A stretch of DNA of 64,000 nucleotides. Source: Desulfomonilaceae bacterium. Its GTDB lineage: Bacteria > Desulfobacterota > Desulfomonilia > Desulfomonilales > Desulfomonilaceae. Each line of letters begins with the position of its first letter. Position 1 is the first letter of the stretch. The notes beneath the pieces were generated by a model, which saw nothing but the letters and a program-made list of their open reading frames with translations, searched no databases and was not told where the DNA came from. Below, piece after piece: positions 1 through 64,000 of this stretch. The stretch lies in assembly GCA_031082285.1 (NCBI GenBank), contig JAVHLK010000002.1:62001-126000 (forward strand), in the 5' to 3' direction. A program made the position numbers and the translations under genes.

Positions 1-553
1 TTTCGATAAAGGTTGCCGAGGGATTTTGTGAAAGTATGACCTCCTTCACTTTTTCCGTCGTTTCCCTGTCGGTGGTGTCGACCTTGTTGATGATGAACTT
101 GTTCGAGGCTTCGATCTGTTTTTCCAATGCGACGAAGACCTCGTACTGTTCCAGAAAGTACGCGGCGTCTATCAGACAGTATTTCTCCAATGATGCGAAG
201 TTTCCCTTAAATACGGGATTGAAGAGATCTCTGCCGATATCGGTGGGATTGGCGACCCCGCTGGCTTCCATGACGAGAATGTCCGGCTGGATCACAAAGG
301 CTATTTGATACAACGCTTTGATGAAATCTCCTTTGACGCATGCACAGAATATGGATCCTCTGCTGATTTCGATCATTTCCAGCTCAGGGTTCTCAACGAG
401 GGCTCCGTCGATGCCTTCCTCACCAAACTCATTCATCAGTACCATGAGCTTTACGTCAGGAGGCGTCTCCTTGAGCATGCGATTGAGCAAGGTGGTCTTT
501 CCGCTCCCCAAAAAACCTGAAATCAGGTACACGTGAACTGCTGCTTGAGTCAT
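1..553 (-). CDS. CobW-like G3E-family GTPase (3' end outside window)
   Basis: P-loop GTPase of the G3E/CobW group, predicted metal or cobalamin-related insertase/chaperone. The visible 184 residues show a Walker A motif GSGKTT (about 16-21), a metal-binding C70-x-C72 pair in place of the usual CxCC, an E-x-S-G stretch (96-99) and a NKVD guanine-specificity motif (about 156-159). The start ATG overlaps the stop of the upstream thioredoxin-like gene (ATGA), so the two are translationally coupled. It is the last visible gene of the unit that begins with the selenoprotein at 2250. In this context it probably services the corrinoid or zinc enzymes of the module; the metal is unknown. The C-terminal CobW_C domain lies beyond the window edge. 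Confidence 0.88.
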   Translation of the reverse strand, partial: MTQAAVHVYLISGFLGSGKTTLLNRMLKETPPDVKLMVLMNEFGEEGIDGALVENPELEMIEISRGSIFCACVKGDFIKALYQIAFVIQPDILVMEASGVANPTDIGRDLFNPVFKGNFASLEKYCLIDAAYFLEQYEVFVALEKQIEASNKFIINKVDTTDRETTEKVKEVILSQNPSATFIE

Positions 554-810
554 TTGTCCGCTCCGGATATATACTTTCTGATCTCCGACTCTATTTGCTC
601 CACTGAGATCGCCTTACCGGTGCTGATCACGTTCTCGTCGATTACCAGGGCAGGCGTGACGTAGACCTTCAGGCGAAAGAAGACCTCCTGATCCGTCACC
701 TTTTCCACGGTAACGGCTTCCTCTCCCCCGATCCGCTCGACCGCCTCGACGGCATTCCGATACAGGGTGTCGCAACGTTGGCATCCGGTGCCCAAGACCT
801 GAACCTTCAT
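550..810 (-). CDS. Small thioredoxin-like redox protein (Thioredoxin_3 / redox-active disulfide type)
   Basis: An 86-residue single-domain thioredoxin-fold protein, cytoplasmic, with the active site C10-Q-R-C13 close to the N-terminus (GTGCQRC) and the cis-Pro region VTPALVIDE near residues 51-59. This layout matches the small redox-active disulfide protein 2 family found in anaerobes. The start chosen is the ATG directly before KVQVLGTG; the upstream extension of the frame has no family features. It overlaps the CobW-like gene by 4 nt and follows DUF2284 by 35 nt. It is one of four thioredoxin-like genes in this methyltransferase module, so a role in thiol or selenol reduction is likely but inferred. 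Confidence 0.85.
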   Translation of the reverse strand: MKVQVLGTGCQRCDTLYRNAVEAVERIGGEEAVTVEKVTDQEVFFRLKVYVTPALVIDENVISTGKAISVEQIESEIRKYISGADK

Positions 811-845
811 GGTGCTTTCCTTTTCGGCAGCGTGGGCAATACGCC

Positions 846-1523
846 TCACACAAGAAGAATCATAGAGTAACTGTTGTACGAATCCTTGACACTTCCGGCC
901 AACTCCACCAACCGTCCCAGCCTCCTGACGGTCTGAAACACGTCTATGGAACATGCTTCCACGGACGGTCGCTTCTCGTTGGGAAACTTGCACCTTTCCG
1001 GGTATGAGCACTTCTTGCAGAGGGCGCACGTGTCCGAGGGAAGGCCGAAGGCCTTGTAGTACCCCATCAGGAAGAGCTTCCTTTCGAGCGCAATCGTTGC
1101 CTTCCACTGCCGTATTTGCCGGCGCCGTTTTTCCGTGGAGTTTCGATAAAAATGCTTGTTGTTGCTGCGACCCAACAAGAGCAGAGCCAGTGAGTATTCG
1201 GAAAGAAGCTCTCGTGTGGCGTCCAGGTTCGGTGATGCAGGCGGACAGCACCAGCTCGTATTGTAATTGGCACAACCGTAACGACACTTAAGTCCCACCC
1301 ATCGAGCCGTGACGATCTCCGCGGTGCGGAGCACTCGTGCCTCATCGAACCCCAGGTCCTTGGCCATGCCCTTAATCTCTTCGATGACCTCGGGTTCCAT
1401 CGTGATCGGGATATTGTCGTCCGGTCTGCACGGCATGTCATGGACTTCAACCGAGTCTTCTTCCCTCGCCGCGGTCCCGCATCTCTTGACGTCCCGCCTG
1501 TTCTTGTCCAACACCAGGGCCAT
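846..1523 (-). CDS. DUF2284 predicted metal-binding protein
   Basis: Cys-rich protein of the DUF2284 family, which recurs near corrinoid methyltransferases in anaerobes. The diagnostic segment is CRYGCANYNTSWCCPP, followed by a second Cys cluster (CALCKKC, then C-x5-C) and the usual C-terminus SYSMILLV. These cysteines probably bind an Fe-S cluster or zinc. The start is uncertain: the ATG at 1523 is given because an SD-like GGAGG lies about 18 nt upstream and AAGGA directly before it. ATGs at 1436 or 1400 would also leave the domain intact, and an upstream TTG extends the frame. Biochemical function is unknown. Confidence 0.8.
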   Translation of the reverse strand: MALVLDKNRRDVKRCGTAAREEDSVEVHDMPCRPDDNIPITMEPEVIEEIKGMAKDLGFDEARVLRTAEIVTARWVGLKCRYGCANYNTSWCCPPASPNLDATRELLSEYSLALLLLGRSNNKHFYRNSTEKRRRQIRQWKATIALERKLFLMGYYKAFGLPSDTCALCKKCSYPERCKFPNEKRPSVEACSIDVFQTVRRLGRLVELAGSVKDSYNSYSMILLV

Positions 1524-1598
1524 TCCTTTTCGACTCAAAGCCTCCTCCCTTCCTATCCGAGTTGTAAGGGTAGGTCTCAAACAAGCTCCTACGTGTGT

Positions 1599-1961
1599 TC
1601 AACAGGACGTGACCGCCGTCTTCTTCGTCTCCTCCCGCGCAGACTCGAATTCCATGCTCACACGGGCGGGCACGTTCAGTCCCAATTCCACCTCCGCCGC
1701 CTTGATCATGGCGCTCAAAACCGGACAGCCGGCATGAGACAAGGCTTTCGATCCCTCTATGAATACCCGGTTCCTTCCAATTCCTCTGCTCAGGACGTCG
1801 CCGATTCCCAGCGACCCCATCTCTTTCACCCTGAGAGCGAGGGCTTGAACGGCCTCGCAGCCGGATTCCAGTTCGATGCGTACCGCACGTCCCTCCTCTC
1901 GACGAGCAATAATTCTCGTGACGAATCCGCAGGACCCGGGGTTCACTCTCACCACCGTCAC
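1599..1961 (-). CDS. DUF6951 family protein
   Basis: A 120-residue soluble protein with the N-terminal pattern VNPGSCGF, a central SGCEAV segment and the C-terminal H-x-GCPVLSAMIKA motif, as I recall for the DUF6951 family of small conserved proteins in corrinoid methyltransferase loci. Start is GTG, supported by AAGGAG seven nucleotides upstream; the gene begins 16 nt after the selenoprotein stop. Three conserved-looking cysteines and one histidine could bind a metal. Function is not established; its place between a selenoprotein and DUF2284 suggests an accessory role in the same module. Confidence 0.7.
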   Translation of the reverse strand: MTVVRVNPGSCGFVTRIIARREEGRAVRIELESGCEAVQALALRVKEMGSLGIGDVLSRGIGRNRVFIEGSKALSHAGCPVLSAMIKAAEVELGLNVPARVSMEFESAREETKKTAVTSC

Positions 1962-1977
1962 ACGTCGTCTCCTTTAT

Positions 1978-2250
1978 TCAGGCACTCTGAATGGCCGCCA
2001 TCAATTCTTCCCGAGGCGGGATTTCGCACTGAAATACGATCTGCCCGTCGATGGCCACCGCCGGCAGGCTCCTCGCCTTCAACTCGGCAAAACGAGCCAC
2101 GCCCTCCACTGTACGGAGGCTCCATTCCCGGTACTCAATGTCATCCAAGATGTCTTGCGGCAAACCCTTTACCGCGGCGATCATATAGACGCACGCGTGT
2201 CATTGGGCAAAGTCCGTGACCAAGACTTCTACAACCGGTTTGCGTTTCAT
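1978..2250 (-). CDS. Selenocysteine-containing thioredoxin-like protein (in-frame UGA at 2200-2202 = Sec17)
   Basis: Read through one in-frame TGA, this 90-residue protein aligns without gaps to the complete thioredoxin-like protein at 9196-9588. Residues 14-20 are FAQ-U-HAC here against SVQ-C-AAC there, so TGA falls exactly on the first Cys of CxxC. The following segment (LPQDILDDIEYREWSL against LPKEIQDVIEYKEWSI) and the region LPAVAIDGQIVF are clearly conserved. The ATG at 2250 has a strong SD (AGGAG, 6 nt spacing). The only ATG after the TGA (2184) has no SD and would lose the active site. A SECIS-like hairpin sits at 2157-2175 and a good promoter at 2340-2367. The true stop is also TGA (1978-1980). 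Predicted role: reducing a thiol, selenol or corrinoid partner in the methyltransferase module. Confidence 0.82.
2157..2175 (-). promoter_or_regulatory. Predicted bacterial SECIS hairpin (thioredoxin-like selenoprotein)
   Basis: On the mRNA strand GCGGUAAA pairs with UUUGCCGC (eight pairs including one U-G) around a GGG triloop. Thirty-two nucleotides separate the UGA from the first loop G, within the 16-37 nt range known for bacterial SECIS elements, which need a G in the first loop positions. It lies inside the coding sequence, as bacterial SECIS elements do. Confidence 0.65.
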
Positions 2251-2339
2251 ACGGACTCCTCGATCGAGCGCATCGTTCAAAACAGACTAAGTTTCTAAAG
2301 TTTGGACTGAATTCTAAGAGAACAATCCCTATAGAAACC

Positions 2340-2367
2340 ATTATAATTGCCGTGTAGCTCACGTCAA
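2340..2367 (-). promoter_or_regulatory. Sigma-70-type promoter for the selenoprotein operon
   Basis: Reading the minus strand: TTGACG (-35, at 2362-2367), 16 nt spacer, TATAAT (-10, at 2340-2345, perfect consensus). Transcription would start about 80 nt before the selenoprotein ATG at 2250. With the hairpin at 2438-2467 this separates the 2250-to-1 unit from the RamA-like gene upstream. Confidence 0.65.
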
Positions 2368-2437
2368 GGCCGTGAAGGTCTCGACGCGCGGATTTTCCCG
2401 CTGTACGGGCGTTGATTGAGTACGAGGGAAAAGGGCG

Positions 2438-2467
2438 GGGAAAGGCGATCCCACTCGTGCCTTTCCC
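2438..2467 (-). terminator. Hairpin terminator-like element after the RamA-like gene
   Basis: GGGAAAGGC (2438-2446) and GCCTTTCCC (2459-2467) form a perfect 9-bp stem with a 12-nt loop, 9 nt after the stop codon of the RamA-like gene. On the minus strand the stem is followed by a pyrimidine-rich stretch (CGCCCTTTTCCC) rather than a clean T-run. Confidence 0.5.
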
Positions 2468-2476
2468 GTTCCCCGA

Positions 2477-4585
2477 CTATTTCTGGTGGAGAATCTCCGG
2501 CGGCACCACACCCTCCAGGTGGGGGAACTCGTCTTTCATGTGAGGCACCTGCATGGCTTCCATGAACTGTTGTTGGAAATCTCCCTCTACCGTGAGTTCG
2601 ATGTACTCGACGTTTACGGCAACCCAGTTCGCTTCCTCCCTCTTTTCCCGGTTCAGCAGTGCCGCACGGGCACCGTCTCCGGCCGCGTTGCCCACGGCCA
2701 GCACCCGGTCAAGGTCGCAATCCGGGAAGAGACCCATAATGAGTGCTTTCGTTTTGTCGACATGAGTACCGAAGGCTCCGGCTATCTTGATCACATCGAC
2801 CTTCTCGAGGCCCATCCGGCGCATCATGAGCTTGCAACCCGTGTACAGAGCGCCCTTACCCAACTGGATCTGGCGAACGTCCTTCTGCGTGATTACCACG
2901 TCTTTGCCGATGGACGTCTCGTTTGCCCACGCGATCACGAATTCAGGCTGTTTCGTGTCGGGGTTTTTCCGGTACCGGTTCGACTTCTGACTCTTACTGA
3001 ACCGGCCGCTCTTGTTTATCACTCCCGCTGCGTAGAGTTCCGCGAGCACGTCCAGAATTCCGGATCCGCATATGCCCTTGGTCTTCATCTCTTCGGGTTT
3101 GGAATACGTGCTCCATGCGTCGCGGCCGATGACCTTGTAGTTCACTTCATGCGTTTCGGGGTCGATGGTGATACGCTCGATCGCGCCCGGGGCAGCGCGC
3201 ATTCCATAGCTCAACTGTGCTCCTTCGAGCGCGGGGCCGGTCGCGCAGGAACAAGAGATGAGCTTTTCCTTATTGCCCAGGACAAGCTCGCCGTTGGTGC
3301 CGATGTCAATGAGGAGCTGCATCTCCTCGCCCTTGTACGGTTCCTCTGCGATGAGGACGCCCACATTGTCGGCTCCGACGAATCCGGCCTCATTCGGCAA
3401 TACATGCACGTACCCGGATCGGTTTATTCCAATGCCCAGATCCCGGGCCTTGATGTCGAGACTCCGGTGGATAACCGGAGGGAACGGAGCGAGACCCACG
3501 AATTCGGGGTCAAGCTGCAACATTATGTGATGCATGGCGGTGTTGCCGACGAGCGTCATGTCAAGCAGGTCTTCAGGGGCCAGGCGCAGGTATGTGTCTC
3601 CGTTGCCTCCCGGGTTGCCCGCGACCGCGACCGCTTCTTCGACAACAACTTCTTCCTCGACCTCCGCCCCTTCGCTTATGGAGTCGACGCCGTCCTCGGC
3701 CTTCTTCTTCTTCTTTTTCTTCGGATGAGTGGATTCGCATCCCTGGACGATCAGGCTGTTCAAACCGTCGAACAGGTCCTTGCTCATGGTTTCCAGGCCG
3801 CCGGGATTCATCATGTGGTACGTGATTCGAGCCATGACGTCCTCGCCGTACTTGCACTGGGGGTTCATCATGGAAGTCGTGGTAAAGACTTCCATGGTTC
3901 GCAAGTTGCAGAAGTAAGCCGCCATGGTCGTTGTTCCCACGTCGATGGCCACGCCGTAGCAGTCTTCTTTCTTTCCGGGCCAAAATCGAATGACTTCCTT
4001 GTCCATCCATACTGCCGTCGTGACGGTCCACTTGCCTTCACGAAGGATTCGAGGAAGCGTCTTGAGGGCATGCCAGTCTACGGTGAGACCGGTCAGACCA
4101 TGGTTCGCTTCGAGCACCCGACAGATGCGTTCAAAGTCTCCGGTCGGCTCCTCAAATGACGGCGGCTCCACTTCGACGTAATAGAGCTTCACCGCGGGAT
4201 TCCACTCGATGGGAATATCCCTCGCGGCCTTACTCACCACCTGTTTGCCTGCCCGAGCTTCCTCAGGTACGAAGACGAGCAGATCGCCATGAACTTTGGC
4301 CACGCACCCAAGCCTGTAGCCCTGTGCCTTCTGTTCGGCATTGAAGAACTTGTCCTCTTCCTCCTGCCACTCGCTGACGTTTTCCTTCTTGGACGTGATG
4401 CCGAACTTCTCGAAGAAGCCTTCTTCGATACGTACCTTGCACTTGCCGCAGACCTTCTTTTCTCCGCAGAGCGCCTCTATGTCCACTCCCAGTTGACGGG
4501 ACGCTTCTATCAAATTGGTTCCTTCATCAATCAAGCCTCGGCGTGCCGACGGCTGGAAGATGACCATGTGTTGCTTGTTCTCCAT
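2477..4585 (-). CDS. RamA-like corrinoid reductive activator (2Fe-2S ferredoxin + ASKHA-type ATPase)
   Basis: A 702-residue member of the COG3894 / RACE group that reduces cob(II)amide to cob(I)amide in corrinoid proteins using ATP. The N-terminal ferredoxin domain has C40, C46, C49 and C94. The C-terminal half has actin-like ATPase signatures: IDVGTTT (about 214-220), LVGNTAMHH (345-353), LIDIGTNGELVLG and the glycine-rich IAGAFGTHVD. An unusual low-complexity insert occupies about 285-332: seven consecutive Lys (289-295), then an Asp/Glu/Val-rich stretch. ATG 4585 is chosen because it directly precedes the ferredoxin domain; upstream residues overlap the thioredoxin reductase region. It lies 19 nt after that gene, likely co-transcribed, and should keep the corrinoid protein at 6132-6824 active. 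Confidence 0.9.
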   Translation of the reverse strand: MENKQHMVIFQPSARRGLIDEGTNLIEASRQLGVDIEALCGEKKVCGKCKVRIEEGFFEKFGITSKKENVSEWQEEEDKFFNAEQKAQGYRLGCVAKVHGDLLVFVPEEARAGKQVVSKAARDIPIEWNPAVKLYYVEVEPPSFEEPTGDFERICRVLEANHGLTGLTVDWHALKTLPRILREGKWTVTTAVWMDKEVIRFWPGKKEDCYGVAIDVGTTTMAAYFCNLRTMEVFTTTSMMNPQCKYGEDVMARITYHMMNPGGLETMSKDLFDGLNSLIVQGCESTHPKKKKKKKAEDGVDSISEGAEVEEEVVVEEAVAVAGNPGGNGDTYLRLAPEDLLDMTLVGNTAMHHIMLQLDPEFVGLAPFPPVIHRSLDIKARDLGIGINRSGYVHVLPNEAGFVGADNVGVLIAEEPYKGEEMQLLIDIGTNGELVLGNKEKLISCSCATGPALEGAQLSYGMRAAPGAIERITIDPETHEVNYKVIGRDAWSTYSKPEEMKTKGICGSGILDVLAELYAAGVINKSGRFSKSQKSNRYRKNPDTKQPEFVIAWANETSIGKDVVITQKDVRQIQLGKGALYTGCKLMMRRMGLEKVDVIKIAGAFGTHVDKTKALIMGLFPDCDLDRVLAVGNAAGDGARAALLNREKREEANWVAVNVEYIELTVEGDFQQQFMEAMQVPHMKDEFPHLEGVVPPEILHQK

Positions 4586-4604
4586 TCGCGTGTTTCCTTC
4601 CCTT

Positions 4605-5561
4605 TCACAACGATGACGCGTGGACGGCGCTCGTTCGCAGGTATTGGGCCGCACTTTGTGCAGCCAAGGCCCCGTCCGCGGCCGCGGTAATAATTTGCCG
4701 CAGAGGACTGACTCGTACGTCTCCCGCCGCGAAAACCCCGGGCACGGACGTGTTCAGGTTCCCTCCGGTCACGATGAATCCCTCACGGTCAGTCGTCAGC
4801 GCTCCGGCCAAGAAGTCCGTCACCGGGGCCTGGCCGATTCCTATGAAAACCGCCTCCAACGGCATCGTTATTTCTTCATTGGTGTTGACATTCACGAGGG
4901 TCAATCCGCTCACGTTTCTCCGACCCATTACCGCTTTGACCGATCGGGCGGTCAGGATCTGGGCCTTGGGGTCTTTCATGAACCGATCTACCAGCACGGG
5001 CTTGGCCCGAACCTCGTGCGAGCGGGAAACGACGGTCACCGTATCCGCATGCGGCAACAGGGCAAGCGCGGTGTGAAAAGCCGAGTCGCCCCCGCCGACC
5101 ACTGCGGCGCGGCGCCTCTTCATGGTTCTGAGCAGGGGAGCGTCACAGGTCGCGCAGTAGAACACGCCGTTCCCTGCCGGCTTGTCTTCGCCCGGCACCC
5201 CGAGGCGCCGAGGTCGAGCCCCTGTCGCCACGATCACCGCCCGTGCGGCGTAGTGTGCGGAACCACAGACGAGGCGTTTGGTGTCAGCCGAAAAGTCGAC
5301 ACCGGAAACGGATTCCGGAACAGGTACGGAACCCGTCTCGTCCATGAGCTGCTTTATCCATGACGTCATCAATTCCGCGCCGGTGATTCCTCCCGGGAAG
5401 CCGGGATAATTGTCTACGCGATAGTGCCTGATGACCTGACCTCCGGGGGTATCCCCGCCGATTAATATGATGTTGTACCCCGCGCGATGGCTGTACAGTG
5501 CGGAAGTCAACCCCGCCGGCCCGGCGCCTATAATCGCCACGTCATACGTCATGTCCGTCAT
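4605..5561 (-). CDS. Thioredoxin reductase-like flavoprotein
   Basis: A 318-residue low-molecular-weight thioredoxin reductase homologue. It has the FAD-binding GxGxxG (GAGPAG, 12-17), redox centre C136-A-T-C139, nucleotide-binding GGGDSA and the C-terminal FAD motif GVFAAGDV. The NADPH 2'-phosphate motif HRRxxxR of standard TrxB is replaced by SRSHEVR, so NADPH may not be the donor. Start ATG 5561 has GGAGG about 7 nt upstream and overlaps the stop of the thioredoxin gene by 1 nt (TGATG). It probably reduces the CVPC thioredoxin and, through it, the other thioredoxin-like proteins in this module. Confidence 0.92.
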   Translation of the reverse strand: MTDMTYDVAIIGAGPAGLTSALYSHRAGYNIILIGGDTPGGQVIRHYRVDNYPGFPGGITGAELMTSWIKQLMDETGSVPVPESVSGVDFSADTKRLVCGSAHYAARAVIVATGARPRRLGVPGEDKPAGNGVFYCATCDAPLLRTMKRRRAAVVGGGDSAFHTALALLPHADTVTVVSRSHEVRAKPVLVDRFMKDPKAQILTARSVKAVMGRRNVSGLTLVNVNTNEEITMPLEAVFIGIGQAPVTDFLAGALTTDREGFIVTGGNLNTSVPGVFAAGDVRVSPLRQIITAAADGALAAQSAAQYLRTSAVHASSL

Positions 5562-5860
5562 CAGCGCTCCTCCCGATCGAGAAGGGCCGCATCGATGGCC
5601 CCGCACAGTTCCTCCGGACCGGGTATGGCATCGAACACCAACCTTCCCGCGAACAAGATGGACGGCATGGGAAGAATTCCGCCGTGGATCTTGCACAACT
5701 CCAAGTATCGAGCCGCGTCTCGGGGTCTTTTGGTCTCCACGACACGTACCTCGATTCGGTTGCGGTACCATTCCGCCACATACTCCACCGCGGCTATCGC
5801 ATATTCGCAAGGCACACAGTGCGGACCCTCCGAAACGATCTCCACAAGGAGCGGTTTCAT
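5561..5860 (-). CDS. Thioredoxin-like protein (CVPC active site)
   Basis: A 99-residue thioredoxin-fold protein with active site C15-V-P-C18 after a short first strand and the cis-Pro segment MPSILFAG (about 65-72). Start ATG 5860 follows GGGAG at 7 nt. It is translationally coupled to the thioredoxin reductase gene immediately downstream, which makes the pair a likely reductase/substrate couple. CxPC resembles NrdH/glutaredoxin-like centres, but overall length and context fit a dedicated thioredoxin. The redox partner is inferred. Confidence 0.85.
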   Translation of the reverse strand: MKPLLVEIVSEGPHCVPCEYAIAAVEYVAEWYRNRIEVRVVETKRPRDAARYLELCKIHGGILPMPSILFAGRLVFDAIPGPEELCGAIDAALLDREER

Positions 5861-6131
5861 GTCGTCTCCCAGGGCTTGCGATGCGCCGGTAGTGCTCCGG
5901 TGGTGAGACCGTGAACGACCCGCCGTGACCATGGAGCGGATTGGGCGGCGCAATGCCCGTCCTGATTCCACGCCGTCACACGCGAGCGTAGGCCTAACGG
6001 ACGAGGCTCCGGCGATCGGAGGGCGCAAAAAACCTTCCTGCGTCATCGAGGTTCATCGGCCTGCAGACGAATCCCCTCCGCACCGCTCTCTCCATCTCAT
6101 GAGGTCGGATGTCTCCGTACCAAGAAGCCGT

Positions 6132-6824
6132 TTAGTTCTGTGCGGCCTCTTCACCCAGCTTGCGAAGCTGACCGATCATCTTGATCGCCTCTTGGACCGC
6201 ATTCCCGGCGCTCTCCGCATATCCGTCCGCACCAAAGAGCTTTGCAACGTCTTTGGTAACGGGCGCTCCGCCAAGCATGATGGCCACATCGGGGTTCTTC
6301 TCTTTGATCATGGCAATGACCTTCTTCATTCCCATCATGGTGGTGGTCATCATCGCGGAGAGTGCCACGATCTCCGAGTCGGTCCTGAGTTGCTCTTCGG
6401 CAAACTTCTCCAGGGGTACGTCGCGTCCGAGATCGTGGACCGTGAAGCCTCCCACATCGAACATCATCTTGATGAGGTTCTTTCCGATGTCGTGCACATC
6501 GCCCTGAACGGTTCCTATAACGACCTGCCCCTTGGGTTTGCCTGCGCCGTTCGAATCTTTCTTGAGGTGGGGTTTGAGGATGTCGAGGCCCTTGTACAGG
6601 GCATCCGCGCACATGAGAATCTCCGGAACGAAGTACTCTTGACGGTCGTACAGATCGCCTACGATCTCCATGCCGGCCGCAAGTCCGTTCATGATCGCGT
6701 CGAACGGGTCCAAGCCTTCTTCAAGTGCCGCGGTCGCGTACTCGACTACTCGGTCTTCCTCGTATTCAACGACTCCTTCGGAAAGGTTGTCCAAGATTTC
6801 CTTACGTCTTTCTTCCGATACCAT
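6132..6824 (-). CDS. Corrinoid (B12-binding) protein, MtbC/MtaC/MtgC type
   Basis: A 230-residue methyltransferase corrinoid protein. The N-terminal four-helix cap (about 1-88) precedes a Rossmann B12-binding domain (about 98-225) with the base-off/His-on signature D109-x-H111-x-x-G114 (GDVHDIGKN), the downstream SAMMTTTM segment and GGAPV. His111 should be the lower axial cobalt ligand. Start ATG 6824 is preceded by GGAGG at 6 nt; upstream frame residues are not family-like. It lies 29 nt downstream of the MtaA-like gene at 6854. It should carry the methyl group from a substrate methyltransferase to the MtrH-like or MtaA-like enzymes and be reactivated by the RamA-like protein. Confidence 0.95.
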   Translation of the reverse strand: MVSEERRKEILDNLSEGVVEYEEDRVVEYATAALEEGLDPFDAIMNGLAAGMEIVGDLYDRQEYFVPEILMCADALYKGLDILKPHLKKDSNGAGKPKGQVVIGTVQGDVHDIGKNLIKMMFDVGGFTVHDLGRDVPLEKFAEEQLRTDSEIVALSAMMTTTMMGMKKVIAMIKEKNPDVAIMLGGAPVTKDVAKLFGADGYAESAGNAVQEAIKMIGQLRKLGEEAAQN

Positions 6825-6853
6825 TGGTTTCCTCCGTGCACCCACTCGGTGCT

Positions 6854-7894
6854 TTACACTCTGCCGACGGCAGGCGTCGGTCTTATCCCATATTTGCGGA
6901 CCGTCTTTACCCACATTTCCACGTTTTCCTTCTTGACCTCGGGCCAGAGGTCGCACCCGGGCCAGACCGCATCGACTCCCGCGTCGATACAACCCTTGAT
7001 GACTCCCTCGACCTCAGACGCGTCCATGGTGCAGAATGTGCCGTACGGGTCGAAGTTGCCGAGCAAGATCACCTCGTCACCGATCTTTTTGCGTGTTTCC
7101 GCAAGGGTGTTTTTCTGATCGAAGCTCAGGGCGTCCGCACCGCAGTCGTTCATCAAGTCTACGATCAGGTCCGTACCCCCGCAGATATGCAGGATCTTTG
7201 GGGACTCGAGTTCGGCGAAAATCTTCCGGAGATAAGGCTGAATCAACTGCTTCCACATGCGCGGGGAAAGCAGATCGGTCCCGGATCCCATTTCTCGGAT
7301 GGTAATGTAATCCGTGCCCAAAGCCTGATATCGCTTGGCCACATCAATGACCACGTCAGTCATTTTCTCCATGAAGCCTTCTACTTTTTCCTTTTCCTTC
7401 TTGATGCCTTTGAGCAACACGTCGAGCTCGAAAACCTGGCCCCCCAGGGTGAAGGGACCCAGAACCCAGGAACCCACCGCATATTTCCCGTCGGCGATCA
7501 GTTTCTTGAACGCGTCTTCTACGACGGGCATCCTGGCCTTCGCGGCATAATCGGGGTCAATCTCGATGGATTCGTAGTTGTCCCACTTGCTGGGAACCGT
7601 TGGATAGAGAATGCCTTCGGCATCCGCGTACACCGTGCACCCGCGTCCCATTGCTTCGGGAATCGTGCACATGTCATAGGGGACCACGACCGAATCGAAT
7701 CCGTAGATGTCTGAGGACGTGGAAGCGGAATCCGCGAGGTAGTCGGGCGAACCGTGAACCTCGGCGAACCGTATTCCCATTTTGTCGATGGCCTGAATCG
7801 TTACCATGCCCATTCCGCTGAACACCGGCATGGTGTCGATGGGCTCGCGTTTGAAGAACCTCTTAACCCGTTCTCTGGGGGTCATTTCCGGCAT
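6854..7894 (-). CDS. MtaA-like (uroporphyrinogen decarboxylase family) corrinoid methyltransferase, Cys form
   Basis: A 346-residue protein of the UroD/MtaA/MtbA superfamily, which transfers methyl groups to or from a corrinoid protein via a zinc-activated thiol. Zinc ligands are visible as H236-x-C238 (ILHICGGT) and C314 (WPGCDLWP), the complete family set. It is directly upstream of the corrinoid protein gene (29 nt). ATG 7894 is used; an in-frame ATG at 7885 is possible. It is the Cys/His-complete counterpart of the selenoprotein at 9604-10644, also 346 residues. Whether it acts as substrate methyltransferase (MT1) or thiol methyltransferase (MT2) cannot be told from sequence. Confidence 0.9.
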   Translation of the reverse strand: MPEMTPRERVKRFFKREPIDTMPVFSGMGMVTIQAIDKMGIRFAEVHGSPDYLADSASTSSDIYGFDSVVVPYDMCTIPEAMGRGCTVYADAEGILYPTVPSKWDNYESIEIDPDYAAKARMPVVEDAFKKLIADGKYAVGSWVLGPFTLGGQVFELDVLLKGIKKEKEKVEGFMEKMTDVVIDVAKRYQALGTDYITIREMGSGTDLLSPRMWKQLIQPYLRKIFAELESPKILHICGGTDLIVDLMNDCGADALSFDQKNTLAETRKKIGDEVILLGNFDPYGTFCTMDASEVEGVIKGCIDAGVDAVWPGCDLWPEVKKENVEMWVKTVRKYGIRPTPAVGRV

Positions 7895-7984
7895 GAATCT
7901 GATCCTCTCGTTTTGTTGGTATGTCGGGAGACTCCATCGGATACGCGCCGCACCGGAGTCGTCATTCCCTGGTCGGACCCTGGT

Positions 7985-8932
7985 CTACATTCCCTTCAAT
8001 TGCTCCACGAAGTCCGGGAACAGTTTGTGCAAAGGATGCGTATCGATCTCGGGTAACCTCTTGGTCTCGGAAAATGCCAAGGTGGCGGTGAAGGCATCCG
8101 CCATGGCAACTGCGGGAAATATCCGCTCTGAGCCGGTCATGGGACCCGAAAAGATCATGTCGTGCCACAGCGTGGATGACAGAGCTTCCAGCGCGGCGTC
8201 TGCCGCGGTCCATCCCTTGGAGCCCCACATCTCTTTCGCGGCCTTCCACATGTACGAACCGTTGGAGGGCGCACTACCGCATGGGAATCCCCATTTCTCC
8301 TTAATGAGTTTGTTGGCGATCGAGCACATCGCGGTCGCGGGACCGTTCATCACCGACGTGTCCACAAAGATGCTCTCAAACTTAGCGCCGACCTTTTCAA
8401 TGGCATCGAGCAGCGTTTGAGTCCCGGAGATTCTTCCGGTAGGCATCTGGTCGGCCATGTCAAAAGCCACCAAGAGCACGTGTTTGACGCCGATGGAGGA
8501 GATCTCCCTGATCTCCGTTTCCAGGTCCTTTTCCCAAACCGTGAGGCTGTTGTAGAACATGCGGTCCAGAAGACCTTTTTCCGCGCAATAGGCCGCGGCC
8601 TCAATTTTGGGTTTCATGACCCACGCGTCAATGCAAAACGGCATGTCCGTTACGCCGACCACGAAGTCGATGTACCCCTTCAGTTCGTCACCCTTTGTGC
8701 CGACAATGTCGGCCATCACGGGACAGCCGGTTTCCCGGGCAAGCCTGTCGCAGGTCTGGAGGAGTTCTTGTGCGCGTTTCTCGTCAAACCCCTCCTTGCG
8801 CTTGCCCTCAAATATCTTGTCACCCTTCTGAAATATGGAAGGTACGATTACGGTGGGATATTGGCCCGTTTGGCCGCCGAATTTCACACCGCCGACCTCA
8901 CACACCTTCTGCTCGGTCTCAAATGTAAACAT
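7985..8932 (-). CDS. MtrH/MtgA-like methylcorrinoid:tetrahydro(methano)pterin/folate methyltransferase
   Basis: A 315-residue TIM-barrel protein of the MtrH family (pterin-binding methyltransferases). In bacteria, MtgA-type members move the methyl group from the corrinoid protein to tetrahydrofolate. The N-terminus FTFETEQKV-x-EVGGVKFGGQTGQYPTV and the FPCGSAPSNGSY and FVDTSVMNGPATA segments are family-typical. Start ATG 8932 has AAGGAG 5 nt upstream; the longer frame lacks conserved residues. It lies 90 nt upstream of the MtaA-like gene on the same strand. Its presence suggests methyl groups are fed into one-carbon metabolism (Wood-Ljungdahl direction) rather than to coenzyme M. Confidence 0.9.
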   Translation of the reverse strand: MFTFETEQKVCEVGGVKFGGQTGQYPTVIVPSIFQKGDKIFEGKRKEGFDEKRAQELLQTCDRLARETGCPVMADIVGTKGDELKGYIDFVVGVTDMPFCIDAWVMKPKIEAAAYCAEKGLLDRMFYNSLTVWEKDLETEIREISSIGVKHVLLVAFDMADQMPTGRISGTQTLLDAIEKVGAKFESIFVDTSVMNGPATAMCSIANKLIKEKWGFPCGSAPSNGSYMWKAAKEMWGSKGWTAADAALEALSSTLWHDMIFSGPMTGSERIFPAVAMADAFTATLAFSETKRLPEIDTHPLHKLFPDFVEQLKGM

Positions 8933-9195
8933 TCCAGCTCCTTGTCGAGGCGGGCGGTCCGGCGCACCGGTATCGTCCGCCGAATGTGACGGCTCACGGT
9001 GTTCGCCACAGTCCATGCCGAAGTTCGGAGGTCTCCGACGTTCCCCGGTGAATCCGCCCGCACCTCTTCGGCACGGGAGGATTCGGGGGATGCCGGAGTC
9101 ATGGCCTGGGAACCGTACACGAAGTATCGGTCGTATTTTTCCGGGTATCGCTGCGATTGCAGGACGACGGAGATCCGTCCGAGTCTATCGGAAGA

Positions 9196-9588
9196 CTATT
9201 CCTTTCGCCTCGTATGGGCGCCCGCCTCGGCTCTGGCGAGGTTGGCCTCCAGGTTGTCGAAATCGAAGCCCTTGTCCCGAAGCATCCGGATCGTTGTGGC
9301 AAGCTCGGGGGTGGGAGCCCGTTCCGCCATGGCGTCAATCAGCTCCTCGTACTGGGGTATGATGGATTCGAAGAGGAGATCGCCCTGAATGGCTATGGTG
9401 GGCAACACCTTACCCTTCATCTCGAGGAACTTGCCGATGCCTTCCTTGTTCTTTATGGACCATTCCTTGTACTCGATCACGTCCTGAATTTCTTTGGGCA
9501 AGGCCGCGATCGACTCCATCATGTAACCGCACGCCGCACATTGGACGCTGTCCAGGGTGAGCACGTCTATCTTGATGGTTTCCGACAT
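9196..9588 (-). CDS. Thioredoxin-like protein with C-terminal helical extension (Cys paralogue of the selenoprotein)
   Basis: A 130-residue protein with active site C17-A-A-C20, a conserved LPxxIxDxIEYxEWSIKN block and the cis-Pro region LPTIAIQGDLLFE. About 40 C-terminal residues beyond the fold are mostly helical and charged. It is the complete Cys homologue of the 90-residue selenoprotein at 1978-2250 and shows where the Sec belongs. Start ATG 9588 has GGAGG at 7 nt. It begins 15 nt after the true stop of the selenium-containing methyltransferase, so the two are almost certainly co-transcribed. It may reduce that enzyme's selenol or its substrate adduct; this is inference. Confidence 0.85.
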   Translation of the reverse strand: MSETIKIDVLTLDSVQCAACGYMMESIAALPKEIQDVIEYKEWSIKNKEGIGKFLEMKGKVLPTIAIQGDLLFESIIPQYEELIDAMAERAPTPELATTIRMLRDKGFDFDNLEANLARAEAGAHTRRKE

Positions 9589-9603
9589 GAGCCCACCTCC
9601 TTC

Positions 9604-10644
9604 TTACTTCTTCACCATGTGGTGCGGATACTTTGCGTAGTAGGTGTTGTACCACTCGACGGCCTCGATGGCTTGATCCATGTGTTCCACCGGAACATCG
9701 TAGGGCATGTCTCAGCCGGGTGCGAAGACGTAGCCCGTGCTGCCCCCTGCAGCGAGGGACACGATCGCGTCTTCGCGTGGAGACAGCAGACCAAGGGACA
9801 AGGCCAGGGTGAGTTTCAGGTTGCCGCCGAACCCCACCCCGTGTTTGAGGGCCACATCGCGCACGTAAGGCAGGTTCAGCTGTTCATCGATGGCAAAGCC
9901 GTCGGTCCCGACCTGGGCCACCTCCTCCAAACACTTGGTGGCATCGCCGCAGATGAAGAAGCTCGATACTTTGCCGGCCTTCTTCGTTGCCTGGATGGCG
10001 GGCTGCGTGGCCGGCGTGACGAACTCCCTGAACGTTTCCGGCTTGATCTGCGACGCGACCGGATCGGTTATGGCGATCACGTCGCAACCGATTTCCTCCG
10101 CGTATATCCGTGCGGCTTCTCCGGCCACTTCTCCCGAGAAATCTATGATCTCTTTGGCCAGAGCCTTGTTCTTGTACACATCCGTGAAGATGCGCACCCC
10201 GCGAAGATGACTCGCCAGTGTCAAAGGGCCGCACAGTATGCCATAAAGCGCCGTGTCCGGCAGAGCTTCCTTGACTTTCTTGCCGGCCTCGATGATGACC
10301 GGCCATCTGCCGTCCCCGGGGCCCGGAATCTTGATTCCCGATTCGGCCAAGGTCTTCTTATCCAACGGGTGTCCCGTGATCGAAGGCGGATTGTCCGGCC
10401 ACCATTTGTGTTCGCACCCCATGGATATGGCTTCCACAGTCAGGTCGAACAACAGAGGGATCCCATCGGCCTTGTATCTCTCGGCCGCAAAAATAACGCC
10501 CTTTGCAATCAAGTCCGGGTCCTTGAGAAACTTGTCGGCGGGCTCTCCAATCAGATAGGCGCTGTGGACACCCGAGTACGGGACCCACGGCACCTTTTCC
10601 GTCGGTAGGCCCTTAACGGCATTGATAACGTCCTGCTTTCCCAT
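9604..10644 (-). CDS. Selenocysteine-containing MtaA-like methyltransferase (in-frame UGA at 9712-9714 = Sec311)
   Basis: UroD/MtaA-superfamily methyltransferase. Translation from ATG 10644 (AGGAGG at 5 nt) gives 310 residues ending YVFAPG, then TGA, then 35 more in-frame residues beginning DMPYDVPVEHMDQAIEAV and a TAA stop at 9604-9606. In this family the last zinc ligand is a Cys in the pattern PGCDxxP. The paralogue at 6854-7894 has WPGCDLWP with C314, and both proteins become 346 residues long when TGA is read as Sec. The post-TGA residues match the family C-terminus (P-x-E-x-x-x-x-AIEAV). A SECIS-like hairpin lies at 9683-9697. The H-x-C motif is F230-I-C232, so the usual His ligand is Phe. 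Predicted role: methyl transfer through a zinc-bound or free selenolate; substrate unknown. Confidence 0.88.
9683..9697 (-). promoter_or_regulatory. Predicted bacterial SECIS hairpin (methyltransferase selenoprotein)
   Basis: On the mRNA strand UGUUCC and GGAACA form a perfect 6-bp stem closing a GGU triloop. Twenty nucleotides lie between the UGA and the first loop G, inside the window known for bacterial SECIS elements, and the loop starts with G. Confidence 0.65.
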
Positions 10645-11175
10645 TGAAACCTCCTGGGAGATGGGGGATGTGTGAGAGAGTGACTATGACCTGTTACCCG
10701 CTCGGATCGGCAACGCTTGCCCGGCCTCCTGTCCGGGAGTCCTATTTGCCGTCGGAGCATACAAAGCCTCTGAAATGTTCGGTCAAAGGTTTACCGAAGG
10801 TAAACGCACGTATCGGGCCAGAATGTATCGGGATCCGCTCAGGGATGATGTGAGTCATGCGGACTAAGTTGTTGTTAATGATGAGTCTAAAAGGGGTCGG
10901 GGATCCTGTCAAGGTCTAATAAACATCTATTAAAGTCTAGTTTGCCGCCTCCCCTTCTCCCATCCACCGAACCAAAAAGATCCGCTCAATAAGCCCCCTT
11001 CGTCCACCATCCCCACCCGAAGACATGCGTCAACCCCGCGTGTGAAAATCCATGCATAGGCTTCCCCCAAAAAAAGGAATGCAACGCACTGCCCCCGCGC
11101 TCCTCCCGAGACCCTTGCCGTTCGATCCCGGTCGGGCTCCCGGACACGAAGTAAACAAATAGACAATTCAAGCTC
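10645..11175. other. Non-coding leader and intergenic region between the regulator and the selenoprotein methyltransferase
   Basis: No convincing gene was seen in these 531 bases. The stretch holds a promoter (10884-10912) and, in the resulting long leader of about 230 nt, a perfect inverted repeat GTTTACC-GAA-GGTAAAC (10789-10805). I did not see a cobalamin-riboswitch B12 box (GCCACTG-like). Reading frames at 10930-11183 have no family features or SD and are treated as chance. Confidence 0.6.
10884..10912 (-). promoter_or_regulatory. Sigma-70-type promoter upstream of the selenoprotein methyltransferase
   Basis: Minus strand: TTGACA (-35, 10907-10912, perfect), 17 nt spacer, TAGACT (-10, 10884-10889, 4 of 6). 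It points at the gene starting at 10644 with a leader of roughly 230 nt. It probably drives the 9604-10644 and 9196-9588 genes and perhaps those beyond. Confidence 0.5.
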
Positions 11176-13590
11176 TTATGCAATATCTATCTTCCGCAAA
11201 TAGGCCGCCAGGTTGCGATCTCGGCGCGTCAGTCCCAACTTCCTGCGAATCGAGATCCGTTGCAGGCGAATCGTGTCCGGACTCTTTTCCAGGATGAACG
11301 CGATCTCATCGGTGGTCTTCCCCAAGCGTATCAGCTGGGCCACCTCACGCTCCTTTTCAGACAGTTTGAGGCTTGGGTCTTCGAGGTCCGGTTCCTTTTC
11401 TCTCGCCGCGCCTCCCATGAGTTCCTGGAGCATGAGCTTTGCGTGGCTCTCAACGAGGTTCGGCTTGTTCTTGGACTCCAACACGCGGTAGACGCGCTCC
11501 GTTATCCGTTGAGTCAAATCCATCACCACCTGTTCGCACGCTCGGACACGCTCTTCCTCGGCGTGCCTGAGCAGAGTGCTGAGCGCCGTATTCTTGTCCC
11601 GAAGCTCCTGACTCTTTGCGGTGAGCCTCTCTTCGAGGCGTTTGCGCTCGGTCAGATCGTGACACAGGCCCACGGTTCCGTACGGAGTACCCAAATCGTC
11701 CTTGAGGAGCGCGAACACGGAGAACGCGACGCCGAGACTCTGATCCCCTCGAACAAACTCGTATTCTCCCTTCCAGACGTCGCCGTCACGGAGCACGTCT
11801 CGCGAGGTCTGCTCCAATTGGTCTCCGGTTGTGTTCTGCGTGAGGATGTGAGCGGGTTGTCCGAGGATCTGTTCCTTGCGATATCCGAACATTCGTTCGC
11901 TGGCAGGGTTCCAGTCGATGATGTTGCCGTCGAGGTCGGTGACTATGATGGCTTCATCCATGTGTGAAAACACGTGACGGTATTGGTTGAGATGACGCTC
12001 CTCCCTGCGCATGGCCGTCACATCCTGAAAGAGAAAGCACACTCCGTCCCCGATCCTGCACAACCGGCACCGCAGCAGCACGCGATCGGGATCCTCGGCT
12101 CTCAATCGGAACCGGATCTCGAACTCGCCGTACTTGCCCGTGTCCAGGGCTTCGCACGCGTAACCCAAGAGTTGGTCTCGTGCCTCATCATCAACGAAGA
12201 TCTCCGGCAGACAGCGTCCCGACTGGAATTTCTCGTTCAGCCCCAGCAGTTTCCCTGCAGCCGGGTTCATTGCCGTGCACCTGAAATCCGCGACGGCGCC
12301 CTGAGCGACCCGCACGGGTCTCATGAGGATGAGAGGATGTGGAATGGAGTTGAGCGTCTTGGCTGAAATGGTCTCCGTGGAAACGGTGTCCGCCGTTCCG
12401 GGGTGCTCCTCACGGCCGGCCCCGACCACGGCGATCACCGCGATGTTTTCCGCAGAGCCTGCGTCCACGCGATCCATCACCAGGTGCACTATGGCCGGCC
12501 GGCCGGGTGTTCCCACCGGGGGAAGCGCCTCCTCGCCTCGGCCGGCGCCGCCGGCGACGCCTTCCAGCGTGTGCCGCCATCGCAGCGCAACTTCGGGGGG
12601 GAAGGGCAGATCGGTTATCTTGCGTCCTATCACATCGGCAAGGTCCAAAGAGAGCCCAAGTGCCTGATTGACTAAGGACAGGGCAGTGTCGGAAATCCTC
12701 AGAAAGCCCTTGGCGGGGAGGTACGTGTAGAGCCCCAGCACAGAGGATTGGTACAGCACCTGATATTCGCGGGATTGAAGACTCTCGTACGGATCATAGA
12801 ACAGGGACACGATTTGCCTGGCCTGACCGAGTTCGTCCGGAAGGACCAGGAGCGTCATCGAGAGAGTCACCACGTGATTGTCCGATCTCTTGATTCTGAC
12901 GCGCAGTTCCTTTCGGCCCAACTTGTTGGCCCATGCATCTTCGATCGCACAGAGAAAGGAACCGATGCTGTCGGCATCGGGGAGCAGATTCTGGACCCAT
13001 GCCTGGATGTGAGCCAGCTCCTCCACCGAGTACCCGGTAATTCTTTGGGCTTCCGCATTGCACGCCACAAAAAAACCGTCCCGTCGTATGCTGATCATGC
13101 CCACACTGTCCTGACGGTGCAGCAACGCGAGGAGCGCCTCGGTGCTCTTGCGAGCCATGGCCATGTTGCCGGCCACGCGCTGGGTGAGCTGCGCATAGTC
13201 TTCTCTGGCCTCGACCACCTCCCGGAGCTTTGCCACGCAAGAGATGAGGGGATCCGATCCCGAGGTATGACTGAGCAGGACCGGACGATAGTATCGCGGC
13301 AAATTGAGGCTGCTCCAGGAGAGCCCATGGTCCCCAATGACGATGATCTCGATTTCCGGGTTTATCTGCTTGATTCCCGTGATCAGCGACTTGAGATCCA
13401 TGCCGGTGGGTTTGAGATCGATGACCACGATGAGGTGATGCCTGGGCTGCGCGGCAAGGATCTCCAAGGCGCTCACTCCGTCGGGCGCGGTGGTTATGAC
13501 AAGAGAGTCCGATTCCGAGTGCAGTGCTTCCTGGAGAGTCAGGGATACCGAATCGGATCGGCCGATCCAGAGAAGGTTCTGACTAGACAT
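11176..13590 (-). CDS. Multi-PAS sensory regulator with C-terminal LuxR-type HTH
   Basis: An 804-residue cytoplasmic regulator with no transmembrane segment. Domains in order: a receiver-like N-terminus (about 1-125, with VVIDLKPTGMDL around the phospho-Asp position), three or four PAS-type segments (clear ones include the FFVACNAEAQRITGY region and AIIVTDLDGNIIDWNPASERMFGY), a coiled coil near SQELRDKNTALSTLL, and a LuxR/GerE HTH at the end (LSEKEREVAQLIRLGKTTDEIA). The start at 13590 is chosen over a further in-frame ATG at 13641 because AAGG precedes it at 6 nt and the receiver-like fold begins there. Its position upstream of the methyltransferase block suggests it controls that block in response to a small ligand, redox state or a phospho-signal. 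Confidence 0.85.
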   Translation of the reverse strand: MSSQNLLWIGRSDSVSLTLQEALHSESDSLVITTAPDGVSALEILAAQPRHHLIVVIDLKPTGMDLKSLITGIKQINPEIEIIVIGDHGLSWSSLNLPRYYRPVLLSHTSGSDPLISCVAKLREVVEAREDYAQLTQRVAGNMAMARKSTEALLALLHRQDSVGMISIRRDGFFVACNAEAQRITGYSVEELAHIQAWVQNLLPDADSIGSFLCAIEDAWANKLGRKELRVRIKRSDNHVVTLSMTLLVLPDELGQARQIVSLFYDPYESLQSREYQVLYQSSVLGLYTYLPAKGFLRISDTALSLVNQALGLSLDLADVIGRKITDLPFPPEVALRWRHTLEGVAGGAGRGEEALPPVGTPGRPAIVHLVMDRVDAGSAENIAVIAVVGAGREEHPGTADTVSTETISAKTLNSIPHPLILMRPVRVAQGAVADFRCTAMNPAAGKLLGLNEKFQSGRCLPEIFVDDEARDQLLGYACEALDTGKYGEFEIRFRLRAEDPDRVLLRCRLCRIGDGVCFLFQDVTAMRREERHLNQYRHVFSHMDEAIIVTDLDGNIIDWNPASERMFGYRKEQILGQPAHILTQNTTGDQLEQTSRDVLRDGDVWKGEYEFVRGDQSLGVAFSVFALLKDDLGTPYGTVGLCHDLTERKRLEERLTAKSQELRDKNTALSTLLRHAEEERVRACEQVVMDLTQRITERVYRVLESKNKPNLVESHAKLMLQELMGGAAREKEPDLEDPSLKLSEKEREVAQLIRLGKTTDEIAFILEKSPDTIRLQRISIRRKLGLTRRDRNLAAYLRKIDIA

Positions 13591-13693
13591 GCACACCTTC
13601 GAGGGTGAGATTTCATGATCGCGGCCTTGCAAGATTGACATCGCATTCAGCTCAATTTATCATAACACGTTTTATTTCTTTCGAGGTGCCGCG

Positions 13694-14221
13694 ATGGCCG
13701 AGACAGGCAAAATTCAGGTTTTCACCGGTGAGGGGAAGGGCAAGACCACAGCCGCCTTGGGGCTCGCATGGAGAGCCATAGGCCGTGGCCTGAAAGTCTT
13801 TATGGTTCAATTCTTGAAAGCGCCGGACACCTCTGGAGAACACTTCGCAGCTCACGCGTTTGCTCCCATGATGACCATCAAACCAATGGGCCGAAAAGGA
13901 TTCATTCGCAGACGCGGCTGCGAACCGCTCGATACGGTCATGGCCGAGCTCGCTCTGGAAGAGGCCCGTACTGCCATGCTGAGCGGCGAATACGACGTCA
14001 TCATCCTTGATGAGATAAACGTCGCAGTGAACCTGGGCATTATTGACGTGAAAGATCTCTTGGAGTTCATGGACGCAAAGCCTGAGAACATCGAACTCGT
14101 GCTCACCGGCCGGTATGCACACCCTGAGGTGGTGCTTCGGGCCGATGTAGTACTTGAGATGAGAAAGATCAAACATCACTTCGACGAGGGTGTCCCGGCC
14201 AGGGAGGGAATCGAGTACTGA
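13694..14221 (+). CDS. cobO: Cob(I)yrinic acid a,c-diamide / cob(I)alamin adenosyltransferase (CobA/CobO/BtuR type)
   Basis: A 175-residue ATP:corrinoid adenosyltransferase that makes the Co-C bond of adenosylcobalamin. The P-loop is G12-E-G-K-G-K-T-T19. Other signatures are DEINVAV (Walker B region), ELVLTGRYA and the C-terminal IKHHFDEGVPAREGIEY, so it is complete and of normal length. ATG 13694 follows GAGGTG by about 5 nt. It is divergent from the PAS regulator with only about 100 bp between the starts. The location supports corrinoid-centred metabolism. A degenerate paralogue lies at 24679-25170. Confidence 0.95.
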   Translation: MAETGKIQVFTGEGKGKTTAALGLAWRAIGRGLKVFMVQFLKAPDTSGEHFAAHAFAPMMTIKPMGRKGFIRRRGCEPLDTVMAELALEEARTAMLSGEYDVIILDEINVAVNLGIIDVKDLLEFMDAKPENIELVLTGRYAHPEVVLRADVVLEMRKIKHHFDEGVPAREGIEY

Positions 14222-14649
14222 TTCCGGGCACGGGCCGGCGGGGATGACCACACCCGCGCACAATCATCTGCTCGCACATTCGTAAAGGATCGTTAATCCC
14301 GTACGTTCGATAGTCTTGCGGGGAGGGGCTTGATGCGGGCCGACGTTCGGCCCCCTTGTTGCAGCCGGTGATTTATTTTGCAACACGGCGCCGGTTCGCT
14401 TCCAGAGTGAGTTGTTCCCTCACGGCCCTGTAGCGTATCAATGCGCGTGTTTTACAACGCGACACGTTGTTGGACAGGTCCAGGGGAGCTAAGGATCCGG
14501 AAGTCATCGGAATGGCAAGGAATTAACCCAGCCGATGGTTATGGCACGCTATTTGCTAAAAGCATTTCACGCGGCGCCCAAAACTACGGTCGGTTCACGC
14601 CGATCCAAGGGCGGACCAGACGCGAGAAATCAGAGAGGAGGACAGAATC
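14222..14649. other. Intergenic region with hairpin and sigma-54 promoter
   Basis: No gene supported in 428 bases. A short perfect hairpin GGGCCGA-CGT-TCGGCCC (14337-14353) lies about 115 nt after cobO and could end its transcript, although the following CCCTTGTT is only weakly T-rich. A sigma-54 promoter lies at 14542-14557 and a GAGAGGAGG SD precedes the ATG at 14650. Confidence 0.6.
14542..14557 (+). promoter_or_regulatory. Sigma-54 (RpoN) -24/-12 promoter
   Basis: TGGCACG, 4 nt, TTGCT: the GG (-24) and GC (-12) dinucleotides are separated by exactly 10 nt and every conserved position matches the RpoN consensus. It lies 93 nt upstream of the BON-like gene at 14650 and so implies control by an unidentified bacterial enhancer-binding protein. 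Confidence 0.75.
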
Positions 14650-15000
14650 ATGCGTGTCGTAAGCTCCAAATCCGAGCCCAGGCGCGAGGTTCCGGAACGA
14701 AAGGGTGAAAAGAGCCGTAATGCAAGTCCGCATGACATCACGATGGATCTTCAGAAACTCACGACAGACAAGGCCACGGACGAACTGAAACTGGCCGCGT
14801 TGGTGGAGACCACGCTTCGTGCAATCTACCCCTGTGAAGTGGTACGAGTCGAAGACGGGATCTTCACCGTGGACGTGGAAGCTCCGCTGCTTCAAGAAGC
14901 CAGGCTGGTTGAGGAATACAACAGGGCCGTGGGCAAGATGCCGGGAGTGAAGGCAGTGAGGGTGCACCTGGCGCCTTCCAACATCTGGGGACTGGGATAG
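14650..15000 (+). CDS. Small BON-like domain protein
   Basis: A 116-residue soluble protein. After a basic, polar N-terminus (about 1-45) comes a domain (about 46-112) with the pattern LAALVETTLRAIYP, VEDGIFTVDVEAPL, and PGVKAVRVHL. That is the alpha-beta-beta-alpha-beta order of BON-like domains. The same pattern is found at the C-terminus of the kinase-like protein at 15297-16097, so the two are related. ATG 14650 has a strong SD (GAGAGGAGG). A consensus sigma-54 promoter is placed correctly for this gene. No enzymatic motif is visible; a regulatory or binding role is possible. Confidence 0.7.
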   Translation: MRVVSSKSEPRREVPERKGEKSRNASPHDITMDLQKLTTDKATDELKLAALVETTLRAIYPCEVVRVEDGIFTVDVEAPLLQEARLVEEYNRAVGKMPGVKAVRVHLAPSNIWGLG

Positions 15001-15296
15001 GGGATTCGATGAGACGGAATCCGATCCGGTCTTTATTTCGGTTCATTCCTATTCTCCGAGAGGGGTCGGGAGAGTGCCGTGCTCACGGGTGTAAAGGCGT
15101 GTGATGTGAAGCATCAACTTTGGGTGGGGTCGCTGCCGTTGAACGGACTCAGTTCCGACGGAGCCTCGAAATACGACGGCAACCCTTTCCGAGACCCGTC
15201 GCGCGAGAGGCCGCCCCCCGTATAACGAGCCCATGTGTGTAATTATTGTGCTTGACGAATTGTCCGGTTTCTGGAAAATGCAACCGGGAGGAGCAA

Positions 15297-16097
15297 ATGG
15301 CCATTATCACCATATCACGGGACTCGCACAGCCATGGTCAGGAAATCGCGGAAAAAGTTTGCCGTAAATTAGGCTATTCCTGCATTTCACGAGAGATTCT
15401 TCTCGAAGCGTCCGAGCATTTCAACATTCCTGAGATCAAGCTGAAAAGTGCACTCCACGACGCGCCGGCGGCCTTGGATAGATTTACCTACGGAAAAGAG
15501 CGGTACCTGGCGTTCATCCAGTCAGAATTCCTCGATCACGCCCGGAAGGACAACCTCGTGTATCACGGCCTGGCAGGGCACTTCATGGTTCGCGGAGTCG
15601 CGCATTGCCTCAAAGTGCGGGTCGCTGCCGACATGGAGGACCGTGTCAATCTGGAAATTCAGCGGGAAAATGTTTCTAGGGACGAGGCGCTCAAGACCCT
15701 CACGGAAGAAGACGAAGAGAGACGAAAATGGTCCTGGACATTGTGGGGCCATGATCCGTGGGACTCGATTCTGTACGACCTAATTCTTCATCTCAACAAG
15801 TTGTCCATCGAGAACGTGGTCGACATAATCTGCCTCACCGCGAAGATGGACCGTTTCGCCGCGGTCCCCGAGTCGCAGAAGGTCGTGGACGATCTTCATT
15901 TGGCCGCCAAAGTAAAAACAAGCCTCGTCATGAAGTATCCGTCCTGTACGGTCAACGCGGACGGCCGAATAGTTGGGGTCAACGTGGTGTCGGACATAAC
16001 TCAGGAAACCGCCATTATTGAAGAAATAGAGCAGCTGACCACGGGGCTTCCCGGTGTGGATGAGGTCCGGGTATCCGTCACCCCCCACGGTTTCTGA
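15297..16097 (+). CDS. Cytidylate kinase-like protein fused to a C-terminal BON-like domain
   Basis: A 266-residue protein. Residues 1 to about 190 match the cytidylate-kinase-like family (ITISRDSHSHGQEIAEKVCRKLG at the start, then a lid-like region rich in Arg and Trp). The usual GSGG of the nucleotide loop reads HSHG, so kinase activity is uncertain. Residues about 195-262 repeat the BON-like pattern seen in the preceding gene (LAAKVKTSLVMKYPSCTV, IVGVNVV, LPGVDEVRVSV). ATG 15297 has GGGAGGAG at 5-6 nt. The gene lies 296 nt after the small BON protein; whether they share the sigma-54 transcript is unknown. Related sensor-like kinases occur in sulfate reducers, but the role is unknown. Confidence 0.75.
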   Translation: MAIITISRDSHSHGQEIAEKVCRKLGYSCISREILLEASEHFNIPEIKLKSALHDAPAALDRFTYGKERYLAFIQSEFLDHARKDNLVYHGLAGHFMVRGVAHCLKVRVAADMEDRVNLEIQRENVSRDEALKTLTEEDEERRKWSWTLWGHDPWDSILYDLILHLNKLSIENVVDIICLTAKMDRFAAVPESQKVVDDLHLAAKVKTSLVMKYPSCTVNADGRIVGVNVVSDITQETAIIEEIEQLTTGLPGVDEVRVSVTPHGF

Positions 16098-16140
16098 GCG
16101 GACAATTGTATAATCCGGCTGAACGTCTCGTCGGCCGGGG

Positions 16141-17436
16141 TCATTGTATGAAGCCCATTGCCTTCGGAAGCCACAGAACCGTGCTGGGCATGTACGTCAT
16201 CATCATAAGGACAGCGACCTGGATGATAAGAAAGGGTACCACGGCCTTGGATACGTAAATCAAATCCTTGTTCGCAATAGCCCCGGTAATGTAGAGACTG
16301 ACCCCCATGGGCGGCGTACAGTACCCGATGGCCAGGTTGACGGTCATGATAAGGCCGAAATGCATGGGGTGGACGCCGAAAGCTGCGAGCATCGGCAGCA
16401 ATACAGGACCCAGGATCAAGGTCGCGGAAATGATGTCCATGAACATACCCACCACCAAGAGCAGAATGTTCATGGCCAGCAAGAAAACAACCGGAGATTG
16501 AACGGTGGCGAGAACGGCTTCGGTGATCTTGCCCGGAATATTCTCCAGCGTCAGGAGTCTGCCGAAGCAGGTCGCGCCGGCAACGATGATTAGCAGAGTG
16601 GCCGAAGTCACCGCGGAGGAAACGGTAATATTCTTCACCTGGCTCAGTTTCATCGAACGGTGAATTAACAACTCCACGATAAACGCGTACACACACGCGA
16701 CCACCGCGGCCTCGTTGGCAGTGAAGGCCCCGGAAAAGATTCCGCCGAAAATGATGACCGGAAGCATCAAGGACCAGAACCCCTCTCTGAGGATTCCCAC
16801 AAGCTCGCGGGGCGACGGGACGGGCTTGCGCACGATCGACGTATCCTTGCGGAAGTAGAGGTAGCTGTACATACACGTGAAAAACATGATCAGGATGCCG
16901 GGAACAAAACCGGTGAGGAAGAGACCTTCCAGCGACACGTTGCTGATCATGGAATAGAGGATCATTCCTATGCTCGGCGGAATGATGACCCCCAGGTTCG
17001 GCGAGGTGGTCATCAGTCCGAGAGTGTACTTCTTCGGGTATCCGTTTTCCAGGAGGGAGGGGATCATAAAGCCGCCCAGGGCCACCACCGTGGCCACGGT
17101 GGATCCGGAGATCGCGCCGAAGAGCCCGCACGCCAGTACGCCGGCCATGCCGAGTCCTCCGGGAAGCCAGCTCACCAGGGCATTGGCCACTTTGATCAGC
17201 TTTTCCACAATGGTTCCCGCGGTCATGATGTTGCCGCAGAGGATGAAGAAGAGCACCACGACGAGAGCGAAGTTGTCAAGGCTGCGAAAGAGTGTCTGTG
17301 TGAGCAACAACAGAGGCAGATCGGTGAACAGCAAGAATCCGAGCACCGCGGTGAAGAAAAGGCACATGAACACCGGCACGTAGCTTGCCATGCAGCCCAA
17401 CAGAATCAGAAGAATGATTACGTGACTCGACTCCAT
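16141..17436 (-). CDS. dctM: TRAP transporter large permease (DctM)
   Basis: A 431-residue, strongly hydrophobic inner-membrane protein with about 11-12 transmembrane segments. It has DctM family marks: GCMASYVPVFMCLFFTAVLG at the start, GSTVATVVALGGFMIPSL and the SPNLGVIIPPSIGMILY re-entrant loop. It is the third gene of a dctP-dctQ-dctM set on the minus strand and forms the ion-coupled channel for solute delivered by the DctP protein at 18205-19287. It ends 44 nt from the convergent kinase-like gene. The transported carboxylate is not identifiable. Confidence 0.95.
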   Translation of the reverse strand: MESSHVIILLILLGCMASYVPVFMCLFFTAVLGFLLFTDLPLLLLTQTLFRSLDNFALVVVLFFILCGNIMTAGTIVEKLIKVANALVSWLPGGLGMAGVLACGLFGAISGSTVATVVALGGFMIPSLLENGYPKKYTLGLMTTSPNLGVIIPPSIGMILYSMISNVSLEGLFLTGFVPGILIMFFTCMYSYLYFRKDTSIVRKPVPSPRELVGILREGFWSLMLPVIIFGGIFSGAFTANEAAVVACVYAFIVELLIHRSMKLSQVKNITVSSAVTSATLLIIVAGATCFGRLLTLENIPGKITEAVLATVQSPVVFLLAMNILLLVVGMFMDIISATLILGPVLLPMLAAFGVHPMHFGLIMTVNLAIGYCTPPMGVSLYITGAIANKDLIYVSKAVVPFLIIQVAVLMMMTYMPSTVLWLPKAMGFIQ

Positions 17437-17514
17437 GAGGGTGTCTCTCCTAATCGTGCATCGTTTCCGGAACTTCCGTCGCGTCGGCGGGAAGGGAAAT
17501 CGGCGTCTCCGTCA

Positions 17515-18018
17515 TTATTCAGCCGTCCGTGCTTCGCGGCGCGCCATGATATCGCGGTACAGGACCTGGATGGTACGGATGAACATAGTGGCGCCCATTA
17601 CGGGTATGATGGCGTACAGATAGACGAGGGGGATCTGCATTATAATGGTTTTTTGATAGGTCGCGGCCTGCAGCGCGGCCATTGTCCAGCCGTAATAGAG
17701 CATCATCGTCGCGAACACCAGGGTTGCCGCATGGCTGAAATAGCTCAGGGGGGTCTTCAGCACGGGGACCAGCTGTACCAAGGCGTCGATCTTGATCATC
17801 GACCCGTTCTTGATCGCAACGCCAAGGCCGATGAACGTGGTGTAAATGATGACTTCCCTGACCAACTCTTCCGACCAGGCCAGGTTGTAGTGGAAGCCGT
17901 AACGTAGCACCACATTGACGAACAGCGCCACGAGCGCGACCATTACGGCGATGAAGAGAGTCCACTCCTCCAAGAAGGTGAGGATCTTGTCCAGTACGTT
18001 GAGGATCTTTCCGAACAT
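17515..18018 (-). CDS. dctQ: TRAP transporter small permease (DctQ)
   Basis: A 167-residue membrane protein with four predicted transmembrane helices and the DctQ signature region NVVLRYGFHYNLAWSEELVR (about 34-53), where the conserved R, W-S-E-E residues are present, followed by IYTTFIGLGVAIKNGSMIKID. ATG 18018 is chosen because it begins the usual amphipathic N-terminus and has AAGGA upstream. It lies between dctP and dctM and holds the large permease in the TRAP complex. Confidence 0.93.
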   Translation of the reverse strand: MFGKILNVLDKILTFLEEWTLFIAVMVALVALFVNVVLRYGFHYNLAWSEELVREVIIYTTFIGLGVAIKNGSMIKIDALVQLVPVLKTPLSYFSHAATLVFATMMLYYGWTMAALQAATYQKTIIMQIPLVYLYAIIPVMGATMFIRTIQVLYRDIMARREARTAE

Positions 18019-18204
18019 AGGACGATTCCTTCGGGTCGTTGGCACATGTCGGTCCCGAGCGGCGGGGCCGGAATTGAGAGACCCCTTTCGGCGGCGCCCG
18101 AGACGTCACAAGACCGGCTCGCCATTACCGGTTGCCGTGCGCATTCTCAGGCGTAAGGCTCGACGGGGGGCAATGATGCAGCCCCCCGAGTATGTATCTT
18201 CGAT

Positions 18205-19287
18205 TTAGGGTTTGTAACCCATGTAGCCCTGGACCTCTTCCAGGTAATTGGCGGGCTTGTAGGTGTCGCCCGGATAGAGCTTGTTGATTTCCGGTGCGTA
18301 CTTCTTGTGGACCTCGTCGCCCAATTTCCTCAACGTGTCCATCTCTTCCTTCGACAGGCTGATGAATTCGATGCCGTCCTTCTTGGCCTTCTCGATCTCA
18401 TCAGTTTCCTGCTGCACGGTTTCTTTACGAATCTTGACACAGACCTCGCGGACTACGTCTTTGAAGGTCTTCTGCAGATCCTCCGGCAGAGAGGCGAACC
18501 ACTTCTTGTTGAAGATCCAGATGAACAGGCCCTGTGCGTAGTTCACGTACGTATAGTACTTGGCCTGCTCGAACTTCTTGGTGATGTTGCACACACTGGG
18601 AGTGTGATCCAACCCGGTGATGACGCCCTGTTTCAGTGCAACGGGAACGTCCGGCCACGGCATCGCGACGGGGGTGAATCCCCAGGCCTTGTAGATCAGC
18701 TGGTTGACCGCGGCCTCGGCCGTGCGGAATTTCACCTTCTTGGCATCTGCAAGACTTCTGACCGGAATGGTCGTTGCCCAGCCGTAGTTGCCGTAACCCG
18801 TGATGTCGAGACCCATGATCCCCTGATGATCCATGGCCATCATGAAGTGATCGAAGATCTGTCCGCTTCCGATAAATTTGTCGAGTTTTTCAAATGAATC
18901 CACGAGAAACGGCAGGTTGATGAGACCGAATCGGGGGCCCAGGTTGGTGGCGGCCACGGAGCTGCAGCCCATTCCCTGGATGGCTCCCATCTGAAGTTGG
19001 TTGAGGACTTCCACCTCTCCCCCGAGCATGGAGAAGGGCTTGAAATCAAGGTAGATCTGGCCGTCGGTCCGTTTCCAGAGCTCGTCCCGGATGGCGAATC
19101 CGGTGTACACGCCTTTGAGAACCGGATGAGAGACGTTGGAGACGATGCAAGTGTACTTGGCACCCGAAGGATCAAATGCCGGCTTCCACTTGTCCAGAGG
19201 AGGCGCCTGCCCAAATGCGGGGCCGACCAGTAAACCAAAGCCGATCAAGCATACCGTCACGAAGATTGCCGATTCTTTTACCTTCAC
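18205..19287 (-). CDS. dctP: TRAP transporter solute-binding protein (DctP)
   Basis: A 360-residue periplasmic binding protein with an N-terminal signal peptide (hydrophobic core about 8-24, cleavage near FGQA). It shows DctP-type features: FSMLGGEVEVLNQLQMGAIQG, VRSLADAKKVKFRTAEA (the conserved Arg that binds the ligand carboxylate) and ALKQGVITGLDHTPSV. Start is GTG with AAGGAGG at 5 nt. It is the first gene of the TRAP operon. The ligand is probably an organic or aromatic acid, but sequence alone does not fix it. Confidence 0.94.
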   Translation of the reverse strand: MKVKESAIFVTVCLIGFGLLVGPAFGQAPPLDKWKPAFDPSGAKYTCIVSNVSHPVLKGVYTGFAIRDELWKRTDGQIYLDFKPFSMLGGEVEVLNQLQMGAIQGMGCSSVAATNLGPRFGLINLPFLVDSFEKLDKFIGSGQIFDHFMMAMDHQGIMGLDITGYGNYGWATTIPVRSLADAKKVKFRTAEAAVNQLIYKAWGFTPVAMPWPDVPVALKQGVITGLDHTPSVCNITKKFEQAKYYTYVNYAQGLFIWIFNKKWFASLPEDLQKTFKDVVREVCVKIRKETVQQETDEIEKAKKDGIEFISLSKEEMDTLRKLGDEVHKKYAPEINKLYPGDTYKPANYLEEVQGYMGYKP

Positions 19288-19984
19288 CTCAACCTCCTTT
19301 TGTGTTTGTGCTGGTCCCTAAGGTTGCTTTACCCCACCATAACCGAATATGATTGGCTGCCAAGTTACCGTCACATTCGTCATTAGTCAAGGAAAACCGA
19401 CATTACTGTTCAACTTCACGAACCCCGGCAGACATACCGACACGCGTCTGCTCGTCGGCGGTCATGATGCGAAGCCCCACCTTCGACGCCCGTTCCGTGG
19501 AGCGATCAGTTCCGGCCTAAACAGGTCTGGTACTGGTACGGGGGAAATCTTGTCTGATGCGGAAACGGCCTCAGGGGTACGGGGCGAGAGACCGTACGGA
19601 ATGGGAACCTTGAGGACATCGGGCATTCCATCGGGAGGGGCCTCAGTTCACTATAGAGAACACCGGCCGAGGAGGCACAACCGGAACTTGATATCGCATC
19701 ATCTCGACGCGGAAGAAATGTGCGGTCGTATTTACCTGAAAGTCCTCTTCCTTCTCGTTCCCAGGCTCTGCCTGGGAATGCCTATCCGTCCCGCGTCCCG
19801 CGGGATCTGCAGCCCGGAGTTCACGCGGACTTTCATGGTCAGTTATGATCGCCCCGATCATGGGGGGTTATGCCACAGAGCACTAAGGCTTCCGGCATGG
19901 GACGAACCCATGAATCCTCGGTTTTGCACCATCCCGGTTATCGTCACGGCTGTGGCCGGACATTCGAGCTGGAAACGGCGACCA
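19288..19984. other. Long non-coding region with hairpin repeats
   Basis: About 700 bases without a supportable gene; the reading frames present have no family features, no SD and atypical composition. It contains two close perfect inverted repeats (19758-19778 and 19789-19805). A weak promoter candidate for dctP reads TTGACT, 17 nt, TAACTT on the minus strand near 19370-19400. Confidence 0.6.
19758..19778. repeat. Palindromic intergenic repeat (REP-like)
   Basis: TTCCCAGGC, TCT, GCCTGGGAA: perfect 9-bp stem with a 3-nt loop, embedded in CTCGTTCCCAGGC...GGGAATGCC. This type of CTCGTTCCC palindrome recurs as an intergenic repeat in several bacteria. A second perfect 7-bp hairpin (TCCCGCG-TCC-CGCGGGA, 19789-19805) follows 10 nt later. 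Confidence 0.6.
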
Positions 19985-20737
19985 CTAGAACGCGTTGAAC
20001 ACGATATGGATGCCCACAAGTGAGAGCCCGTAGATGAATATCTCTTTCAACGTTTGATCGGGAATGCGTCGGGCTATTCTGGGACCGATCTGTCCCCCCG
20101 CTATGACGCCCAGCGCCGCGATGAAGACAAGCCGGCCCGAAAAAGTCTCTCCGCCGGCTATATGCAGGGCCGATGCGACCGCGGCGTTCATGGCCATGAG
20201 AATCAGACATGCGCCGATGGCCGCGTCCATTCTCATGTTAAGTCGATTGCGAAGAATCGGTACCAGGAAGTCGCCCACTCCGACCGATAGGAGACCCGTC
20301 AGGGTGGACAAGAGCGGGACGGGCCAGAGGTAAGGAACAATGGAGCGCAATGGCACCTTTCGAACGGGAGCGTCCCCCAAGTCTTCTCTCGCGGCCACAA
20401 ATACCAGGGCGGTTGCCAGGCACGCGACTCCGAGGAGAAATACCACACATTGCTGGGGAACTACGGTGGAGAGCCACACGCCTGCAGCCACTCCGGGGAA
20501 GGCCGCGCCGGCAAGAATCAGCGAGACCCTGGGGTCGGTCTTGTTCTGGACGGCGACGGTAAGTCCCCCGGATCCCATGCCGGCAACCTGGACGATCAAT
20601 GACGTGAGAACGGCCTCGGCAGGACTCAAACCGAGCACGAAAATCAGGTACGGGGTCCACAATATACCGCCGCCGATACCCACCATGGTGGCAAGGGAGG
20701 CGAACACAAGTCCCACCGGGAGGGCCGTCCATTCCAT
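19985..20737 (-). CDS. TauE/SafE-family membrane permease
   Basis: A 250-residue membrane protein with about eight transmembrane helices arranged as two repeats. The glycine-rich MVGIGGGILWTPYLIFVLGL near the N-terminus and VGVGDFLVPIL after the midpoint are the paired TauE motifs. The family exports sulfite, sulfonates or other small organic anions. ATG 20737 is chosen as the first Met of the hydrophobic repeat. It starts 2 nt after the stop of the HAMP protein gene, so both are one unit. Substrate unknown. Confidence 0.88.
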   Translation of the reverse strand: MEWTALPVGLVFASLATMVGIGGGILWTPYLIFVLGLSPAEAVLTSLIVQVAGMGSGGLTVAVQNKTDPRVSLILAGAAFPGVAAGVWLSTVVPQQCVVFLLGVACLATALVFVAAREDLGDAPVRKVPLRSIVPYLWPVPLLSTLTGLLSVGVGDFLVPILRNRLNMRMDAAIGACLILMAMNAAVASALHIAGGETFSGRLVFIAALGVIAGGQIGPRIARRIPDQTLKEIFIYGLSLVGIHIVFNAF

Positions 20738-20739
20738 GG

Positions 20740-21339
20740 CTATGATTTCCCTTCCTCGTTGCCGGCCGGCGGCGGAGCAGGGAACAGCTTGAAGTCCTCG
20801 ATGAGCCACTTGAATCCGTCAAGTTTCTCTTCGATCTCGGACAGATATCGCAAGGATTCCGAATCCGAAGGCAGGCGTTGCCGAAGGTCCGCGACCGGCG
20901 CACGAAGGGAAGACTCCGTAGTGAGCCCCAGCGCCACGATCTCCTGGATATTGCTCGCCAGTCCGTTGATGGTCTCTCCCAACAACCCGATTTCGTCTCG
21001 ACTTCGAACCGGAATCGTTTGCCTGAGATCTCCCTCGGAGATGATCCTTGAACTTTCCACCATCTGCTGGAGCGGACCGGTGATTCGCCTCATGAACATG
21101 ATCAGTACGATCAAGGTGACGGTTGCCTGTACGACGCACATCAGGAGAGCTTTGTTCTGCAGCGACGTCAGAGCAAGGACCACGCTTTGAATCGTTTCCG
21201 CCGTCAGTGCCGGGACGGTCGTCTCGGGAACCGCGGCTCGAATCGCCCATACGAACTCGATCGTTATCAGCAGCGACGCTGCTGCGATGAGGCCGAAATA
21301 GGTGAGCATCTTTCTTTCGATAGACCGGCTAGTCTTCAT
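20740..21339 (-). CDS. Two-helix membrane protein with HAMP domain
   Basis: A 199-residue protein with transmembrane segments at about 12-32 and 62-84, a short periplasmic loop of about 28 residues and a cytoplasmic HAMP domain (RRITGPLQQMVESSRIISEGDLRQTIPVRSRDEIGLLGETINGL). A helical tail ends in a Pro-rich stretch. No kinase, cyclase or methyl-accepting output domain follows, so it is a stand-alone HAMP membrane protein. It is co-transcribed with the TauE-type permease, which suggests a sensing or scaffolding role for that transporter; this is inference. Confidence 0.75.
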   Translation of the reverse strand: MKTSRSIERKMLTYFGLIAAASLLITIEFVWAIRAAVPETTVPALTAETIQSVVLALTSLQNKALLMCVVQATVTLIVLIMFMRRITGPLQQMVESSRIISEGDLRQTIPVRSRDEIGLLGETINGLASNIQEIVALGLTTESSLRAPVADLRQRLPSDSESLRYLSEIEEKLDGFKWLIEDFKLFPAPPPAGNEEGKS

Positions 21340-21635
21340 TGGCTTTCCCGAACAGAGGGTTGTCTTTCGGCGCAGTATCCTATCACACCTTCGGTCGTTA
21401 CGGTGAGGAACGGTGCGTCCGGTCTCCGGGTCGGTCTGCCGTCCTTACGGGCGAGCGACGCCGCGAGGCGACACTCGTGTGCCGGCTCGAGCAAGGAAGA
21501 CGAAAAAACCGCTCTGCACGACGATACGGTCTTGGTTCACGAGTCTGATGACGGGTATTGATTCCGCCCGGACATGATGCTAGTACTACCCGCCAGTGTC
21601 ATCACACGCGAATTCCATTGAGGAAAGGACGAGTC
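21340..21635. other. Intergenic region, nothing recognised
   Basis: Divergent region between the HAMP protein gene and the glycosyltransferase pair. I see no gene and no promoter that stands out; AGGAAAGGACG directly before 21636 is the SD of the next gene. Confidence 0.4.
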
Positions 21636-22868
21636 ATGAGCGATTTCCTTCAGTCAGGTCCAATCAGTACGCTTCATCTCCTCGGTGAATGCGAAGTGGC
21701 CGGAATCGAATCGCAACTCCAAGAAGCAACCAAGCTGAGGCCCGTGGCCCTCGTTCTTCCCTGCCTCGTGTCGGAGATGGACGGCCCGGCCCTTGCCATG
21801 ATCATGAACACTCTGGACTCCGTTACCTATGTGAGCGAGATCGTCATTACTCTCGGACCGGCCGACGCGGCGGATTTCGCGCGGGCGCGCGAGTATTTCA
21901 ATCCGTTGCAGAAAGAAGGCCGAGTCGTGCGCATCATATGGAATGATGGGGAGAGGATGCAGTCGCTGTACGACCAGATAACCGAAATCGGTTTGTCCGC
22001 GGGACCTCACGGCAAAGGGAGAAGCGCGTGGATGGCGTACGGCTATGTCGTTTCACGACGGGACGCCTATGTGATCGCTCTGCATGACTGCGATATTCTC
22101 ACGTATTCGAGAAGTCTGCTTGCTCGTTTGGTGTACCCGACGGTCATGCCCAACTTGGACTATGAGTTCTGCAAAGGGTACTACAGTCGCATCACGGACC
22201 GGATGCACGGCCGCGTCACCAGACTCTTGGTAACGCCTCTTATTCACGCGTTGATCGCCATTCTCGGCGAACTCCCCTTGCTTCAGTACTACCGAGCGTT
22301 CCGCTATCCTCTATCGGGAGAGTTCTCCATGATAGCCGATCTTGCCCGAGTCAATCGCATTCCCGCGGATTGGGGCCTGGAGGTGGGTGTGCTCGCGGAA
22401 GTGTTCAGGAACTGTTCCATGAGCCGGATTTGCCAGGTGGAATTGTGCGGGAATTATGAGCACAAACATCAGGATTTATCCAAGGAAGATCCGGAAAAAG
22501 GGCTGAACAAGATGGCCATAGACATCTGTAAGACGATCTTTCGCGTCCTGTACTCGAGCGGGGTCGTGCTGACCGCGGGTTTCTTCAATACTCTTCAGGC
22601 GACGTATCTGAAAGAAGCACAAGATGTGATGGCGATCTATCACGATGACGCCCGCATTAACGGGCTCGTATACGACCGCCACGACGAAGCGACCGCGGTG
22701 GAAACCTTTACGCAAGCCGTCCAGACCGCAGGAGCGATTATTTCGGAGAATCCGCTGGGCCCGCCGCAGATTCCCAATTGGAATCGAATTTTCTCCGCCG
22801 TTCCCGATTTTGCGGAGAAACTTAGGACCTATGTGGACGAAGACAATAGAGGAGCCTTTGACGTCTAG
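21636..22868 (+). CDS. Glycosyltransferase like glucosyl-3-phosphoglycerate synthase (GT81-type)
   Basis: A 410-residue cytosolic glycosyltransferase with a GT-A fold. It has the metal-binding DxD-like HDCDILTYSRSLLARL, a preceding ARAREYFNPLQKEG region, and the conserved block FCKGYYSRITDRMHGRVTRLLVTPL with YPLSGEFSM, which I associate with glucosyl- or mannosyl-3-phosphoglycerate synthases. ATG 21636 has AAGGA at about 6 nt. It is followed within 28 nt by a second glycosyltransferase. A compatible-solute (glucosylglycerate-type) or glycolipid product is plausible; a matching phosphatase was not seen here. Confidence 0.75.
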   Translation: MSDFLQSGPISTLHLLGECEVAGIESQLQEATKLRPVALVLPCLVSEMDGPALAMIMNTLDSVTYVSEIVITLGPADAADFARAREYFNPLQKEGRVVRIIWNDGERMQSLYDQITEIGLSAGPHGKGRSAWMAYGYVVSRRDAYVIALHDCDILTYSRSLLARLVYPTVMPNLDYEFCKGYYSRITDRMHGRVTRLLVTPLIHALIAILGELPLLQYYRAFRYPLSGEFSMIADLARVNRIPADWGLEVGVLAEVFRNCSMSRICQVELCGNYEHKHQDLSKEDPEKGLNKMAIDICKTIFRVLYSSGVVLTAGFFNTLQATYLKEAQDVMAIYHDDARINGLVYDRHDEATAVETFTQAVQTAGAIISENPLGPPQIPNWNRIFSAVPDFAEKLRTYVDEDNRGAFDV

Positions 22869-22896
22869 TCGAGGCATGAATGAGAGGAGTGATTCG

Positions 22897-24174
22897 GTGA
22901 AGTACAGCAGCGGCTTGAGAGCGTACATGACAAAGCGTCTCGAGGAGATCGAGAAAGCCGACGTCGTGGTGGGTATTCCCTGCTTCAACAACGAACAAAC
23001 CATCGTGCATGTCATGCGCATGGTTTCGCATGGACTGAAGGACTACTTTCCCGACATGAGACCCGTCATCATCGTGTCCGACGGAGGATCCACCGATGAC
23101 ACGAGGGACGTGGCCAAGGAGTTTCAGCTCAAACCGTGGCAAGAAAAGATCGTGTCGATCTATCGCGGCCCGGGAGGGAAGGGAACGGCACTGCGCATGA
23201 TTTTTGAGTCCGCGCGAATTCTTAAGGCGGAAGCCTGCATGGTGGTTGACTCGGACCTGAGAAGTATCACCAACCGTTGGGTAAAGATGCTGTTGGAACC
23301 GGTGATCACCAATGATTGCGATTTTGTGGCGCCGATCTACACGCGATATAAATACGACGGCACCATCACCAACAATATTGTCTACAATTTGACCCAGGCC
23401 GTCTTCGGAAAGAAGATCCGGCAACCCATCGGCGGCGACTTCGCGTTCGGGAAGAACCTGGTGAATTTCTATGTCGAACAGGATGTCTGGGAAACCGACG
23501 TTGCACGGTTCGGCATCGATATCTGGCTGACAATCCAGGCAATCATAAACGGTTTCCGCACGTGTCAGGCACATCTGGGCAGAAAGATCCACGATGCAAA
23601 AGATCCGTCCGCGCATCTGGGGCCCATGTTTCGTCAGGTGGTATCAACCCTCTTCGCGTTGATGGAGGAGACGGAGCACAATTGGAAATCGGTCGTCGGC
23701 ACCGAAGACATTCCGGTGTTCGGCGAAGGGAGTCAAGACGAACCGGAGCCGATAGACGTCAATCTCAAGAAACTCGTCAGCTCCTTCAAAATGGGATTAA
23801 CGCACTTCGGCACACTCTGGCAAGAGGTTTTCTGCCCGGATTGCTTCGACGCGATAAAGGCCGCGGCCGCGATCGATGAATATCGCTTCAGGCTTCCTTC
23901 CGACACGTGGGTCCGCATCCTTTATGAGATTGCGGCAACGTACCACCACTGGCCCGCGAATCAACGAAGGCTCGTGGACCTCATGACGCCGCTCTATTAC
24001 GGAAGAGTCGCTTCATTTATCAACGAGACTTGGGACATGAGTTCCATTGACGCGGAACGGGTCGTGGAAGAACAAGCCGGACTCTTTGTCGATGCCAAAG
24101 ACTACCTGATCAACGTGTGGGACAATCCCCGAGAGTGCAGCACATCATTCATGACTGAAGCCGAAAAGATCTAG
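22897..24174 (+). CDS. Family 2 glycosyltransferase
   Basis: About 425 residues with an N-terminal GT2 domain: VVVGIPCFNNEQTIVHV, IIVSDGGSTDDTRDVA, RGPGGKGTALRMIFESA and the metal-binding DSDLRS. Then comes the acceptor-side segment PIGGDFAFGKNLVNFY and a long helical C-terminus. GTG 22897 is preferred since AGGAG lies 7 nt upstream; an ATG at 22876 is an alternative. It is paired with the GpgS-like gene upstream. The two may act in sequence on one glycoside. Acceptor and sugar cannot be assigned. Confidence 0.78.
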   Translation: MKYSSGLRAYMTKRLEEIEKADVVVGIPCFNNEQTIVHVMRMVSHGLKDYFPDMRPVIIVSDGGSTDDTRDVAKEFQLKPWQEKIVSIYRGPGGKGTALRMIFESARILKAEACMVVDSDLRSITNRWVKMLLEPVITNDCDFVAPIYTRYKYDGTITNNIVYNLTQAVFGKKIRQPIGGDFAFGKNLVNFYVEQDVWETDVARFGIDIWLTIQAIINGFRTCQAHLGRKIHDAKDPSAHLGPMFRQVVSTLFALMEETEHNWKSVVGTEDIPVFGEGSQDEPEPIDVNLKKLVSSFKMGLTHFGTLWQEVFCPDCFDAIKAAAAIDEYRFRLPSDTWVRILYEIAATYHHWPANQRRLVDLMTPLYYGRVASFINETWDMSSIDAERVVEEQAGLFVDAKDYLINVWDNPRECSTSFMTEAEKI

Positions 24175-24678
24175 GCGAGCGGCACGGGCATTTTTGCCTG
24201 CGGTCCCACGGTAGAAGTCGCTCGGGCGGCTCAACACTACGACGGTGCTTGGTGGGCCGGAAAAGCGTCGGCACGATTCCGCGGCTCCATATGGGCCGAT
24301 GCGACGTATAAGGTATGACCCGACTGCACGCGGGGACGAAGTCACTCCCTTTGGCATAGGTCCCCATACACGTTGAAATCAGAGCCGCGGTATGGTATCA
24401 CTATATCCGTCCAATCTTCTCGGAGCGTGAATCGTTTCCAAGCCCGCAACAAAGGCGTCTCAGGCCGTTTCTCCACGGTTCCAACGGTGAGACGGAAGAA
24501 CCGTTGATATGTTCGGACCGTTCTTCCAGCATCGTTCCGAAGAACTGCACAATCAGGCCCTCGCGTATGAGTGTGTCCATGGGCCGCGTGTGCGGATGCA
24601 CGACAAAGAGAGCGGAGTTGCAGGGCGCTGACCGGCGTTTGGCCGGAATTCCGGTAGACTCGATCCGTGGAGCACATC
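24175..24678. other. Non-coding region, nothing recognised
   Basis: About 500 bases between the second glycosyltransferase and the CobO-like gene. Frames on the minus strand between 24342 and 24864 run through but lack an SD and any family-like segment. No clear promoter, tRNA or repeat was found. Confidence 0.45.
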
Positions 24679-25170
24679 ATGGCGGAGGGACTGCTTATGG
24701 TCTATACCGGCACGGATCCCGAGAACCACTACTCTCCTGCAGGACAGTATTTTCGGGCTCTCGGCAGAGGGCTCAGAGTATGTGTGATAGAGTTCGTGGC
24801 CAGGGAAAACGGGATCGGTGTGTCGGCCTTGCAAGAAGCCTTTGAAGGCCGCCTGAAATATCATGCGGCCGGACCGGAACTAAGCGACGAGTCCAATCCC
24901 GTCGCACCCCGGCGGGAGCAAGCCGTCAGAGCCTTGCGGGCGGCACGAGACGCGATCGAATCCGGCGAATTCGATATGGTCCTTCTGGACAGACTCTTGG
25001 ATCTTACTGCCGACGGTCTGGTGGATTCCGCCGAGGTCATGGACGTATTATCCAAACGGCCGCCGAACCTCCATATAATCGTTTCAGGGCATTCCTCGCC
25101 AGATGAGTTGTTGCAGGCTGCGGATCTGGTGACCCATACGGGGAACACGAACCCCGGCATATCGAATTGA
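24679..25170 (+). CDS. Degenerate corrinoid adenosyltransferase-like protein (no P-loop)
   Basis: A 163-residue protein with the CobO/BtuR layout. GLLMVYTGT matches the first strand, LGRGLRVCVIEFV matches the strand after the P-loop helix, and LDRLLDLTADGLVDSAEVMDVLSKRPPNLHIIVSGHSSPDELLQAADLVTH runs parallel to the LDEINVAVNLGIIDVKDLL...LTGRYAHPEVVLRADVV segment of the cobO product at 13694. The P-loop GEGKGKTT is replaced by GTDPENHY (11-18), the Walker B DE by DR, and the C-terminal FDEGVPAREGIEY is missing. ATP binding is therefore unlikely. The reading frame is intact with an SD (GGAG, 6 nt), so it may have a new role, for example corrinoid binding or delivery. Confidence 0.65.
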   Translation: MAEGLLMVYTGTDPENHYSPAGQYFRALGRGLRVCVIEFVARENGIGVSALQEAFEGRLKYHAAGPELSDESNPVAPRREQAVRALRAARDAIESGEFDMVLLDRLLDLTADGLVDSAEVMDVLSKRPPNLHIIVSGHSSPDELLQAADLVTHTGNTNPGISN

Positions 25171-25206
25171 GGGAACGCGGCCGAGGCATGGGCGCGGGGA
25201 GAAACC

Positions 25207-25222
25207 GATTGACAGATCAATC
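25207..25222. promoter_or_regulatory. Palindromic candidate operator upstream of the TetR gene
   Basis: GATTGA, CAGA, TCAATC: a perfect 6-4-6 inverted repeat, 22 nt before the TetR start. A TTGACA hexamer lies inside it, so binding would block a promoter -35 region. Size and position fit an autoregulatory TetR site. Confidence 0.5.
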
Positions 25223-25244
25223 AATCTCGTGATACCTATCCCCC

Positions 25245-25868
25245 ATGCAACAAAGCTCCCAGGCACACGAGAACAGGAAGGACAAACAAGCAGTCATTTT
25301 CGGGGCCGCGTGTCGTGTGATCCGGGAAAAGGGTTACCACCAGGCTCGCATAACCGATATTGCACAAGAAGCGGGTATTTCCTACGGCTTGGTCTATCAC
25401 TATTTCAAGAGCAAGGCCGACCTGTTTGACGCCATCCTTGAGGAATGGTGGACGGGCCTGTTCGCAATGATGGACGAATGGGACAGAACCACCCCGGGGA
25501 TTGAAGAGAAGTTGGGCGCAATTGTCCGCTATTTTTTGGACGAATATGAAAGGCGTCCCGACCTGGTTCACATTTTCATCACGGAGATTTCGCGTTCCTC
25601 CGCCAACTTGACGCCGACTCGCGTAAAGTGGATCAAGCTCTTTATGGACAGGATAGAGTCTTCCTTTGCAGATGCGCAACGAGAGAAGATCGTCCGAAGT
25701 GACATAAAGCCTCGCTACTTGACACACATCTTTTTGGGCGCCATTGAGAGCTTCATTTCCGCGATGGTCTTGGAGAATCAGCCGTTGCGGGGAAGATCTC
25801 AAAAGCAGCGCATTTCAGGAGGCCTTCTGGAAGTCTTCTTCAACGGAGCTCGACCGACCGGCCATTGA
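25245..25868 (+). CDS. TetR/AcrR-family transcriptional regulator
   Basis: A 207-residue regulator with an N-terminal HTH (about 16-62; ITDIAQEAGISYGLVYHYFKSKADLFDAIL is the recognition region) and a helical ligand-binding C-terminus like FadR/PsrA-type fatty acyl-CoA sensors. It lies 28 nt upstream of an acyl-CoA dehydrogenase on the same strand, so it probably controls this acyl-CoA degradation operon and itself through the palindrome at 25207-25222. The SD before ATG 25245 is weak. Confidence 0.88.
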   Translation: MQQSSQAHENRKDKQAVIFGAACRVIREKGYHQARITDIAQEAGISYGLVYHYFKSKADLFDAILEEWWTGLFAMMDEWDRTTPGIEEKLGAIVRYFLDEYERRPDLVHIFITEISRSSANLTPTRVKWIKLFMDRIESSFADAQREKIVRSDIKPRYLTHIFLGAIESFISAMVLENQPLRGRSQKQRISGGLLEVFFNGARPTGH

Positions 25869-25896
25869 CGTACGCCCGACTTGACGAGGAGGTCCC

Positions 25897-27039
25897 ATGG
25901 ATTTTGCCCTCACTGAAGAACAACTCATGTTTAAGGAACAGGTGCTGAAATTCGCTCGTAAAGAGATTGTTCCCAGGGTCAGGGAGCATGACCTCGAAGC
26001 GCGGTTCGATCGTCAATCGTGGAAACGATTGGGTGAGTTTGGAATCCTGGGGATGCACTTTCCGGAAGAGCTTGGCGGAAGCGGCGCGGATGTCGTGACT
26101 TCGGTGCTTGCCGCGGAAGCTCTCGGAGAGGCCGGCGTCGACGGTGGGCTGACCTTGAGCTTCGGGGCCCACACGTATCTCTGTGCGGACACGATATTCT
26201 CACATGGGTCGGATGCCCAGCGGCAAAAATACATTCCCAAGCTGGCCCGCGGTGACTGGATCGGGTGCATGGGGCTGACCGAGCCCGGCGCGGGATCGGA
26301 CGTGGCGTCCCTGCGAACGCGTGCGGTCAGGCAGGGGGACCGATGGATCCTCAATGGGTCCAAGATGTTCATTACCAACGGTGCCATTGCCGATGTGGCC
26401 GTCATCTATGCAAAGACCGATCCCTCGGCCGGTCATGCGGGAATCTCGGCCTTCATAGTGGAGAAGGGGACGCCGGGCTTCACCGTGAGTCGCAGCCTCA
26501 ACAAGATGGGGGTCCGCACCTCGCCTACTTCAGAGCTTGTCTTTGATGATTGTGCCATCCCGGTAGAAAACCTTCTGGGGCAAGAGGGCAACGGCTTTCT
26601 CATGGCCATGCAGACCGTCGAGTGGGACCGGAGTGCTCTGCTGGCCCCGTTTCTGGGAGCCATTTCGTTCCTCATCGAACGATGCGGCACATATGCATGG
26701 GAAAGAGAACAGTTCGGACGGCCCATCGCGTCCTTCCAGGCGGTCAAACACAAACTGGCCGACTTGAAGATCTTCCTGGAGGCCGCCAGGCCTCTTGTGT
26801 ATCGCATCGCGTGGTGTAAAGACCAGGGACGCCCCCTGAACCATCTCGAGGCCGCGGTGGCCAAGCTCTTCATCGGGGACTGGTCGTTGGCCCCGACGAA
26901 CGATGCAATGCTTCTGCTGGGAGGATACGGGTATTGCCACGAGTACGACGTGGAGCGGGTGTTCCGCGACAGCCGGCTTGCGCCCATAGGGGGCGGGACC
27001 TCGGACGTGCAGAAAGTGCTTATTTCGCGTCTCATGTGA
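25897..27039 (+). CDS. Acyl-CoA dehydrogenase
   Basis: A 380-residue flavoprotein with the full acyl-CoA dehydrogenase architecture: N-terminal helices, the FAD/substrate motif GCMGLTEPGAGSDVASLRT (about 122-140), NGSKMFITNGAIAD, and the C-terminal GGYGYCHEYDVERVFRDSRLAPIGGGTSDVQ. The position of the MCAD-type catalytic Glu (EGT) is Gly (GGGT), as in isovaleryl-CoA/long-chain types that carry the base on another helix. SD GAGGAGG precedes ATG 25897. A second dehydrogenase gene starts 9 nt after its stop, suggesting a two-subunit enzyme. Substrate is probably a branched or side-chain acyl-CoA. Confidence 0.92.
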   Translation: MDFALTEEQLMFKEQVLKFARKEIVPRVREHDLEARFDRQSWKRLGEFGILGMHFPEELGGSGADVVTSVLAAEALGEAGVDGGLTLSFGAHTYLCADTIFSHGSDAQRQKYIPKLARGDWIGCMGLTEPGAGSDVASLRTRAVRQGDRWILNGSKMFITNGAIADVAVIYAKTDPSAGHAGISAFIVEKGTPGFTVSRSLNKMGVRTSPTSELVFDDCAIPVENLLGQEGNGFLMAMQTVEWDRSALLAPFLGAISFLIERCGTYAWEREQFGRPIASFQAVKHKLADLKIFLEAARPLVYRIAWCKDQGRPLNHLEAAVAKLFIGDWSLAPTNDAMLLLGGYGYCHEYDVERVFRDSRLAPIGGGTSDVQKVLISRLM

Positions 27040-27048
27040 GGAGCGGCC

Positions 27049-28188
27049 ATGAACTTTGATTGGACCGATCAGGAAAGATCTCTGCGAACACGCGTGGCCG
27101 AGGTTTTCGATGAGTCCGCTCGCCAAGAGCTGGACCTCATGGAAGATGCGCAGCCGAGCGAATTGAAGGAAATCGTCTCCAAGTACCTGAAGCCGCTGGC
27201 CGGAACCGGGTATTTGGAACTGGCCGTGGGATTGCCCGATCGAGGCGGAATGACGGCGCTCATTGCGGCACAGGAACTGCCGGCACGGATCTCCGGGTCG
27301 CTGTTTCTTTCCGTGGAGGTGACGGCACGGATCTTCGCGGGTCTGTTGAGCGTTCCGGATGCACCGGAGCAGATACGCGAGATCTTGGAGGCGGTGAGCA
27401 AAGGCGAGATCGTGGGCGCCGCAGCGGTAACCGAGCCGGCCCTCCCGGACTCTGCGGCCGTCATGACCACGGCCGCGTGGCCGGACGGCGACCATTACCT
27501 GGTTTCGGGCAGAAAAGACTTTGTGACAAACGGCCCCATAGCCGATTACACTGCCGTTGTGGGATTGGTGGAAGAGAATCCCGCGGTGTTCGTGGTCGAG
27601 GCCGGGAGTGACGGCTTGCTTGTGGGGCCCAGGATCAGAACGCTGGGCTATAACGGTCTCGCGGTGTCGAGTCTCGAACTGAACGAATGTCGGGTCCCCC
27701 GCTCGAGGGTGCTGGGCCCTTTCACGGACGGCGCTGTGCTGGACGGCATTCGACTGGTACAAGACCTGATCCTGGCGGTGGCGTCGGTCGGGCTCATGCA
27801 ACGTACCACGGACGCGGCCAAGGCCTACTCACGCTCGCACGAACGAGGAGGAAAACCGGTGGCGGCCCACCAGGAGATCCGGTTCAAGCTTGCGGAAATG
27901 CTGACGCTCACTCATGCCGCCCAGCTTCTCACCCACCGGGCCGGGTGGATGTACGCGGAAGCCGAGCGTGAGGCTGAAACGCTGGTGCGCTGCGCAAAGG
28001 TCTTTGCCGCCGAAGCGTCCGAAAGGACGGCCAATCTGGCCATGCAAATTCTGGCCGGACAGGGTTATGTGTGGGGAAACGTTGTTGAACGGGGCTATCG
28101 TGAGGCCAAGTATGCAGCGTTGGCCGGGACTACCTCCGAGATCGCCAGGATGTCCATCGCGGACGACCTCCTGACCCGTTACCGGTAA
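27049..28188 (+). CDS. Acyl-CoA dehydrogenase-like protein (divergent partner subunit)
   Basis: A 379-residue acyl-CoA dehydrogenase homologue, clearly more diverged than its neighbour. It keeps AAVTEPALPDSAAV where TEPGAGSD is normal, SGRKDFVTNGPIADY, and a C-terminus with LAGQGYVWGNVVERGYREAKYAALAGTTSEIA. The R-x-x-F-G motif around the usual catalytic helix (REQFG) reads HERGG. This pattern fits heteromeric acyl-CoA dehydrogenases in which one subunit has a degenerate active site. It follows the upstream gene by 9 nt with GAGGAG as SD. Substrate inferred only from context. Confidence 0.82.
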   Translation: MNFDWTDQERSLRTRVAEVFDESARQELDLMEDAQPSELKEIVSKYLKPLAGTGYLELAVGLPDRGGMTALIAAQELPARISGSLFLSVEVTARIFAGLLSVPDAPEQIREILEAVSKGEIVGAAAVTEPALPDSAAVMTTAAWPDGDHYLVSGRKDFVTNGPIADYTAVVGLVEENPAVFVVEAGSDGLLVGPRIRTLGYNGLAVSSLELNECRVPRSRVLGPFTDGAVLDGIRLVQDLILAVASVGLMQRTTDAAKAYSRSHERGGKPVAAHQEIRFKLAEMLTLTHAAQLLTHRAGWMYAEAEREAETLVRCAKVFAAEASERTANLAMQILAGQGYVWGNVVERGYREAKYAALAGTTSEIARMSIADDLLTRYR

Positions 28189-28313
28189 CGTGAATTACGA
28201 CAAACGGGCATCACGGATGAAGGAACGCGAGATCGCCGTACACGGCCGAAGAAGAGCAGGCACGAGCAGCGGTGCGGTGAGAAGCATTTTCTGAGTGGAC
28301 AAGGTTTATTCCC

Positions 28314-29930
28314 ATGGAAGTGATCGAAAGCCAAATCGATACCGCCGGCGACGAATACCGGGCAAACTACGAGCGCATGCAGGAACTGGTGGAAGACCTG
28401 AAGGCCCAGTTGAAAAAGGCTCGACAAGAGCGTTCCGAAAAGGCCGTGAAACGCAACCAAGAACTCGGCAAGTTGACGGTCCAGGAGAGACTTGACCGTC
28501 TGCTCGATCGAAACACGCCCTGGCTCGAGATTGCCCCGTTGGCCGCGAAGGGCATGTACGACGGCAAGGTTCATGGAGCCGGGACAAGGGCCGGAATCGG
28601 CGTCGTCAAGGGACGAGAGGTGCTGGTCCACGCCAACGATCCCATGATCAAGGGCGGGACCGTTTACCCCATGGGCGTCAAGAAGACCCTGCGCTGCCAG
28701 ACCATCTCCATGGAAAACAATCTTCCCATGCTCATGCTGGTGGATTCGGGCGGCGCGTACCTTCCTCTCCAGTCTGAAATCTTTCCGGATTCCGATGACG
28801 GCGGCCGCATTTTCTACAATCAGGCAATTATGTCCAAGATGAATATCCCTCAGATCACCGCTGTTCTCGGACTGTGTACCGCCGGAGGGGCGTACATTCC
28901 CGCGATGTCGGATCATGTGGTGCATGTGACCGGCACCGGTGCAATCTTTCTTGGCGGACCGCCGTTAGTAAGGGCTGCAACGGGTGAAGAAGTGACTGCA
29001 GAGGACTTGGGCGGCGCGATGGTCCACTGCCGGGAGTCGGGCGTGTCGGACTACTTTGCTGAAGATGATGCGCACGCGATGCAGCTCGTGCGGGACATCA
29101 CCGCGCTCCTTCCGACGGTGGAGAAATCCCGCGTACCCACGAGGGCGGCCAAGCCGCCGTTGTACGATCCCAAAGAGATCTGGGGCGTCGTACCGAAAGC
29201 CATTTCAACCCCGTATGACGTCCGAGAGATCCTCGCGCGGATCGCGGACGGTTCGGAATTCCTCGAGTTCAAGGCCCTGTACGGCCCCACTCTGGTGTGC
29301 GGCTGGACATACGTTCACGGCCATCAGATCGGCATCTTGGGGAACAACGGGGTTCTCTTCTCGGACAGCTCGCTCAAGGCCACTCAGTTCATTTCCCTGT
29401 GTGACCGACAAGGCATTCCGCTGGTGTTCCTGCAGAACATCAACGGGTACATCATCGGTCGTGAGTACGAGCGCGGCGGAATCACCAAAGACGGTCACAA
29501 GATGGTCCATGCCGTATCCACGGCAACGGTCCCAAAGTTCACCGTAATCATAGGAGCATCTTTCGGTGCGGGGAATTACGGCATGTGCGGCCGTGGCTAT
29601 TCCCCGCGGTTCCTGTGGATGTGGCCCAATGCGCAGATCGGAGTCATGGGCGGCGAGCAGGCCGCGGACGTGCTCGTCTCGGTGAAGAACGACCAACTGG
29701 CCAGGGCCGGGCAGCCGCCTCTGCCTTCGGAAATGGTGGACAACATTCGAAAGCCGATTATTCAATCGGCCTTCAATGAAGGCAATGCGTATTACAGCAC
29801 GGCAAACCTCTGGGACGACGGCATCCTCGACCCGGCGTCCACCCGGGATGTTCTGGGACTTGCCGTATCAGCCTCGCTGAATGCGTCATTGGAGGATCGC
29901 AACCAGGGTCACGGCACTTTCAGAATGTAG
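28314..29930 (+). CDS. Acyl-CoA carboxylase carboxyltransferase subunit, methylcrotonyl-CoA type
   Basis: A 538-residue carboxyltransferase of the crotonase-like double-domain fold. LTVQERLDRLLD near the N-terminus, LVDSGGAYLPLQSEIFPD (oxyanion region typical of methylcrotonyl/geranyl-CoA carboxylases), LCTAGGAYIPAMSD and later GASFGAGNYGMCGRGY with ANAQ-like WPNAQIGVMGGEQAA are visible. It transfers carboxyl from biotin to a branched enoyl-CoA. It is followed at 10 nt by the biotin carboxylase and then the biotin carrier, giving a three-gene enzyme. The pathway is likely leucine- or isoprenoid-type degradation. Confidence 0.9.
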   Translation: MEVIESQIDTAGDEYRANYERMQELVEDLKAQLKKARQERSEKAVKRNQELGKLTVQERLDRLLDRNTPWLEIAPLAAKGMYDGKVHGAGTRAGIGVVKGREVLVHANDPMIKGGTVYPMGVKKTLRCQTISMENNLPMLMLVDSGGAYLPLQSEIFPDSDDGGRIFYNQAIMSKMNIPQITAVLGLCTAGGAYIPAMSDHVVHVTGTGAIFLGGPPLVRAATGEEVTAEDLGGAMVHCRESGVSDYFAEDDAHAMQLVRDITALLPTVEKSRVPTRAAKPPLYDPKEIWGVVPKAISTPYDVREILARIADGSEFLEFKALYGPTLVCGWTYVHGHQIGILGNNGVLFSDSSLKATQFISLCDRQGIPLVFLQNINGYIIGREYERGGITKDGHKMVHAVSTATVPKFTVIIGASFGAGNYGMCGRGYSPRFLWMWPNAQIGVMGGEQAADVLVSVKNDQLARAGQPPLPSEMVDNIRKPIIQSAFNEGNAYYSTANLWDDGILDPASTRDVLGLAVSASLNASLEDRNQGHGTFRM

Positions 29931-29940
29931 GAATCTCCCA

Positions 29941-31440
29941 ATGTTTTCAAAGATATTGGTCGCAAATCGAGGCGAGATCGCCGTGAGGATCATGCGCACC
30001 GCGCGTGAGATGGGCATCGCTACCGTCGCGGTCTATTCCGATGTCGATGCCGATTCCCCACATGTGATCGCCTCGGACGAAGCGGTATTCCTCGGCGAAG
30101 CAGATCCGTCGGCCTGCTATCTCAATGTGGAGAAGATCGTTGCGGCCGCCAAACATACCGGAGCTGAAGCGATCCATCCGGGATATGGTTTTCTTGCGGA
30201 AAACCCGGTTTTCGCGAAAGCGGTATCTGACGAAGGCCTCGTATTCATTGGGCCGCCCGCCGAAGTTATGGAAGATCTCGGCAACAAGACCGTTGCCCGA
30301 CGCATCATGGCCGAAGGCAAAGTTCCTATTATACCGGGCATGATTTCTTGTGAAGCGGATGTTGATCGTCTGTGTTCCGCGGCGGATGAAATCGGATATC
30401 CCGTGGTCGTCAAGGCCGCCGCGGGCGGCGGCGGCAAGGGCATGCGAATCGTCGAGGCTCGCAAAGACATGGCCGAAGCGGTGGAACTCGCGAGGAGTGA
30501 AGCATTAACCGCGTTCGGAGATCCGACCATCTATCTGGAAAAGTGTCTGGATCGGCCCAGGCACGTGGAATTCCAGATCCTCGCGGATACCCGGGGCAAT
30601 GTGATTCACGTCTTTGAGCGCGAGTGCTCCATTCAGAGACGACATCAGAAGATCATCGAAGAAACGCCGTCTCCCGCGCTGGACGAGGATCTGCGCGAAC
30701 GGATGGGGGCCGCGGCGGTCGCGGCGGCGCGGGCCGCGGGATACGTCAACGCGGGTACCGTTGAGTTCTTGCTCGACGGTTCGGGCAAGTTTTATTTTCT
30801 CGAAGTCAACACAAGGCTTCAGGTGGAGCACCCGATTACCGAGATGATCACGGGGCTGGATCTGGTCCGCAGTCAGATCGAAATCGCGGCGGGTCAACCG
30901 TTGCGATTTTCCCGGCAGGACCTCACGCGGCGAGGCCACGCCATTGAATGCCGTATCTACGCGGAGGATCCTGAAGCGGACTTCATGCCGTCACCCGGCA
31001 AAATCCTGTTCATGCGCTCTCCCGAAGGACCCGGAGTCAGGTTCGACCATGGTATTCAGACCGGATACCACGTGCCCGTGAACTACGACCCGATTCTGGG
31101 GAAACTCGTGGTGTGGGCGGAAGACAGGCCCGCAGCGATCGAACGGATGATCCGAAGCCTCAGGGAGTGCGTGATTCTCGGCGTGAAGACTCCCATCGAG
31201 TTCCTCATCGAAGTGCTCTCCTCAGAGGAATTCAAGTCGGGAAACACCCATACCTGCTTTATCCGGGACAACTGCGCCGCATGGAAGCCCGACCGCGGAG
31301 AAGACGCGCTGGCGGCCATGGGCTTTGTGGCGCACGAAATGGCGGCCCCGTCCTTCGGGACATCCACGGACGAATCCTCGACAAAGTCCGGCCCGTCTTC
31401 CCCATGGCAGACTCTGGGCGCTTGGGATTTGGCGCGGTAG
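29941..31440 (+). CDS. Biotin carboxylase subunit of acyl-CoA carboxylase
   Basis: A 499-residue ATP-grasp biotin carboxylase, AccC-sized. It has KILVANRGEIAVRIMR at the N-terminus, the glycine-rich AAAGGGGKGMRIV ATP loop, FEREC-SIQRRHQK, FLEVNTRLQVEHP and MPSPGKI. The biotin carrier and BT domains normally fused in MCC alpha subunits are absent and encoded by the next gene. ATG 29941 is the start matching the family; AGGA lies 8 nt upstream. It carboxylates the biotin of the BCCP at 31452 for the carboxyltransferase at 28314. Confidence 0.93.
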   Translation: MFSKILVANRGEIAVRIMRTAREMGIATVAVYSDVDADSPHVIASDEAVFLGEADPSACYLNVEKIVAAAKHTGAEAIHPGYGFLAENPVFAKAVSDEGLVFIGPPAEVMEDLGNKTVARRIMAEGKVPIIPGMISCEADVDRLCSAADEIGYPVVVKAAAGGGGKGMRIVEARKDMAEAVELARSEALTAFGDPTIYLEKCLDRPRHVEFQILADTRGNVIHVFERECSIQRRHQKIIEETPSPALDEDLRERMGAAAVAAARAAGYVNAGTVEFLLDGSGKFYFLEVNTRLQVEHPITEMITGLDLVRSQIEIAAGQPLRFSRQDLTRRGHAIECRIYAEDPEADFMPSPGKILFMRSPEGPGVRFDHGIQTGYHVPVNYDPILGKLVVWAEDRPAAIERMIRSLRECVILGVKTPIEFLIEVLSSEEFKSGNTHTCFIRDNCAAWKPDRGEDALAAMGFVAHEMAAPSFGTSTDESSTKSGPSSPWQTLGAWDLAR

Positions 31441-31451
31441 GAAGGCACGAT

Positions 31452-31973
31452 ATGGAATACAGGGTCAGAATCGACGAACAGGTCTATCCCCTTGTCGCCA
31501 CGTCGATGGACGATAAGGGCCGTTGTACGATGGGGCCGGCGGGCGAGCCCGAGCCCGTCGTGATCAAGGTCGTCTCCTCAAACCACGTCCGTCTGGAGAT
31601 TCAAGGAAGGGCGCGGAGCATTTTTGCGGCAAGGTCGGACGATGGTACCTGGATCTGGTGCGATGGCCGTGCCCGCGTCGTCAAGGATGCCGACTTGGAG
31701 GAGCGTCGTAAGTCAAGGGCACCGGGAGCGACGGCCCGTGAGATAACTCCGCCGACACCGGCATCGGTGGTGAGGATTCTCGTCGAGACCGGCGACCGGG
31801 TGGCCAAAGGCCAAGGGATCGTCACGGTATCGGCCATGAAGATGGAAATGACGCTCACCGCACCTTATTCCGGTACGGTGACCGCCATCAACACATCGAT
31901 CGGGGCACAGGTCAGCCCGGGTGAAATACTCGCGGAGATAGCGCCTGATGACGAAGGGGATGGGAATGAGTGA
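31452..31973 (+). CDS. Biotin carboxyl carrier protein (with BT-like N-terminal domain)
   Basis: A 173-residue carrier. The N-terminal half (about 1-85) is a beta-rich segment resembling the BT domain that links biotin carboxylase and carboxyltransferase in fused alpha subunits. The C-terminal half (about 100-168) is a biotinyl domain with the biotin-accepting Lys130 in A-M-K-M-E. It starts 11 nt after the biotin carboxylase stop and overlaps the downstream crotonase start. Together the three genes correspond to a split methylcrotonyl-type carboxylase. Confidence 0.88.
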   Translation: MEYRVRIDEQVYPLVATSMDDKGRCTMGPAGEPEPVVIKVVSSNHVRLEIQGRARSIFAARSDDGTWIWCDGRARVVKDADLEERRKSRAPGATAREITPPTPASVVRILVETGDRVAKGQGIVTVSAMKMEMTLTAPYSGTVTAINTSIGAQVSPGEILAEIAPDDEGDGNE

Positions 31974-32739
31974 CGCGGAACTCTTGTACGATGTCCGGGA
32001 AAAGACGGCCTGGTTCACCATCAATCGTGAACAGAGAAGAAACGCCCTGAGCCTCGGAATGATCGATCTGTTTTTCCAATACCTGGACAGGGCCGAGGCC
32101 GACGACGCGGTTCGCGTGGGCTGCATCACCGCGGTGGGGGATAAGGCGTTCTGTTCCGGAGCGGACCTCACGTCAGCCACGGCCGACGGCGACCCGCTCG
32201 CAGGGGCCGCCAAGTACGCGGAACTGCTGAAACGGATGGCCCACTTCTCAAAACCGCTCGTCGCACGCATCAACGGTCACTGCATGGCGGGAGGCATGGG
32301 ATTCATGCTCTCCTGCGATCTCGTGTACGCTCGTGAGGGGGTGAATTTCGGCACCCCCGAGGTCAATGTGGGGCTGTTCCCCATGATGATCGGGGCCTTG
32401 ATATTTCGCAATGCGGGTCGCAAGAAGGCACTCGAGATGATCTACACGGCCCGGACCTATTCCGCGGCCGAGGCCGAGGAGATGGGTCTCATTACCCGAG
32501 CCTGTCCCGCGGAGACACTGGATGCGACGGTAAGTGAGGCGCTTCGCGCGATCGCTTCGAAGGCCCCGCTTGCCCTCCGGTTTGGACGAAGGGCCTTTGC
32601 CGCTGTGGAGGGGAAGGGCCTTGAAGAGTCTCTGGACTATCTGTGCGAGGAACTCCGAAAGGTTGCCTCCACGGAAGACGCGAAGGAAGGGATGACGGCT
32701 TTTGTCCAGAAGCGGGAACCAGTCTGGAAAGGCCGTTAA
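31966..32739 (+). CDS. Enoyl-CoA hydratase/isomerase (crotonase) family protein
   Basis: A 257-residue crotonase fold enzyme. The first oxyanion region is CSGADLTSA, the second AGGMGFMLSCDLVYAREGVNFGTPEVNVGLFP. The catalytic Glu equivalent to E164 of rat hydratase is kept (GTPEV), but the E144 position is Phe (MGFML), so a classical two-Glu hydratase mechanism is doubtful. ATG 31966 overlaps the BCCP stop (8 nt) with an AGGGG SD; earlier in-frame ATGs (31948, 31960) are possible. In a leucine-like pathway this would be the glutaconyl-CoA hydratase step. Confidence 0.88.
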   Translation: MSDAELLYDVREKTAWFTINREQRRNALSLGMIDLFFQYLDRAEADDAVRVGCITAVGDKAFCSGADLTSATADGDPLAGAAKYAELLKRMAHFSKPLVARINGHCMAGGMGFMLSCDLVYAREGVNFGTPEVNVGLFPMMIGALIFRNAGRKKALEMIYTARTYSAAEAEEMGLITRACPAETLDATVSEALRAIASKAPLALRFGRRAFAAVEGKGLEESLDYLCEELRKVASTEDAKEGMTAFVQKREPVWKGR

Positions 32740-32756
32740 GAAAGGTTTTCGGAACC

Positions 32757-33644
32757 ATGTCATCGCTGTGGATCAAAGAGAATCAGGATTTTGAGCGGCC
32801 GTGTATCATTACTTGTGCGCTTTCGGGAGTCGTGGCCAACCGGGCGCAGTGTCCCGGAATCCCCTACACTCCGGAGGAATACGCGGCTGAAGCCAAACGC
32901 GCCTATGAAGCGGGGGCCGCTGCGGTTCACATTCATGCCAGGACCCGGGAGGGGCTCCCCAGCTACGAGGTGGACGATTACCGGAACATCTACGATGCGG
33001 TAACCGCCGCATGTCCCATCGTAATCAACTTCTCCACCGGCGCGATCAACATTACGACCGAGCAAAAGACCGCCCACATCAAGGCGATAAAACCGGCCAT
33101 GGGAGCCCTGAACATGGGCTCGATGAACTATGCGAAGTACAATCCCAAGAAGAAGGACTTTGTCTTCGAGTTTGTCTTTCCCAACCCATTTTCGGAAATA
33201 GTGCGGATCGTTCAAGCCATGAACGAAGTTGGTACCAAACCTGAAATGGAATGCTTCGATCTCGGCCATGTAGGCAACTCCTATCCCCTGATCGACATGG
33301 GACTGCTGAATCCTCCGTTCCAGTACAGCCTGATCATGGGCGTGGTCGGAGGGATTCCCCCCACAACGCCCAACCTTGTCGCCATGGTCCGGATGCTTCC
33401 TCCCCAAAGTGAGTGGGAGATTATCGGGATAAGTCTCGATCAGTGGCGTCTCTTGGCCGCGGCCGTCGGTTTGGGCGGGAACGTGCGTGTCGGTCTGGAG
33501 GACAACTTCTACGTCAGCAAGGGAAACATGGCCGGCTCCAACGGAGACCTGGTGGAAAAGGCCGCCCGTATGATCCGTGATCAGGGGCGGGAACCGGCCA
33601 CGGTGGAAGAATGTCGATCGCGTCTGAAACTGGTGAATCGGTAA
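32757..33644 (+). CDS. Beta-keto acid cleavage enzyme (BKACE, DUF849)
   Basis: A 295-residue TIM-barrel enzyme of the BKACE family, which condenses a beta-keto acid with acetyl-CoA and splits it to a CoA ester and acetoacetate. The zinc pair H58-I-H60 (AAVHIHAR) is present, as are NFSTGAINITTEQ and the conserved GLEDNFYVSKGNMAGSNGDLVEKA near the C-terminus. ATG 32757 follows the crotonase stop by 17 nt. No HMG-CoA lyase is visible, so BKACE may perform the final C-C cleavage in this operon. Confidence 0.9.
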   Translation: MSSLWIKENQDFERPCIITCALSGVVANRAQCPGIPYTPEEYAAEAKRAYEAGAAAVHIHARTREGLPSYEVDDYRNIYDAVTAACPIVINFSTGAINITTEQKTAHIKAIKPAMGALNMGSMNYAKYNPKKKDFVFEFVFPNPFSEIVRIVQAMNEVGTKPEMECFDLGHVGNSYPLIDMGLLNPPFQYSLIMGVVGGIPPTTPNLVAMVRMLPPQSEWEIIGISLDQWRLLAAAVGLGGNVRVGLEDNFYVSKGNMAGSNGDLVEKAARMIRDQGREPATVEECRSRLKLVNR

Positions 33645-33672
33645 GGGTACCGGGATCTTTAGGAATATCGCG

Positions 33673-34467
33673 ATGGAATTTGAACTTGGCTTGAGTTACG
33701 ATCAGCTTGAAGTGGGAATGAAGGCTTCCTTCACCAAGACCGTTTCAGAGACCGATGTGTACCTCTTTGCAGGCATCAGCGGGGATTTCAACCCCGTGCA
33801 TGTCAATGAGGAGTTTGCCAAGCGCACCCCGTTCGGCAAGCGCATCGCCCACGGCGCGCTGCCTCAGTGCCTGATCGCTCCCGTTCTGGGCACGAAGCTT
33901 CCCGGGCTGGGAACTATCGCGCTTGAGGTCAATACCCGTTTCAAGGCCCCGACCTTCTTCGGCGACACGATCACGGCCACCGCGGAGGTCTCGGAGAAGA
34001 TCGAGGAAAAGAAGCGGATAAGAATGAAACTGTTGTGGACAAACCAGCGGGGAGAAACCGTAGCCGTAGGGGAGGCTGTGGTGATCCCTCCGCCCAAACG
34101 GACCGAACCATCACGAAGAGAAACAGGAGAGGAAAAGAAAATGGCTTTTACTTCAGTGAAAGAAGTGTTTGAGAAGATGCCTACGGTTTTCAACCCGGCC
34201 GCCGCCGCAGGTCTTAACATGGTGTTCCAGTTTCACATCACCGGGGGGCAGGCCGGGGACTGGAGCGTCGAGGTGAAGGACGGCGCGTGCACGGTGTCTG
34301 AAGGCGTTCACGCGGGTCCCACCGTTTCGTTGACCTTGGCCGATGAAGACTGGTTGGCCATGTGCAACGGCACCCTGGACGGCATGACGGCATTTATGAG
34401 CGGCAAACTGAAGGCCGACGGGGACATCATGGCTGCCCAGCGCATTCCGTCCCTCTTTCCCATGTAG
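33673..34467 (+). CDS. MaoC-like (R)-enoyl-CoA hydratase fused to SCP2 sterol-carrier domain
   Basis: A 264-residue two-domain protein. Residues about 8-140 are a hot-dog-fold hydratase with the hydratase-2 dyad D38 and H43 in GDFNPVH. Residues about 158-263 are an SCP2 lipid-binding domain (VFNPAAAAGLNMVFQFHITGG, LADEDWLAMCNGTLDGMTAFMSGKLKADGD). Fusions of these domains are known from eukaryotic multifunctional enzyme 2. A strong SD-like AGGAGAGGAAAAG directly precedes Met157 (ATG 34141), so the SCP2 part might also be made alone. It fits hydration of bulky enoyl-CoA esters in the same operon. Confidence 0.85.
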   Translation: MEFELGLSYDQLEVGMKASFTKTVSETDVYLFAGISGDFNPVHVNEEFAKRTPFGKRIAHGALPQCLIAPVLGTKLPGLGTIALEVNTRFKAPTFFGDTITATAEVSEKIEEKKRIRMKLLWTNQRGETVAVGEAVVIPPPKRTEPSRRETGEEKKMAFTSVKEVFEKMPTVFNPAAAAGLNMVFQFHITGGQAGDWSVEVKDGACTVSEGVHAGPTVSLTLADEDWLAMCNGTLDGMTAFMSGKLKADGDIMAAQRIPSLFPM

Positions 34468-34757
34468 TAGCCGGCGCGGTACGGCAGTCCTCAATTATCC
34501 GCCGGATGTCGAGGATGGGCCGTTGAGACTCGCAGGCGGATGCCGCGTCATGTAGGGCGACTCGTGAGACGCGATCTGCATGCCGGGCGAATCGTCCCCC
34601 CACGCCCCCCTGTTCGAGACGAGTTGTAAGGCGATTTCCCTCCTTTTAGGGGAAAGGGGTGCGACGCCTCTGGGGGCGGGGGGGTTGCCCTCTTGCGGCT
34701 GTAACCCGAATTCCTAAAATCGGGAATGTTTCCCGACAACGGTCAAAGGGCTTTGGT
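34468..34757. repeat. Intergenic region with nested inverted repeat
   Basis: No gene. TTTCCC (34635-34640) and GGGAAA (34650-34655) pair, flanked by AGGCG (34629-34633) and CGCCT (34665-34669), giving a nested stem. The stretch also carries GTAGGGCGACTCGTGAG-like sequence. It resembles dispersed intergenic repeats and could end the upstream operon transcript. Confidence 0.45.
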
Positions 34758-35900
34758 ATGAGCGGCAATCTCGATTACTTCGGCGAATCCCACCGAATCT
34801 TCAGACAGTCGGTAGCTCGTTTCGTGGAACGAGAGATCAAGCCGTACGTCGATGAATGGGAGGAGGCCGGCGAGTTCCCGCGCGACCTCTATCAAAAAGC
34901 TGCGGATGTGGGCTTCCTGGGTATCGGATATCCTGAAAACCTGGGAGGCACGGAGGCCGATCTGTTCCACGAAGTGGTACTCACCGAGGAACTCACGCGC
35001 TCCGGATCGGGGGGACTGGCCGCGGGACTGATGTCCCTGGGGATAGCCCTGCCCCCGATACTGGCCCTTGGTACAGAGGAACAGAAGGAACGTTTCATCC
35101 GGCCCGTCTTGCGGGGGGAAAAAATTGCCTCGTTGGGAATTACCGAACCGGGCGGAGGCTCCGATGTCGCGAGCGTCCGAACCCGCGCGGTGCGCGACGG
35201 AGATTCGTATATAGTCAACGGATCGAAAACCATGATCACCTCGGGTTGCCGCGCCGATCAGGTCACCCTGGCCGTTCGCACGGGAGAAGCCGGCCACCGG
35301 GGAATCAGCCTGCTGGTGGTCGACACGAATTCCCCCGGGTTCACTGTTTCCAAGAAGCTGAGGAAAATGGGCTGGTGGGCGTCGGACACTGCGGAACTGG
35401 CTCTACAGGACGTGAGAGTGCCCGTAGAGAACCGGTTGGGTCAGGAAGGCTCGGCTTTCTACGGCATCATGCGCAACTTTCAGAAAGAGCGACTCTATCT
35501 CACCGTCATGGCCAATACCACGGCGCAAATGGCCCTGGAAGAGTCGTTGAAGTATGCACGCCTTCGAGAGGCCTTCGGCAAGCCCCTGACGGGATTTCAG
35601 GTGACGCGTCACAAGCTCGTGGACATGGCGACCATGATTGAAGTGAGCAGGGAGTTTGCCTACCGGATGGCCGCGAAGATTCAGGCCGGCGAGAATAAGG
35701 TCAAGGAAATATCCATGGCCAAGATTTTCTCCGCGGACATCTGCGACCGCGTATGCCACATGGCGGTTCAGATTCACGGAGGTTACGGGTACATGCGCGA
35801 ATACCTCGTGGAGCGGCTCTATCGGGACAGCCGCATACTCTCCATCGGCGGCGGAACCTCCGAGATCATGAAAGAAATCATATCCAAGATTATTCTCTGA
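34758..35900 (+). CDS. Acyl-CoA dehydrogenase (third in the region)
   Basis: A 380-residue acyl-CoA dehydrogenase with SLGITEPGGGSDVASVRT, NGSKTMITSGCRADQ, YARLREAFGKPLTGFQ and GGYGYMREYLVERLYRDSRILSIGGGTSEIM. The MCAD Glu position is again Gly, as in isovaleryl- or long-chain types. ATG 34758 has AAGGG at 8 nt. It is separated from the operon upstream by a 290-bp repeat-bearing gap and so may have its own promoter. Likely electron acceptor is ETF; no etf genes are present in this window. Confidence 0.93.
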   Translation: MSGNLDYFGESHRIFRQSVARFVEREIKPYVDEWEEAGEFPRDLYQKAADVGFLGIGYPENLGGTEADLFHEVVLTEELTRSGSGGLAAGLMSLGIALPPILALGTEEQKERFIRPVLRGEKIASLGITEPGGGSDVASVRTRAVRDGDSYIVNGSKTMITSGCRADQVTLAVRTGEAGHRGISLLVVDTNSPGFTVSKKLRKMGWWASDTAELALQDVRVPVENRLGQEGSAFYGIMRNFQKERLYLTVMANTTAQMALEESLKYARLREAFGKPLTGFQVTRHKLVDMATMIEVSREFAYRMAAKIQAGENKVKEISMAKIFSADICDRVCHMAVQIHGGYGYMREYLVERLYRDSRILSIGGGTSEIMKEIISKIIL

Positions 35901-36266
35901 AGATGACTAATTCTTGAACTCACTCTTCCGGAACATGATTGTTTCCGACCGGACAAAAAGATCTTCGATGACGAGTCTTGTTTGACTCGCGGCTCAATCC
36001 GTGTATTATCTTCCCCATGGCGATGTGCTTTCAGGCGGGCGGTCGGAGGAAGCGCCTTGCGGTCGGTCTCGGGGCACAACGGGCATTGCCGTCCATAACC
36101 GGGACCAATAACCGCACAGGCGTGCACGCGACGAGCATATATCGCTCCCATGAACCACATTGGCAGTGTGCCGTCATTGGGGAGCCGTCTGGCTCCATCA
36201 CCCTCTCGCGTCAGTTGTGTTAAACCGATAAGACGAAAGCCGGCGATTCTGTAACGTGTATACAAG
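35901..36266. other. Non-coding region, nothing recognised
   Basis: 366 bases between the dehydrogenase and the DNA methyltransferase. A stop codon at 36252-36254 closes the methyltransferase frame upstream. I see no SD-led small gene and no clear terminator. Confidence 0.4.
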
Positions 36267-37229
36267 GTGAGGAACAAACTCTTAGGTGAGCCGTACTATT
36301 GGACCGAGTTTGGAAGAGCATATCTCGGAAACAGTCTGGAGTTGCTCAAAGGTGTTGCCGACGGGACCGTCAATCTTATCTTCACGTCCCCGCCTTTTGC
36401 TCTTACACGACAAAAGGAGTACGGCAACAAGAGCTCCGATGAATACGCAGATTGGTTTATGCAATTTGCAGGAGATTTCAGGCGGATACTTACGGAGGAC
36501 GGTTCGCTGGTGATAGACCTGGGAGGCGCGTACCTTCCGGGTCGTCCCACTCGCAGTCTGTATCAGTTCGATCTGTTGATCCGACTGTGCAGGGAGTTCG
36601 GCTTCTCCCTCGCGCAAGATTTCTATCACTATAATCCGTCCCGCCTGCCCGCGCCGGCGGAATGGGTAACGGTACGAAGGATTCGGGTGAAGGATACGGT
36701 GAACACTGTCTGGTGGCTGTCCAAGACCGACCATCCCAAGGCGGACAATCGTCAGGTTCTCAAACCGTACAGCAACAGTATGAAACAGCTGCTCAAAACC
36801 GGTTACAAACCGAAACTCAGGCCCAGCGGACATGATATTTCAGCCAAATTTAATAAGGACAACCAGGGGGCCATACCTCCTAATTTGCTTCAACTGGCAA
36901 ACACGGAGTCGAACAGCGCGTACCTGAAGGCCTGTCGAAAGGAAGGCATCAAACCACACCCGGCCAGATTTCCGGTGGGCCTCGCGGATTTCTTCATTCG
37001 GTTCCTCACGCATGAGGAGGATATGGTGCTGGATCCCTTTGCAGGCTCCAACACGACCGGGTTCGCCGCGGAGAAGAGGAAACGAAGATGGATAGCCTTC
37101 GAACTCGACGAGACCTTCCTTAAAGGGAGCATGCTTCGGTTTACGGAGGCCGGTGTATCGAGAGGCGTGAGAACGGGTCACACTGCGCTGCTCATTGGCG
37201 AGGCCGGACAAAGCCAAGGTGACGACTGA
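36267..37229 (+). CDS. Site-specific DNA methyltransferase (beta class, N4-cytosine or N6-adenine)
   Basis: A 320-residue solitary DNA methyltransferase. The catalytic motif IV T40-S-P-P-F44 comes first and the SAM-binding motif I DPFAGSNTTG (about 256-265) comes last, which is the beta-class order. HPARFP before motif I is also typical. TSPPF favours N4-cytosine, though N6-adenine members exist. The start is GTG 36267 with only AAGG nearby; an in-frame stop 15 nt upstream excludes a longer protein. No restriction endonuclease or specificity gene is adjacent, so it may be an orphan regulatory methylase. Confidence 0.87.
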   Translation: MRNKLLGEPYYWTEFGRAYLGNSLELLKGVADGTVNLIFTSPPFALTRQKEYGNKSSDEYADWFMQFAGDFRRILTEDGSLVIDLGGAYLPGRPTRSLYQFDLLIRLCREFGFSLAQDFYHYNPSRLPAPAEWVTVRRIRVKDTVNTVWWLSKTDHPKADNRQVLKPYSNSMKQLLKTGYKPKLRPSGHDISAKFNKDNQGAIPPNLLQLANTESNSAYLKACRKEGIKPHPARFPVGLADFFIRFLTHEEDMVLDPFAGSNTTGFAAEKRKRRWIAFELDETFLKGSMLRFTEAGVSRGVRTGHTALLIGEAGQSQGDD

Positions 37230-37412
37230 CGGCCCGGGCCGGTAAACCGCGATCCTCGGATGAGGGCTTTCTTGCCTCATCGGTCCTTGGCGGACATGAT
37301 AATTGGTGTGGTGAGGACGATCCGGAGGGAAAAGAGAGGAGGTGACATGGCGTGACCGGCGTCCGGCGTGACTCGTAACGTATGATGACGAACGGCATAA
37401 GAAAGGGGTTAT

Positions 37413-38606
37413 ATGATGAATGTGAGAAGTTTGATCCTTATTCTTGCAACCGTGTTTTTTCTGCTGCCCGCAGCCGCGGGCGCGGCAGATGTTCCCGGAG
37501 TCACCGACACCGAGGTGGTGGTCGGTGTCTCAACTCCCCTATCGGGCCCCGCGGCCCTGTGGGGGGTAACCGCGTTGGGAATGAAGGCCTGGGCCGATTA
37601 CGTAAACGACCAGGGCGGGGTGAACGGCCGGAAGATTAAGCTCATCATAAAGGACGACGGGTACAACCCGGCCCGGGCGTTGACGAATCTGCAAGAGATG
37701 AAGGGAGAAGTCTTTGCAGTGTGCGGGCTGCTCGGTACGGCAATCCTGAATGCGTCCAAGGAATTCTTTGCCGAAAACCAGATCCCTCTGATTACGGCCT
37801 ACGGGGATGTCCGCATTTGGGTGAAGCTTCCTAAAGAGAAATTGAAATACGTGTTCATCGCGTACCCCGACTACGAAGACGAAGCCGACTACATTACCAA
37901 GTACGCGGTGAACAAACTGGGATCCGAAAAGCTGGCTCTGTTTTATCAGAATGACGATTACGGCAAAATGGCCATGTCCGGTGTCGAGCTGGGACTCAAG
38001 GAAGTCGGAAAAGGCCAACTGATCGGCTCCATTCCCTATGAGATCACCGAGCGAGCGTTGGGTACCCATGCACTGAAGCTCAAGGAAACCGGCGCGGATT
38101 CCGTCATCGTCTATGCCACTCCCACTCATGGAGCGCTGATCGTCAAAGAAATGGCCAAGATCGGATATCGGCCCAAGGTGCTGACGACGTTCACGCTGGG
38201 CGATCCCATCATGTACAACATTGCCGGCGAAGCATGGGAAGGAACCTACATCGCCCTTCCGGGTAACTCGGGCGTCCCCGGCGCGGACGAGGCTGCGGAC
38301 AAGGTGGTCGAGAAACTCCTCAAGTATGATCCCAAGCTCAAAGGAAAAGAGTACCTGGCCCTGTTTGGTGCGGTTTCGATGATGCATTTCGTCGAAGGAC
38401 TGAAGAACGCGGGCAAGGAATTGACCCCTGAAACGCTGATCCAAGGCATGGAAAAGATCAAGGACTGGACGCCGGAAGCCGTTGGTGCACCGGTCACCTA
38501 CGGTCCGGATCGCAGGCTGGGGGTGAATGCTTCCCGCATGAGTCAGGCGAGGGAAGGCAAGCATGTTCCCATAGAGGAATTCACGATCTTCAAACCGCGT
38601 TTCTAG
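37413..38606 (+). CDS. livK: Branched-chain amino acid-type ABC transporter substrate-binding protein (LivK-like)
   Basis: A 397-residue periplasmic protein with a signal peptide (hydrophobic 5-24, cleavage near AGAADVPG) followed by a Peripla_BP_6 domain: TDTEVVVGVSTPLSGPAALWG, IKLIIKDDGYNPARALTNLQEM and a central hinge. It is the first gene of a Liv operon. ATG 37413 has AAAGGGG at 5 nt. Ligand may be an amino acid or an aromatic/branched carboxylate; the neighbouring acyl-CoA synthetase argues for a carboxylic acid. Confidence 0.92.
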   Translation: MMNVRSLILILATVFFLLPAAAGAADVPGVTDTEVVVGVSTPLSGPAALWGVTALGMKAWADYVNDQGGVNGRKIKLIIKDDGYNPARALTNLQEMKGEVFAVCGLLGTAILNASKEFFAENQIPLITAYGDVRIWVKLPKEKLKYVFIAYPDYEDEADYITKYAVNKLGSEKLALFYQNDDYGKMAMSGVELGLKEVGKGQLIGSIPYEITERALGTHALKLKETGADSVIVYATPTHGALIVKEMAKIGYRPKVLTTFTLGDPIMYNIAGEAWEGTYIALPGNSGVPGADEAADKVVEKLLKYDPKLKGKEYLALFGAVSMMHFVEGLKNAGKELTPETLIQGMEKIKDWTPEAVGAPVTYGPDRRLGVNASRMSQAREGKHVPIEEFTIFKPRF

Positions 38607-38609
38607 GCA

Positions 38610-39362
38610 ATGGAAATACTTAAAATAGACAAACTGTTTATCAGCTTCGGTGGTATTCGAGCACTCGCCGGAGTGGACTTGAGCCTCGAAGACAATGAGA
38701 TCCTTACGGTCATCGGACCGAACGGATCCGGTAAGACCACTCTTTTCAACTGTATTTCGGGGGTCTACAAGCCCACCGGAGGCGACATTCTGTATATGGG
38801 GGAAAGTCTTCAGGGGCTCTCCCCCGACGCCATCGCCCGTAAGGGCATTGCACGCACCTTTCAGAACCTGAGACTTTTCATGCACATGACCGTGCTGGAA
38901 AACCTCATGTTGGGAAGGCACGTAAAGTTCCGCAAGAACCCGGTGAACGTGGTCTTGAGGCTGCGGAACGAAGAGTTGCGTCATCGGGAGATAGTTGAGG
39001 AGATCATCGATTTCCTGGATCTCCAGGCGTATCGACAAGCTCGCGTGTCCGACTGCCCGTACGGTGTACAGAAAAGAGTAGAACTCGGCCGAGCGTTGGC
39101 GCTTGAACCAAAACTTCTCCTCCTTGACGAACCCATCGCAGGCTTGACCTCGGAAGAGAAAGAGGAGTCCGCCTATCGGATAATGGAGATCCGAGGCAGG
39201 TATAAGACTACCATACTCCTCGTGGAGCACGATCTTCGCATTGCGTCGAGATTGGCCGATAGGATGGTGGCCTTGGAGTCGGGGTTGGAGATTGCCGCCG
39301 GCACTCCCGAGGAAGTGCAGCGCGATCCGGAAGTGATCCGGGCCTACCTGGGGGACGGTTGA
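38610..39362 (+). CDS. livG: Branched-chain-type ABC transporter ATP-binding protein (LivG)
   Basis: A 250-residue ABC ATPase. Walker A is GPNGSGKTT (about 32-40), LivG-specific GIARTFQNLRLF follows, the signature segment reads SDCPYGVQKRVELGRAL (in place of LSYGQQ), and Walker B is LLLLDEP. It begins 3 nt after the livK stop. It pairs with LivF as the nucleotide-binding heterodimer. It is separated from livF by a 476-bp non-coding insertion. Confidence 0.93.
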   Translation: MEILKIDKLFISFGGIRALAGVDLSLEDNEILTVIGPNGSGKTTLFNCISGVYKPTGGDILYMGESLQGLSPDAIARKGIARTFQNLRLFMHMTVLENLMLGRHVKFRKNPVNVVLRLRNEELRHREIVEEIIDFLDLQAYRQARVSDCPYGVQKRVELGRALALEPKLLLLDEPIAGLTSEEKEESAYRIMEIRGRYKTTILLVEHDLRIASRLADRMVALESGLEIAAGTPEEVQRDPEVIRAYLGDG

Positions 39363-39838
39363 TCCGGCCCCCGGGCGGGTAAGAAGCCCGGCCGTCCGCC
39401 GGTACTGCGCAATTCCCTTGCTGATGTGAGATGCTCGGCCTTTCCGCCGAACATCTCCCAGTCTCCGTGTGCAGCATGGAGGCGTAAGGTGGTTTCCCCT
39501 TTTGACGGGCGGGCTTTCCAGGTACCGTCTTCGTAAGTTTGGAAACGTTTGTTACGCGCCGAGATTGCTTCGTCGTTTCACTTCTCGCAAAGGGTTCGTC
39601 GGGGTTGTCATGGATAGGGAGAAGACCGGGGCAACTTCAGAAGGTCGAGAATGCGTAGTCGTATTTTTGAAATCGTCTTCTGAACTCGAGGGCGGTTCTC
39701 GATGGAAACGCTCGGCATGCTGCACTTCGTACCCACCCTTGGGGTTGGAATCAACCAGCCTCGTTTCCACGGTTCCCTCGCACTCCGGGAAGGAAACGAG
39801 GCAACATTTCTCGTGTCTGCGGACAGAGGACTGAATGA
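39363..39838. repeat. Repeat-rich 476-bp gap inside the liv operon
   Basis: No gene is supportable. An inverted repeat GATGCTCGGC...GCCGAACATC (39430-39455, one mismatch) follows livG. A large nested palindrome lies at 39759-39801: CCTCGTTTCC/GGAAACGAGG (10 bp perfect) enclosing TTCCC/GGGAA. The CTCGTTtCC type resembles the element at 19758. The gap could hold a terminator, a processing site or a mobile repeat. Confidence 0.6.
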
Positions 39839-40636
39839 ATGTCGAACGAATCAGTTGAGACTCCCCTGCTCAAAATCGAGGGAATCGAGACCCTTTACTT
39901 CGATCGGATCTACGCGCTTCACGGGCTCTCGCTGCAAGTCAGAGAAAAAGAGATCTTCACGGTGCTCGGCCCCAACGGAGCCGGTAAGACCACTCTGCTC
40001 AAGACCATCGCCGGTCTGCTCAAGGACCAGCCGAAAAAGGGTACTATTCAGTTTTCCGGTCGCAATATTCACCGAGCCGCTCCGGAAAAAGTTGCGGGTA
40101 TGGGCATCGTGTACGTTCCGGAGGATAGGGGCCTGTTTCGCGAGCTTACGGTGAAGGAGAATCTCGACCTCGGACTCTGGGGCAGACGCGATAAGGATAT
40201 TCAGGGAGATGTTGAAAACGTTCACAGGCTGTTCCCCATCCTCAAGGGAAGATCCGACCAACAGGCGGAGACTCTTTCAGGCGGTGAACAGCAGATGCTT
40301 GCCATAGCCCGAGCATTGCTCCGAAGACCCAAACTTCTCATGTTGGACGAACCCTCTCTCGGATTGGCTCCCATGGTGGGACGAACGGTGTACGACGCCT
40401 TACGGGAGATCAGTCAAGGCGGGACCACCATACTCCTGGTCGAACAGAACGCACGTATGGCGCTGGGAATCGCCAACTACGGGTACATCATGGAGTCTGG
40501 ACGCATTGTGTTGGAGGGCACCGCAAAGGACCTTTCCGAAAACGAAGACGTTCAGGAACTCTATCTCGGGTTGGGAGGTGAGGCGGCTGCATCCCCCAAA
40601 GGATGGAGACTTTATAAGAAGAGAAGGAGATGGTAA
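39839..40636 (+). CDS. livF: Branched-chain-type ABC transporter ATP-binding protein (LivF)
   Basis: A 265-residue ABC ATPase with Walker A GPNGAGKTT, LivF-type VYVPEDRGLFRELTVKENL, signature LSGGEQQMLAIARAL and Walker B LLMLDEPSLGL. The C-terminal tail beyond about 240 is short and basic. Its stop overlaps the acyl-CoA synthetase start by one base (TAATG), so the two are translationally coupled. It completes the ATPase pair with LivG. Confidence 0.93.
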   Translation: MSNESVETPLLKIEGIETLYFDRIYALHGLSLQVREKEIFTVLGPNGAGKTTLLKTIAGLLKDQPKKGTIQFSGRNIHRAAPEKVAGMGIVYVPEDRGLFRELTVKENLDLGLWGRRDKDIQGDVENVHRLFPILKGRSDQQAETLSGGEQQMLAIARALLRRPKLLMLDEPSLGLAPMVGRTVYDALREISQGGTTILLVEQNARMALGIANYGYIMESGRIVLEGTAKDLSENEDVQELYLGLGGEAAASPKGWRLYKKRRRW

Positions 40637-42435
40637 TGACGGCCGAAGCCCTGACGTTCCCGGAGCTCTTCTTCAAAAGGGTTGGTCGCAAGAAGGATGA
40701 GATCGCCCTTCGTCACAAAGAGTACGGGATTTGGAAAAGAATCTCCTGGACGGAATACGGCAAACAGGTAAGGGAGGTGGCGGCCGCGCTGGTCGCGTAC
40801 GGTGTGAGGCCGGGCGATAAGGTGGCTATTCTGGGCGACAACAGGCCCGAATGGCTGATCTGCCACCTGGCCGCCATGACGGCCGGAGGAGTGACGTGCG
40901 GGATTTACCCGACATCGGCTCCGGACCAGATCAAGTACGTGGTCGGCCATTCCGAATCGAAAATCGTCTTTGTCGAGAACGAAGAGCAAGTCGACAAAAT
41001 CCTCCAGATTCTGGACGACATCACGGTGGATCAGGTAGTAGTTTGGGACCCCAAGGGGCTGTGGGGCTTTTCACACGAAAGCGTCGTTTACTTTGACGAA
41101 TTCGTCGAACGAGGCCGCAAGAAGCTCAAGGAGGATCCCACATGTGTGGACGAACGGCTTAAGGCCGTCAAACCCGATGATGTCGCCATGATCATTTACA
41201 CGTCGGGTACGACAGGCCGGCCGAAAGGCGCCATGATTTCCCACAGGAACATCCTGGCTGTTACCGAATCCTTCATGACGGCCAGCGGAAGTACCGAGAA
41301 AGACGAGATGGTATCTTACCTGCCGCTTGCCCACATTTATGAGAACCTGATTTCGCTCTTCCAGGCAATTTGGATCGGCGGAAAGGTCAATTTTGTGGAG
41401 AGCATGGACACCCTGGCCCAGAATCTCAGGGAGGTCTCCCCCACCGTGTTTGCCAGCGTGCCGCGTATCTGGGAGAAATTCGCTTCCATGATCGAGATTC
41501 GCATGTCCGATTCCACGTACCTCAAGCGTGCGCTGTATCGCATGAGCGTGGGGGTGGGGCTCAAGTACGTGCGCACTCGGGAGAAGTCCTCCGAGAGATT
41601 CCTTTGGTCGCTTCTCTACTGGCCGTGCTACTGGTTGGTGCTCCATCACCTCAAGAGACAACTCGGTTTCGAGAGGCTTCGATGGGCAGTGTGTGCGGCC
41701 GCGCCCGCGTCCCCGGAACTCTTCGAATACTTCAATGCACTGGGCATACCGCTGCGCGAAGGATACGGACAGACCGAATCGACGGGCGTCATCGCCATTC
41801 AGCGCATAGAGCGGCCTCGGTGGGGATATGTGGGTGAGTCCATCCCGGGCATTGAAATCAAGATCGCGGATGACGGAGAAGTCCTCGTCAGGGGACCCAT
41901 AGTGTTCCAGGGATATTTCAAGGCACCGGAACTCACTGCAGAGACCATCGTAGACGGCTGGCTCCATACCGGAGATGTGGGATCTCTCGACGACGGCTTC
42001 CTCAAGATTTTGGACCGCAAGAAGGACATCCTCATCACGGCCGGCGGCAAGAACATCACGCCTGCGTTCATCGAAAACAAGCTGAAATTCAGTCCGTATA
42101 TACAGGACGCGGTGGTCATCGGCGACGCCCGCAAGTTCCTGACGGCACTCATACTGATCGACGAAGACAATGTCACCAAGTACGCCCAGGACAACAGGAT
42201 ACCCTTTACGACCTTTGCCGACCTTACGCAGAATCCCGAGATTCGGAAGCTTATCGACGAGGAAGTTGTAAAGGTGAACAAGACGCTTTCTCAAGTGGAG
42301 TCCATCAAGAAGTTCGCGCTTCTTCCAAGACGTTTCTACGAGGAAGATGGGGACGTCACTCCCACAAAGAAGGTGAAAAGGCGCTTTCTTGAAAAGCGTT
42401 ATGCAGACCTCATAGAATCTCTCTACCGAAAGTAA
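40636..42435 (+). CDS. AMP-forming long-chain/aryl acyl-CoA synthetase
   Basis: About 599 residues of the adenylate-forming family, which activates a carboxylic acid with ATP and CoA. Motifs: YTSGTTGRPKGAMISH (P-loop-like A3), EGYGQTES (A5), GWLHTGDVG (A7) and DRKKDILITAGGKNITP (A8), with the catalytic-Lys region near PTKKVKRR. Start ATG 40636 has AAGGAG at 6 nt; an ATG at 40630 lies too close to that SD. It sits between livF and livM, so it probably activates the imported substrate for the nearby acyl-CoA dehydrogenases. Confidence 0.93.
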   Translation: MTAEALTFPELFFKRVGRKKDEIALRHKEYGIWKRISWTEYGKQVREVAAALVAYGVRPGDKVAILGDNRPEWLICHLAAMTAGGVTCGIYPTSAPDQIKYVVGHSESKIVFVENEEQVDKILQILDDITVDQVVVWDPKGLWGFSHESVVYFDEFVERGRKKLKEDPTCVDERLKAVKPDDVAMIIYTSGTTGRPKGAMISHRNILAVTESFMTASGSTEKDEMVSYLPLAHIYENLISLFQAIWIGGKVNFVESMDTLAQNLREVSPTVFASVPRIWEKFASMIEIRMSDSTYLKRALYRMSVGVGLKYVRTREKSSERFLWSLLYWPCYWLVLHHLKRQLGFERLRWAVCAAAPASPELFEYFNALGIPLREGYGQTESTGVIAIQRIERPRWGYVGESIPGIEIKIADDGEVLVRGPIVFQGYFKAPELTAETIVDGWLHTGDVGSLDDGFLKILDRKKDILITAGGKNITPAFIENKLKFSPYIQDAVVIGDARKFLTALILIDEDNVTKYAQDNRIPFTTFADLTQNPEIRKLIDEEVVKVNKTLSQVESIKKFALLPRRFYEEDGDVTPTKKVKRRFLEKRYADLIESLYRK

Positions 42436-42447
42436 GCGAACAGACAC

Positions 42448-43428
42448 ATGGACCTTATCGAGAGTTATCGAGAAGAACTGCAGCTTATTCGCAAACCTTG
42501 GACCCGCGTTTGGGTGGGCGGCTTGGTGTTGGCGCTGATCCTGCTGCCGCTGTACTGTCCGGAAGCAACCGTCTACGTGGCGACCATCATCTGTATCTAC
42601 GCGATCGGGGTTCAGGGGCAGAATCTGCTCATCGGGTACACCGGCCAAATCTCCTTTGGTCAGGCGGGATTTCTTGCCATCGGAGCCTTCACCTTCGGTC
42701 ATCTGGCTCGCTTGGGTCTTCCTTGGCCTGCCTGCCTGTTGGCGGCGGGCGTGGCCGCGGGGTTATTCGGGATCATCGTCGGGTTCCCCTCGCTTCGCCT
42801 CAAGGGGCCGTACCTGGCGATCGCGACCATGGGCTTCGGCATCGCGGTCTACCAAGTGTTGGTCAACTCGGAACTCCTTTCCGGGGGGCGCATGGGACTG
42901 TCGGTGCCGAAGATCGATCCGCTCTTCGGCTTGTCCAGGATCACGTTCAATTACTATTTCAATCTTGCAATTGCGCTTCTTTTCACACTCGTATCCTACA
43001 ATATCATCTCATCATACATGGGCCGGGCCTTCATTGCGGTTCGAGACAACGACATAGCGGCGGAAGTCATCGGGGTGAATCTCACCCATTACAAGCTTCT
43101 GTCGTTTGCAATCAGTTCCTTCTACACGGGTATCCAGGGAGGCCTCTACGCCCTCCTGATCGGTTATCTCGAGCCGAATATGTTCACCTTCATGGAATCC
43201 ATTACGCTTTTTGTCGCGGTGATCGTCGGCGGTTTGGCATCCATCGAGGGGGCCATCATGGGCGCGGCTTTCGTCATACTCGTACCGCAATTCTTCAGTG
43301 CGTACAAAGAGATGGTTCCCGTGGTCTATGGTACGGCAATAATCGTGTTGCTCATATTTCAACCCCTTGGCTTCGCCGGCATCTGGATGAAGACCAGGCT
43401 CTATCTAAGAAACTGGCCCTTCCGATAG
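42448..43428 (+). CDS. livM: Branched-chain-type ABC transporter permease (LivM)
   Basis: A 326-residue inner-membrane permease with about nine transmembrane segments and family motifs GYTGQISFGQAGFLAIGAF (about 61-79), LRLKGPYLAIATMGFG and GRAFIAVRDNDIAAEVIGVNLTHYKL (the coupling region contacting the ATPases). It follows the synthetase by 12 nt and precedes livH by 24 nt. Confidence 0.93.
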   Translation: MDLIESYREELQLIRKPWTRVWVGGLVLALILLPLYCPEATVYVATIICIYAIGVQGQNLLIGYTGQISFGQAGFLAIGAFTFGHLARLGLPWPACLLAAGVAAGLFGIIVGFPSLRLKGPYLAIATMGFGIAVYQVLVNSELLSGGRMGLSVPKIDPLFGLSRITFNYYFNLAIALLFTLVSYNIISSYMGRAFIAVRDNDIAAEVIGVNLTHYKLLSFAISSFYTGIQGGLYALLIGYLEPNMFTFMESITLFVAVIVGGLASIEGAIMGAAFVILVPQFFSAYKEMVPVVYGTAIIVLLIFQPLGFAGIWMKTRLYLRNWPFR

Positions 43429-43452
43429 GAACCGCAGAATAAGGAAGAATAG

Positions 43453-44334
43453 ATGGAACGGTTTTTCCAGTACGCAATTTCAGGCCTCTCTACCGGAGCC
43501 GTCTATGCACTGGTGGCTTTGGGACTGGTATTGATCTATCGCTCGACTCGCATCCTCAACTTCGCGCACGGAGATGTGACGACCGCGGGAACATTCGTTG
43601 CATTCACCCTTCTGGCCTTCAACGTGCCCTTCGTGGTGGCTGCAGTGCTTGCACTTCTGTTTGGAGCGGTTCTTGCCATGGCGTTCTACTTCTCCATCCT
43701 GGTTCCCGCCCAACGACGCGATGCAACCCAGCTTGGGCAGATCATCCTTACTCTGGGCCTGGGGCTCATATTGCAGGGTCTTATCGCGTACTTCGGCGGT
43801 ACGGAACCGCAGAGTTTTCCGTTTCCCCTGTCCGAGTACACGATCTATAAGGTGGGCGGGATCATCGTCAGTCAGTTGAGCCTGGGAACTCTGGCCGCGG
43901 GACTGATCGCGGCCTTCTTGTTCTATCTTCTGGTTCAAAGGACGAGGCTCGGGCTGGCCATGCGGGCAACCTCCGAAAACCTCCCCGCGGCCCAGACCTT
44001 GGGTATTCCGACACGCCGCATACTGGCCCTTTCGTGGGGCCTGGCCGCCGTGTTGGGGATCCTCGCGGGACTGTTTCTCGCCCCCGCACTTCTCCTGGAC
44101 CCGTTCTTCATGCTGGAACCGTTCCTCAAAGGATTTGCCGCAGCCATCCTCGGCGGTCTGAACAGCCTTCCGGGAGCCATCGTCGGCGGGTTGATACTCG
44201 GCGTGGCCGAAGCGCTGACAGGCGGATTCGTGTCCATCGCCTTCAAGAACACGTTGGCTTTCGTCGTCATAATTGTGGTCCTCCTGTTAAGGCCCGAAGG
44301 ACTCTTGGGAGAAGAATTCAAGGAGAGAGTCTGA
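43453..44334 (+). CDS. livH: Branched-chain-type ABC transporter permease (LivH)
   Basis: A 293-residue permease with about eight transmembrane helices: SGLSTGAVYALVALGLVLIYRSTRILNFAHGD at the N-terminus (LivH hallmark), the GLAMRATSENLPAAQTLGIPTRR coupling region and LNSLPGAIVGGLILGVAEAL. SD AGGAAG precedes ATG 43453. It is the last gene of the operon livK-livG-livF-synthetase-livM-livH; LivM and LivH form the membrane channel. Confidence 0.93.
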   Translation: MERFFQYAISGLSTGAVYALVALGLVLIYRSTRILNFAHGDVTTAGTFVAFTLLAFNVPFVVAAVLALLFGAVLAMAFYFSILVPAQRRDATQLGQIILTLGLGLILQGLIAYFGGTEPQSFPFPLSEYTIYKVGGIIVSQLSLGTLAAGLIAAFLFYLLVQRTRLGLAMRATSENLPAAQTLGIPTRRILALSWGLAAVLGILAGLFLAPALLLDPFFMLEPFLKGFAAAILGGLNSLPGAIVGGLILGVAEALTGGFVSIAFKNTLAFVVIIVVLLLRPEGLLGEEFKERV

Positions 44335-44561
44335 CGGGAAGGCATCGAAACAAGTCTTGATTTGTCCGCTGAATCGCGGCATCATGCCGCGTCGAAACGA
44401 AGCGTTGACCCGCGGTGCCGTGTGCACTGCAATATCCCCAGCGTACAACTCCGGGTCCCGCGGTCGGGGACCTCTCCACGGGGAGGATTGGAAGGCCCGG
44501 TAACCCGTGTGGCCGGAGAGCGTACACGCAACGGAATTCAGGAAAAAGCCGAGGTGGATTC

Positions 44562-45545
44562 TTGATCATCGTCACCGGAGGAGCCGGATTCATCGGCAGT
44601 AACATCGTTCGTGCGCTCAACGAAGGAGGAGAGGACAAGATCCTCGTCGTCGACCGCCTGGAGCGGTCGGAAAAATGGCAGAACCTGGCCGGACTCGATT
44701 TCGTCGATTTCGAGCACAAGGACGATTTTCTGGAAAAAGTGGAACGAGGGCTCTTCGATCACGGAATTTGGGCCCTCTTTCACATGGGAGCATGCAGTTC
44801 GACCACGGAAAGGGACGCGGATTACTTGATGCGCAACAACTTCCAATACTCTCGACGCCTTGCTTCCAGATTCGCGGGGAAGACCGGCATGCGATTCATC
44901 TATGCCTCGTCCGCGGCCACGTACGGGGACGGTTCTCTGGGCTATTCCGACGACCACGATACGGCTCCCGGATTACGGCCCCTCAACATGTACGGGTATT
45001 CAAAACAAATGTTCGATATGTGGGCAATGAAGACCGGAATTCTCGAGAATGCGGCCGGGCTGAAATATTTCAACGTGTTCGGCCCGAACGAATACCACAA
45101 AGCGGACATGCGCAGCGTCGTGATAAGAGCCTATTTTCAGGCGACGGAGTCGGGGGAGGTGAGGCTCTTCAAGTCATACAGGCCGGAATTCAAAGATGGG
45201 GAACAGTGTCGAGATTTTGTCTATGTTCGCGACGCGGTCAAGATGACGCTCCATTTTCTCGAGAGACCCGAACTGAACGGTCTGTTCAACGTGGGCACCG
45301 GCAAGCCGCGGACTTTCAACGATCTTGCACGGGCCGTCTTTTCCGCGTTGGGCAAGCAGCTGAATATTCGCTATATCGACATGCCGGAAGGTCTTGAGAA
45401 ACGCTATCAGTACTACACGTGCGCACAAATCGACAAGATTCGTCTGTCGGGATACCGTCACCCGTTGACCTCGCTCGAGGACGCGATTCACGACTATGTG
45501 ACGGAGTATTTGCTTAAGGACCAACGAAGTCGACCGAACGAGTGA
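44562..45545 (+). CDS. hldD: ADP-L-glycero-D-manno-heptose 6-epimerase
   Basis: A 327-residue short-chain dehydrogenase-fold epimerase for LPS core heptose. NADP-binding GGAGFIGS is at the N-terminus, DRLERSEKWQNL follows, the active-site region is ASSAATYGDGSLGYSDD with Y-x-x-x-K (YGYSK), and then NVFGPNEYHKADMRSV and CRDFVYVRD. Start is a TTG, the only codon that begins directly at LIIVTGG and has an SD (GAGGTG, 6 nt). It indicates a Gram-negative outer membrane with heptose-bearing LPS. Apparently monocistronic here. Confidence 0.93.
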   Translation: MIIVTGGAGFIGSNIVRALNEGGEDKILVVDRLERSEKWQNLAGLDFVDFEHKDDFLEKVERGLFDHGIWALFHMGACSSTTERDADYLMRNNFQYSRRLASRFAGKTGMRFIYASSAATYGDGSLGYSDDHDTAPGLRPLNMYGYSKQMFDMWAMKTGILENAAGLKYFNVFGPNEYHKADMRSVVIRAYFQATESGEVRLFKSYRPEFKDGEQCRDFVYVRDAVKMTLHFLERPELNGLFNVGTGKPRTFNDLARAVFSALGKQLNIRYIDMPEGLEKRYQYYTCAQIDKIRLSGYRHPLTSLEDAIHDYVTEYLLKDQRSRPNE

Positions 45546-45791
45546 ATGGGTTCGCCGGATTCGGCCAATGTGTGAAACGGGGGTTGATGATGAACGCCGC
45601 GGGGTGAAACGGAATGCAAAGGCGATGCCCCACCGCACGGCGTCTTGCGCTATGTGCATCGGCACGGATTCGTCCGGCAACGAAGCCGTGGGATGTTCGC
45701 GTAACGTCGGGATATTGTTGACAGCCCGGACCGCGATACATAGAATACGGCCATATCGGCCCGGCTCCTCTTCCGAAGCCAAGTACAAGTG

Positions 45792-46781
45792 ATGAAAAAA
45801 TTTTCCCGCAAAGAGTTTCTTCTTGCCCTGTTCGGAGACTACTTCGAGCGACAGAACGGTTTCGTCATGGTCAAAGCGACCAAGCACTTGGATCGGCGGG
45901 TGAGCACACGCTATTTCCCCAACGTGGAAATCCTCGCCAAGGAACAATATACGCCGGACCAGGATGTGTACTTCGGGGTGTGCCCTCGGGAGACCATGAA
46001 GCCCGAAAGGACACACATTCGTTTCATGACCGCCCTGTGGGCCGGCCTTGATTTGGGGCCGGAGGGATACTCGGGGAAGGACGTGTTCTTCACCGGTCCC
46101 GCATCGGCCGCCAAAGCCGTGAGAAGTTTTCCGCTTGCTCCATCGGTCGTCATTGAATCCGGATGGGGAATGCACCTCTATTGGCTCCTCGGAGATCTTG
46201 TGGAGATCGTCGACAAAGATCATGTGGAGCGATTACTAAGGAAAATCAGCAGCTATTTTCAATGCGGCAATCACGTTGGAATCGACGCCATGTTGAGACT
46301 TCCGGGGACGTTCAATTGCAAGATGATAGGCAAGTCCGTTCCCTGTGACGTCAAGTACATGAACACCGATTTCACCTACACGCTTGAAGACTTTGAACGA
46401 TTGACGCTTGGATCGGAGGTCGCGGTGAAGGCAAGGGCCGAGACTCGAGAAGCCGAGGCGACACGGTCCCAAGAAATAGTGCCGGAGGCCCCTTCTCGGT
46501 CCGCGGGTTCCGCCGCCGAGCACCCACAAGTGACGGAAGACTTGTCGGAGTACCTGTTTTCGGAACCGGATGACAAGATTCCGAGCGACATCGAGCCGCT
46601 TTTCTACGAACCCGCCCGGAAACATCGTGATAATGAAAATCCCCTTTTGTCCGATGCAGTTGTGGAAAGTGTCGCCGACAGAATTGTCGACAGAGTTGTG
46701 GACAACCTTTCGAGAAGACTCATCGGGGAAATCGCCGACGAAATCGTCGAAAAATTGACAAAACGCCTGACTTCCGGCTAG
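45792..46781 (+). CDS. Orphan archaeo-eukaryotic primase (RepB-type) domain protein with helical C-terminus
   Basis: A 329-residue protein. The N-terminal about 200 residues show AEP/RepB-primase marks: LDLG (86-89, motif I region), SGWGMH128LYW (motif II) and D165AMLRLPGTFNCK (motif III). The second acidic residue of motif I is not obvious, so catalysis is uncertain. A charged linker (about 205-285) leads to a C-terminal amphipathic stretch with a heptad-like VADRIVDRVVDNLSRRLIGEIADEIVEKL repeat, probably for oligomerisation. No helicase, integrase or phage gene is next to it. SD is weak; GTG 45789 is an alternative start. Possible role in repair synthesis, or a relic of a plasmid or phage. 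Confidence 0.7.
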   Translation: MKKFSRKEFLLALFGDYFERQNGFVMVKATKHLDRRVSTRYFPNVEILAKEQYTPDQDVYFGVCPRETMKPERTHIRFMTALWAGLDLGPEGYSGKDVFFTGPASAAKAVRSFPLAPSVVIESGWGMHLYWLLGDLVEIVDKDHVERLLRKISSYFQCGNHVGIDAMLRLPGTFNCKMIGKSVPCDVKYMNTDFTYTLEDFERLTLGSEVAVKARAETREAEATRSQEIVPEAPSRSAGSAAEHPQVTEDLSEYLFSEPDDKIPSDIEPLFYEPARKHRDNENPLLSDAVVESVADRIVDRVVDNLSRRLIGEIADEIVEKLTKRLTSG

Positions 46782-46822
46782 GGCCTGTAATTGATATTTT
46801 CGCGGTCGGCTTTGCCGGCGGA

Positions 46823-48172
46823 TCAGATTTTCTGAAATCCATAAATTGAGCCCAGGCCGAGAATCCGAGTCAGCTCGTCCAACGCGCTGCGACTCTCGTC
46901 CGGCAACCTCGGGTCGGCCAGGTCTTCCGGACCGAGTCGATCCCGGTAGAAGCGATCGACCCAGCTCGTCAGATCGTCGTAGAGCTGCTCGGTCAACCAC
47001 ACCCCTTGATGGATCAGTGACCGTTCCCGCTCGGTCAACGCCACGCGCAGGCGCAGGCACGCGGGCCCGCCCCCATTCTGTATGCTCTGCCTCAGATCGA
47101 CGTATCTCACTTCCGCAATGGGGTTCGCCTCCGAGAGCAGACGATCCACGACCGCGGCGGCCGCCGCATTCTCGAGACACTCCACCGGCGCGATCAGGCA
47201 CATGGACCGATTCGACATCGTTACGATCTGGCTGTTGAAGAGATAGGATCCCACGGCGTCCGACAAGGGGAGTTCGTTGCGGGTCACTTCAAAGAGGATC
47301 GGATCGTCGTGCCTGCACGCTCGATACGCTTCCGCAATGCGATCGACATCCGCCTGCCCGTGTGAAAAGGCACGCGAATGATAGAGGAAGAGATTTTCAT
47401 TGCCCACGGAGATCACGTCATTGTGGAAAACTCCGGAATCAATGGCTTCACTGCTCTGTCGGACAAAGAGAGCACATGTCGGTCTCAATCGGTGAAGACG
47501 TGCAATTGCAGCCGATGCTTCAAAGGTCTGGCGACCCGGATATTTCTCCGGCCCCCGGTCTAATGGATCGAAAGCCTTTCGTCCGTACACGAAGACCTGA
47601 ATTCCTTTGTCTCGGTGAGTGGGGCACAGGCGAATATGGTTGGCGGCTCCTTCATCGGAAAGCTGTACGGCACCGGGGACGGGGTCGTGATGTATGAAAA
47701 CGGAATCGTCATGGAAGATCGTCTTCAGCACTGAGGCGGTAAACCCCGTTTCAAGGGAGCGATGGAAATTTCGCACAAGGTTTGCAGGCGTGATGTGGAC
47801 CAGACCGTCTTCCGCGTCGGCACTCGGCGAAACCGTTGCCGCGTTGGCCGCCCACATGCTCGAGGCACTGTAACATGCCGCCGACAGTTCGGGAGCTTCC
47901 TTGGCCGCCCGTTCCAGAATACTTGCCTCGGAACCGGAGAATCCCAGACGCTTCAAGGTCTCCATGTCGGGACGTTCCTGGGGTGGGAGCACTGCCTGAC
48001 TCACACCAAGGTCCGCGAGGAGTTTCATCTTGGCGAGACCCTGATGAGCCGCGGCCTTTGGATTTGAAACTGAGCGAGCGTGCCGGACCGACGCGATGTT
48101 GCCGTACGACAGTCCCGCATAATTGTGGGTTGGACCGACGAGGCCGTCGAAATTTAACTCAAAGGTTTCCAT
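46823..48172 (-). CDS. astB: N-succinylarginine dihydrolase
   Basis: A 449-residue amidinotransferase-superfamily enzyme hydrolysing N2-succinylarginine to succinylornithine, CO2 and ammonia. Family marks are ELNFDGLVGPTHNYAGLSYGN at the start, MWAANAATVSPSADAEDGLVHITPANL, and VCxxNGGGPACLRLRV-like QNGGGPACLRLRVAL with the catalytic Cys near the end. Length is normal. It is the last gene of the minus-strand order aminotransferase-astA-astD-astB. Confidence 0.96.
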   Translation of the reverse strand: METFELNFDGLVGPTHNYAGLSYGNIASVRHARSVSNPKAAAHQGLAKMKLLADLGVSQAVLPPQERPDMETLKRLGFSGSEASILERAAKEAPELSAACYSASSMWAANAATVSPSADAEDGLVHITPANLVRNFHRSLETGFTASVLKTIFHDDSVFIHHDPVPGAVQLSDEGAANHIRLCPTHRDKGIQVFVYGRKAFDPLDRGPEKYPGRQTFEASAAIARLHRLRPTCALFVRQSSEAIDSGVFHNDVISVGNENLFLYHSRAFSHGQADVDRIAEAYRACRHDDPILFEVTRNELPLSDAVGSYLFNSQIVTMSNRSMCLIAPVECLENAAAAAVVDRLLSEANPIAEVRYVDLRQSIQNGGGPACLRLRVALTERERSLIHQGVWLTEQLYDDLTSWVDRFYRDRLGPEDLADPRLPDESRSALDELTRILGLGSIYGFQKI

Positions 48173-48190
48173 GTCTCATGGTGTCCGGTA

Positions 48191-49660
48191 TTACACGTCT
48201 ATTCCCGGCGTCCGTGATTCCGGAAAGGCCGTGATTTCAGCTTCAATCGAAGCTATGGGATAGGAACAGTAGTCCGCGGCAAAGTACCCGCTTGGACGGT
48301 GATTTCCGCTGTCCTTGATGCCTCCGAACGGCAGCGCCCCCGAAGCCCCGGTAATCTGCCTGTTCCAGTTGATGATGCCGGCACGGACGGTGTGCAAGAA
48401 TCGCTCATACAGATCCTTTCTGTCGCTCAAGAGTCCCGCGGCAAGACCAAACGCAGTATTATCGGCCTCGTGCAACGCCGCATCGAAATCCGGTACCCGG
48501 ATCGTCTGCAGCATTGGGCCGAAGAATTCAACATCCGAGCGATTCTTCACCTCCGTAACATCGATAAGACCCGGAGAAAGAAAGGCTCCCGGCCGGTCGA
48601 GGCGCACCATGGGAACAATGGGCACCGCACCTTTGGACACCAGCTCGGCCTGGGCCGCCAGGAGGTCTTCCGCAGTCTGGACGGATATGACGGGACCCAT
48701 GAACGGTTCGGGATGCTCGGTGAAAGCCCCGACACGAATCTTGCCCATGAGCGACTTCAAACTCCCGATGAATGAGTCCCCTTGAGCATCTTTGGGCACG
48801 ATGAGCCGGCGAGCGCACGTGCAACGCTGTCCCGAGGTTATGAATGCAGACTGCACGGTGAGATACGCCGCGGCATGAACGTCCGCAACCTCGTGGACCA
48901 CAAGCGGATTGTTTCCCCCCATTTCCAGCGCGAGGATCTTACCGGGATTTCCTGCCACGGCTCTATGTATGGCCTTGCCTCCGGCCACACTCCCGGTGAA
49001 GAAAAGCCCTCGAACGTCCCGATTTACGGCCAATGCCATGGAAGTGTCTCGGTCGCACTGCACCATGTTGAACACACCCGGGGGAAGTTGCGCGGCCTCC
49101 CAGAGTCGTGCCGTCTTATCCGCGACCAGTGGGGCCTGCCTGCTCGGTTTGAAAACAACCGTATTTCCCGCGATGAGGGCCGGCACAATGTGAGCATTGG
49201 GCAAGTGTCCCGGCAGGTTGAAGGGTCCAAAGATCGCTACTACCCCGTGAGGTCTGTACCTGATCCAGGTGCGATCTCTGCCTGACTCGCCGCTCACCGG
49301 GCCGCATCGCTCTCGATACGCCCGGATCGAGAGTCCTATCTTGCCTTGCATGGCCTTGATCTCGGTGAGCGATTCCCAATGGGGCTTCCCCGTATCCAGT
49401 GAAATTGCGTGAGCCAATTCTTCCCTATGGGCGCCAAGTTGTGCTCCGAAGATCTCCAAACGGTCGATCCTCCGCTCAGGCGCGAGGTCGGCCCAGCCCT
49501 CGAACGCGTCTCTTGCAGCCTCGACTGCTCGTTGCACCTCACCGGCGTCGGCGTGACGCCCGCTCCATGTGTGTCGCCCGGTGGCCGGATCGGCAGATGT
49601 GAATTCCGAACCGCTTCCCGTTATCCATTGGTTCATAATGAAATGAGATTTTCCAGGCAT
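48191..49660 (-). CDS. astD: Succinylglutamate-semialdehyde dehydrogenase
   Basis: A 489-residue NAD-dependent aldehyde dehydrogenase of the AST pathway. It contains GPFNLPGHLPNAHIVPALIAGNTVVFKPS (AstD-specific), FTGSVAGGKAIH, the general-base region LALEMGGNNPLVV and the nucleophile Cys in SGQRCTCARR. ATG 49660 has AGGAG at 7 nt; the upstream frame is non-homologous. It lies 17 nt after astA and 18 nt before astB. Confidence 0.95.
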   Translation of the reverse strand: MPGKSHFIMNQWITGSGSEFTSADPATGRHTWSGRHADAGEVQRAVEAARDAFEGWADLAPERRIDRLEIFGAQLGAHREELAHAISLDTGKPHWESLTEIKAMQGKIGLSIRAYRERCGPVSGESGRDRTWIRYRPHGVVAIFGPFNLPGHLPNAHIVPALIAGNTVVFKPSRQAPLVADKTARLWEAAQLPPGVFNMVQCDRDTSMALAVNRDVRGLFFTGSVAGGKAIHRAVAGNPGKILALEMGGNNPLVVHEVADVHAAAYLTVQSAFITSGQRCTCARRLIVPKDAQGDSFIGSLKSLMGKIRVGAFTEHPEPFMGPVISVQTAEDLLAAQAELVSKGAVPIVPMVRLDRPGAFLSPGLIDVTEVKNRSDVEFFGPMLQTIRVPDFDAALHEADNTAFGLAAGLLSDRKDLYERFLHTVRAGIINWNRQITGASGALPFGGIKDSGNHRPSGYFAADYCSYPIASIEAEITAFPESRTPGIDV

Positions 49661-49676
49661 AGGGTATCTCCTACGG

Positions 49677-50702
49677 CTAGTCGGAAGGCCGCAACGGTGC
49701 GAAACGGATCGTATCGCCAGGCTGCAGATCGACCCGTTCAACTTCCCGGAACGTCGCATGAGCGTTTCCGTCTTCATCAATGGTCACTCCGCCCATGAAA
49801 CATCGGAATTCTTCTCCAAGGGTGCACACGATGTGAGACGGCTTTTCGTCCCCCAGGTCCCGAATTTCAGCTACCGTGGCTTTGCGGCTCTCCCTTACGG
49901 TGCGGATGTCCTCAACGCGGCATTGTACCACCGGTCCGGCTTCGAAAATATCCACCATCTTCGTGTATTGAAAACCCTCTTCTTGAAGCAGTCTCAATGC
50001 GGGTCTCGTCTGCTCGTGAACTTCACCGATCACTTGTTGTGCTTCCTTGGGCAGAAGAGGGATGTAGATTGCGGAGGTGGGCATGAGGTCGGCAATGAAT
50101 TTCTTGTCCATGGCGCTCAGAAGGTCCGCGCTCGGATAGTCCATATCGAAGAAGTGTCGTCCAAGTGCGTCCCAAAAAGCTGAATTGCCCTTTGGGTCGA
50201 GGACCCCTCGCATTTCCGCAATGACAACGGGCTCGACGCGTTCAGGGTACTCGGCCATGAAAAGAAAACGAAAGAGCGACAACAGCCGACCGTTACCGTG
50301 TTTTCTGTACTCGGGTGCCAAAAGGAGCCCGCCGATTTCCGAAGGCCCGCTGTGTTCATTAATCAAGTGAAGCGTGGGTATCTCCTTGCGGATTCCAAGA
50401 GTCTTTGACTCGTGCACGGAAACATCGATCCGATAGGAGTAGAAGGGCTGAAATCCGCCGACCTTGGATATGATGCAACTGGTACCGATCACATGGCCGG
50501 TGGTCAGATCCTCCATGACGAACATATAGAGCTCTCCGCCCGGTTTTTGCACGAGTTTCTGGAATGCGTACAATGACTCAAGAATCCTGGTTCGGAGTAG
50601 ACGCGCGTCTCTCGGCAGCGAGGTCAGTCCGTAGGTTTCCTGATGTGCCAGTGCGACCAGATCGTCGAGATCCGCCGGCTTCACGGGGCGAATGATGACC
50701 AT
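49677..50702 (-). CDS. astA: Arginine N-succinyltransferase
   Basis: A 341-residue acyltransferase (AstA family) that transfers succinyl from succinyl-CoA to the alpha-amino group of arginine, the first AST step. It shows IIRPVKPADLDDLVALA, EIGGLLLAPEYRKHGNGRLLSLFRFLFMAE and IAEMRGVLDPKGNSAFWDALGRHFFDMDY. ATG 50702 has AGGAGG at about 6 nt and follows the aminotransferase stop by 11 nt. It is a single subunit of the AruF/AruG type. Confidence 0.95.
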   Translation of the reverse strand: MVIIRPVKPADLDDLVALAHQETYGLTSLPRDARLLRTRILESLYAFQKLVQKPGGELYMFVMEDLTTGHVIGTSCIISKVGGFQPFYSYRIDVSVHESKTLGIRKEIPTLHLINEHSGPSEIGGLLLAPEYRKHGNGRLLSLFRFLFMAEYPERVEPVVIAEMRGVLDPKGNSAFWDALGRHFFDMDYPSADLLSAMDKKFIADLMPTSAIYIPLLPKEAQQVIGEVHEQTRPALRLLQEEGFQYTKMVDIFEAGPVVQCRVEDIRTVRESRKATVAEIRDLGDEKPSHIVCTLGEEFRCFMGGVTIDEDGNAHATFREVERVDLQPGDTIRFAPLRPSD

Positions 50703-50713
50703 TTCATGCCTCC

Positions 50714-52102
50714 TCAACGGCACATGCGGGCCAGAGTGTTCTCGGTTATGGTAACCGCTGCATCGATGTCGTTGAAAGTGACGGCACCCACGGGAATCAA
50801 GAAACGAACCCGGGTCGGATCCGCGCCTGCGTAGAAGCCGATCACTCCCGCGTCAAACAATGCATGGATGAACCGGTTGACTTTTTCCGCGTGCCCGCCG
50901 AACGCAGTGAACGCAACCATGGCGCCGATGCCGTACGGTCCGTGAACCACGTCCGGAAGACGTGCTTCCATCTCCTGCAGGCGCGTCACAAAGCGATCGT
51001 GGAACCGGGCGATCCGGCCGGCAGGTCCAAGAAATCCGCCGTCCATGAGTTGCCTGACGATCAATCGGCCGACCCGAATGGCCGCGGTGCTCGAGGTAAA
51101 CGTCTGGCTGAGCAGGCCCGGTCCGGGAGTGAGTTCGTCCGTGAAAAGAGTGGCACAGACTTGAGAAGCCTTGCCCACCGTGACCACATCCACGAAATCG
51201 TCCAGGCCGAAGTATTGGAAGGCGAACAACTCGGTCGTTCGGCCGAAGGTCTGGATTTCGTCGACGAGAATAGGTATCTCATGAGCTCTGAGGACCTGCA
51301 TCAACTCCCTGAAAAACTCTCGATTACCCGGTAAAAAGCCTCCTTCTCCAAGTACGAGTTCAAATACCATCCCGGCATGCTTTCCGGGATACCGTTTCAG
51401 ATGACGCTTCAGCTGGTCCAAGGAGCGTCCCGTACTCTCTTCGGGCCGTTCGTCGACATAATAGGGGACGTAGTCCACGGACACGCCGGCCGGCAACCCC
51501 ACGCGGTATTCGGGTTTATCCGTCACGTGCGAAAGCGCCAGAGTTCGGCCCATGAAACAGCCCTCAAAAGCAAGAATACGGTTGGCCGGATACTTGTACT
51601 GGAACATGACCTTCAGCGCGTTCTCGTTGGCCATGGCCCCGCTCGTCGAAAAGAAACAATGCGCCAACCGGGCTCCCTTGCGATTGCCCCCCTCCAAGAG
51701 CGTCCTCGCCAGTTCAACGCTCTCCACGTTCTGTTGGAGATTCCCCTGCATGACCGTGTCGGACAGCGCGGCATCCAACGAGGCTTCCATTATTGCAGCG
51801 TGACTGTGGCCCCAATGGTGAACTCCAATTCCGGATATGAAGTCGTACTTGACACTGCCGTCCGCGAGTTCCACCAGCGCCCCGTTTCCCAACCCGCTGC
51901 CGAGGTACGGGTAGAAAAGCCGGCCTCCCCGCAGGTCCCCGTACTCCCTCATGAGTCGCTCATAATCCATCTTCAAATCCGAATCGGGCGGGCGAACTCC
52001 CGTCAGGCGGGCGGAGTACTCATCCCGGGTTTGCAGCAGCACCTTCTTGGCTTCTCGTATCCTCGGATCCGCCATGAACTCATTCGCGATCGGTCTCCTC
52101 AT
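50714..52102 (-). CDS. Class III aminotransferase, probably the succinylornithine transaminase step
   Basis: A 462-residue PLP enzyme of the acetylornithine/ornithine aminotransferase group. Motifs: FISGIGVHHWGHSHAAIMEA, FFSTSGAMANENALKVM, ILVDEIQTFGRTTELFAF and the PLP-lysine in VTVGKASQ. At 462 residues it is longer than typical AstC/ArgD (about 400) and begins with an extra 50-60 residue N-terminus, so it may be a different subfamily recruited for this role. First gene of the AST operon. No astE hydrolase was found in the window. Confidence 0.85.
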   Translation of the reverse strand: MRRPIANEFMADPRIREAKKVLLQTRDEYSARLTGVRPPDSDLKMDYERLMREYGDLRGGRLFYPYLGSGLGNGALVELADGSVKYDFISGIGVHHWGHSHAAIMEASLDAALSDTVMQGNLQQNVESVELARTLLEGGNRKGARLAHCFFSTSGAMANENALKVMFQYKYPANRILAFEGCFMGRTLALSHVTDKPEYRVGLPAGVSVDYVPYYVDERPEESTGRSLDQLKRHLKRYPGKHAGMVFELVLGEGGFLPGNREFFRELMQVLRAHEIPILVDEIQTFGRTTELFAFQYFGLDDFVDVVTVGKASQVCATLFTDELTPGPGLLSQTFTSSTAAIRVGRLIVRQLMDGGFLGPAGRIARFHDRFVTRLQEMEARLPDVVHGPYGIGAMVAFTAFGGHAEKVNRFIHALFDAGVIGFYAGADPTRVRFLIPVGAVTFNDIDAAVTITENTLARMCR

Positions 52103-52264
52103 GTCGCAACGGCCTCCCTCCACTCATCCGGCGGACGATGGGTCATAAATTTTCTGACAGTCGGGCTGACTTCAGGGTTCTGCGGGTCGGAATCCGCTCG
52201 ACCCGTGTTGTCTGAAATCCTGCCGAATTTATGGGACCACGTACTGCGGTCAGAGAAATACGCC

Positions 52265-52293
52265 TTGACTTTTGAAACAAAAAACTATATAAA
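52265..52293 (+). promoter_or_regulatory. Strong sigma-70-type promoter for the LysM gene
   Basis: TTGACT (52265-52270), 17 nt AT-rich spacer, TATAAA (52288-52293), with an A-run after it. It sits about 60 nt upstream of the ATG at 52355 in the only AT-rich patch of this divergent region. Confidence 0.7.
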
Positions 52294-52354
52294 AAAATAG
52301 CGTCTTAAGAGATAGCCTTCAACTGATTTATTGAGGAATTTGCGGAGGCCTTTG

Positions 52355-53443
52355 ATGTTAAAGAAATCTGCTCTTCTTGCCGTGTCGGCGGTCATCATCT
52401 CTTTGGCTCCCTGGCTGCAAAACTCCCTCAGGGCCTTTGAGATCTTTCCTCGGCCTGAGGCACAATACACGGTGAAGCGGGGGGACACCCTTTACGGAAT
52501 TGCGGGGTACTACTATTCCGACCCGGCGCTCTGGCCCTTTTTATGGAACCAGAATCCCGCGGTTCTGATAAGGGACAAAGGCGGCGCGCCTGCGCGAGAA
52601 CCGTTGACCCCGGGATTGAAAATCAATCTTTTCTCTCCTCGAACCGCTTCCAACGTAGTGGATGAGGAATACGAGCCTCCCACGGGAATACCCGATGACG
52701 TAAGGTTTTTTGTCCACAAGGTCCCGCGCAAAGGTATCCCCTATGAGAAGCAGTTTTTCAAGTTCAAATTAAGCCCTCGGCCGATTCGCATCTGGGGATA
52801 CGTCGTCAGTTCGCCTGAAGTGGAAAAGGTGCATTTCCTGGAACGCGACCTGGTCTACGTTCGGTTTCGTCCCTCGAAAAAACAAGCGATACTGGTGGGA
52901 GATCGTTTCGGGATCTATCGCGACAGAGGCCCTCTCACGCATCCGCTCAATTCGGACAGGTCGATTGGTTTTGTGAGCGAGATCGTGGGTGAGATCGAGG
53001 TGACGAGCACCAGCCACGAATTGGCGACTGCGATCATAACCGAGAGTTTCGTCGAGATTGCCGTAGGGGACAAGATTTGTCTGTTTGCCCCCAGGGAACG
53101 AGAAATCGTGCCTTCCAAATCCCATCGGATGCTTACGGGAACGATACTCGAATCGGCCACGCGTCAGAACTGGTTCCGTAATTCCCACAATTTTGAGAAC
53201 GACATAGTGTTTGTCAACCGAGGCGAATGCGACGGGATGCAGGACGGAATGCTCTTGAATATCTATCGGCCGACCGAACGGGTGATGGATCCGTATTTCT
53301 CAAGCAGATATTTGTCCATTCCCGATCGGTACGTGGGCGAGGGGTTGGTGCTTAAGGCATTTGAGAAGAATTCCACGGTGCTTGTCACACGGATGCGGGA
53401 AGAAATTATGGTCGGTGACGTCATAAAGACGGTTTCGGACTAG
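52355..53443 (+). CDS. Exported LysM-domain protein
   Basis: A 362-residue protein with a signal peptide or membrane anchor (hydrophobic about 5-27) and a LysM peptidoglycan-binding domain directly after it (YTVKRGDTLYGIAGYYYSDPALWPFLWNQN). The remaining 250 residues are beta-rich without a recognised enzyme motif. This form (LysM near WPFLW) is common in Desulfobacterota. ATG 52355 has GGAGG at 6-7 nt; promoter at 52265-52293. Likely periplasmic, binding cell wall. A hairpin at 53455-53484 follows. Confidence 0.85.
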   Translation: MLKKSALLAVSAVIISLAPWLQNSLRAFEIFPRPEAQYTVKRGDTLYGIAGYYYSDPALWPFLWNQNPAVLIRDKGGAPAREPLTPGLKINLFSPRTASNVVDEEYEPPTGIPDDVRFFVHKVPRKGIPYEKQFFKFKLSPRPIRIWGYVVSSPEVEKVHFLERDLVYVRFRPSKKQAILVGDRFGIYRDRGPLTHPLNSDRSIGFVSEIVGEIEVTSTSHELATAIITESFVEIAVGDKICLFAPREREIVPSKSHRMLTGTILESATRQNWFRNSHNFENDIVFVNRGECDGMQDGMLLNIYRPTERVMDPYFSSRYLSIPDRYVGEGLVLKAFEKNSTVLVTRMREEIMVGDVIKTVSD

Positions 53444-53900
53444 CGAACACCTCCGGACGACAATCGTCTCAACGGTTGTCGTCCCGCCGCGGATTCCTTG
53501 GCGGTCACCCGCGCACAGGTATGGGGGGGACCGCCCGTTTTGATTCAGAAGGCCGTGCCCCCACGGCGTCGACACGCCGACCTTGTGCCGTGTGTCGGTT
53601 CGCGCCGTGGGCCGGCCCCGGCCCATGGTTTCCCGTACGGGAAAAAGGCGCGGTGACGCCGGCCTGTACTCCCACATGGGCAAAGTCCTTGACTCTCGGC
53701 TCCGGGTGCTCTAAGTTAACCGCCGTCACTCTAATCCCACAGAAGCCGGACTCCGGTCATCGGGTTATCGATCATTCATGGAGGGAGACGGGCGAACACT
53801 CGCTTAGCCGGTCCCGTTTTGAGCGTATGGCAGTGCCTGTTCGAAACCAATTGGCTTTTGGCTGCGAGGGCGCAGAGAATGGGGTGACCAACGGTGTCTC
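53444..53900. other. Intergenic region with hairpin, palindrome and candidate promoter
   Basis: No gene in 457 bases. It holds a 9-bp hairpin (53455-53484), a perfect 16-bp palindrome TTTCCCGTACGGGAAA (53629-53644), and a possible promoter for dprA: TTGACT (53689-53694), 17 nt, TAAGTT (53712-53717). Confidence 0.5.
53455..53484 (+). terminator. Hairpin after the LysM gene
   Basis: GGACGACAA and TTGTCGTCC pair perfectly over 9 bp with a 12-nt loop, 12 nt after the stop codon. No T-run follows, so it may act as a 3' stabiliser or a factor-assisted terminator. Confidence 0.45.
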
Positions 53901-55037
53901 ATGGTAGATCCTCGGACGGCCACTGACATTCCTATTTCCGATTGGCTTGCACTTGAAAGAATCCCGAGAGTAGGCCCGCTGAGTATTGCGCGTCTCATGG
54001 ACGCGTTCGGAAGCCCAAGGGCCGCCATGGAGGCCAATCCGAAGGAGATCTCCCGCAGGACGGGTTTGAGCGAAAAGCTCGCGCGCTCCATCGCGGACTT
54101 CAAACCCCCAAAAGCCGACATCGATAGAGACATTGATATCCTGGAAAGTCTAGAGGCCCGAGTGGTGACGCGGTGGGATCCGGAGTATCCGGACAACCTC
54201 AAGGAAATATACGATCCGCCGGCCCTGCTCTTCGTTCGGGGAGTCTTGCTCGAACAAGATTGTAACGCGGTCGCGGTGGTGGGCACGAGGCACCCGAGTC
54301 GCTACGGGGTTCAGATGGCTCAGACGATTACCGCCGGTCTTGCACGGGCCGGCGTCACCGTCACGAGCGGACTGGCCCGAGGAATTGACACCGTGTGCCA
54401 CCGGGCCGCACTGGACAAAGGAGGGCGGACCATCGGGGTGCTTGGTTGCGGGGTCGACGTGGCGTATCCAAGGGAAAACAAGGCGTTGATCGGGGACATG
54501 TCGCGGTTGGGAGCGGTGGTGAGCGAATTCAGGCCCGGGATCGTGCCTCACCCCACCAATTTTTACCGAAGAAACCGAATCATATCCGGTCTCTCCAAAT
54601 GCGTGCTGGTGGTTGAGGCCGCGAGAAACAGCGGATCCCTCATTACGGCTCATCATGCCATCGACCAGAACCGAGACGTGTTCGCCGTTCCCGGCAGCGT
54701 CATGAACAAGCGCTCCGAAGGACCTCACAGCCTGCTGAAACAGGGCGCCGGCCTGGCCGAATCCGCGGAAGACATTTTGCAGGCCTTTTCTCAAAGCCGT
54801 CCTGCAGAATCCCAGGTCCCGCTGTTCCACCCGATCGAATCCGATGAGGATTTGGCTCCAGAAGCAAAGGCGGTGCTCGATGCCTTGGAACCGGATCCGG
54901 ATCCGGTTCCAATAGACGTATTGTGCGAAACGCTTGCCGTTGACGCCGGCAAGCTTGCGGGACTGTTGCTGGAACTCGAACTCAGGGGACTCGTGCGACA
55001 GCATCCCGGAAAAATGTTCTCGCGGGTTGAGCCATAA
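53901..55037 (+). CDS. dprA: DNA processing protein DprA
   Basis: A 378-residue single-strand DNA-binding RecA loader for transformation and repair. N-terminal helix-hairpin-helix-like region (about 10-70), Rossmann core with VVGTRHPSRYG, TSGLARGIDTVCHRAAL, GVLGCGVDVAYPRENKAL, FYRRNRIISGLSK and VVEAARNSGSLITA. A C-terminal winged-helix segment (about 310-375) carries LAPEAKAVLDALEPDPDPVPIDVLCETL. Start ATG 53901 has a poor SD. Followed after 315 bp by topA, a common gene pair. Confidence 0.95.
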   Translation: MVDPRTATDIPISDWLALERIPRVGPLSIARLMDAFGSPRAAMEANPKEISRRTGLSEKLARSIADFKPPKADIDRDIDILESLEARVVTRWDPEYPDNLKEIYDPPALLFVRGVLLEQDCNAVAVVGTRHPSRYGVQMAQTITAGLARAGVTVTSGLARGIDTVCHRAALDKGGRTIGVLGCGVDVAYPRENKALIGDMSRLGAVVSEFRPGIVPHPTNFYRRNRIISGLSKCVLVVEAARNSGSLITAHHAIDQNRDVFAVPGSVMNKRSEGPHSLLKQGAGLAESAEDILQAFSQSRPAESQVPLFHPIESDEDLAPEAKAVLDALEPDPDPVPIDVLCETLAVDAGKLAGLLLELELRGLVRQHPGKMFSRVEP

Positions 55038-55352
55038 GGCCGAAGCGTCCTCACACGTGCGGAGACCGATGATCCCATGTGGAGCGGATAGTTCGGTTCA
55101 AGCCCGGCGAAACCGTGAGATCTCGCCTTCGCTGGATCGGCACCGACACCTCCTTCGAAGACCGCCCGGCACTACTACGTGAATGGACTCGGGGGACCCC
55201 AATCTTGACTTTTGGGACATGCATAAGAATCTTTACAGAGCACAAGAAAGATTGTAGTCGGCACCAGTACCTCGACATGAACGGTCGATCCTATGTGCCC
55301 GGACTCGAGGCGGTACGGCGGGATACTGAAATGAAGAGAGAAAAGGATACTC
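55038..55352. other. Intergenic region upstream of topA
   Basis: No gene. A TTGACT hexamer near 55206 with AT-rich sequence downstream (GCATAAGAATC) could form a weak topA promoter. Nothing else recognised. Confidence 0.4.
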
Positions 55353-57668
55353 ATGAGTAAGACATTGGTAGTGGTCGAATCTCCTGCCAAGGCACGCACC
55401 ATCAAGAAGTACCTTGGGTCGGGTTACGACGTTGAAGCCTCGGTAGGGCACGTCAAGGATCTTCCCAGCCAGGCCGACAAGAGCGAAGGTGCCGGCAAGA
55501 TCAAGGGAGTCGAGCGTGCGCCGGTTTTGGGAGTGGACGTAGAAAACGGCTTCAAGCCGCACTATCAGGTGATCCCGGGTAAGGAAAAGATAATAAAACA
55601 CCTGAAGCAGGCAGCCCACAAGGCCGACAAAGTCTACCTGGCCACCGACCCGGATCGCGAAGGAGAGGCAATCGCGTGGCACCTCAGCCAGGAATTGGAC
55701 AAACCGACGGACCGCGTGTACAGGGTTCTCTTTAACGAGCTGACCGAGAAGACCATCAAAGAGGCGATCGCGACGCCGTTGCGGCTCGATGAGAACAAAT
55801 TCAACGCTCAACAAACGCGGCGCATTCTGGACAGAATCGTGGGTTACCAGTTGAGCCCTCTTCTCTGGGAAAAGGTCCAGTACGGTCTCAGTGCCGGGAG
55901 GGTTCAGTCGGTTGCGCTCAAGCTCATTGTCGACCGACAGAATGCCATCGACACCTTTGTCCCCCAGGAATATTGGAGTATTACCGCCGCCCTGGAAGCC
56001 GAGGCGCCCCCGCCGTTCGAGGCCAGGCTGGTGGAGGATGCCGGCAAGAAAGTCGAGATCGCCGATGCGTCCCAAGCCGCGGTACTCGTGAAGGCCGCTC
56101 GCGAGAATCCCTTTGTAGTTACGGATGTGAAGCGACGTGAGCGAAGCCGAAAGGCCATGCCTCCTTTCATTACATCGACCCTTCAGCAGGAGGCATCGAG
56201 AAAACTGAGGCTTTCCGGCAGCCGGACCATGCGGATCGCACAACAATTGTACGAAGGCATAGAGTTGGGCAAACAGGGATCCGTGGGATTGATTACATAC
56301 ATGAGGACGGATTCCCCCCGCATTGCAGGAGAGGCGCTCACCGCGGTACGAGATTACATCAAGCGGACGTACGGACCCTCGTATCTTCCCGACACACCGA
56401 ACTTCTACAAAGGGAAGAAGTCCGCGCAAGAGGCTCATGAAGCGATTCGTCCCACTTCAATGGACCTTCCCCCGCACAAGGTAGCCGCATTCTTGGACAA
56501 GAATCAGCTGGCCCTGTACACGTTGATCTGGAACAGGTTCACGGCGAGCCAGGCCGCGCCGGCGATCTTCGACCTGACTACCGTGAACATTCGCGCGGGC
56601 ACGCTTCTTTTTCGCGTCAGCGGGTCGGTCATGAAATTTGACGGGTTTCTCAAGATCTACGGCCAGACAAAAGAAGAAGAGGCGGAAGGCGGGAACGGGG
56701 ACAAGGAAGATTCTCAACGGGAGCTTCCTCGGCTGAAACAAGGCGACGTGCTCGTCTTGAAAGACCTCTTGCCCCGGCAGCACTTCACCCAACCGCCTCC
56801 CGCGTTTAACGAAGCCTCACTCATCAAAGAACTCGAGGACAAGGGTATCGGACGGCCCTCCACGTACGCGGAAACCGTCACTACCATACAGAAGCGAAAG
56901 TACGTGGAGCTTCAGGACAGAAAATTCAGACCGACTCTTCTTGGACGAATCATTTCAGGCCTCTTGGTGGACAGCTTTCCCAAGCTTCTCAATACGGATT
57001 TTACGGCACGGATGGAGTCTTCCCTCGATTTGATCGAAGAAGGACGAGTCTCCTGGACCGACACGCTCGAAGGCTTTTACGGTCCTTTCCAATCTTCCCT
57101 TCAACGGGCCAAGAAGAGCATGAAGAACATCAAGAGGGACGGCATTCCCACCGGGGAACCATGCCCCGAATGCGGCCGACCGCTCCTCGTAAGGTCCGGA
57201 AGATACGGCCTGTTCATGGGATGCTCAGCCTATCCGGAGTGCGGGTACACCCGCAACATTGCCGCGGAATCCGCGCCTGCCAAAGACCCCGTACCTACGG
57301 ATGAAGTCTGTGAATGCGGCGCGTCGATGGTCATCAGGGACGGCCGTACCGGGCCGTTCTTATCGTGTTCGCTCTACCCGGAATGCAAGAAGGCCCGTCC
57401 GATCAGCATCGGAGTGAAGTGCCCGAAATGCGGAACAGGTGAGATGGCTCAACGCCGGAGCAGAAGAGGTAAGACATTCTACTCGTGCACTCGATATCCG
57501 GAGTGTGACTACTCGCTCTGGAACAAACCGGTTGCAGTTGCCTGTCCCAACGAAAAATGCGATTCAACCATTATGGAAGAGCGATTCAGCAAGAAGACCG
57601 GGGTCTTTCTCTCGTGCCCAAAGTGTAAACACAAGTTGGCCGATGAAAACGAGAAAGCCGAGGATTGA
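55353..57668 (+). CDS. topA: DNA topoisomerase I
   Basis: A 771-residue type IA topoisomerase. Toprim domain with VVESPAKARTIKKYLG and DPDREGEAIAWHL (metal-binding Asp/Glu), active-site Tyr in GLITYMRTDS, then HEAIRPT and GIGRPSTYA. The C-terminus carries four C4 zinc fingers: CPECGRPLLVRSG..., CECGASMV..., CPKCGTGEM... and CPNEKCDSTI..., each closed by a second Cys pair except for small variations. AAAGGA precedes ATG 55353. Complete and standard for Desulfobacterota. Confidence 0.97.
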   Translation: MSKTLVVVESPAKARTIKKYLGSGYDVEASVGHVKDLPSQADKSEGAGKIKGVERAPVLGVDVENGFKPHYQVIPGKEKIIKHLKQAAHKADKVYLATDPDREGEAIAWHLSQELDKPTDRVYRVLFNELTEKTIKEAIATPLRLDENKFNAQQTRRILDRIVGYQLSPLLWEKVQYGLSAGRVQSVALKLIVDRQNAIDTFVPQEYWSITAALEAEAPPPFEARLVEDAGKKVEIADASQAAVLVKAARENPFVVTDVKRRERSRKAMPPFITSTLQQEASRKLRLSGSRTMRIAQQLYEGIELGKQGSVGLITYMRTDSPRIAGEALTAVRDYIKRTYGPSYLPDTPNFYKGKKSAQEAHEAIRPTSMDLPPHKVAAFLDKNQLALYTLIWNRFTASQAAPAIFDLTTVNIRAGTLLFRVSGSVMKFDGFLKIYGQTKEEEAEGGNGDKEDSQRELPRLKQGDVLVLKDLLPRQHFTQPPPAFNEASLIKELEDKGIGRPSTYAETVTTIQKRKYVELQDRKFRPTLLGRIISGLLVDSFPKLLNTDFTARMESSLDLIEEGRVSWTDTLEGFYGPFQSSLQRAKKSMKNIKRDGIPTGEPCPECGRPLLVRSGRYGLFMGCSAYPECGYTRNIAAESAPAKDPVPTDEVCECGASMVIRDGRTGPFLSCSLYPECKKARPISIGVKCPKCGTGEMAQRRSRRGKTFYSCTRYPECDYSLWNKPVAVACPNEKCDSTIMEERFSKKTGVFLSCPKCKHKLADENEKAED

Positions 57669-57859
57669 AGTTCCGAGTTCGCAATCACGTGAGTATCCTT
57701 CCCACGCGGCCAAGCTCGAGCCCGGGAACGAGATGAATCCGAGCGGGATCCCGACTTCGCGCTCACGCGAAAGGAGGCGGAGGGCCGGCCGGCAATCAGG
57801 CGAGATATGGAGCGCAGGCGACTCCGGATATGGAAACCCCCGCCGATCGGATGCCCTCA

Positions 57860-58243
57860 TCACTGCGAGTTCGGGTGTGCCGGGGGGGCCGGAGGTATCT
57901 CTCGCAACCTGATGGAAGTGAAAGGATTTGGAGCGGCAGGTGCGGAGGCCGGCTGCGCGACCGGTCGATTTCGCCAACTACCGATCCACCCGGACACGTA
58001 GGACTCGGCAGTGTCGATCGGGTAGCTGAGAATGCGACCCAGAACCCAGAAAACGTACATCTGGTCGCGTGGAGTGGGCGGTGGGGGGGTATTGGCGTCC
58101 CGAACCGCCTGAGTCGGTTGCACGGCTTCTTCGTATGCCGGTTTGACCGGTATCAACTTGCCTTGGGGATTCTCACCCCAGGTCAGGCAAACAGGGCTGA
58201 TCCACAGGGTGACGAGAAGCACGGCGACAAATCTCCTAGTCAT
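57860..58243 (-). CDS. Small exported protein of unknown function
   Basis: A 127-residue protein with a clear signal peptide (RRF-VAVLLVTLWISPVCLTWG, 3-22), a Pro-rich middle (NTPPPPTP) and an aromatic segment DQMYVFWVLGRILSYPIDTAESYVSGWIGSW that may be amphipathic or membrane-associated. The end is Pro/Ala-rich. ATG 58243 has GAGG at 8 nt. Separated from the double-FGE gene by a strong hairpin. No family recognised. Confidence 0.6.
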   Translation of the reverse strand: MTRRFVAVLLVTLWISPVCLTWGENPQGKLIPVKPAYEEAVQPTQAVRDANTPPPPTPRDQMYVFWVLGRILSYPIDTAESYVSGWIGSWRNRPVAQPASAPAAPNPFTSIRLREIPPAPPAHPNSQ

Positions 58244-58407
58244 GAAAACTACCTCAGCGGCTTTTTTCAGTCCCCCTATCACATTTCCGGCAAAAAGCCA
58301 TCTTTTTTTGAGAGATCGGGGTGGGCGTTCAGGTGCGAGCGGACGTCGAGTTCTTTCCCCCGCGCGGGCGAACGGCAATGCCAAAGGGATGTAATGCGCC
58401 GAGCAGT

Positions 58408-58435
58408 GCAGGGGCGCTTCAAGAAGCGCCCCTGC
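58408..58435 (-). terminator. Strong hairpin immediately after the double-FGE gene
   Basis: GCAGGGGCGCTTC, AA, GAAGCGCCCCTGC: 13 complementary bases on each side, 5 nt after the stop codon at 58440. It lacks a T-run but is the most stable short palindrome in the window and probably ends or protects the transcript. Confidence 0.6.
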
Positions 58436-58439
58436 CGGG

Positions 58440-61418
58440 CTAGGTCCAATCCAAGGGCTTGGTGGTCTTATCCCCCGGTTGGGTGTCTCTTTCGGGCGCG
58501 GCTTTCTTGAAAGGACCTCGCAACGTCGTATCCATCACTGCAATTCCAAGGAAGCCGCGATTCGCCCTTACCACGTGTTCGTGACCGTCTCGCACGAACA
58601 CGAGCAGAGGCGAAATTCTCTGCTTCCTGGTTTCCAGCGTCAAGGCCAGGAATTTCTCCGTGGTGAGATCTCGTGTGCCGTGGTAGGCAATGATCACGTC
58701 ACCTTTTCTGAGCCCCGCCTTTTCTCCGTCCGATTTGGGCGTGAAACTCAGGATCTTGACCCCCGGGACGAGAGGGGCATCACGGACGGATGCCGTGGAA
58801 TCTTTGGAATCCTTTGCGGTCGAATCGTCGGGCCGACGTTCCTTTGTCCGGGCGACCGCTTCCGCGACCGTTCTTTGATCGGGACCGGGCACCCATTTCT
58901 TGGTGAGAAAATCGTCCGCGAAGTGAACCGGTCTTAACGAACTATCCGTCTCGACGATCAGACGAAAACCGGTATTGTAGAAAGCCAAGTCCGGCCTGGA
59001 CCAACCGCGAAACGCACATCTAAGGTTTACCGGACCGAAGGTCCAATCGCCTCCCTTCGTCACCCTGTTTTCGCCGTGGCCGGGTCCTTCCGGGTCGATC
59101 TCGGGAGTGTAGCGATAGTAGTCTTCACCGTAATAGTCCCTGACCCATTCCAACACATTTCCCGCCATGTCGTACAGGCCGTACCCGTTGGGTTCGTAAC
59201 TTCCCACCGGGGCCACGTACTTGTACCCGTCGTCGGCATTCCGGTCCCGCCATTCAAAATCCGAGTTTCTGTCCGCGAAGTTGGCCCGCCGACCGTCTTG
59301 CAGATCGTCTCCCCACGGAAACTGTGCCATGGGGATGCCTCCCCTCGCCGCGTATTCCCATTGAGCCTCGGTTGGGAGCTTATACGGAAGCTTCTCTTTT
59401 GCGGTCAGCCATTCGGCAAACGCCTGCGCGTCGTAATAGGACACCATGGTCACCGGTTGGTCCGGCGATATGTCCCATCCGGGATTCTTCCACGAACTAC
59501 CTCGCTTAATCTCAAATTGCGCGTTCTCCGTATTGAAAACTTGACCGCCGCCCGCGTCCTCCGCATCCGTGAGGTAACCCGTTTCCTCCACGAACTTCTG
59601 AAACTGACCCACGGTCACTTCAGTAGACGACATGTAGAAGGGACTGGATATCCTTACCTTGTGAAACGGGTATTCGTTCTCCAGAGACACCGGCTGACCC
59701 TGCGCAAGGGTCATCATTGCCCATGCGATATCCGATTCGGAACTGCCCATCACGAATGCGCCGGCCGGGATACGGATCATCTCCATGCCCAGTGTATTGG
59801 TGAATGACTCAGTGCTCTTGTCCTCCACTACGTCGATCATGGCACTGAGAACCTCCGTCGTATAAACCGCGGGGTCTGCACCGGAGTCTTTGCCCAGTGT
59901 CTTCTCCGGCTTGATCCTTTCCAAAAGTCGCCGGGCTTCCAGGCGTTTCCCCGCTGCGACAAGGCGCTTGATTTCCGCCAGTAGTTCGGACGCGTTGCCG
60001 AGATCCTTCATCGATTTCTCTGTGTCGCGCTCGGGGCGAAGACCATCAGCAGGCTGTGGTTCGGCACTCACTCGAAATCCCGCCACGTCGGCTGCCATGT
60101 CAGGAGGAACTCCCGTCCGAAAAGCATTTCTGGCGATCGCGGGACTGAATGCCCAGTTTCCTCCTCTGACAACGACTTGCGTCCCTCTCGGAGGCCCCGT
60201 AGGATCTTCGCTGACCGTGGACGCCCGGCCTGCGTACTCGTTGGCGCGATATCGGTCCGAACAGAGTTCCCACACGTTGCCCGTCATGTCGTACAGCCAG
60301 AAATCGTTGGGCTCGTAGCTTCCCACCGGCGCGGGACCGCCGTGCCCATCGTCAACGGTTCGGTCCGCCCAGGGTACGGGACTGCGCCTGTCGGCAATGT
60401 TGAGTTTGGTGCCGTCCGGGTACTCATCACCCCACGGAAACCGCTTTCCGTCTTTCCCGCCTCTGGCCGCGTACTCCCACTGAGCTTCCGTCGGCAAAGA
60501 GTACGTGCGACCATCCTTTCTGCTCAACCAAGTACAAAAAGCCTTTGCATCGGCCTCGCATACCACCGTTACCGGGTGGTCTTCCCACACCTCGTACCCG
60601 GGATTGACCCATGAGGCCCCACTCTGCTTGACCCAATGTTTCTTTGTCTTGTCGTAGACCCACCCCCAGCCCTGTACTTCGGCAACGGTCCTGTATCCGG
60701 TGTCTTCCACGAATTTCTTGAATTCCCCTGCCGTGACCTGGTACTTGCCGATGAGGAACCGCCTGTTGATCCGCACCGAGTGGGCCGGTCCTTCCCTGTT
60801 GACGAGATCCTCCGGGATGTTCCAGACATTCTGGACGCGTCTCTGTTCGGCCCGAGACGTTCCCATGGTGAAGGAGCCCGCGGGAATGACGACCATTTTC
60901 ATGCCGATGGCGTTTCTCACCTCTCCCGGAGATTGCGGTACACCTTCAATGACCCGCGCGGCCTTTTGGCGTGCAATCCGGAGCTTCTCTTGAAGCTCCG
61001 CCGATTCCTTCTCGTCGGACAGTTTAGAAGCGGCCACCAGGGCTCTCTCCAGGGAGCTTACGGCCAGGTCCCATTCCCGCCTCTCCAACCTCGTGCGAGC
61101 CAACGTCTTTTCCGCCTCGAGGATCCGGCGAGGGTCGGACTCCGAGCGGTCGACCACTATCGGTCGGCGGTTCCTCTCCTTCACCTCGGACGAGGGCGCG
61201 TCGTCTCGTCGGTTCGGTTTTCCCCTCATACCCTCGATATACCCGGAAACCGCCTCGAAGATCTTCGATGGGCCGGCCTCCCGATCCGATTCCGAAACCC
61301 GGGAAGGCGGGCCTTGGGGATCAGTCTGAGGGTAACCGCCTGGAACGCATAAGAAAAGACCGACCGTCAGGACGAACAGGCTGACCGGTACATAACTTCT
61401 TGGCATGGCCGTCACCAT
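58440..61418 (-). CDS. Secreted twin formylglycine-generating-enzyme-like (SUMF1) protein with C-terminal PDZ domain
   Basis: About 992 residues. Signal peptide (VSLFVLTVGLFLCVPGG), a helical charged segment (about 75-150) with TPR-like EWDLAVSSLERALVAASKL, then two complete FGE-sulfatase modules: NAIGMKMVVIPAGSFTMGTS... and NTLGMEMIRIPAGAFVMGSS..., each with LPTEAQWEYAARGG, a YDMTGNV or YDMAGNV segment and an RGG-x-W or KGG-x-W ending. A PDZ domain follows (VKILSFTPKSDGEKAGLRKGDVIIAYHG). Most such bacterial modules are binding domains rather than sulfatase activators. ATG 61418 is chosen over a TTG at 61451. Operon with the parvulin upstream (40 nt). Confidence 0.85.
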   Translation of the reverse strand: MVTAMPRSYVPVSLFVLTVGLFLCVPGGYPQTDPQGPPSRVSESDREAGPSKIFEAVSGYIEGMRGKPNRRDDAPSSEVKERNRRPIVVDRSESDPRRILEAEKTLARTRLERREWDLAVSSLERALVAASKLSDEKESAELQEKLRIARQKAARVIEGVPQSPGEVRNAIGMKMVVIPAGSFTMGTSRAEQRRVQNVWNIPEDLVNREGPAHSVRINRRFLIGKYQVTAGEFKKFVEDTGYRTVAEVQGWGWVYDKTKKHWVKQSGASWVNPGYEVWEDHPVTVVCEADAKAFCTWLSRKDGRTYSLPTEAQWEYAARGGKDGKRFPWGDEYPDGTKLNIADRRSPVPWADRTVDDGHGGPAPVGSYEPNDFWLYDMTGNVWELCSDRYRANEYAGRASTVSEDPTGPPRGTQVVVRGGNWAFSPAIARNAFRTGVPPDMAADVAGFRVSAEPQPADGLRPERDTEKSMKDLGNASELLAEIKRLVAAGKRLEARRLLERIKPEKTLGKDSGADPAVYTTEVLSAMIDVVEDKSTESFTNTLGMEMIRIPAGAFVMGSSESDIAWAMMTLAQGQPVSLENEYPFHKVRISSPFYMSSTEVTVGQFQKFVEETGYLTDAEDAGGGQVFNTENAQFEIKRGSSWKNPGWDISPDQPVTMVSYYDAQAFAEWLTAKEKLPYKLPTEAQWEYAARGGIPMAQFPWGDDLQDGRRANFADRNSDFEWRDRNADDGYKYVAPVGSYEPNGYGLYDMAGNVLEWVRDYYGEDYYRYTPEIDPEGPGHGENRVTKGGDWTFGPVNLRCAFRGWSRPDLAFYNTGFRLIVETDSSLRPVHFADDFLTKKWVPGPDQRTVAEAVARTKERRPDDSTAKDSKDSTASVRDAPLVPGVKILSFTPKSDGEKAGLRKGDVIIAYHGTRDLTTEKFLALTLETRKQRISPLLVFVRDGHEHVVRANRGFLGIAVMDTTLRGPFKKAAPERDTQPGDKTTKPLDWT

Positions 61419-61458
61419 TGTCGGGATCCTATGATCCACCGCTGAAGGCAAACTCGTA

Positions 61459-62301
61459 TTATTTCATCACCACGGGGACGCTCTTCTTGGTCTCTTCGGT
61501 CAGCTTCCGGTGAAGCTCCGAGAACTTCTGATCCTGCAACCGGTTCCTGATGAGCCCTCGTACCTGAACGAATGAGGGAATCTCCGGTTGCCGCCGGTCC
61601 TCCACTTTCAATAAGTGCCACCCGAACTGGCTCTTGACCGGGCCCCCCACGCTGCCTTTGGGCACCTTGAAGAGCTCGTATTCGAACCCTTTTTCAAACG
61701 TGCCTTTCGGCAGCCAGTCACTCCCGTTGGGCAGCTGCAGCTTGCCGCCTTTAGCCCCGGCGGGGTCTATTGAATGCTTCCGGGCCAATTCACCGAAATC
61801 GGCACCCGACTTTATCTCTTGCAAGAGCTTGTTTGCCTGGGCCTCCGTCTTCACGAGAATGTGGCGAGCGTTCACTTCTTCGGGAGGCTTGAATTCCGCC
61901 AGGTGATCCTTGTAGTAGTCCTTGAGTTCCTGCTCCGTCACGGTTGCCGACTTCTCTGCTTTGCGTCTGAAATATTCTTTCGCCAGATACTCCGTCTGGA
62001 CGTACTCCAATCTCGTCTTGATTGCAGGCTCCTTATCCATTCCCTCCTTCATGGCACTCTGTGCAAACAGTGTGAAGGAAACGACTTCATCAAGAATCTT
62101 CTTGCGTCCGTCAGGGGTAAGGAACGGTACACGATTCTCCTCGGGAATCGTGGCAATAATATTATCCAGCATGTCCCGAGTGATCTCCTTGTCGCCTACT
62201 TTTGCCAGAACATCGCCTCCCGTGGGTGCACTCGGGGACTGGGCCGAGGCAGCGGCCGCAAAGAAGGCCAAAAAGATCAGAAGGGGCGCCAACGACTTCA
62301 T
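61459..62301 (-). CDS. Periplasmic parvulin-type peptidyl-prolyl isomerase (SurA/PpiC-like)
   Basis: A 280-residue foldase with a signal peptide (LAPLLIFLAFFAAAASAQS), an N-terminal helical chaperone region (about 28-130) and a rotamase domain with VNARHILVKTEAQANKLLQEIKSGADFGELARKHSIDPAGAKGGKLQLPNGSDWLPKGTFEKGFEYELFKVPKG and FGWHLLKVEDRR. GAGG lies 7 nt before ATG 62301. It probably helps fold exported proteins, perhaps the large FGE-PDZ protein encoded next to it. Confidence 0.93.
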   Translation of the reverse strand: MKSLAPLLIFLAFFAAAASAQSPSAPTGGDVLAKVGDKEITRDMLDNIIATIPEENRVPFLTPDGRKKILDEVVSFTLFAQSAMKEGMDKEPAIKTRLEYVQTEYLAKEYFRRKAEKSATVTEQELKDYYKDHLAEFKPPEEVNARHILVKTEAQANKLLQEIKSGADFGELARKHSIDPAGAKGGKLQLPNGSDWLPKGTFEKGFEYELFKVPKGSVGGPVKSQFGWHLLKVEDRRQPEIPSFVQVRGLIRNRLQDQKFSELHRKLTEETKKSVPVVMK

Positions 62302-62696
62302 TTTTTTACCTCATCGGTCATCAGAACTTAAACCGTCGCTGGGTCGGCACGTGCGGCGAAACCACCAGCGACGCGTGCAAGAGCCATAACGCTACTGAAT
62401 GTTAAGGCAATCTACGAAAGAAAGCAAGTAATACCGGTGCGGTCCTCGACCTGCAGAGCAGGCGGTACGGCCGGGCGATTCCGCGGCGGTACGGGGCTTC
62501 CGGTGATACCGCGGGTGTCGGGAGTTCCGTACGGAACCCGGTCGTCCGAGCCGTTCCCGGGCAAATCCCGCGGACCGCATTGTCCTGTATTTGCTTATAT
62601 GCTATTGCTTGACATATCACACGAACGATAATGTCCGAGCTTGCACCGACGCGCGGTCCGCGTTCGTGTGAGCCCGGTATCTCGTACCGGAGCAGG
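62302..62696. other. Intergenic region with GTACGG palindrome
   Basis: No gene supported. It contains the perfect 14-bp palindrome GTTCCGTACGGAAC (62524-62537) and a TTGACA hexamer (near 62612) without a well-spaced -10. Confidence 0.45.
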
Positions 62697-62945
62697 ATGA
62701 CTCGTGGGGGTGGCACTGAAGTGGGACAAGTATACCGAGGCCCCGAGGGACTTCTCATATGGTGCTCGACATGCGGCCCTGAAGCGGAGAAGGAGGCCTT
62801 CAGCCTTTTCCCCTGGTGGGGCAAGGTTCACAAGATCGGCGAAGAAAAGCTGGAAGATTTTGCGCCCGGGTGGCATCCGCGTCCTAGGCCGAGTTTCCTG
62901 TTCAAAGAGGCCAACACGGGACGGTTGATCGGTTCCATAGACTGA
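62697..62945 (+). CDS. Small hypothetical protein
   Basis: An 82-residue frame with GGAG upstream of ATG 62697 (an ATG at 62631 and a GTG at 62721 are alternatives). The sequence has CSTC, a Trp/Gly-rich FPWWGKV and a basic Pro-rich FAPGWHPRPRP segment; composition looks protein-like rather than random. No family recognised. It lies 102 nt upstream of the TfoX-like gene on the same strand. Confidence 0.4.
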   Translation: MTRGGGTEVGQVYRGPEGLLIWCSTCGPEAEKEAFSLFPWWGKVHKIGEEKLEDFAPGWHPRPRPSFLFKEANTGRLIGSID

Positions 62946-63047
62946 GCAGCCGTTGGACCAACACGTCCGCTGATGCCGGTCCCAAGCATGGATCCATGAC
63001 GCAGGATGTGATCCGGATCCTGCAAATCATTCCGCGAGGCACACCCC

Positions 63048-63377
63048 ATGCCGTATAATGAACACATCGAGAAACGGATTCTGAACATCATAAGCGACTG
63101 GGACAACACCGACCGGAAGAAGATGTTCGGAGGCATATGCCACCTGATCCAGGGAAACATGTTCTGCGGCGTGTATAAGGATCTCTTGATACTGCGTTTG
63201 GGTGTCGAAGGGGCGGGAAAAGCTCTCGAAACACCTTTTGTTCGACCGTTCGACATAACCGGCCGACCCATGAAAGGGTGGGTCATGGTTGAAGAACAAG
63301 GGTTCCGGACCGAGCAGTCCTTGAGGAAATGGTTGGAACAAGCCAAGGCGTTTGCATCCACGTTGCCTCCAAAATGA
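63048..63377 (+). CDS. TfoX/Sxy family N-terminal domain protein
   Basis: A 109-residue protein matching the TfoX N-terminal domain: RKKMFGGICHLIQGNMFCGVYKDLLILRLG and ITGRPMKGWVMVEEQGF with the C-terminal LRKWLEQAKAFASTLPPK. The DNA-uptake regulator C-terminal domain is absent, as in many stand-alone members whose function is unknown. It is translationally coupled (ATGA overlap) to the glycosylase gene downstream. Confidence 0.88.
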   Translation: MPYNEHIEKRILNIISDWDNTDRKKMFGGICHLIQGNMFCGVYKDLLILRLGVEGAGKALETPFVRPFDITGRPMKGWVMVEEQGFRTEQSLRKWLEQAKAFASTLPPK

Positions 63378-64000
63378 GTAGCCGGATGCGTTCCGCATAT
63401 CCCTCGCATCATGAAGATATCCTTGGATCGCCCGGTACGGCCCTCCCGGACGAACCCGCGACGGAGTTTCAACAGGAAGGGGTCACCCCTCGGCAGGTCG
63501 CGGTCTTTCGGCGGATCATCTACCGGTACTATGACGACCATGCGCGGGAACTTCCGTGGAGATCGACCCAGGATCCGTACCGTATACTCGTGTCGGAAAT
63601 CATGTTGCAGCAAACCCAGGTGGAGCGAGTCCTCGTCAAGTACGATGAATTCTTACGGAAGTTTCCCGACTTCTCGACACTTGCTCACGCGGATTTCCGC
63701 GACGTATTGAGGGTGTGGAAAGGGCTTGGGTACAATCGGCGGGCTCTGTCGCTGCAGGCTATCGCGCTGTCGGTCGTGTCTGAATTCGGTGGCCGGCTTC
63801 CCGATTCTCCGGAAACGCTCAGGACCTTCCCGGGCATAGGACCGGCAACGGCCGGTGCGCTGGGGGCATTCGCGTTTCATCGTCCGACGGTATTTATGGA
63901 GACCAACATTCGCCGGGTTTTTCTTCACCTGTTCTTTCCGGATAGGAGCGGCGTCCGGGATACGGAAATACTCCCTCTGGTGGAAAAAACGCTGGATACG
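63374..64000 (+). CDS. MutY-like A/G-specific adenine DNA glycosylase (5' part; runs off the window)
   Basis: The first 209 residues of an HhH-GPD glycosylase. After a ~40-residue extension come LPWR, SE75IMLQQTQVERV (the MutY catalytic Glu), GLGYNRRALSLQ and the helix-hairpin-helix FPGIGPATAGAL. The catalytic Asp position (DGN in MutY) is E176 in METNIRR, a variant seen in a MutY-like subgroup. The C-terminal Fe-S cluster, if any, lies outside the window. Start ATG 63374 overlaps the TfoX-like stop. Likely removes adenine opposite 8-oxoguanine; the E-for-D change leaves this open. Confidence 0.85.
   Translation, partial: MSSRMRSAYPSHHEDILGSPGTALPDEPATEFQQEGVTPRQVAVFRRIIYRYYDDHARELPWRSTQDPYRILVSEIMLQQTQVERVLVKYDEFLRKFPDFSTLAHADFRDVLRVWKGLGYNRRALSLQAIALSVVSEFGGRLPDSPETLRTFPGIGPATAGALGAFAFHRPTVFMETNIRRVFLHLFFPDRSGVRDTEILPLVEKTLDT

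Follow-up and report, generated by a model that had tools for sequence, protein, structure and literature searches.

A selenocysteine-containing MtaA-type protein and its partner thioredoxin in a B12 methyl-transfer cluster of a sulfate-reducer-type bacterium

Type 1 mlp clusters (Kountz and Balskus, PMC10418091) and SdmABC of Methanococcus voltae combine several MtaA-like proteins with one corrinoid protein, a Ram activator, soft-ligand (S/Se) sites and a link to selenium, all of which recur in a block at the left edge of the 64,000-nucleotide stretch of DNA analysed here (the window). The two MtaA-like proteins of the block, its corrinoid protein and its RamA, encoded on one strand at positions 2477-10644 of the window, match the type 1 pattern of at least two Mlps, a corrinoid protein and Ram that all point the same way with gaps below 2 kb, but type 1 mlp clusters are further defined by having no tetrahydrofolate methylase within 20 kb (PMC10418091), and here an MtrH-like gene lies at 7985-8932. 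Moreover, the sites in type 1 mlp clusters and SdmABC are His-Cys-Cys, to which the block adds, besides MtrH, a Phe-Cys-Sec protein (UroD1) and a thioredoxin relay. Bacterial and archaeal aromatic O-demethylases (MtvB, OdmB, VdmB, MtoABCD) and CdmBCA likewise share with the block a UroD-family MT1, a corrinoid protein and an activator; MtoA is an MtrH-like MT2, as the MtrH of the block probably is, and in the block the Mto/Odm/Mtv arrangement of UroD MT1, corrinoid protein, MtrH-like MT2 and activator (PMC8630106) is found. The O-type enzymes, however, have carboxylates for Cys or are zinc-free, whereas the second UroD protein of the block (UroD2) is of the S-type, His-Cys-Cys, and the accessible parts of the literature on O-demethylases and CdmBCA mention neither selenocysteine nor dedicated thioredoxins. 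The solved fold nearest to both UroD proteins is that of the methylcobamide:coenzyme M methyltransferases MtaA/MtbA (4ay7), from which they differ in falling under the NCBI family cut-offs, UroD1 also in having Sec and no His ligand, and in the MtrH and thioredoxin relay alongside. HUIPC thioredoxin-like selenoproteins (NF047660), reportedly described by Haft and Tolstoy in 2025, are matched by TrxB and more weakly by TrxA and TrxC, the copies in the window being below the cut-off. In glycine/betaine reductase systems, too, thioredoxin and its reductase feed a Sec enzyme, but that of the block is a UroD TIM barrel beside a corrinoid protein, and a glycine-reductase-type system was ruled out, since no Pfam or NCBIfam match to GrdA or GrdB was found among the block proteins scanned. 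The dichloromethane mec cassette was also rejected despite UroD and corrinoid parts in common; for the mec context, the accessible part of one account (PMC9768040) names thioredoxins only with sarcosine/glycine reductase clusters.

Every component listed in the preliminary description was recovered where it had been placed, all on the minus strand. The first gene encodes a PAS/LuxR-type regulator of 821 aa (11176..13641; Pfam PAS and GerE), followed by UroD1 (9604..10644; PF01208, E=4.5e-49), an MtaA-superfamily methyltransferase-like selenoprotein of 346 aa via UGA readthrough, and by its partner TrxA (9196..9588), whose profile match to thioredoxin 1fo5 (E=2.8e-5) and TLDS-CAAC motif, of which the CxxC is kept in 80 of 86 hits, mark it as thioredoxin-like. 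Next come the MtrH-like methyltransferase (7985..8932; PF02007, E=2.5e-53; above the cut-off of the NCBIfam MtrH-family model NF002142), probably a methyl-corrinoid:H4folate MT2, UroD2 (6854..7894; PF01208, E=5.6e-57) and the corrinoid (B12) protein (6132..6821; PF02310 and PF02607; TIGR02370 at 204.6 bits, cut-off 215.3). TrxB (about 5561..5860), a HUIPC-related thioredoxin-like protein (NF047660, E=1.4e-24, 86 bits, below the cut-off of 105), has CVPC where homologues at other loci have U-I-P-C, and adjoins a thioredoxin reductase-like flavoprotein, TrxR (4605..5561; PF07992; TIGR01292 at 307 bits, cut-off 343). The remaining genes encode a RACo/RamA-type reductive activator of the corrinoid protein (about 2477..4585; PF14574, PF17651, PF17650, PF00111), the thioredoxin-like selenoprotein (UxxC) TrxC (1978..2250; PF13192, weak, E=1.4e-4), a DUF6951 protein (1599..1961; PF22263, E=2.8e-23), a DUF2284 putative metal-binding protein (about 846..1493; PF10050, E=6e-43), TrxD (550..810), a CQRC Thioredoxin_3 protein resembling MTH895/ArsE (PF13192, E=2e-18; TIGR00412 above cut-off), and a CobW/COG0523 GTPase (1..553; PF02492 and PF07683) that runs past the left edge and is entire in L004 as a 335-aa gene (13546-14553). 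An Rfam search of the window at gathering cut-offs gave no match.

UroD1 (167.8 bits) and UroD2 (193.7 bits) belong to the UroD/MtaA superfamily, well above the PF01208 cut-off of 23.9, and neither reaches that of the MtaA/CmuA family TIGR01463 (130.4 and 202.6 bits, cut-off 235.4). UroD2 retains His-Cys-Cys, with HIC and PGC ligands aligned to those of MtaA. In UroD1, whose profile matches MtaA 4ay7 with E=5e-41, Sec311 aligns with the C-terminal zinc ligand Cys316 and Phe230 with the zinc-ligand His237, giving Phe-Cys-Sec instead of the MtaA-type thiol-methyltransferase site; this Phe occurs throughout the UroD1 family, and Glu254 is invariant. By alignment, UroD1 would thus be an MtaA-fold enzyme with a putative metal/thiol site of Cys232, Glu254 and Sec311 and Phe for His. 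A third ligand at Cys77 was ruled out, since the Desulfofundulus group has Leu there. The family is broad, and its Cys forms extend to Firmicutes, Bacteroidota, Planctomycetota and KSB1.

The UGAs of UroD1 and TrxC are genuine selenocysteine codons, given their recurrence at the same codon, the conserved hairpins 3' of them, and the SelA and tRNA-Sec (TCA anticodon) encoded in the genome. Codon 311 of UroD1 (9712..9714), the U of the predicted peptide APGUDMPYDV, is TGA in 56 of 59 close homologues and Cys in all 30 distant ones, and the TrxC UGA (2200..2202), at motif position 1 in homologues, stands at the same codon across 29 TrxC hits. SECIS-like hairpins follow at 9683..9697 in UroD1 (TGTTCC-GGT-GGAACA) and at 2157..2175 in TrxC (8-bp stem, GGG loop). 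Because a free-energy test in 48-nt windows separated the Sec regions poorly from the remainder of the gene that contains them, we resorted to base pairing at fixed positions, with the expectation taken from synonymous redraws of the sequences. The inner 5 bp of the UroD1 hairpin were formed in 48 of 56 Sec genes, against 7% expected, and in 1 of 33 Cys/Thr homologues, and a hairpin of at least 6 bp was present at 23 of 29 TrxC UGA loci (79%, against 7% expected). The set expected of a bacterial selenoprotein (UGA aligned with Cys of homologues, SECIS 3' of it, SelA and tRNA-Sec) is therefore found in the genome. That the UGAs are ordinary stops or sequencing errors, with untranslated sequence beyond, could be argued from a bare in-frame TGA at which UroD1 would lose its C-terminal 34 residues alone; it becomes extremely improbable when 56 homologues across many assemblies share the TGA and the distant ones all have Cys, when hairpins and Sec machinery are present, and when changes 3' of the UGA between close pairs are biased towards synonymous (8 to 2, 7 to 0 and 3 to 0), and the UGA-region and hairpin tests rule it out. 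A Delta 1 symbiont of Olavius (L069), from a host lineage whose selenoproteome has reportedly been heavily searched, carries a Sec enzyme of the UroD1 type. Selenocysteine of this type, at the zinc-ligand Cys of a B12 methyltransferase, appears in none of the 119 prokaryotic selenoprotein families of a 2026 list (PMC13188914), which also lacks the pairing of such an enzyme with a thioredoxin.

TrxA lies directly 3' of UroD1 at all 56 Sec loci and at 29 of 30 distant Cys loci, and in two genomes (G306 and G014) UroD1 and the thioredoxin are fused in a single open frame. Among 395 genomes the TrxA family occurs in 10, always adjoining UroD1, and 10 of the 11 carriers have both families. This adjacency and the co-occurrence across genomes rule out chance neighbourhood of the redox genes and uphold the preliminary proposal of a corrinoid methyl-transfer module that depends on Sec and has a thiol/selenol relay to itself; the lack of conservation of redox genes with methyltransferases that was to count against it was not observed. 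The relay does not, however, extend to the whole methyl-transfer system as proposed: eight loci with a close MtrH-UroD2-corrinoid-RamA core and no UroD1 have none of these thioredoxins, which assigns the redox genes to UroD1 and not to the core. Those core clusters carry another UroD protein (UroD3) instead, include DUF6951 and are headed by an orthologue of the PAS/LuxR regulator, which also heads a paralogous cluster in the same genome (C88), where the UroD1 paralogue has Thr and thioredoxins are absent. C88 and a Sec-less Cys clade without thioredoxins (L024, L046) represent two lineages that lost Sec and thioredoxins jointly.

Of the earlier interpretation, then, the Sec module with its own relay stands, while a second part, that the Sec enzyme itself acts on the substrate for want of MttB or MtaB, is weakly founded, since UroD-family MT1s with an MtrH-like MT2 are known in O-demethylases (PMC8630106, PMC13222342) and the UroD1-thioredoxin pair elsewhere adjoins MtaB, MtmB and MttB. 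UroD1 is on the same strand as MtaB at L105 and L110, MtmB at L087, MttB at L086 and fhs at L097, L099 and L100, although MtaB, MtmB or MttB adjoin it at only a minority of loci. We regard it as unlikely, if still a serious candidate, that UroD1 is the demethylase (MT1) for a methyl-sulfur, methyl-selenium or methyl-metalloid compound, with the relay reducing substrate or active site. Its MtaA/Mlp relatives use thiols, and ClMlp2 methylates selenide (PMC10418091); UroD3 replaces it in other core clusters, as if these were alternative substrate enzymes; TrxD is ArsE-type-like and DUF2284 is found in ArsM selenoprotein fusions; and in Pelotomaculum the module adjoins sulfoacetaldehyde acetyltransferase and a TauE-type exporter. 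Yet MtaB, MtmB or MttB, where they are neighbours, already provide an MT1, the copy in Desulfospira joergensenii (L085) has no corrinoid gene nearby, the zinc-ligand His is Phe family-wide, and UroD2, with His-Cys-Cys intact, is available for the role.

The reading that we favour, at about even confidence, is a thiol/selenol-type corrinoid methyltransferase module, largely independent of substrate and kept reduced by its own relay. In the core (UroD2, MtrH, corrinoid protein, RamA, DUF6951 and DUF2284), which would carry out methyl-group transfer, a UroD-family MT1, probably UroD2, would methylate the corrinoid protein, MtrH would pass the methyl group to tetrahydrofolate and RamA would reactivate cobalt. 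UroD1(Sec)-TrxA-CobW, with TrxB, TrxC(Sec), TrxD and TrxR, would be a separate module added to it, in which UroD1 would move methyl groups onto or off the corrinoid protein by transfer of a thiol or selenol type, whatever the original methyl donor. TrxR would reduce TrxA via the other thioredoxins, and TrxA would keep Cys232/Sec311 reduced or reduce a Cys-Sec bond arising in turnover; CobW may load metal. The proposed independence of substrate draws on the varied neighbours of UroD1 (MtaB, MtmB, MttB and fhs) and on the D. joergensenii copy, while the small share of loci with MtaB, MtmB or MttB counts against it. Selenolates and zinc thiolates oxidise readily, and ZigA and other COG0523 GTPases serve as metallochaperones (a model that the CobW of the window matches weakly), so that, once oxygen has struck, thioredoxins, TrxR and CobW might only mend oxidised Sec/Cys and reload metal, with no role in turnover. 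This we consider rather improbable, as UroD methyltransferases with equally oxidation-prone sites, UroD2 included, have no dedicated thioredoxin, and in the 395 genomes TLDS-CxxC proteins are found with UroD1 alone, sometimes fused to it. The intact Thr variant (C88) and the Cys variants without thioredoxin run against the favoured reading and imply that Sec and thioredoxin are dispensable in some settings. Facultative lineages with Cys forms, too, have retained thioredoxin, a pattern in keeping with simple thiol maintenance.

Bolder, and in our estimate a long shot, is that redox-coupled corrinoid methyltransferases exist as a class, with UroD1 as its first member. The corrinoid methyl group would move to Sec311 or a thiol held there and be displaced by Cys232 or the TrxA CxxC. 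The resulting Se-S or S-S bond would need reduction by TrxR in every cycle, so that thiol-disulfide chemistry would drive methyl transfer and the methyl group would exit either bound to a thiol or within a reduced C1 product.

This sulfate-reducer-type bacterium thus has a B12 methyl-transfer cluster with Sec at the position of its relatives' zinc-binding Cys, and the UroD1-thioredoxin pairing is widespread. Cultured carriers include Desulfatitalea alkaliphila, Desulfospira joergensenii and Desulfofundulus thermobenzoicus. Through its near-invariant partner thioredoxin, a methyl-transfer module that had gone unrecognised becomes accessible in sulfate reducers, clostridia, Planctomycetota and Bacteroidota. 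We know of no corrinoid enzyme identified for methanethiol production, and the UroD1 module may be relevant to the paths by which methyl groups of methanol, amines, methoxy compounds or organosulfur compounds reach thiols in anaerobes, methanethiol production among them.

All genes of the proposed selenium-dependent corrinoid methyl-transfer module with a thiol/selenol relay, as listed in the preliminary description, were found in the window (C222 62001-126000 of a 5.6-Mb draft genome). They lie on the minus strand in the order, along transcription, PAS/LuxR, UroD1 (the MtaA-superfamily selenoprotein with Sec311), TrxA (its TLDS-CxxC thioredoxin-like partner), MtrH, UroD2, corrinoid protein, TrxB, TrxR, RamA, TrxC (with Sec), DUF6951, DUF2284, TrxD and CobW, the last complete beyond the window edge. 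The closest named relative of UroD1 (92% identity), from a MAG labelled Desulfomonile tiedjei, occurs in the same gene order. A divergent corrinoid adenosyltransferase gene (CobO/BtuR, PF02572; 13694-14221) adjoins the block, and a 116-aa ORF (14650-15000) and a cytidylate-kinase-like protein (PF13189; 15246-16097) have, by eye only, an apparently similar C-terminal segment with LAA-VKTSL...YP and LPGVDEVRV-like motifs. The RamA-like protein has in its middle region (3570-3720) a low-complexity insert of KKKKKKK followed by an acidic stretch, similar to that in a RamA paralogue on contig C88 of the same genome.

Genome searches and a named genome collection provided the set of UroD1 homologues. 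The Sec codon is TGA in 56 of 59 close homologues (Cys, Cys and Thr in the others), while all 30 distant ones have Cys. At 15 bases past the TGA, a hairpin with a 3-base loop (mostly GGT or GGC) has its five inner pairs formed in 48 of the 56 Sec genes versus 7% expected from synonymous codon redraw; among the 33 Cys/Thr genes, one forms them. The hairpin of TrxC is present in 79% of loci versus 7% expected. Between close pairs, differences downstream of the UGA are mainly synonymous, and the source genome encodes SelA and a tRNA-Sec with a TCA anticodon.

The UroD1 profile matched MtaA (4ay7) at 5e-41, and motif alignment placed Sec311 at the C-terminal Cys, Cys232 at the middle Cys and Phe230 at the His of the MtaA zinc ligands. 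Glu254, invariant in UroD1, lies 22 residues C-terminal of Cys232, a distance matching that of the glutamate ligand in MetE. Since Phe230 and Cys232 are kept in all UroD1 homologues examined, and His-Cys-Cys is retained in UroD2 and in the third UroD/MtaA-like family, UroD3, UroD1 is, judged by these motifs, a distinct family in which Sec stands in for a presumed metal ligand. The 119 prokaryotic selenoprotein families of a 2026 review contain neither a UroD nor a corrinoid methyltransferase of this type; the review does include, from a 2025 paper, NF047660 (HUIPC), to which TrxB is related (PMC13188914). The closest published relatives are type 1 mlp clusters, whose definition rules out an H4folate methylase nearby and whose sites are His-Cys-Cys (PMC10418091), whereas our block has MtrH and a Phe-Cys-Sec UroD1.

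TrxA, whose profile matches thioredoxin 1fo5 and whose motif is invariably CAAC or CAPC, is encoded directly 3' of UroD1 in 56/56 Sec loci and 29/30 distant Cys loci, the lone exception being interrupted by a contig end; in two genomes (G306 and G014) both matches share one open frame. A search of 395 genomes from this phylum gave 11 with UroD1, ten of which also have TrxA. TrxB homologues have UIPC or CxPC, and TrxC has UxxC, except for some second copies with UASG. Thioredoxin-like proteins with UASG, hence Sec without a resolving Cys, occur at L051, L054, L058, L077 and L091, in most of them beside normal UxxC copies.

A paralogous C88 cluster (PAS, UroD1, MtrH, UroD2, corrinoid protein, RamA, DUF2284) has Thr at the UroD1 Sec position and no thioredoxin genes, and two related loci (L024 and L046) have Cys there and, likewise, no thioredoxins. 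In the tree, these are two separate state changes within the Sec clade, each paired with thioredoxin loss. The corrinoid protein has close homologues in 32/395 genomes, and eight inspected loci with the core (MtrH, UroD2, corrinoid protein and RamA) but no UroD1 (L140-L147) contain no such thioredoxin. Thus, the redox genes track UroD1, not the core. On C88 (L005 6547-16480 and L034 1085-6149), an assembly gap breaks RamA of the paralogous cluster, and several kb away on this contig is a separate set of UroD/MtaA-like, MtaB-like and corrinoid protein genes; another close corrinoid protein is encoded on contig C221 (L139 10383). Some L140-L147 clusters also encode a branched-chain-amino-acid-type ABC transporter or a GlcD-like oxidase, which may point to another methyl donor.

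The genes, the Sec signals, the pairing and fusion of UroD1 with TrxA and the joint loss of Sec and thioredoxins are documented, and from these we infer a scheme covering the metal, the acceptor, the route of the electrons and the way in which methyl groups move. The core, likened to the Mto and Odm systems (PMC8630106, PMC13222342), would pass methyl groups from MT1 (probably UroD2) to the corrinoid protein and through MtrH to H4folate, with RamA also taking part. UroD1 would be a thiol/selenol-type methyltransferase working with the corrinoid protein and held reduced via TrxR, TrxD/TrxC/TrxB and TrxA. That UroD1 itself demethylates a methyl-S/Se/As substrate, as proposed initially, is a less likely alternative, though one that gains support from UroD3 (His-Cys-Cys) taking the place of UroD1 in most of the L140-L147 core clusters.

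The neighbourhoods of UroD1-TrxA in other genomes are varied. Two Clostridia loci (L105, L110) have MtaB on the same strand as the pair, L087 has MtmB, L086 has MttB, L097, L099 and L100 have formate-H4folate ligase, and L119 has a homocysteine methyltransferase. Across 21 kb in Desulfospira joergensenii, the pair is accompanied by thioredoxins and CobW only. Same-strand genes for sulfoacetaldehyde acetyltransferase, Etf-like, acetate-kinase-like and OsmC-like proteins and a TauE-type exporter in Pelotomaculum propionicicum (L077 4166-18406) make an organosulfonate link possible in this propionate syntroph. Several Clostridia-type loci (L047, L048, L049, L092) combine the module with GcvH-like and DGC-domain proteins, and with lipoyl synthase in L048 and L049, suggesting that a lipoyl dithiol replaces some thioredoxins. 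Although the majority of loci have no such neighbour, this variation argues for UroD1-TrxA as a module largely independent of the methyl donor.

Follow-up and report, generated by a model that had tools for sequence, protein, structure and literature searches.

The closest described relatives of the methyltransferase analyzed here are MtaA and the other soluble coenzyme M methyltransferases (PDB 4ay7), with which it shares a UroD TIM barrel, a third-ligand position occupied by Cys or selenocysteine (Sec), and a corrinoid protein as partner. The type I mlp gene clusters, proposed by Kountz and Balskus to serve methyl-selenide/methyl-sulfur metabolism, likewise combine MtaA-like methyltransferases with one corrinoid protein and an activase, and occur in anaerobes that often have Sec machinery (PMC10418091). 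Sec is known in corrinoid methyl-transfer biology from HgcA, the Sec-containing corrinoid protein of mercury methylation (NF040863, PMC13188914), whereas in the locus described below it is the methyltransferase that carries the Sec. CdmB and the UroD-superfamily O-demethylases are also UroD-fold substrate:corrinoid methyltransferases of anaerobes (PMC13222342), but CdmB contains no zinc, and neither Sec nor a link to a thioredoxin is described for it. Our locus lies in a window of 64,000 nucleotides from the genome of a Desulfomonilaceae bacterium, and all coordinates given without a locus label refer to this window. It encodes a UroD/MtaA-superfamily methyltransferase with Sec, which we call SecMT. 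In comparison with MtaA, SecMT stands in a bacterial gene cluster with MtrH in place of coenzyme M, and it has an additional thioredoxin-like (Trx) partner.

The SecMT gene (9604..10644, minus strand) was assigned from its URO-D match, codon conservation, and an AlphaFold model. Its frame has 346 codons followed by TAA, with a single in-frame TGA, codon 311, at 9712..9714. The original prediction was that family sequence continues beyond this TGA, and the data bear this out. The Pfam URO-D match (PF01208; 4.5e-49, 167.8 bits) covers residues 3–330 and spans the TGA. Past the TGA, the differences per codon position are 0.168/0.124/0.424, compared with 0.202/0.123/0.588 upstream, so that by this measure the substitution pattern stays coding-type. 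TGA is the ordinary stop of 7 of the 19 genes in the window; thus, the genome does not use code 4, and TGA is not read as Trp. The UGA = Trp reading of SecMT was ruled out on this ground and because homologues have Cys at the site.

One genome per species was scanned, which gave 51 SecMT loci. Codon 311 is covered by 50 sequences, including the window copy and a paralogue from the same genome: 47 read TGA, two (L019 and L021) read TGT (Cys), and one reads ACA (Thr); TAA and TAG do not occur. The TGA carriers belong to Thermodesulfobacteriota, Bacillota (Desulfotomaculum copahuensis), and Actinomycetota, a spread over three phyla in which Sec has been kept at an active-site position. The organisms that carry SecMT are anaerobes, mostly sulfate reducers, and include the isolates Desulfatitalea alkaliphila and D. 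copahuensis. Genomes of the same family, with SecMT at 92–94% identity, have TGA too, which speaks against a sequencing error; the codon is found again as TGA in independently assembled genomes. At the level of sequence, the TGA is confirmed as genuine and not an artefact. Could it be a true stop? Translation with table 11 does end there, and the product would then have 310 residues, with the downstream frame a relic. The chance that this is correct is negligible, given TGA in nearly all loci from three phyla with no replacement by TAA or TAG, the protein-like evolution downstream, the existence of Cys homologues, and the Sec machinery of the genome. We dropped this reading on the codon conservation and the coding-type substitutions past the TGA. 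The identification of codon 311 as selenocysteine, as originally predicted, is strongly supported and almost certain; none of the findings named beforehand as refuting it turned up, since homologues have neither TAA nor TAG, the sel genes are present, and other assemblies also read TGA.

In a tree of the sampled SecMTs, the Sec form is basal and widespread, the two Cys sequences group as a single derived clade, and next to the window's own group the Thr paralogue stands out as a fast branch. The Thr311 paralogue, located elsewhere in the same genome, is 62% identical to SecMT. More distant relatives (P0003 and P0004, 36% identity) have Cys at the Sec311 site. SecMT is patchy in its distribution: at a threshold of E ≤ 1e-80 it was found in 9 of 395 genomes from the phylum. 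Phage records gave no SecMT match. One two-contig genome of 6.5 Mb (G005) has two TGA copies, at C1 1030208-1031242 and 3795122-3796156.

The source genome has selA (598 bits), selB (394 bits), and tRNA-Sec (selC; 71 bits), each above its cut-off, as well as a selD with an in-frame TGA of its own. With these genes present, UGA is expected to be read as Sec elsewhere in the genome as well. Loss of the Sec machinery was rejected as the cause of the Cys form, since G011 and G014, which have it, retain selB and a Sec-type selD. Just 3′ of the UGA is a SECIS-like hairpin, GUUCC-GGU-GGAAC (9682..9698, minus strand), assigned from frozen codons and the predicted fold; its form across the family is GUUCC-NGN-GGAAC, directly 3′ of the UGA. 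Among 44 distinct sequences, Val317 is encoded by GTT in all 44, compared with a GTT usage of 0.20 upstream of the TGA, while Pro318 is CCG in 42 and Glu320 is GAA in 39. The folding energy relative to synonymous shuffles is moderate (median z −1.65), with 13 of the 44 below p 0.05, and the window's own hairpin is not significant (p 0.376). Covariation is uninformative, as the main group shows no variation in the stem and Actinomycetota have it in a shifted register. An Rfam scan of the window gave no match, the hairpin included.

The AlphaFold model of SecMT (pLDDT 93) has the UroD fold in addition to the URO-D domain. Its best match in the PDB is Methanosarcina MtaA, 4ay7, with a TM score of 0.86–0.88 at 28% identity, in agreement with the predicted placement in the UroD/MtaA superfamily. 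The NCBIfam model for MtaA/CmuA, TIGR01463, scores only 130.4 bits, below its cut-off of 235.4. The window also contains an MtaA-like methyltransferase (Mlp; 6854..7894, minus strand), identified by profile matches and its motif. The zinc motif of MtaA is HxC...C, and the window Mlp has it in canonical form, whereas SecMT reads FxC...U. U311 aligns with C314 of the Mlp and, in MtaA, with the third zinc ligand. Thus, the proposal that the Sec occupies a zinc-ligand position holds as far as homology of the position goes but not for the motif as a whole. Since the SecMT family members inspected have F, Y, or L in place of the His of HxC, a selenolate on the same zinc is not established. The Mlp had also been taken as a paralogue of SecMT; the alignment of C314 with U311 stands, but close paralogy was rejected, as the two proteins are only 21% identical, and at that identity their equal length of 346 residues is incidental.

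What takes the place of the zinc motif? Cys232 is retained in SecMT, and C138 and H146 are invariant in 46 SecMT family members and in the two 36% Cys relatives; the Mlps have Leu/Ile and Gln/Ala at these two positions. In the Thr paralogue, C138, H146, and residue 311 have all changed together. DSSP analysis of the model gives barrel strands at 132–138, 226–231, and 305–308, and residues 138, 232, and 311 fall at the ends of these strands or just past them, where TIM-barrel active sites lie. We infer that the site has been rebuilt as Cys/Cys/Sec, possibly with His146. Sec311, Cys232, and Cys138 would share the mouth of the barrel, with His146 nearby, and these four residues may form a metal-binding and/or redox-active site that replaces the zinc site of MtaA. 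One alternative is a classical MtaA-like enzyme: a catalytic zinc, with Sec311 standing in for the third Cys as ligand, would activate a thiol or selenol, and the role of the Trx would be limited to maintaining the selenolate in its reduced state. The alignment of U311 with the zinc ligands of MtaA and the Mlp, the retention of Cys232, and a CobW/G3E GTPase, of a metallochaperone-type family, in the cluster are as expected for such an enzyme. Nevertheless, we consider it rather unlikely, since the His of HxC is missing in the inspected members, C138 and H146 are present instead, and no Trx fusion was seen on the MtaA-type Mlps of the same clusters.

The Trx partner, a thioredoxin-like protein with a CxxC motif (TLDSVQCAACGY), is encoded at 9196..9588 on the minus strand and was assigned from its linkage to SecMT, its Sec version, and its fusions. 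The gene is directly downstream of SecMT in 51 of 53 distinct TGA copies (the two without it are L022 and L056) and in none of the three Cys or Thr copies. It is absent genome-wide from three genomes of genus g5 (G011, G014, and G017), the first two of which have the Cys form. In the Actinomycetota loci, the partner is itself a selenoprotein, with the motif LDSLQUPACGY. Furthermore, two Cys relatives, one in G055 and one in a Subdoligranulum record, carry the domain of this partner as a C-terminal extension of the methyltransferase, with 31% and 45% identity, respectively, to the window Trx. The fused forms lie at L105:9118-10467 (minus strand) and L108:119-1495 (plus strand); the former adjoins genes for a CobW GTPase, a DUF5714 protein, RACo, and a homologue of MtmB with an open frame in which no TAG occurs. 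Linkage, fusion, and co-loss point to a functional partnership of SecMT and Trx, which is very likely on these comparisons, with the reservation that losses are few and the Cys and Thr copies represent very few independent events. The partner resembles the HUIPC-motif thioredoxin-like (seleno)proteins (NF047660) in being small, in having Cys or Sec, and in occurring in the same clusters, but it scores 33 bits against that profile (cut-off 105) and has the motif TLDS-Q(C/U)xAC. A PDB search with the partner gave no match. We regard this partner as a larger finding than the Sec codon itself; the original prediction mentioned neither the Trx nor the second selenoprotein described below.

The near-constant presence of the Trx brings in another possible mechanism, that Sec311 is a redox nucleophile and not a metal ligand. 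It would attack a methylated or oxidized substrate, and a relay of Trx and thioredoxin reductase would resolve the intermediate, which could tentatively be drawn as a methyl-selenide or as a selenenylsulfide with Cys232 or Cys138. Glycine reductase, a selenoprotein-dependent reductase, is a model for such chemistry. The linkage, fusion, and co-loss of the Trx partner fit this idea, as do the thioredoxin reductase and several further (seleno)thioredoxins in the clusters. However, the architecture is unchanged in relatives that have only Cys, so that Sec chemistry is dispensable, and we treat the redox nucleophile as a serious possibility that falls short of being probable.

The genes that follow the Trx in the window are all on the minus strand. 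They encode an MtrH-family methyl-corrinoid:tetrahydrofolate-type methyltransferase (7985..8932; PF02007, 3.3e-53; NF002142 over cut-off; start inferred from homologues), the Mlp, a methyltransferase corrinoid protein (6132..6827; PF02310/PF02607; TIGR02370, 203.6 bits), an HUIPC-family-like thioredoxin with HCVPC (5561..5860; NF047660, 85 bits, below the cut-off of 105), a thioredoxin reductase (4605..5564; TIGR01292, 306 bits, below the cut-off of 343), and a corrinoid reductive activase of the RACo type (2477..4585; PF14574, 9.1e-96). Further along are a DUF6951 protein, conserved in the cluster (1599..1961; PF22263, 2.8e-23), a DUF2284 predicted metal-binding protein (846..1580; PF10050, 8.9e-43), an MTH895/ArsE-type thioredoxin (550..816; TIGR00412 over cut-off), and the N-terminal part of a CobW-like G3E GTPase (1..553) that continues beyond the window, assigned by comparison with L070 17546-18553 and with CobW in other clusters. 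MtrH, Mlp, the corrinoid protein, RACo, DUF6951, and DUF2284 are on the same strand as SecMT in most sufficiently long loci, and SecMT also clusters with small thioredoxins, the CobW-like GTPase, and thioredoxin reductase. We take this gene content to be the part list of a system leading from a methyl donor to tetrahydrofolate. A type I mlp cluster is defined by Mlp2 and Mlp3, a corrinoid protein, and an activase, with no tetrahydrofolate methyltransferase; the window cluster differs in having MtrH and a single Mlp. In general, SecMT clusters have the MtrH/tetrahydrofolate-type methyltransferase and normally one Mlp, while SecMT and Trx modules are not described for type I clusters, nor are Mlps described there as Sec proteins (PMC10418091).

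On the combined data, SecMT is probably a corrinoid-dependent enzyme of the UroD superfamily with the rebuilt Cys/Cys/Sec site, coupled to the Trx and feeding the corrinoid protein and MtrH. In this mechanism, UGA 311 is decoded as Sec, as far as sequence can show it. To judge from the gene content, the methyl donor of SecMT is most likely a substrate with a soft atom (S, Se, or a metalloid), and the methyl group would pass to the corrinoid protein of the cluster, then to the MtrH homologue, and finally to tetrahydrofolate. The thioredoxin reductase of the cluster would feed the adjacent Trx, the near-constant partner of the Sec form, which most likely serves either to return the Cys/Sec site to its reduced state or to pass on a substrate or product bound through a thiol or selenol. 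The direction of methyl transfer, the metal or redox role of the Sec, and the substrate class are all inferred here, and the earlier suggestion that Sec confers higher nucleophilicity or an altered substrate range is speculation.

Could the soft atom be a metalloid? In favor of SecMT as a demethylase for methylated metalloids, for example, methylarsenicals, are the DUF2284 domain, shared with arsenite-methyltransferase/MbdU selenoproteins, and the ArsE-type Trx, but both are weak, name-based links. The Desulfotomaculum copahuensis cluster includes an MIP channel fused to a thioredoxin domain (L024:7780-8907, plus strand), which is a weak hint in the same direction. However, no arsR, acr3, or arsC was recognized among the neighbors examined, and an SsuA-like transporter, present in one SecMT cluster, points elsewhere. 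A metalloid demethylase is thus improbable. A bolder version of the preferred mechanism is Trx-coupled, selenium-dependent demethylation, in which the cognate (seleno)thioredoxin would join the UroD Cys-Cys-Sec site in catalysis, either by supplying reducing power or by carrying the soft atom once it has been demethylated. We hold this version as doubtful; if true, it would add a previously undescribed mode to corrinoid methyl transfer.

No earlier report of a Sec-containing UroD-family methyltransferase was found, in line with what had been supposed at the outset. There is no UroD-type entry in the 2026 inventory of 119 prokaryotic selenoprotein families and no Sec UroD-type family in the NCBIfam June 2026 release. 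Five papers (PMC13188914, PMC12013277, PMC2398784, PMC5029168, and PMC5322559) contain no Sec UroD/MtaA-type methyltransferase; an earlier mention elsewhere is not fully excluded. Within the literature covered, SecMT is a new selenoprotein family that belongs, as a Sec variant, to a known enzyme superfamily and is unusual in its coupling to a Trx. It would add to the inventory a family that is missing there, and in many sulfate reducers it would extend gene models that now end at the TGA. It points to a methyl substrate consumed in anoxic environments. Sec at the active site of a corrinoid methyltransferase across three phyla is a natural experiment on the role of selenium in methyl transfer, and recent relatives with Cys or Thr, either having the Trx partner or lacking it, allow a direct test of its contribution.

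The second selenoprotein of the window, which belongs to the SecMT cluster, is a Sec-thioredoxin-like protein of 90 residues (TDFAQUHACVY; 1978..2250, minus strand), with its Sec TGA at 2200-2202 and a TGA as normal stop too. Its TGA-bearing relatives occur in G005, G012, G061, and several other loci. Six Actinomycetota clusters (L027, L029, L034, L038, L039, and L061) have two kinds of Sec-thioredoxin, one with LDSLQUPACGY and one with GHCVPU, a CxxU motif. Directly upstream of the window cluster is a gene for a PAS/LuxR-type regulator (11176-13641, minus strand), and such a regulator is likewise upstream of the paralogous cluster and of the close relatives L019, L021, and L022. The paralogous cluster of the same genome (G000:C88:45410-48601; L002, L071) has the Thr311 copy, MtrH, Mlp, corrinoid protein, RACo, DUF2284, and the PAS regulator, and it is without the Trx partner. 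A cob(I)yrinic acid a,c-diamide adenosyltransferase-like gene is near the window cluster (13694-14221, plus strand), and similar genes are near other SecMT loci.
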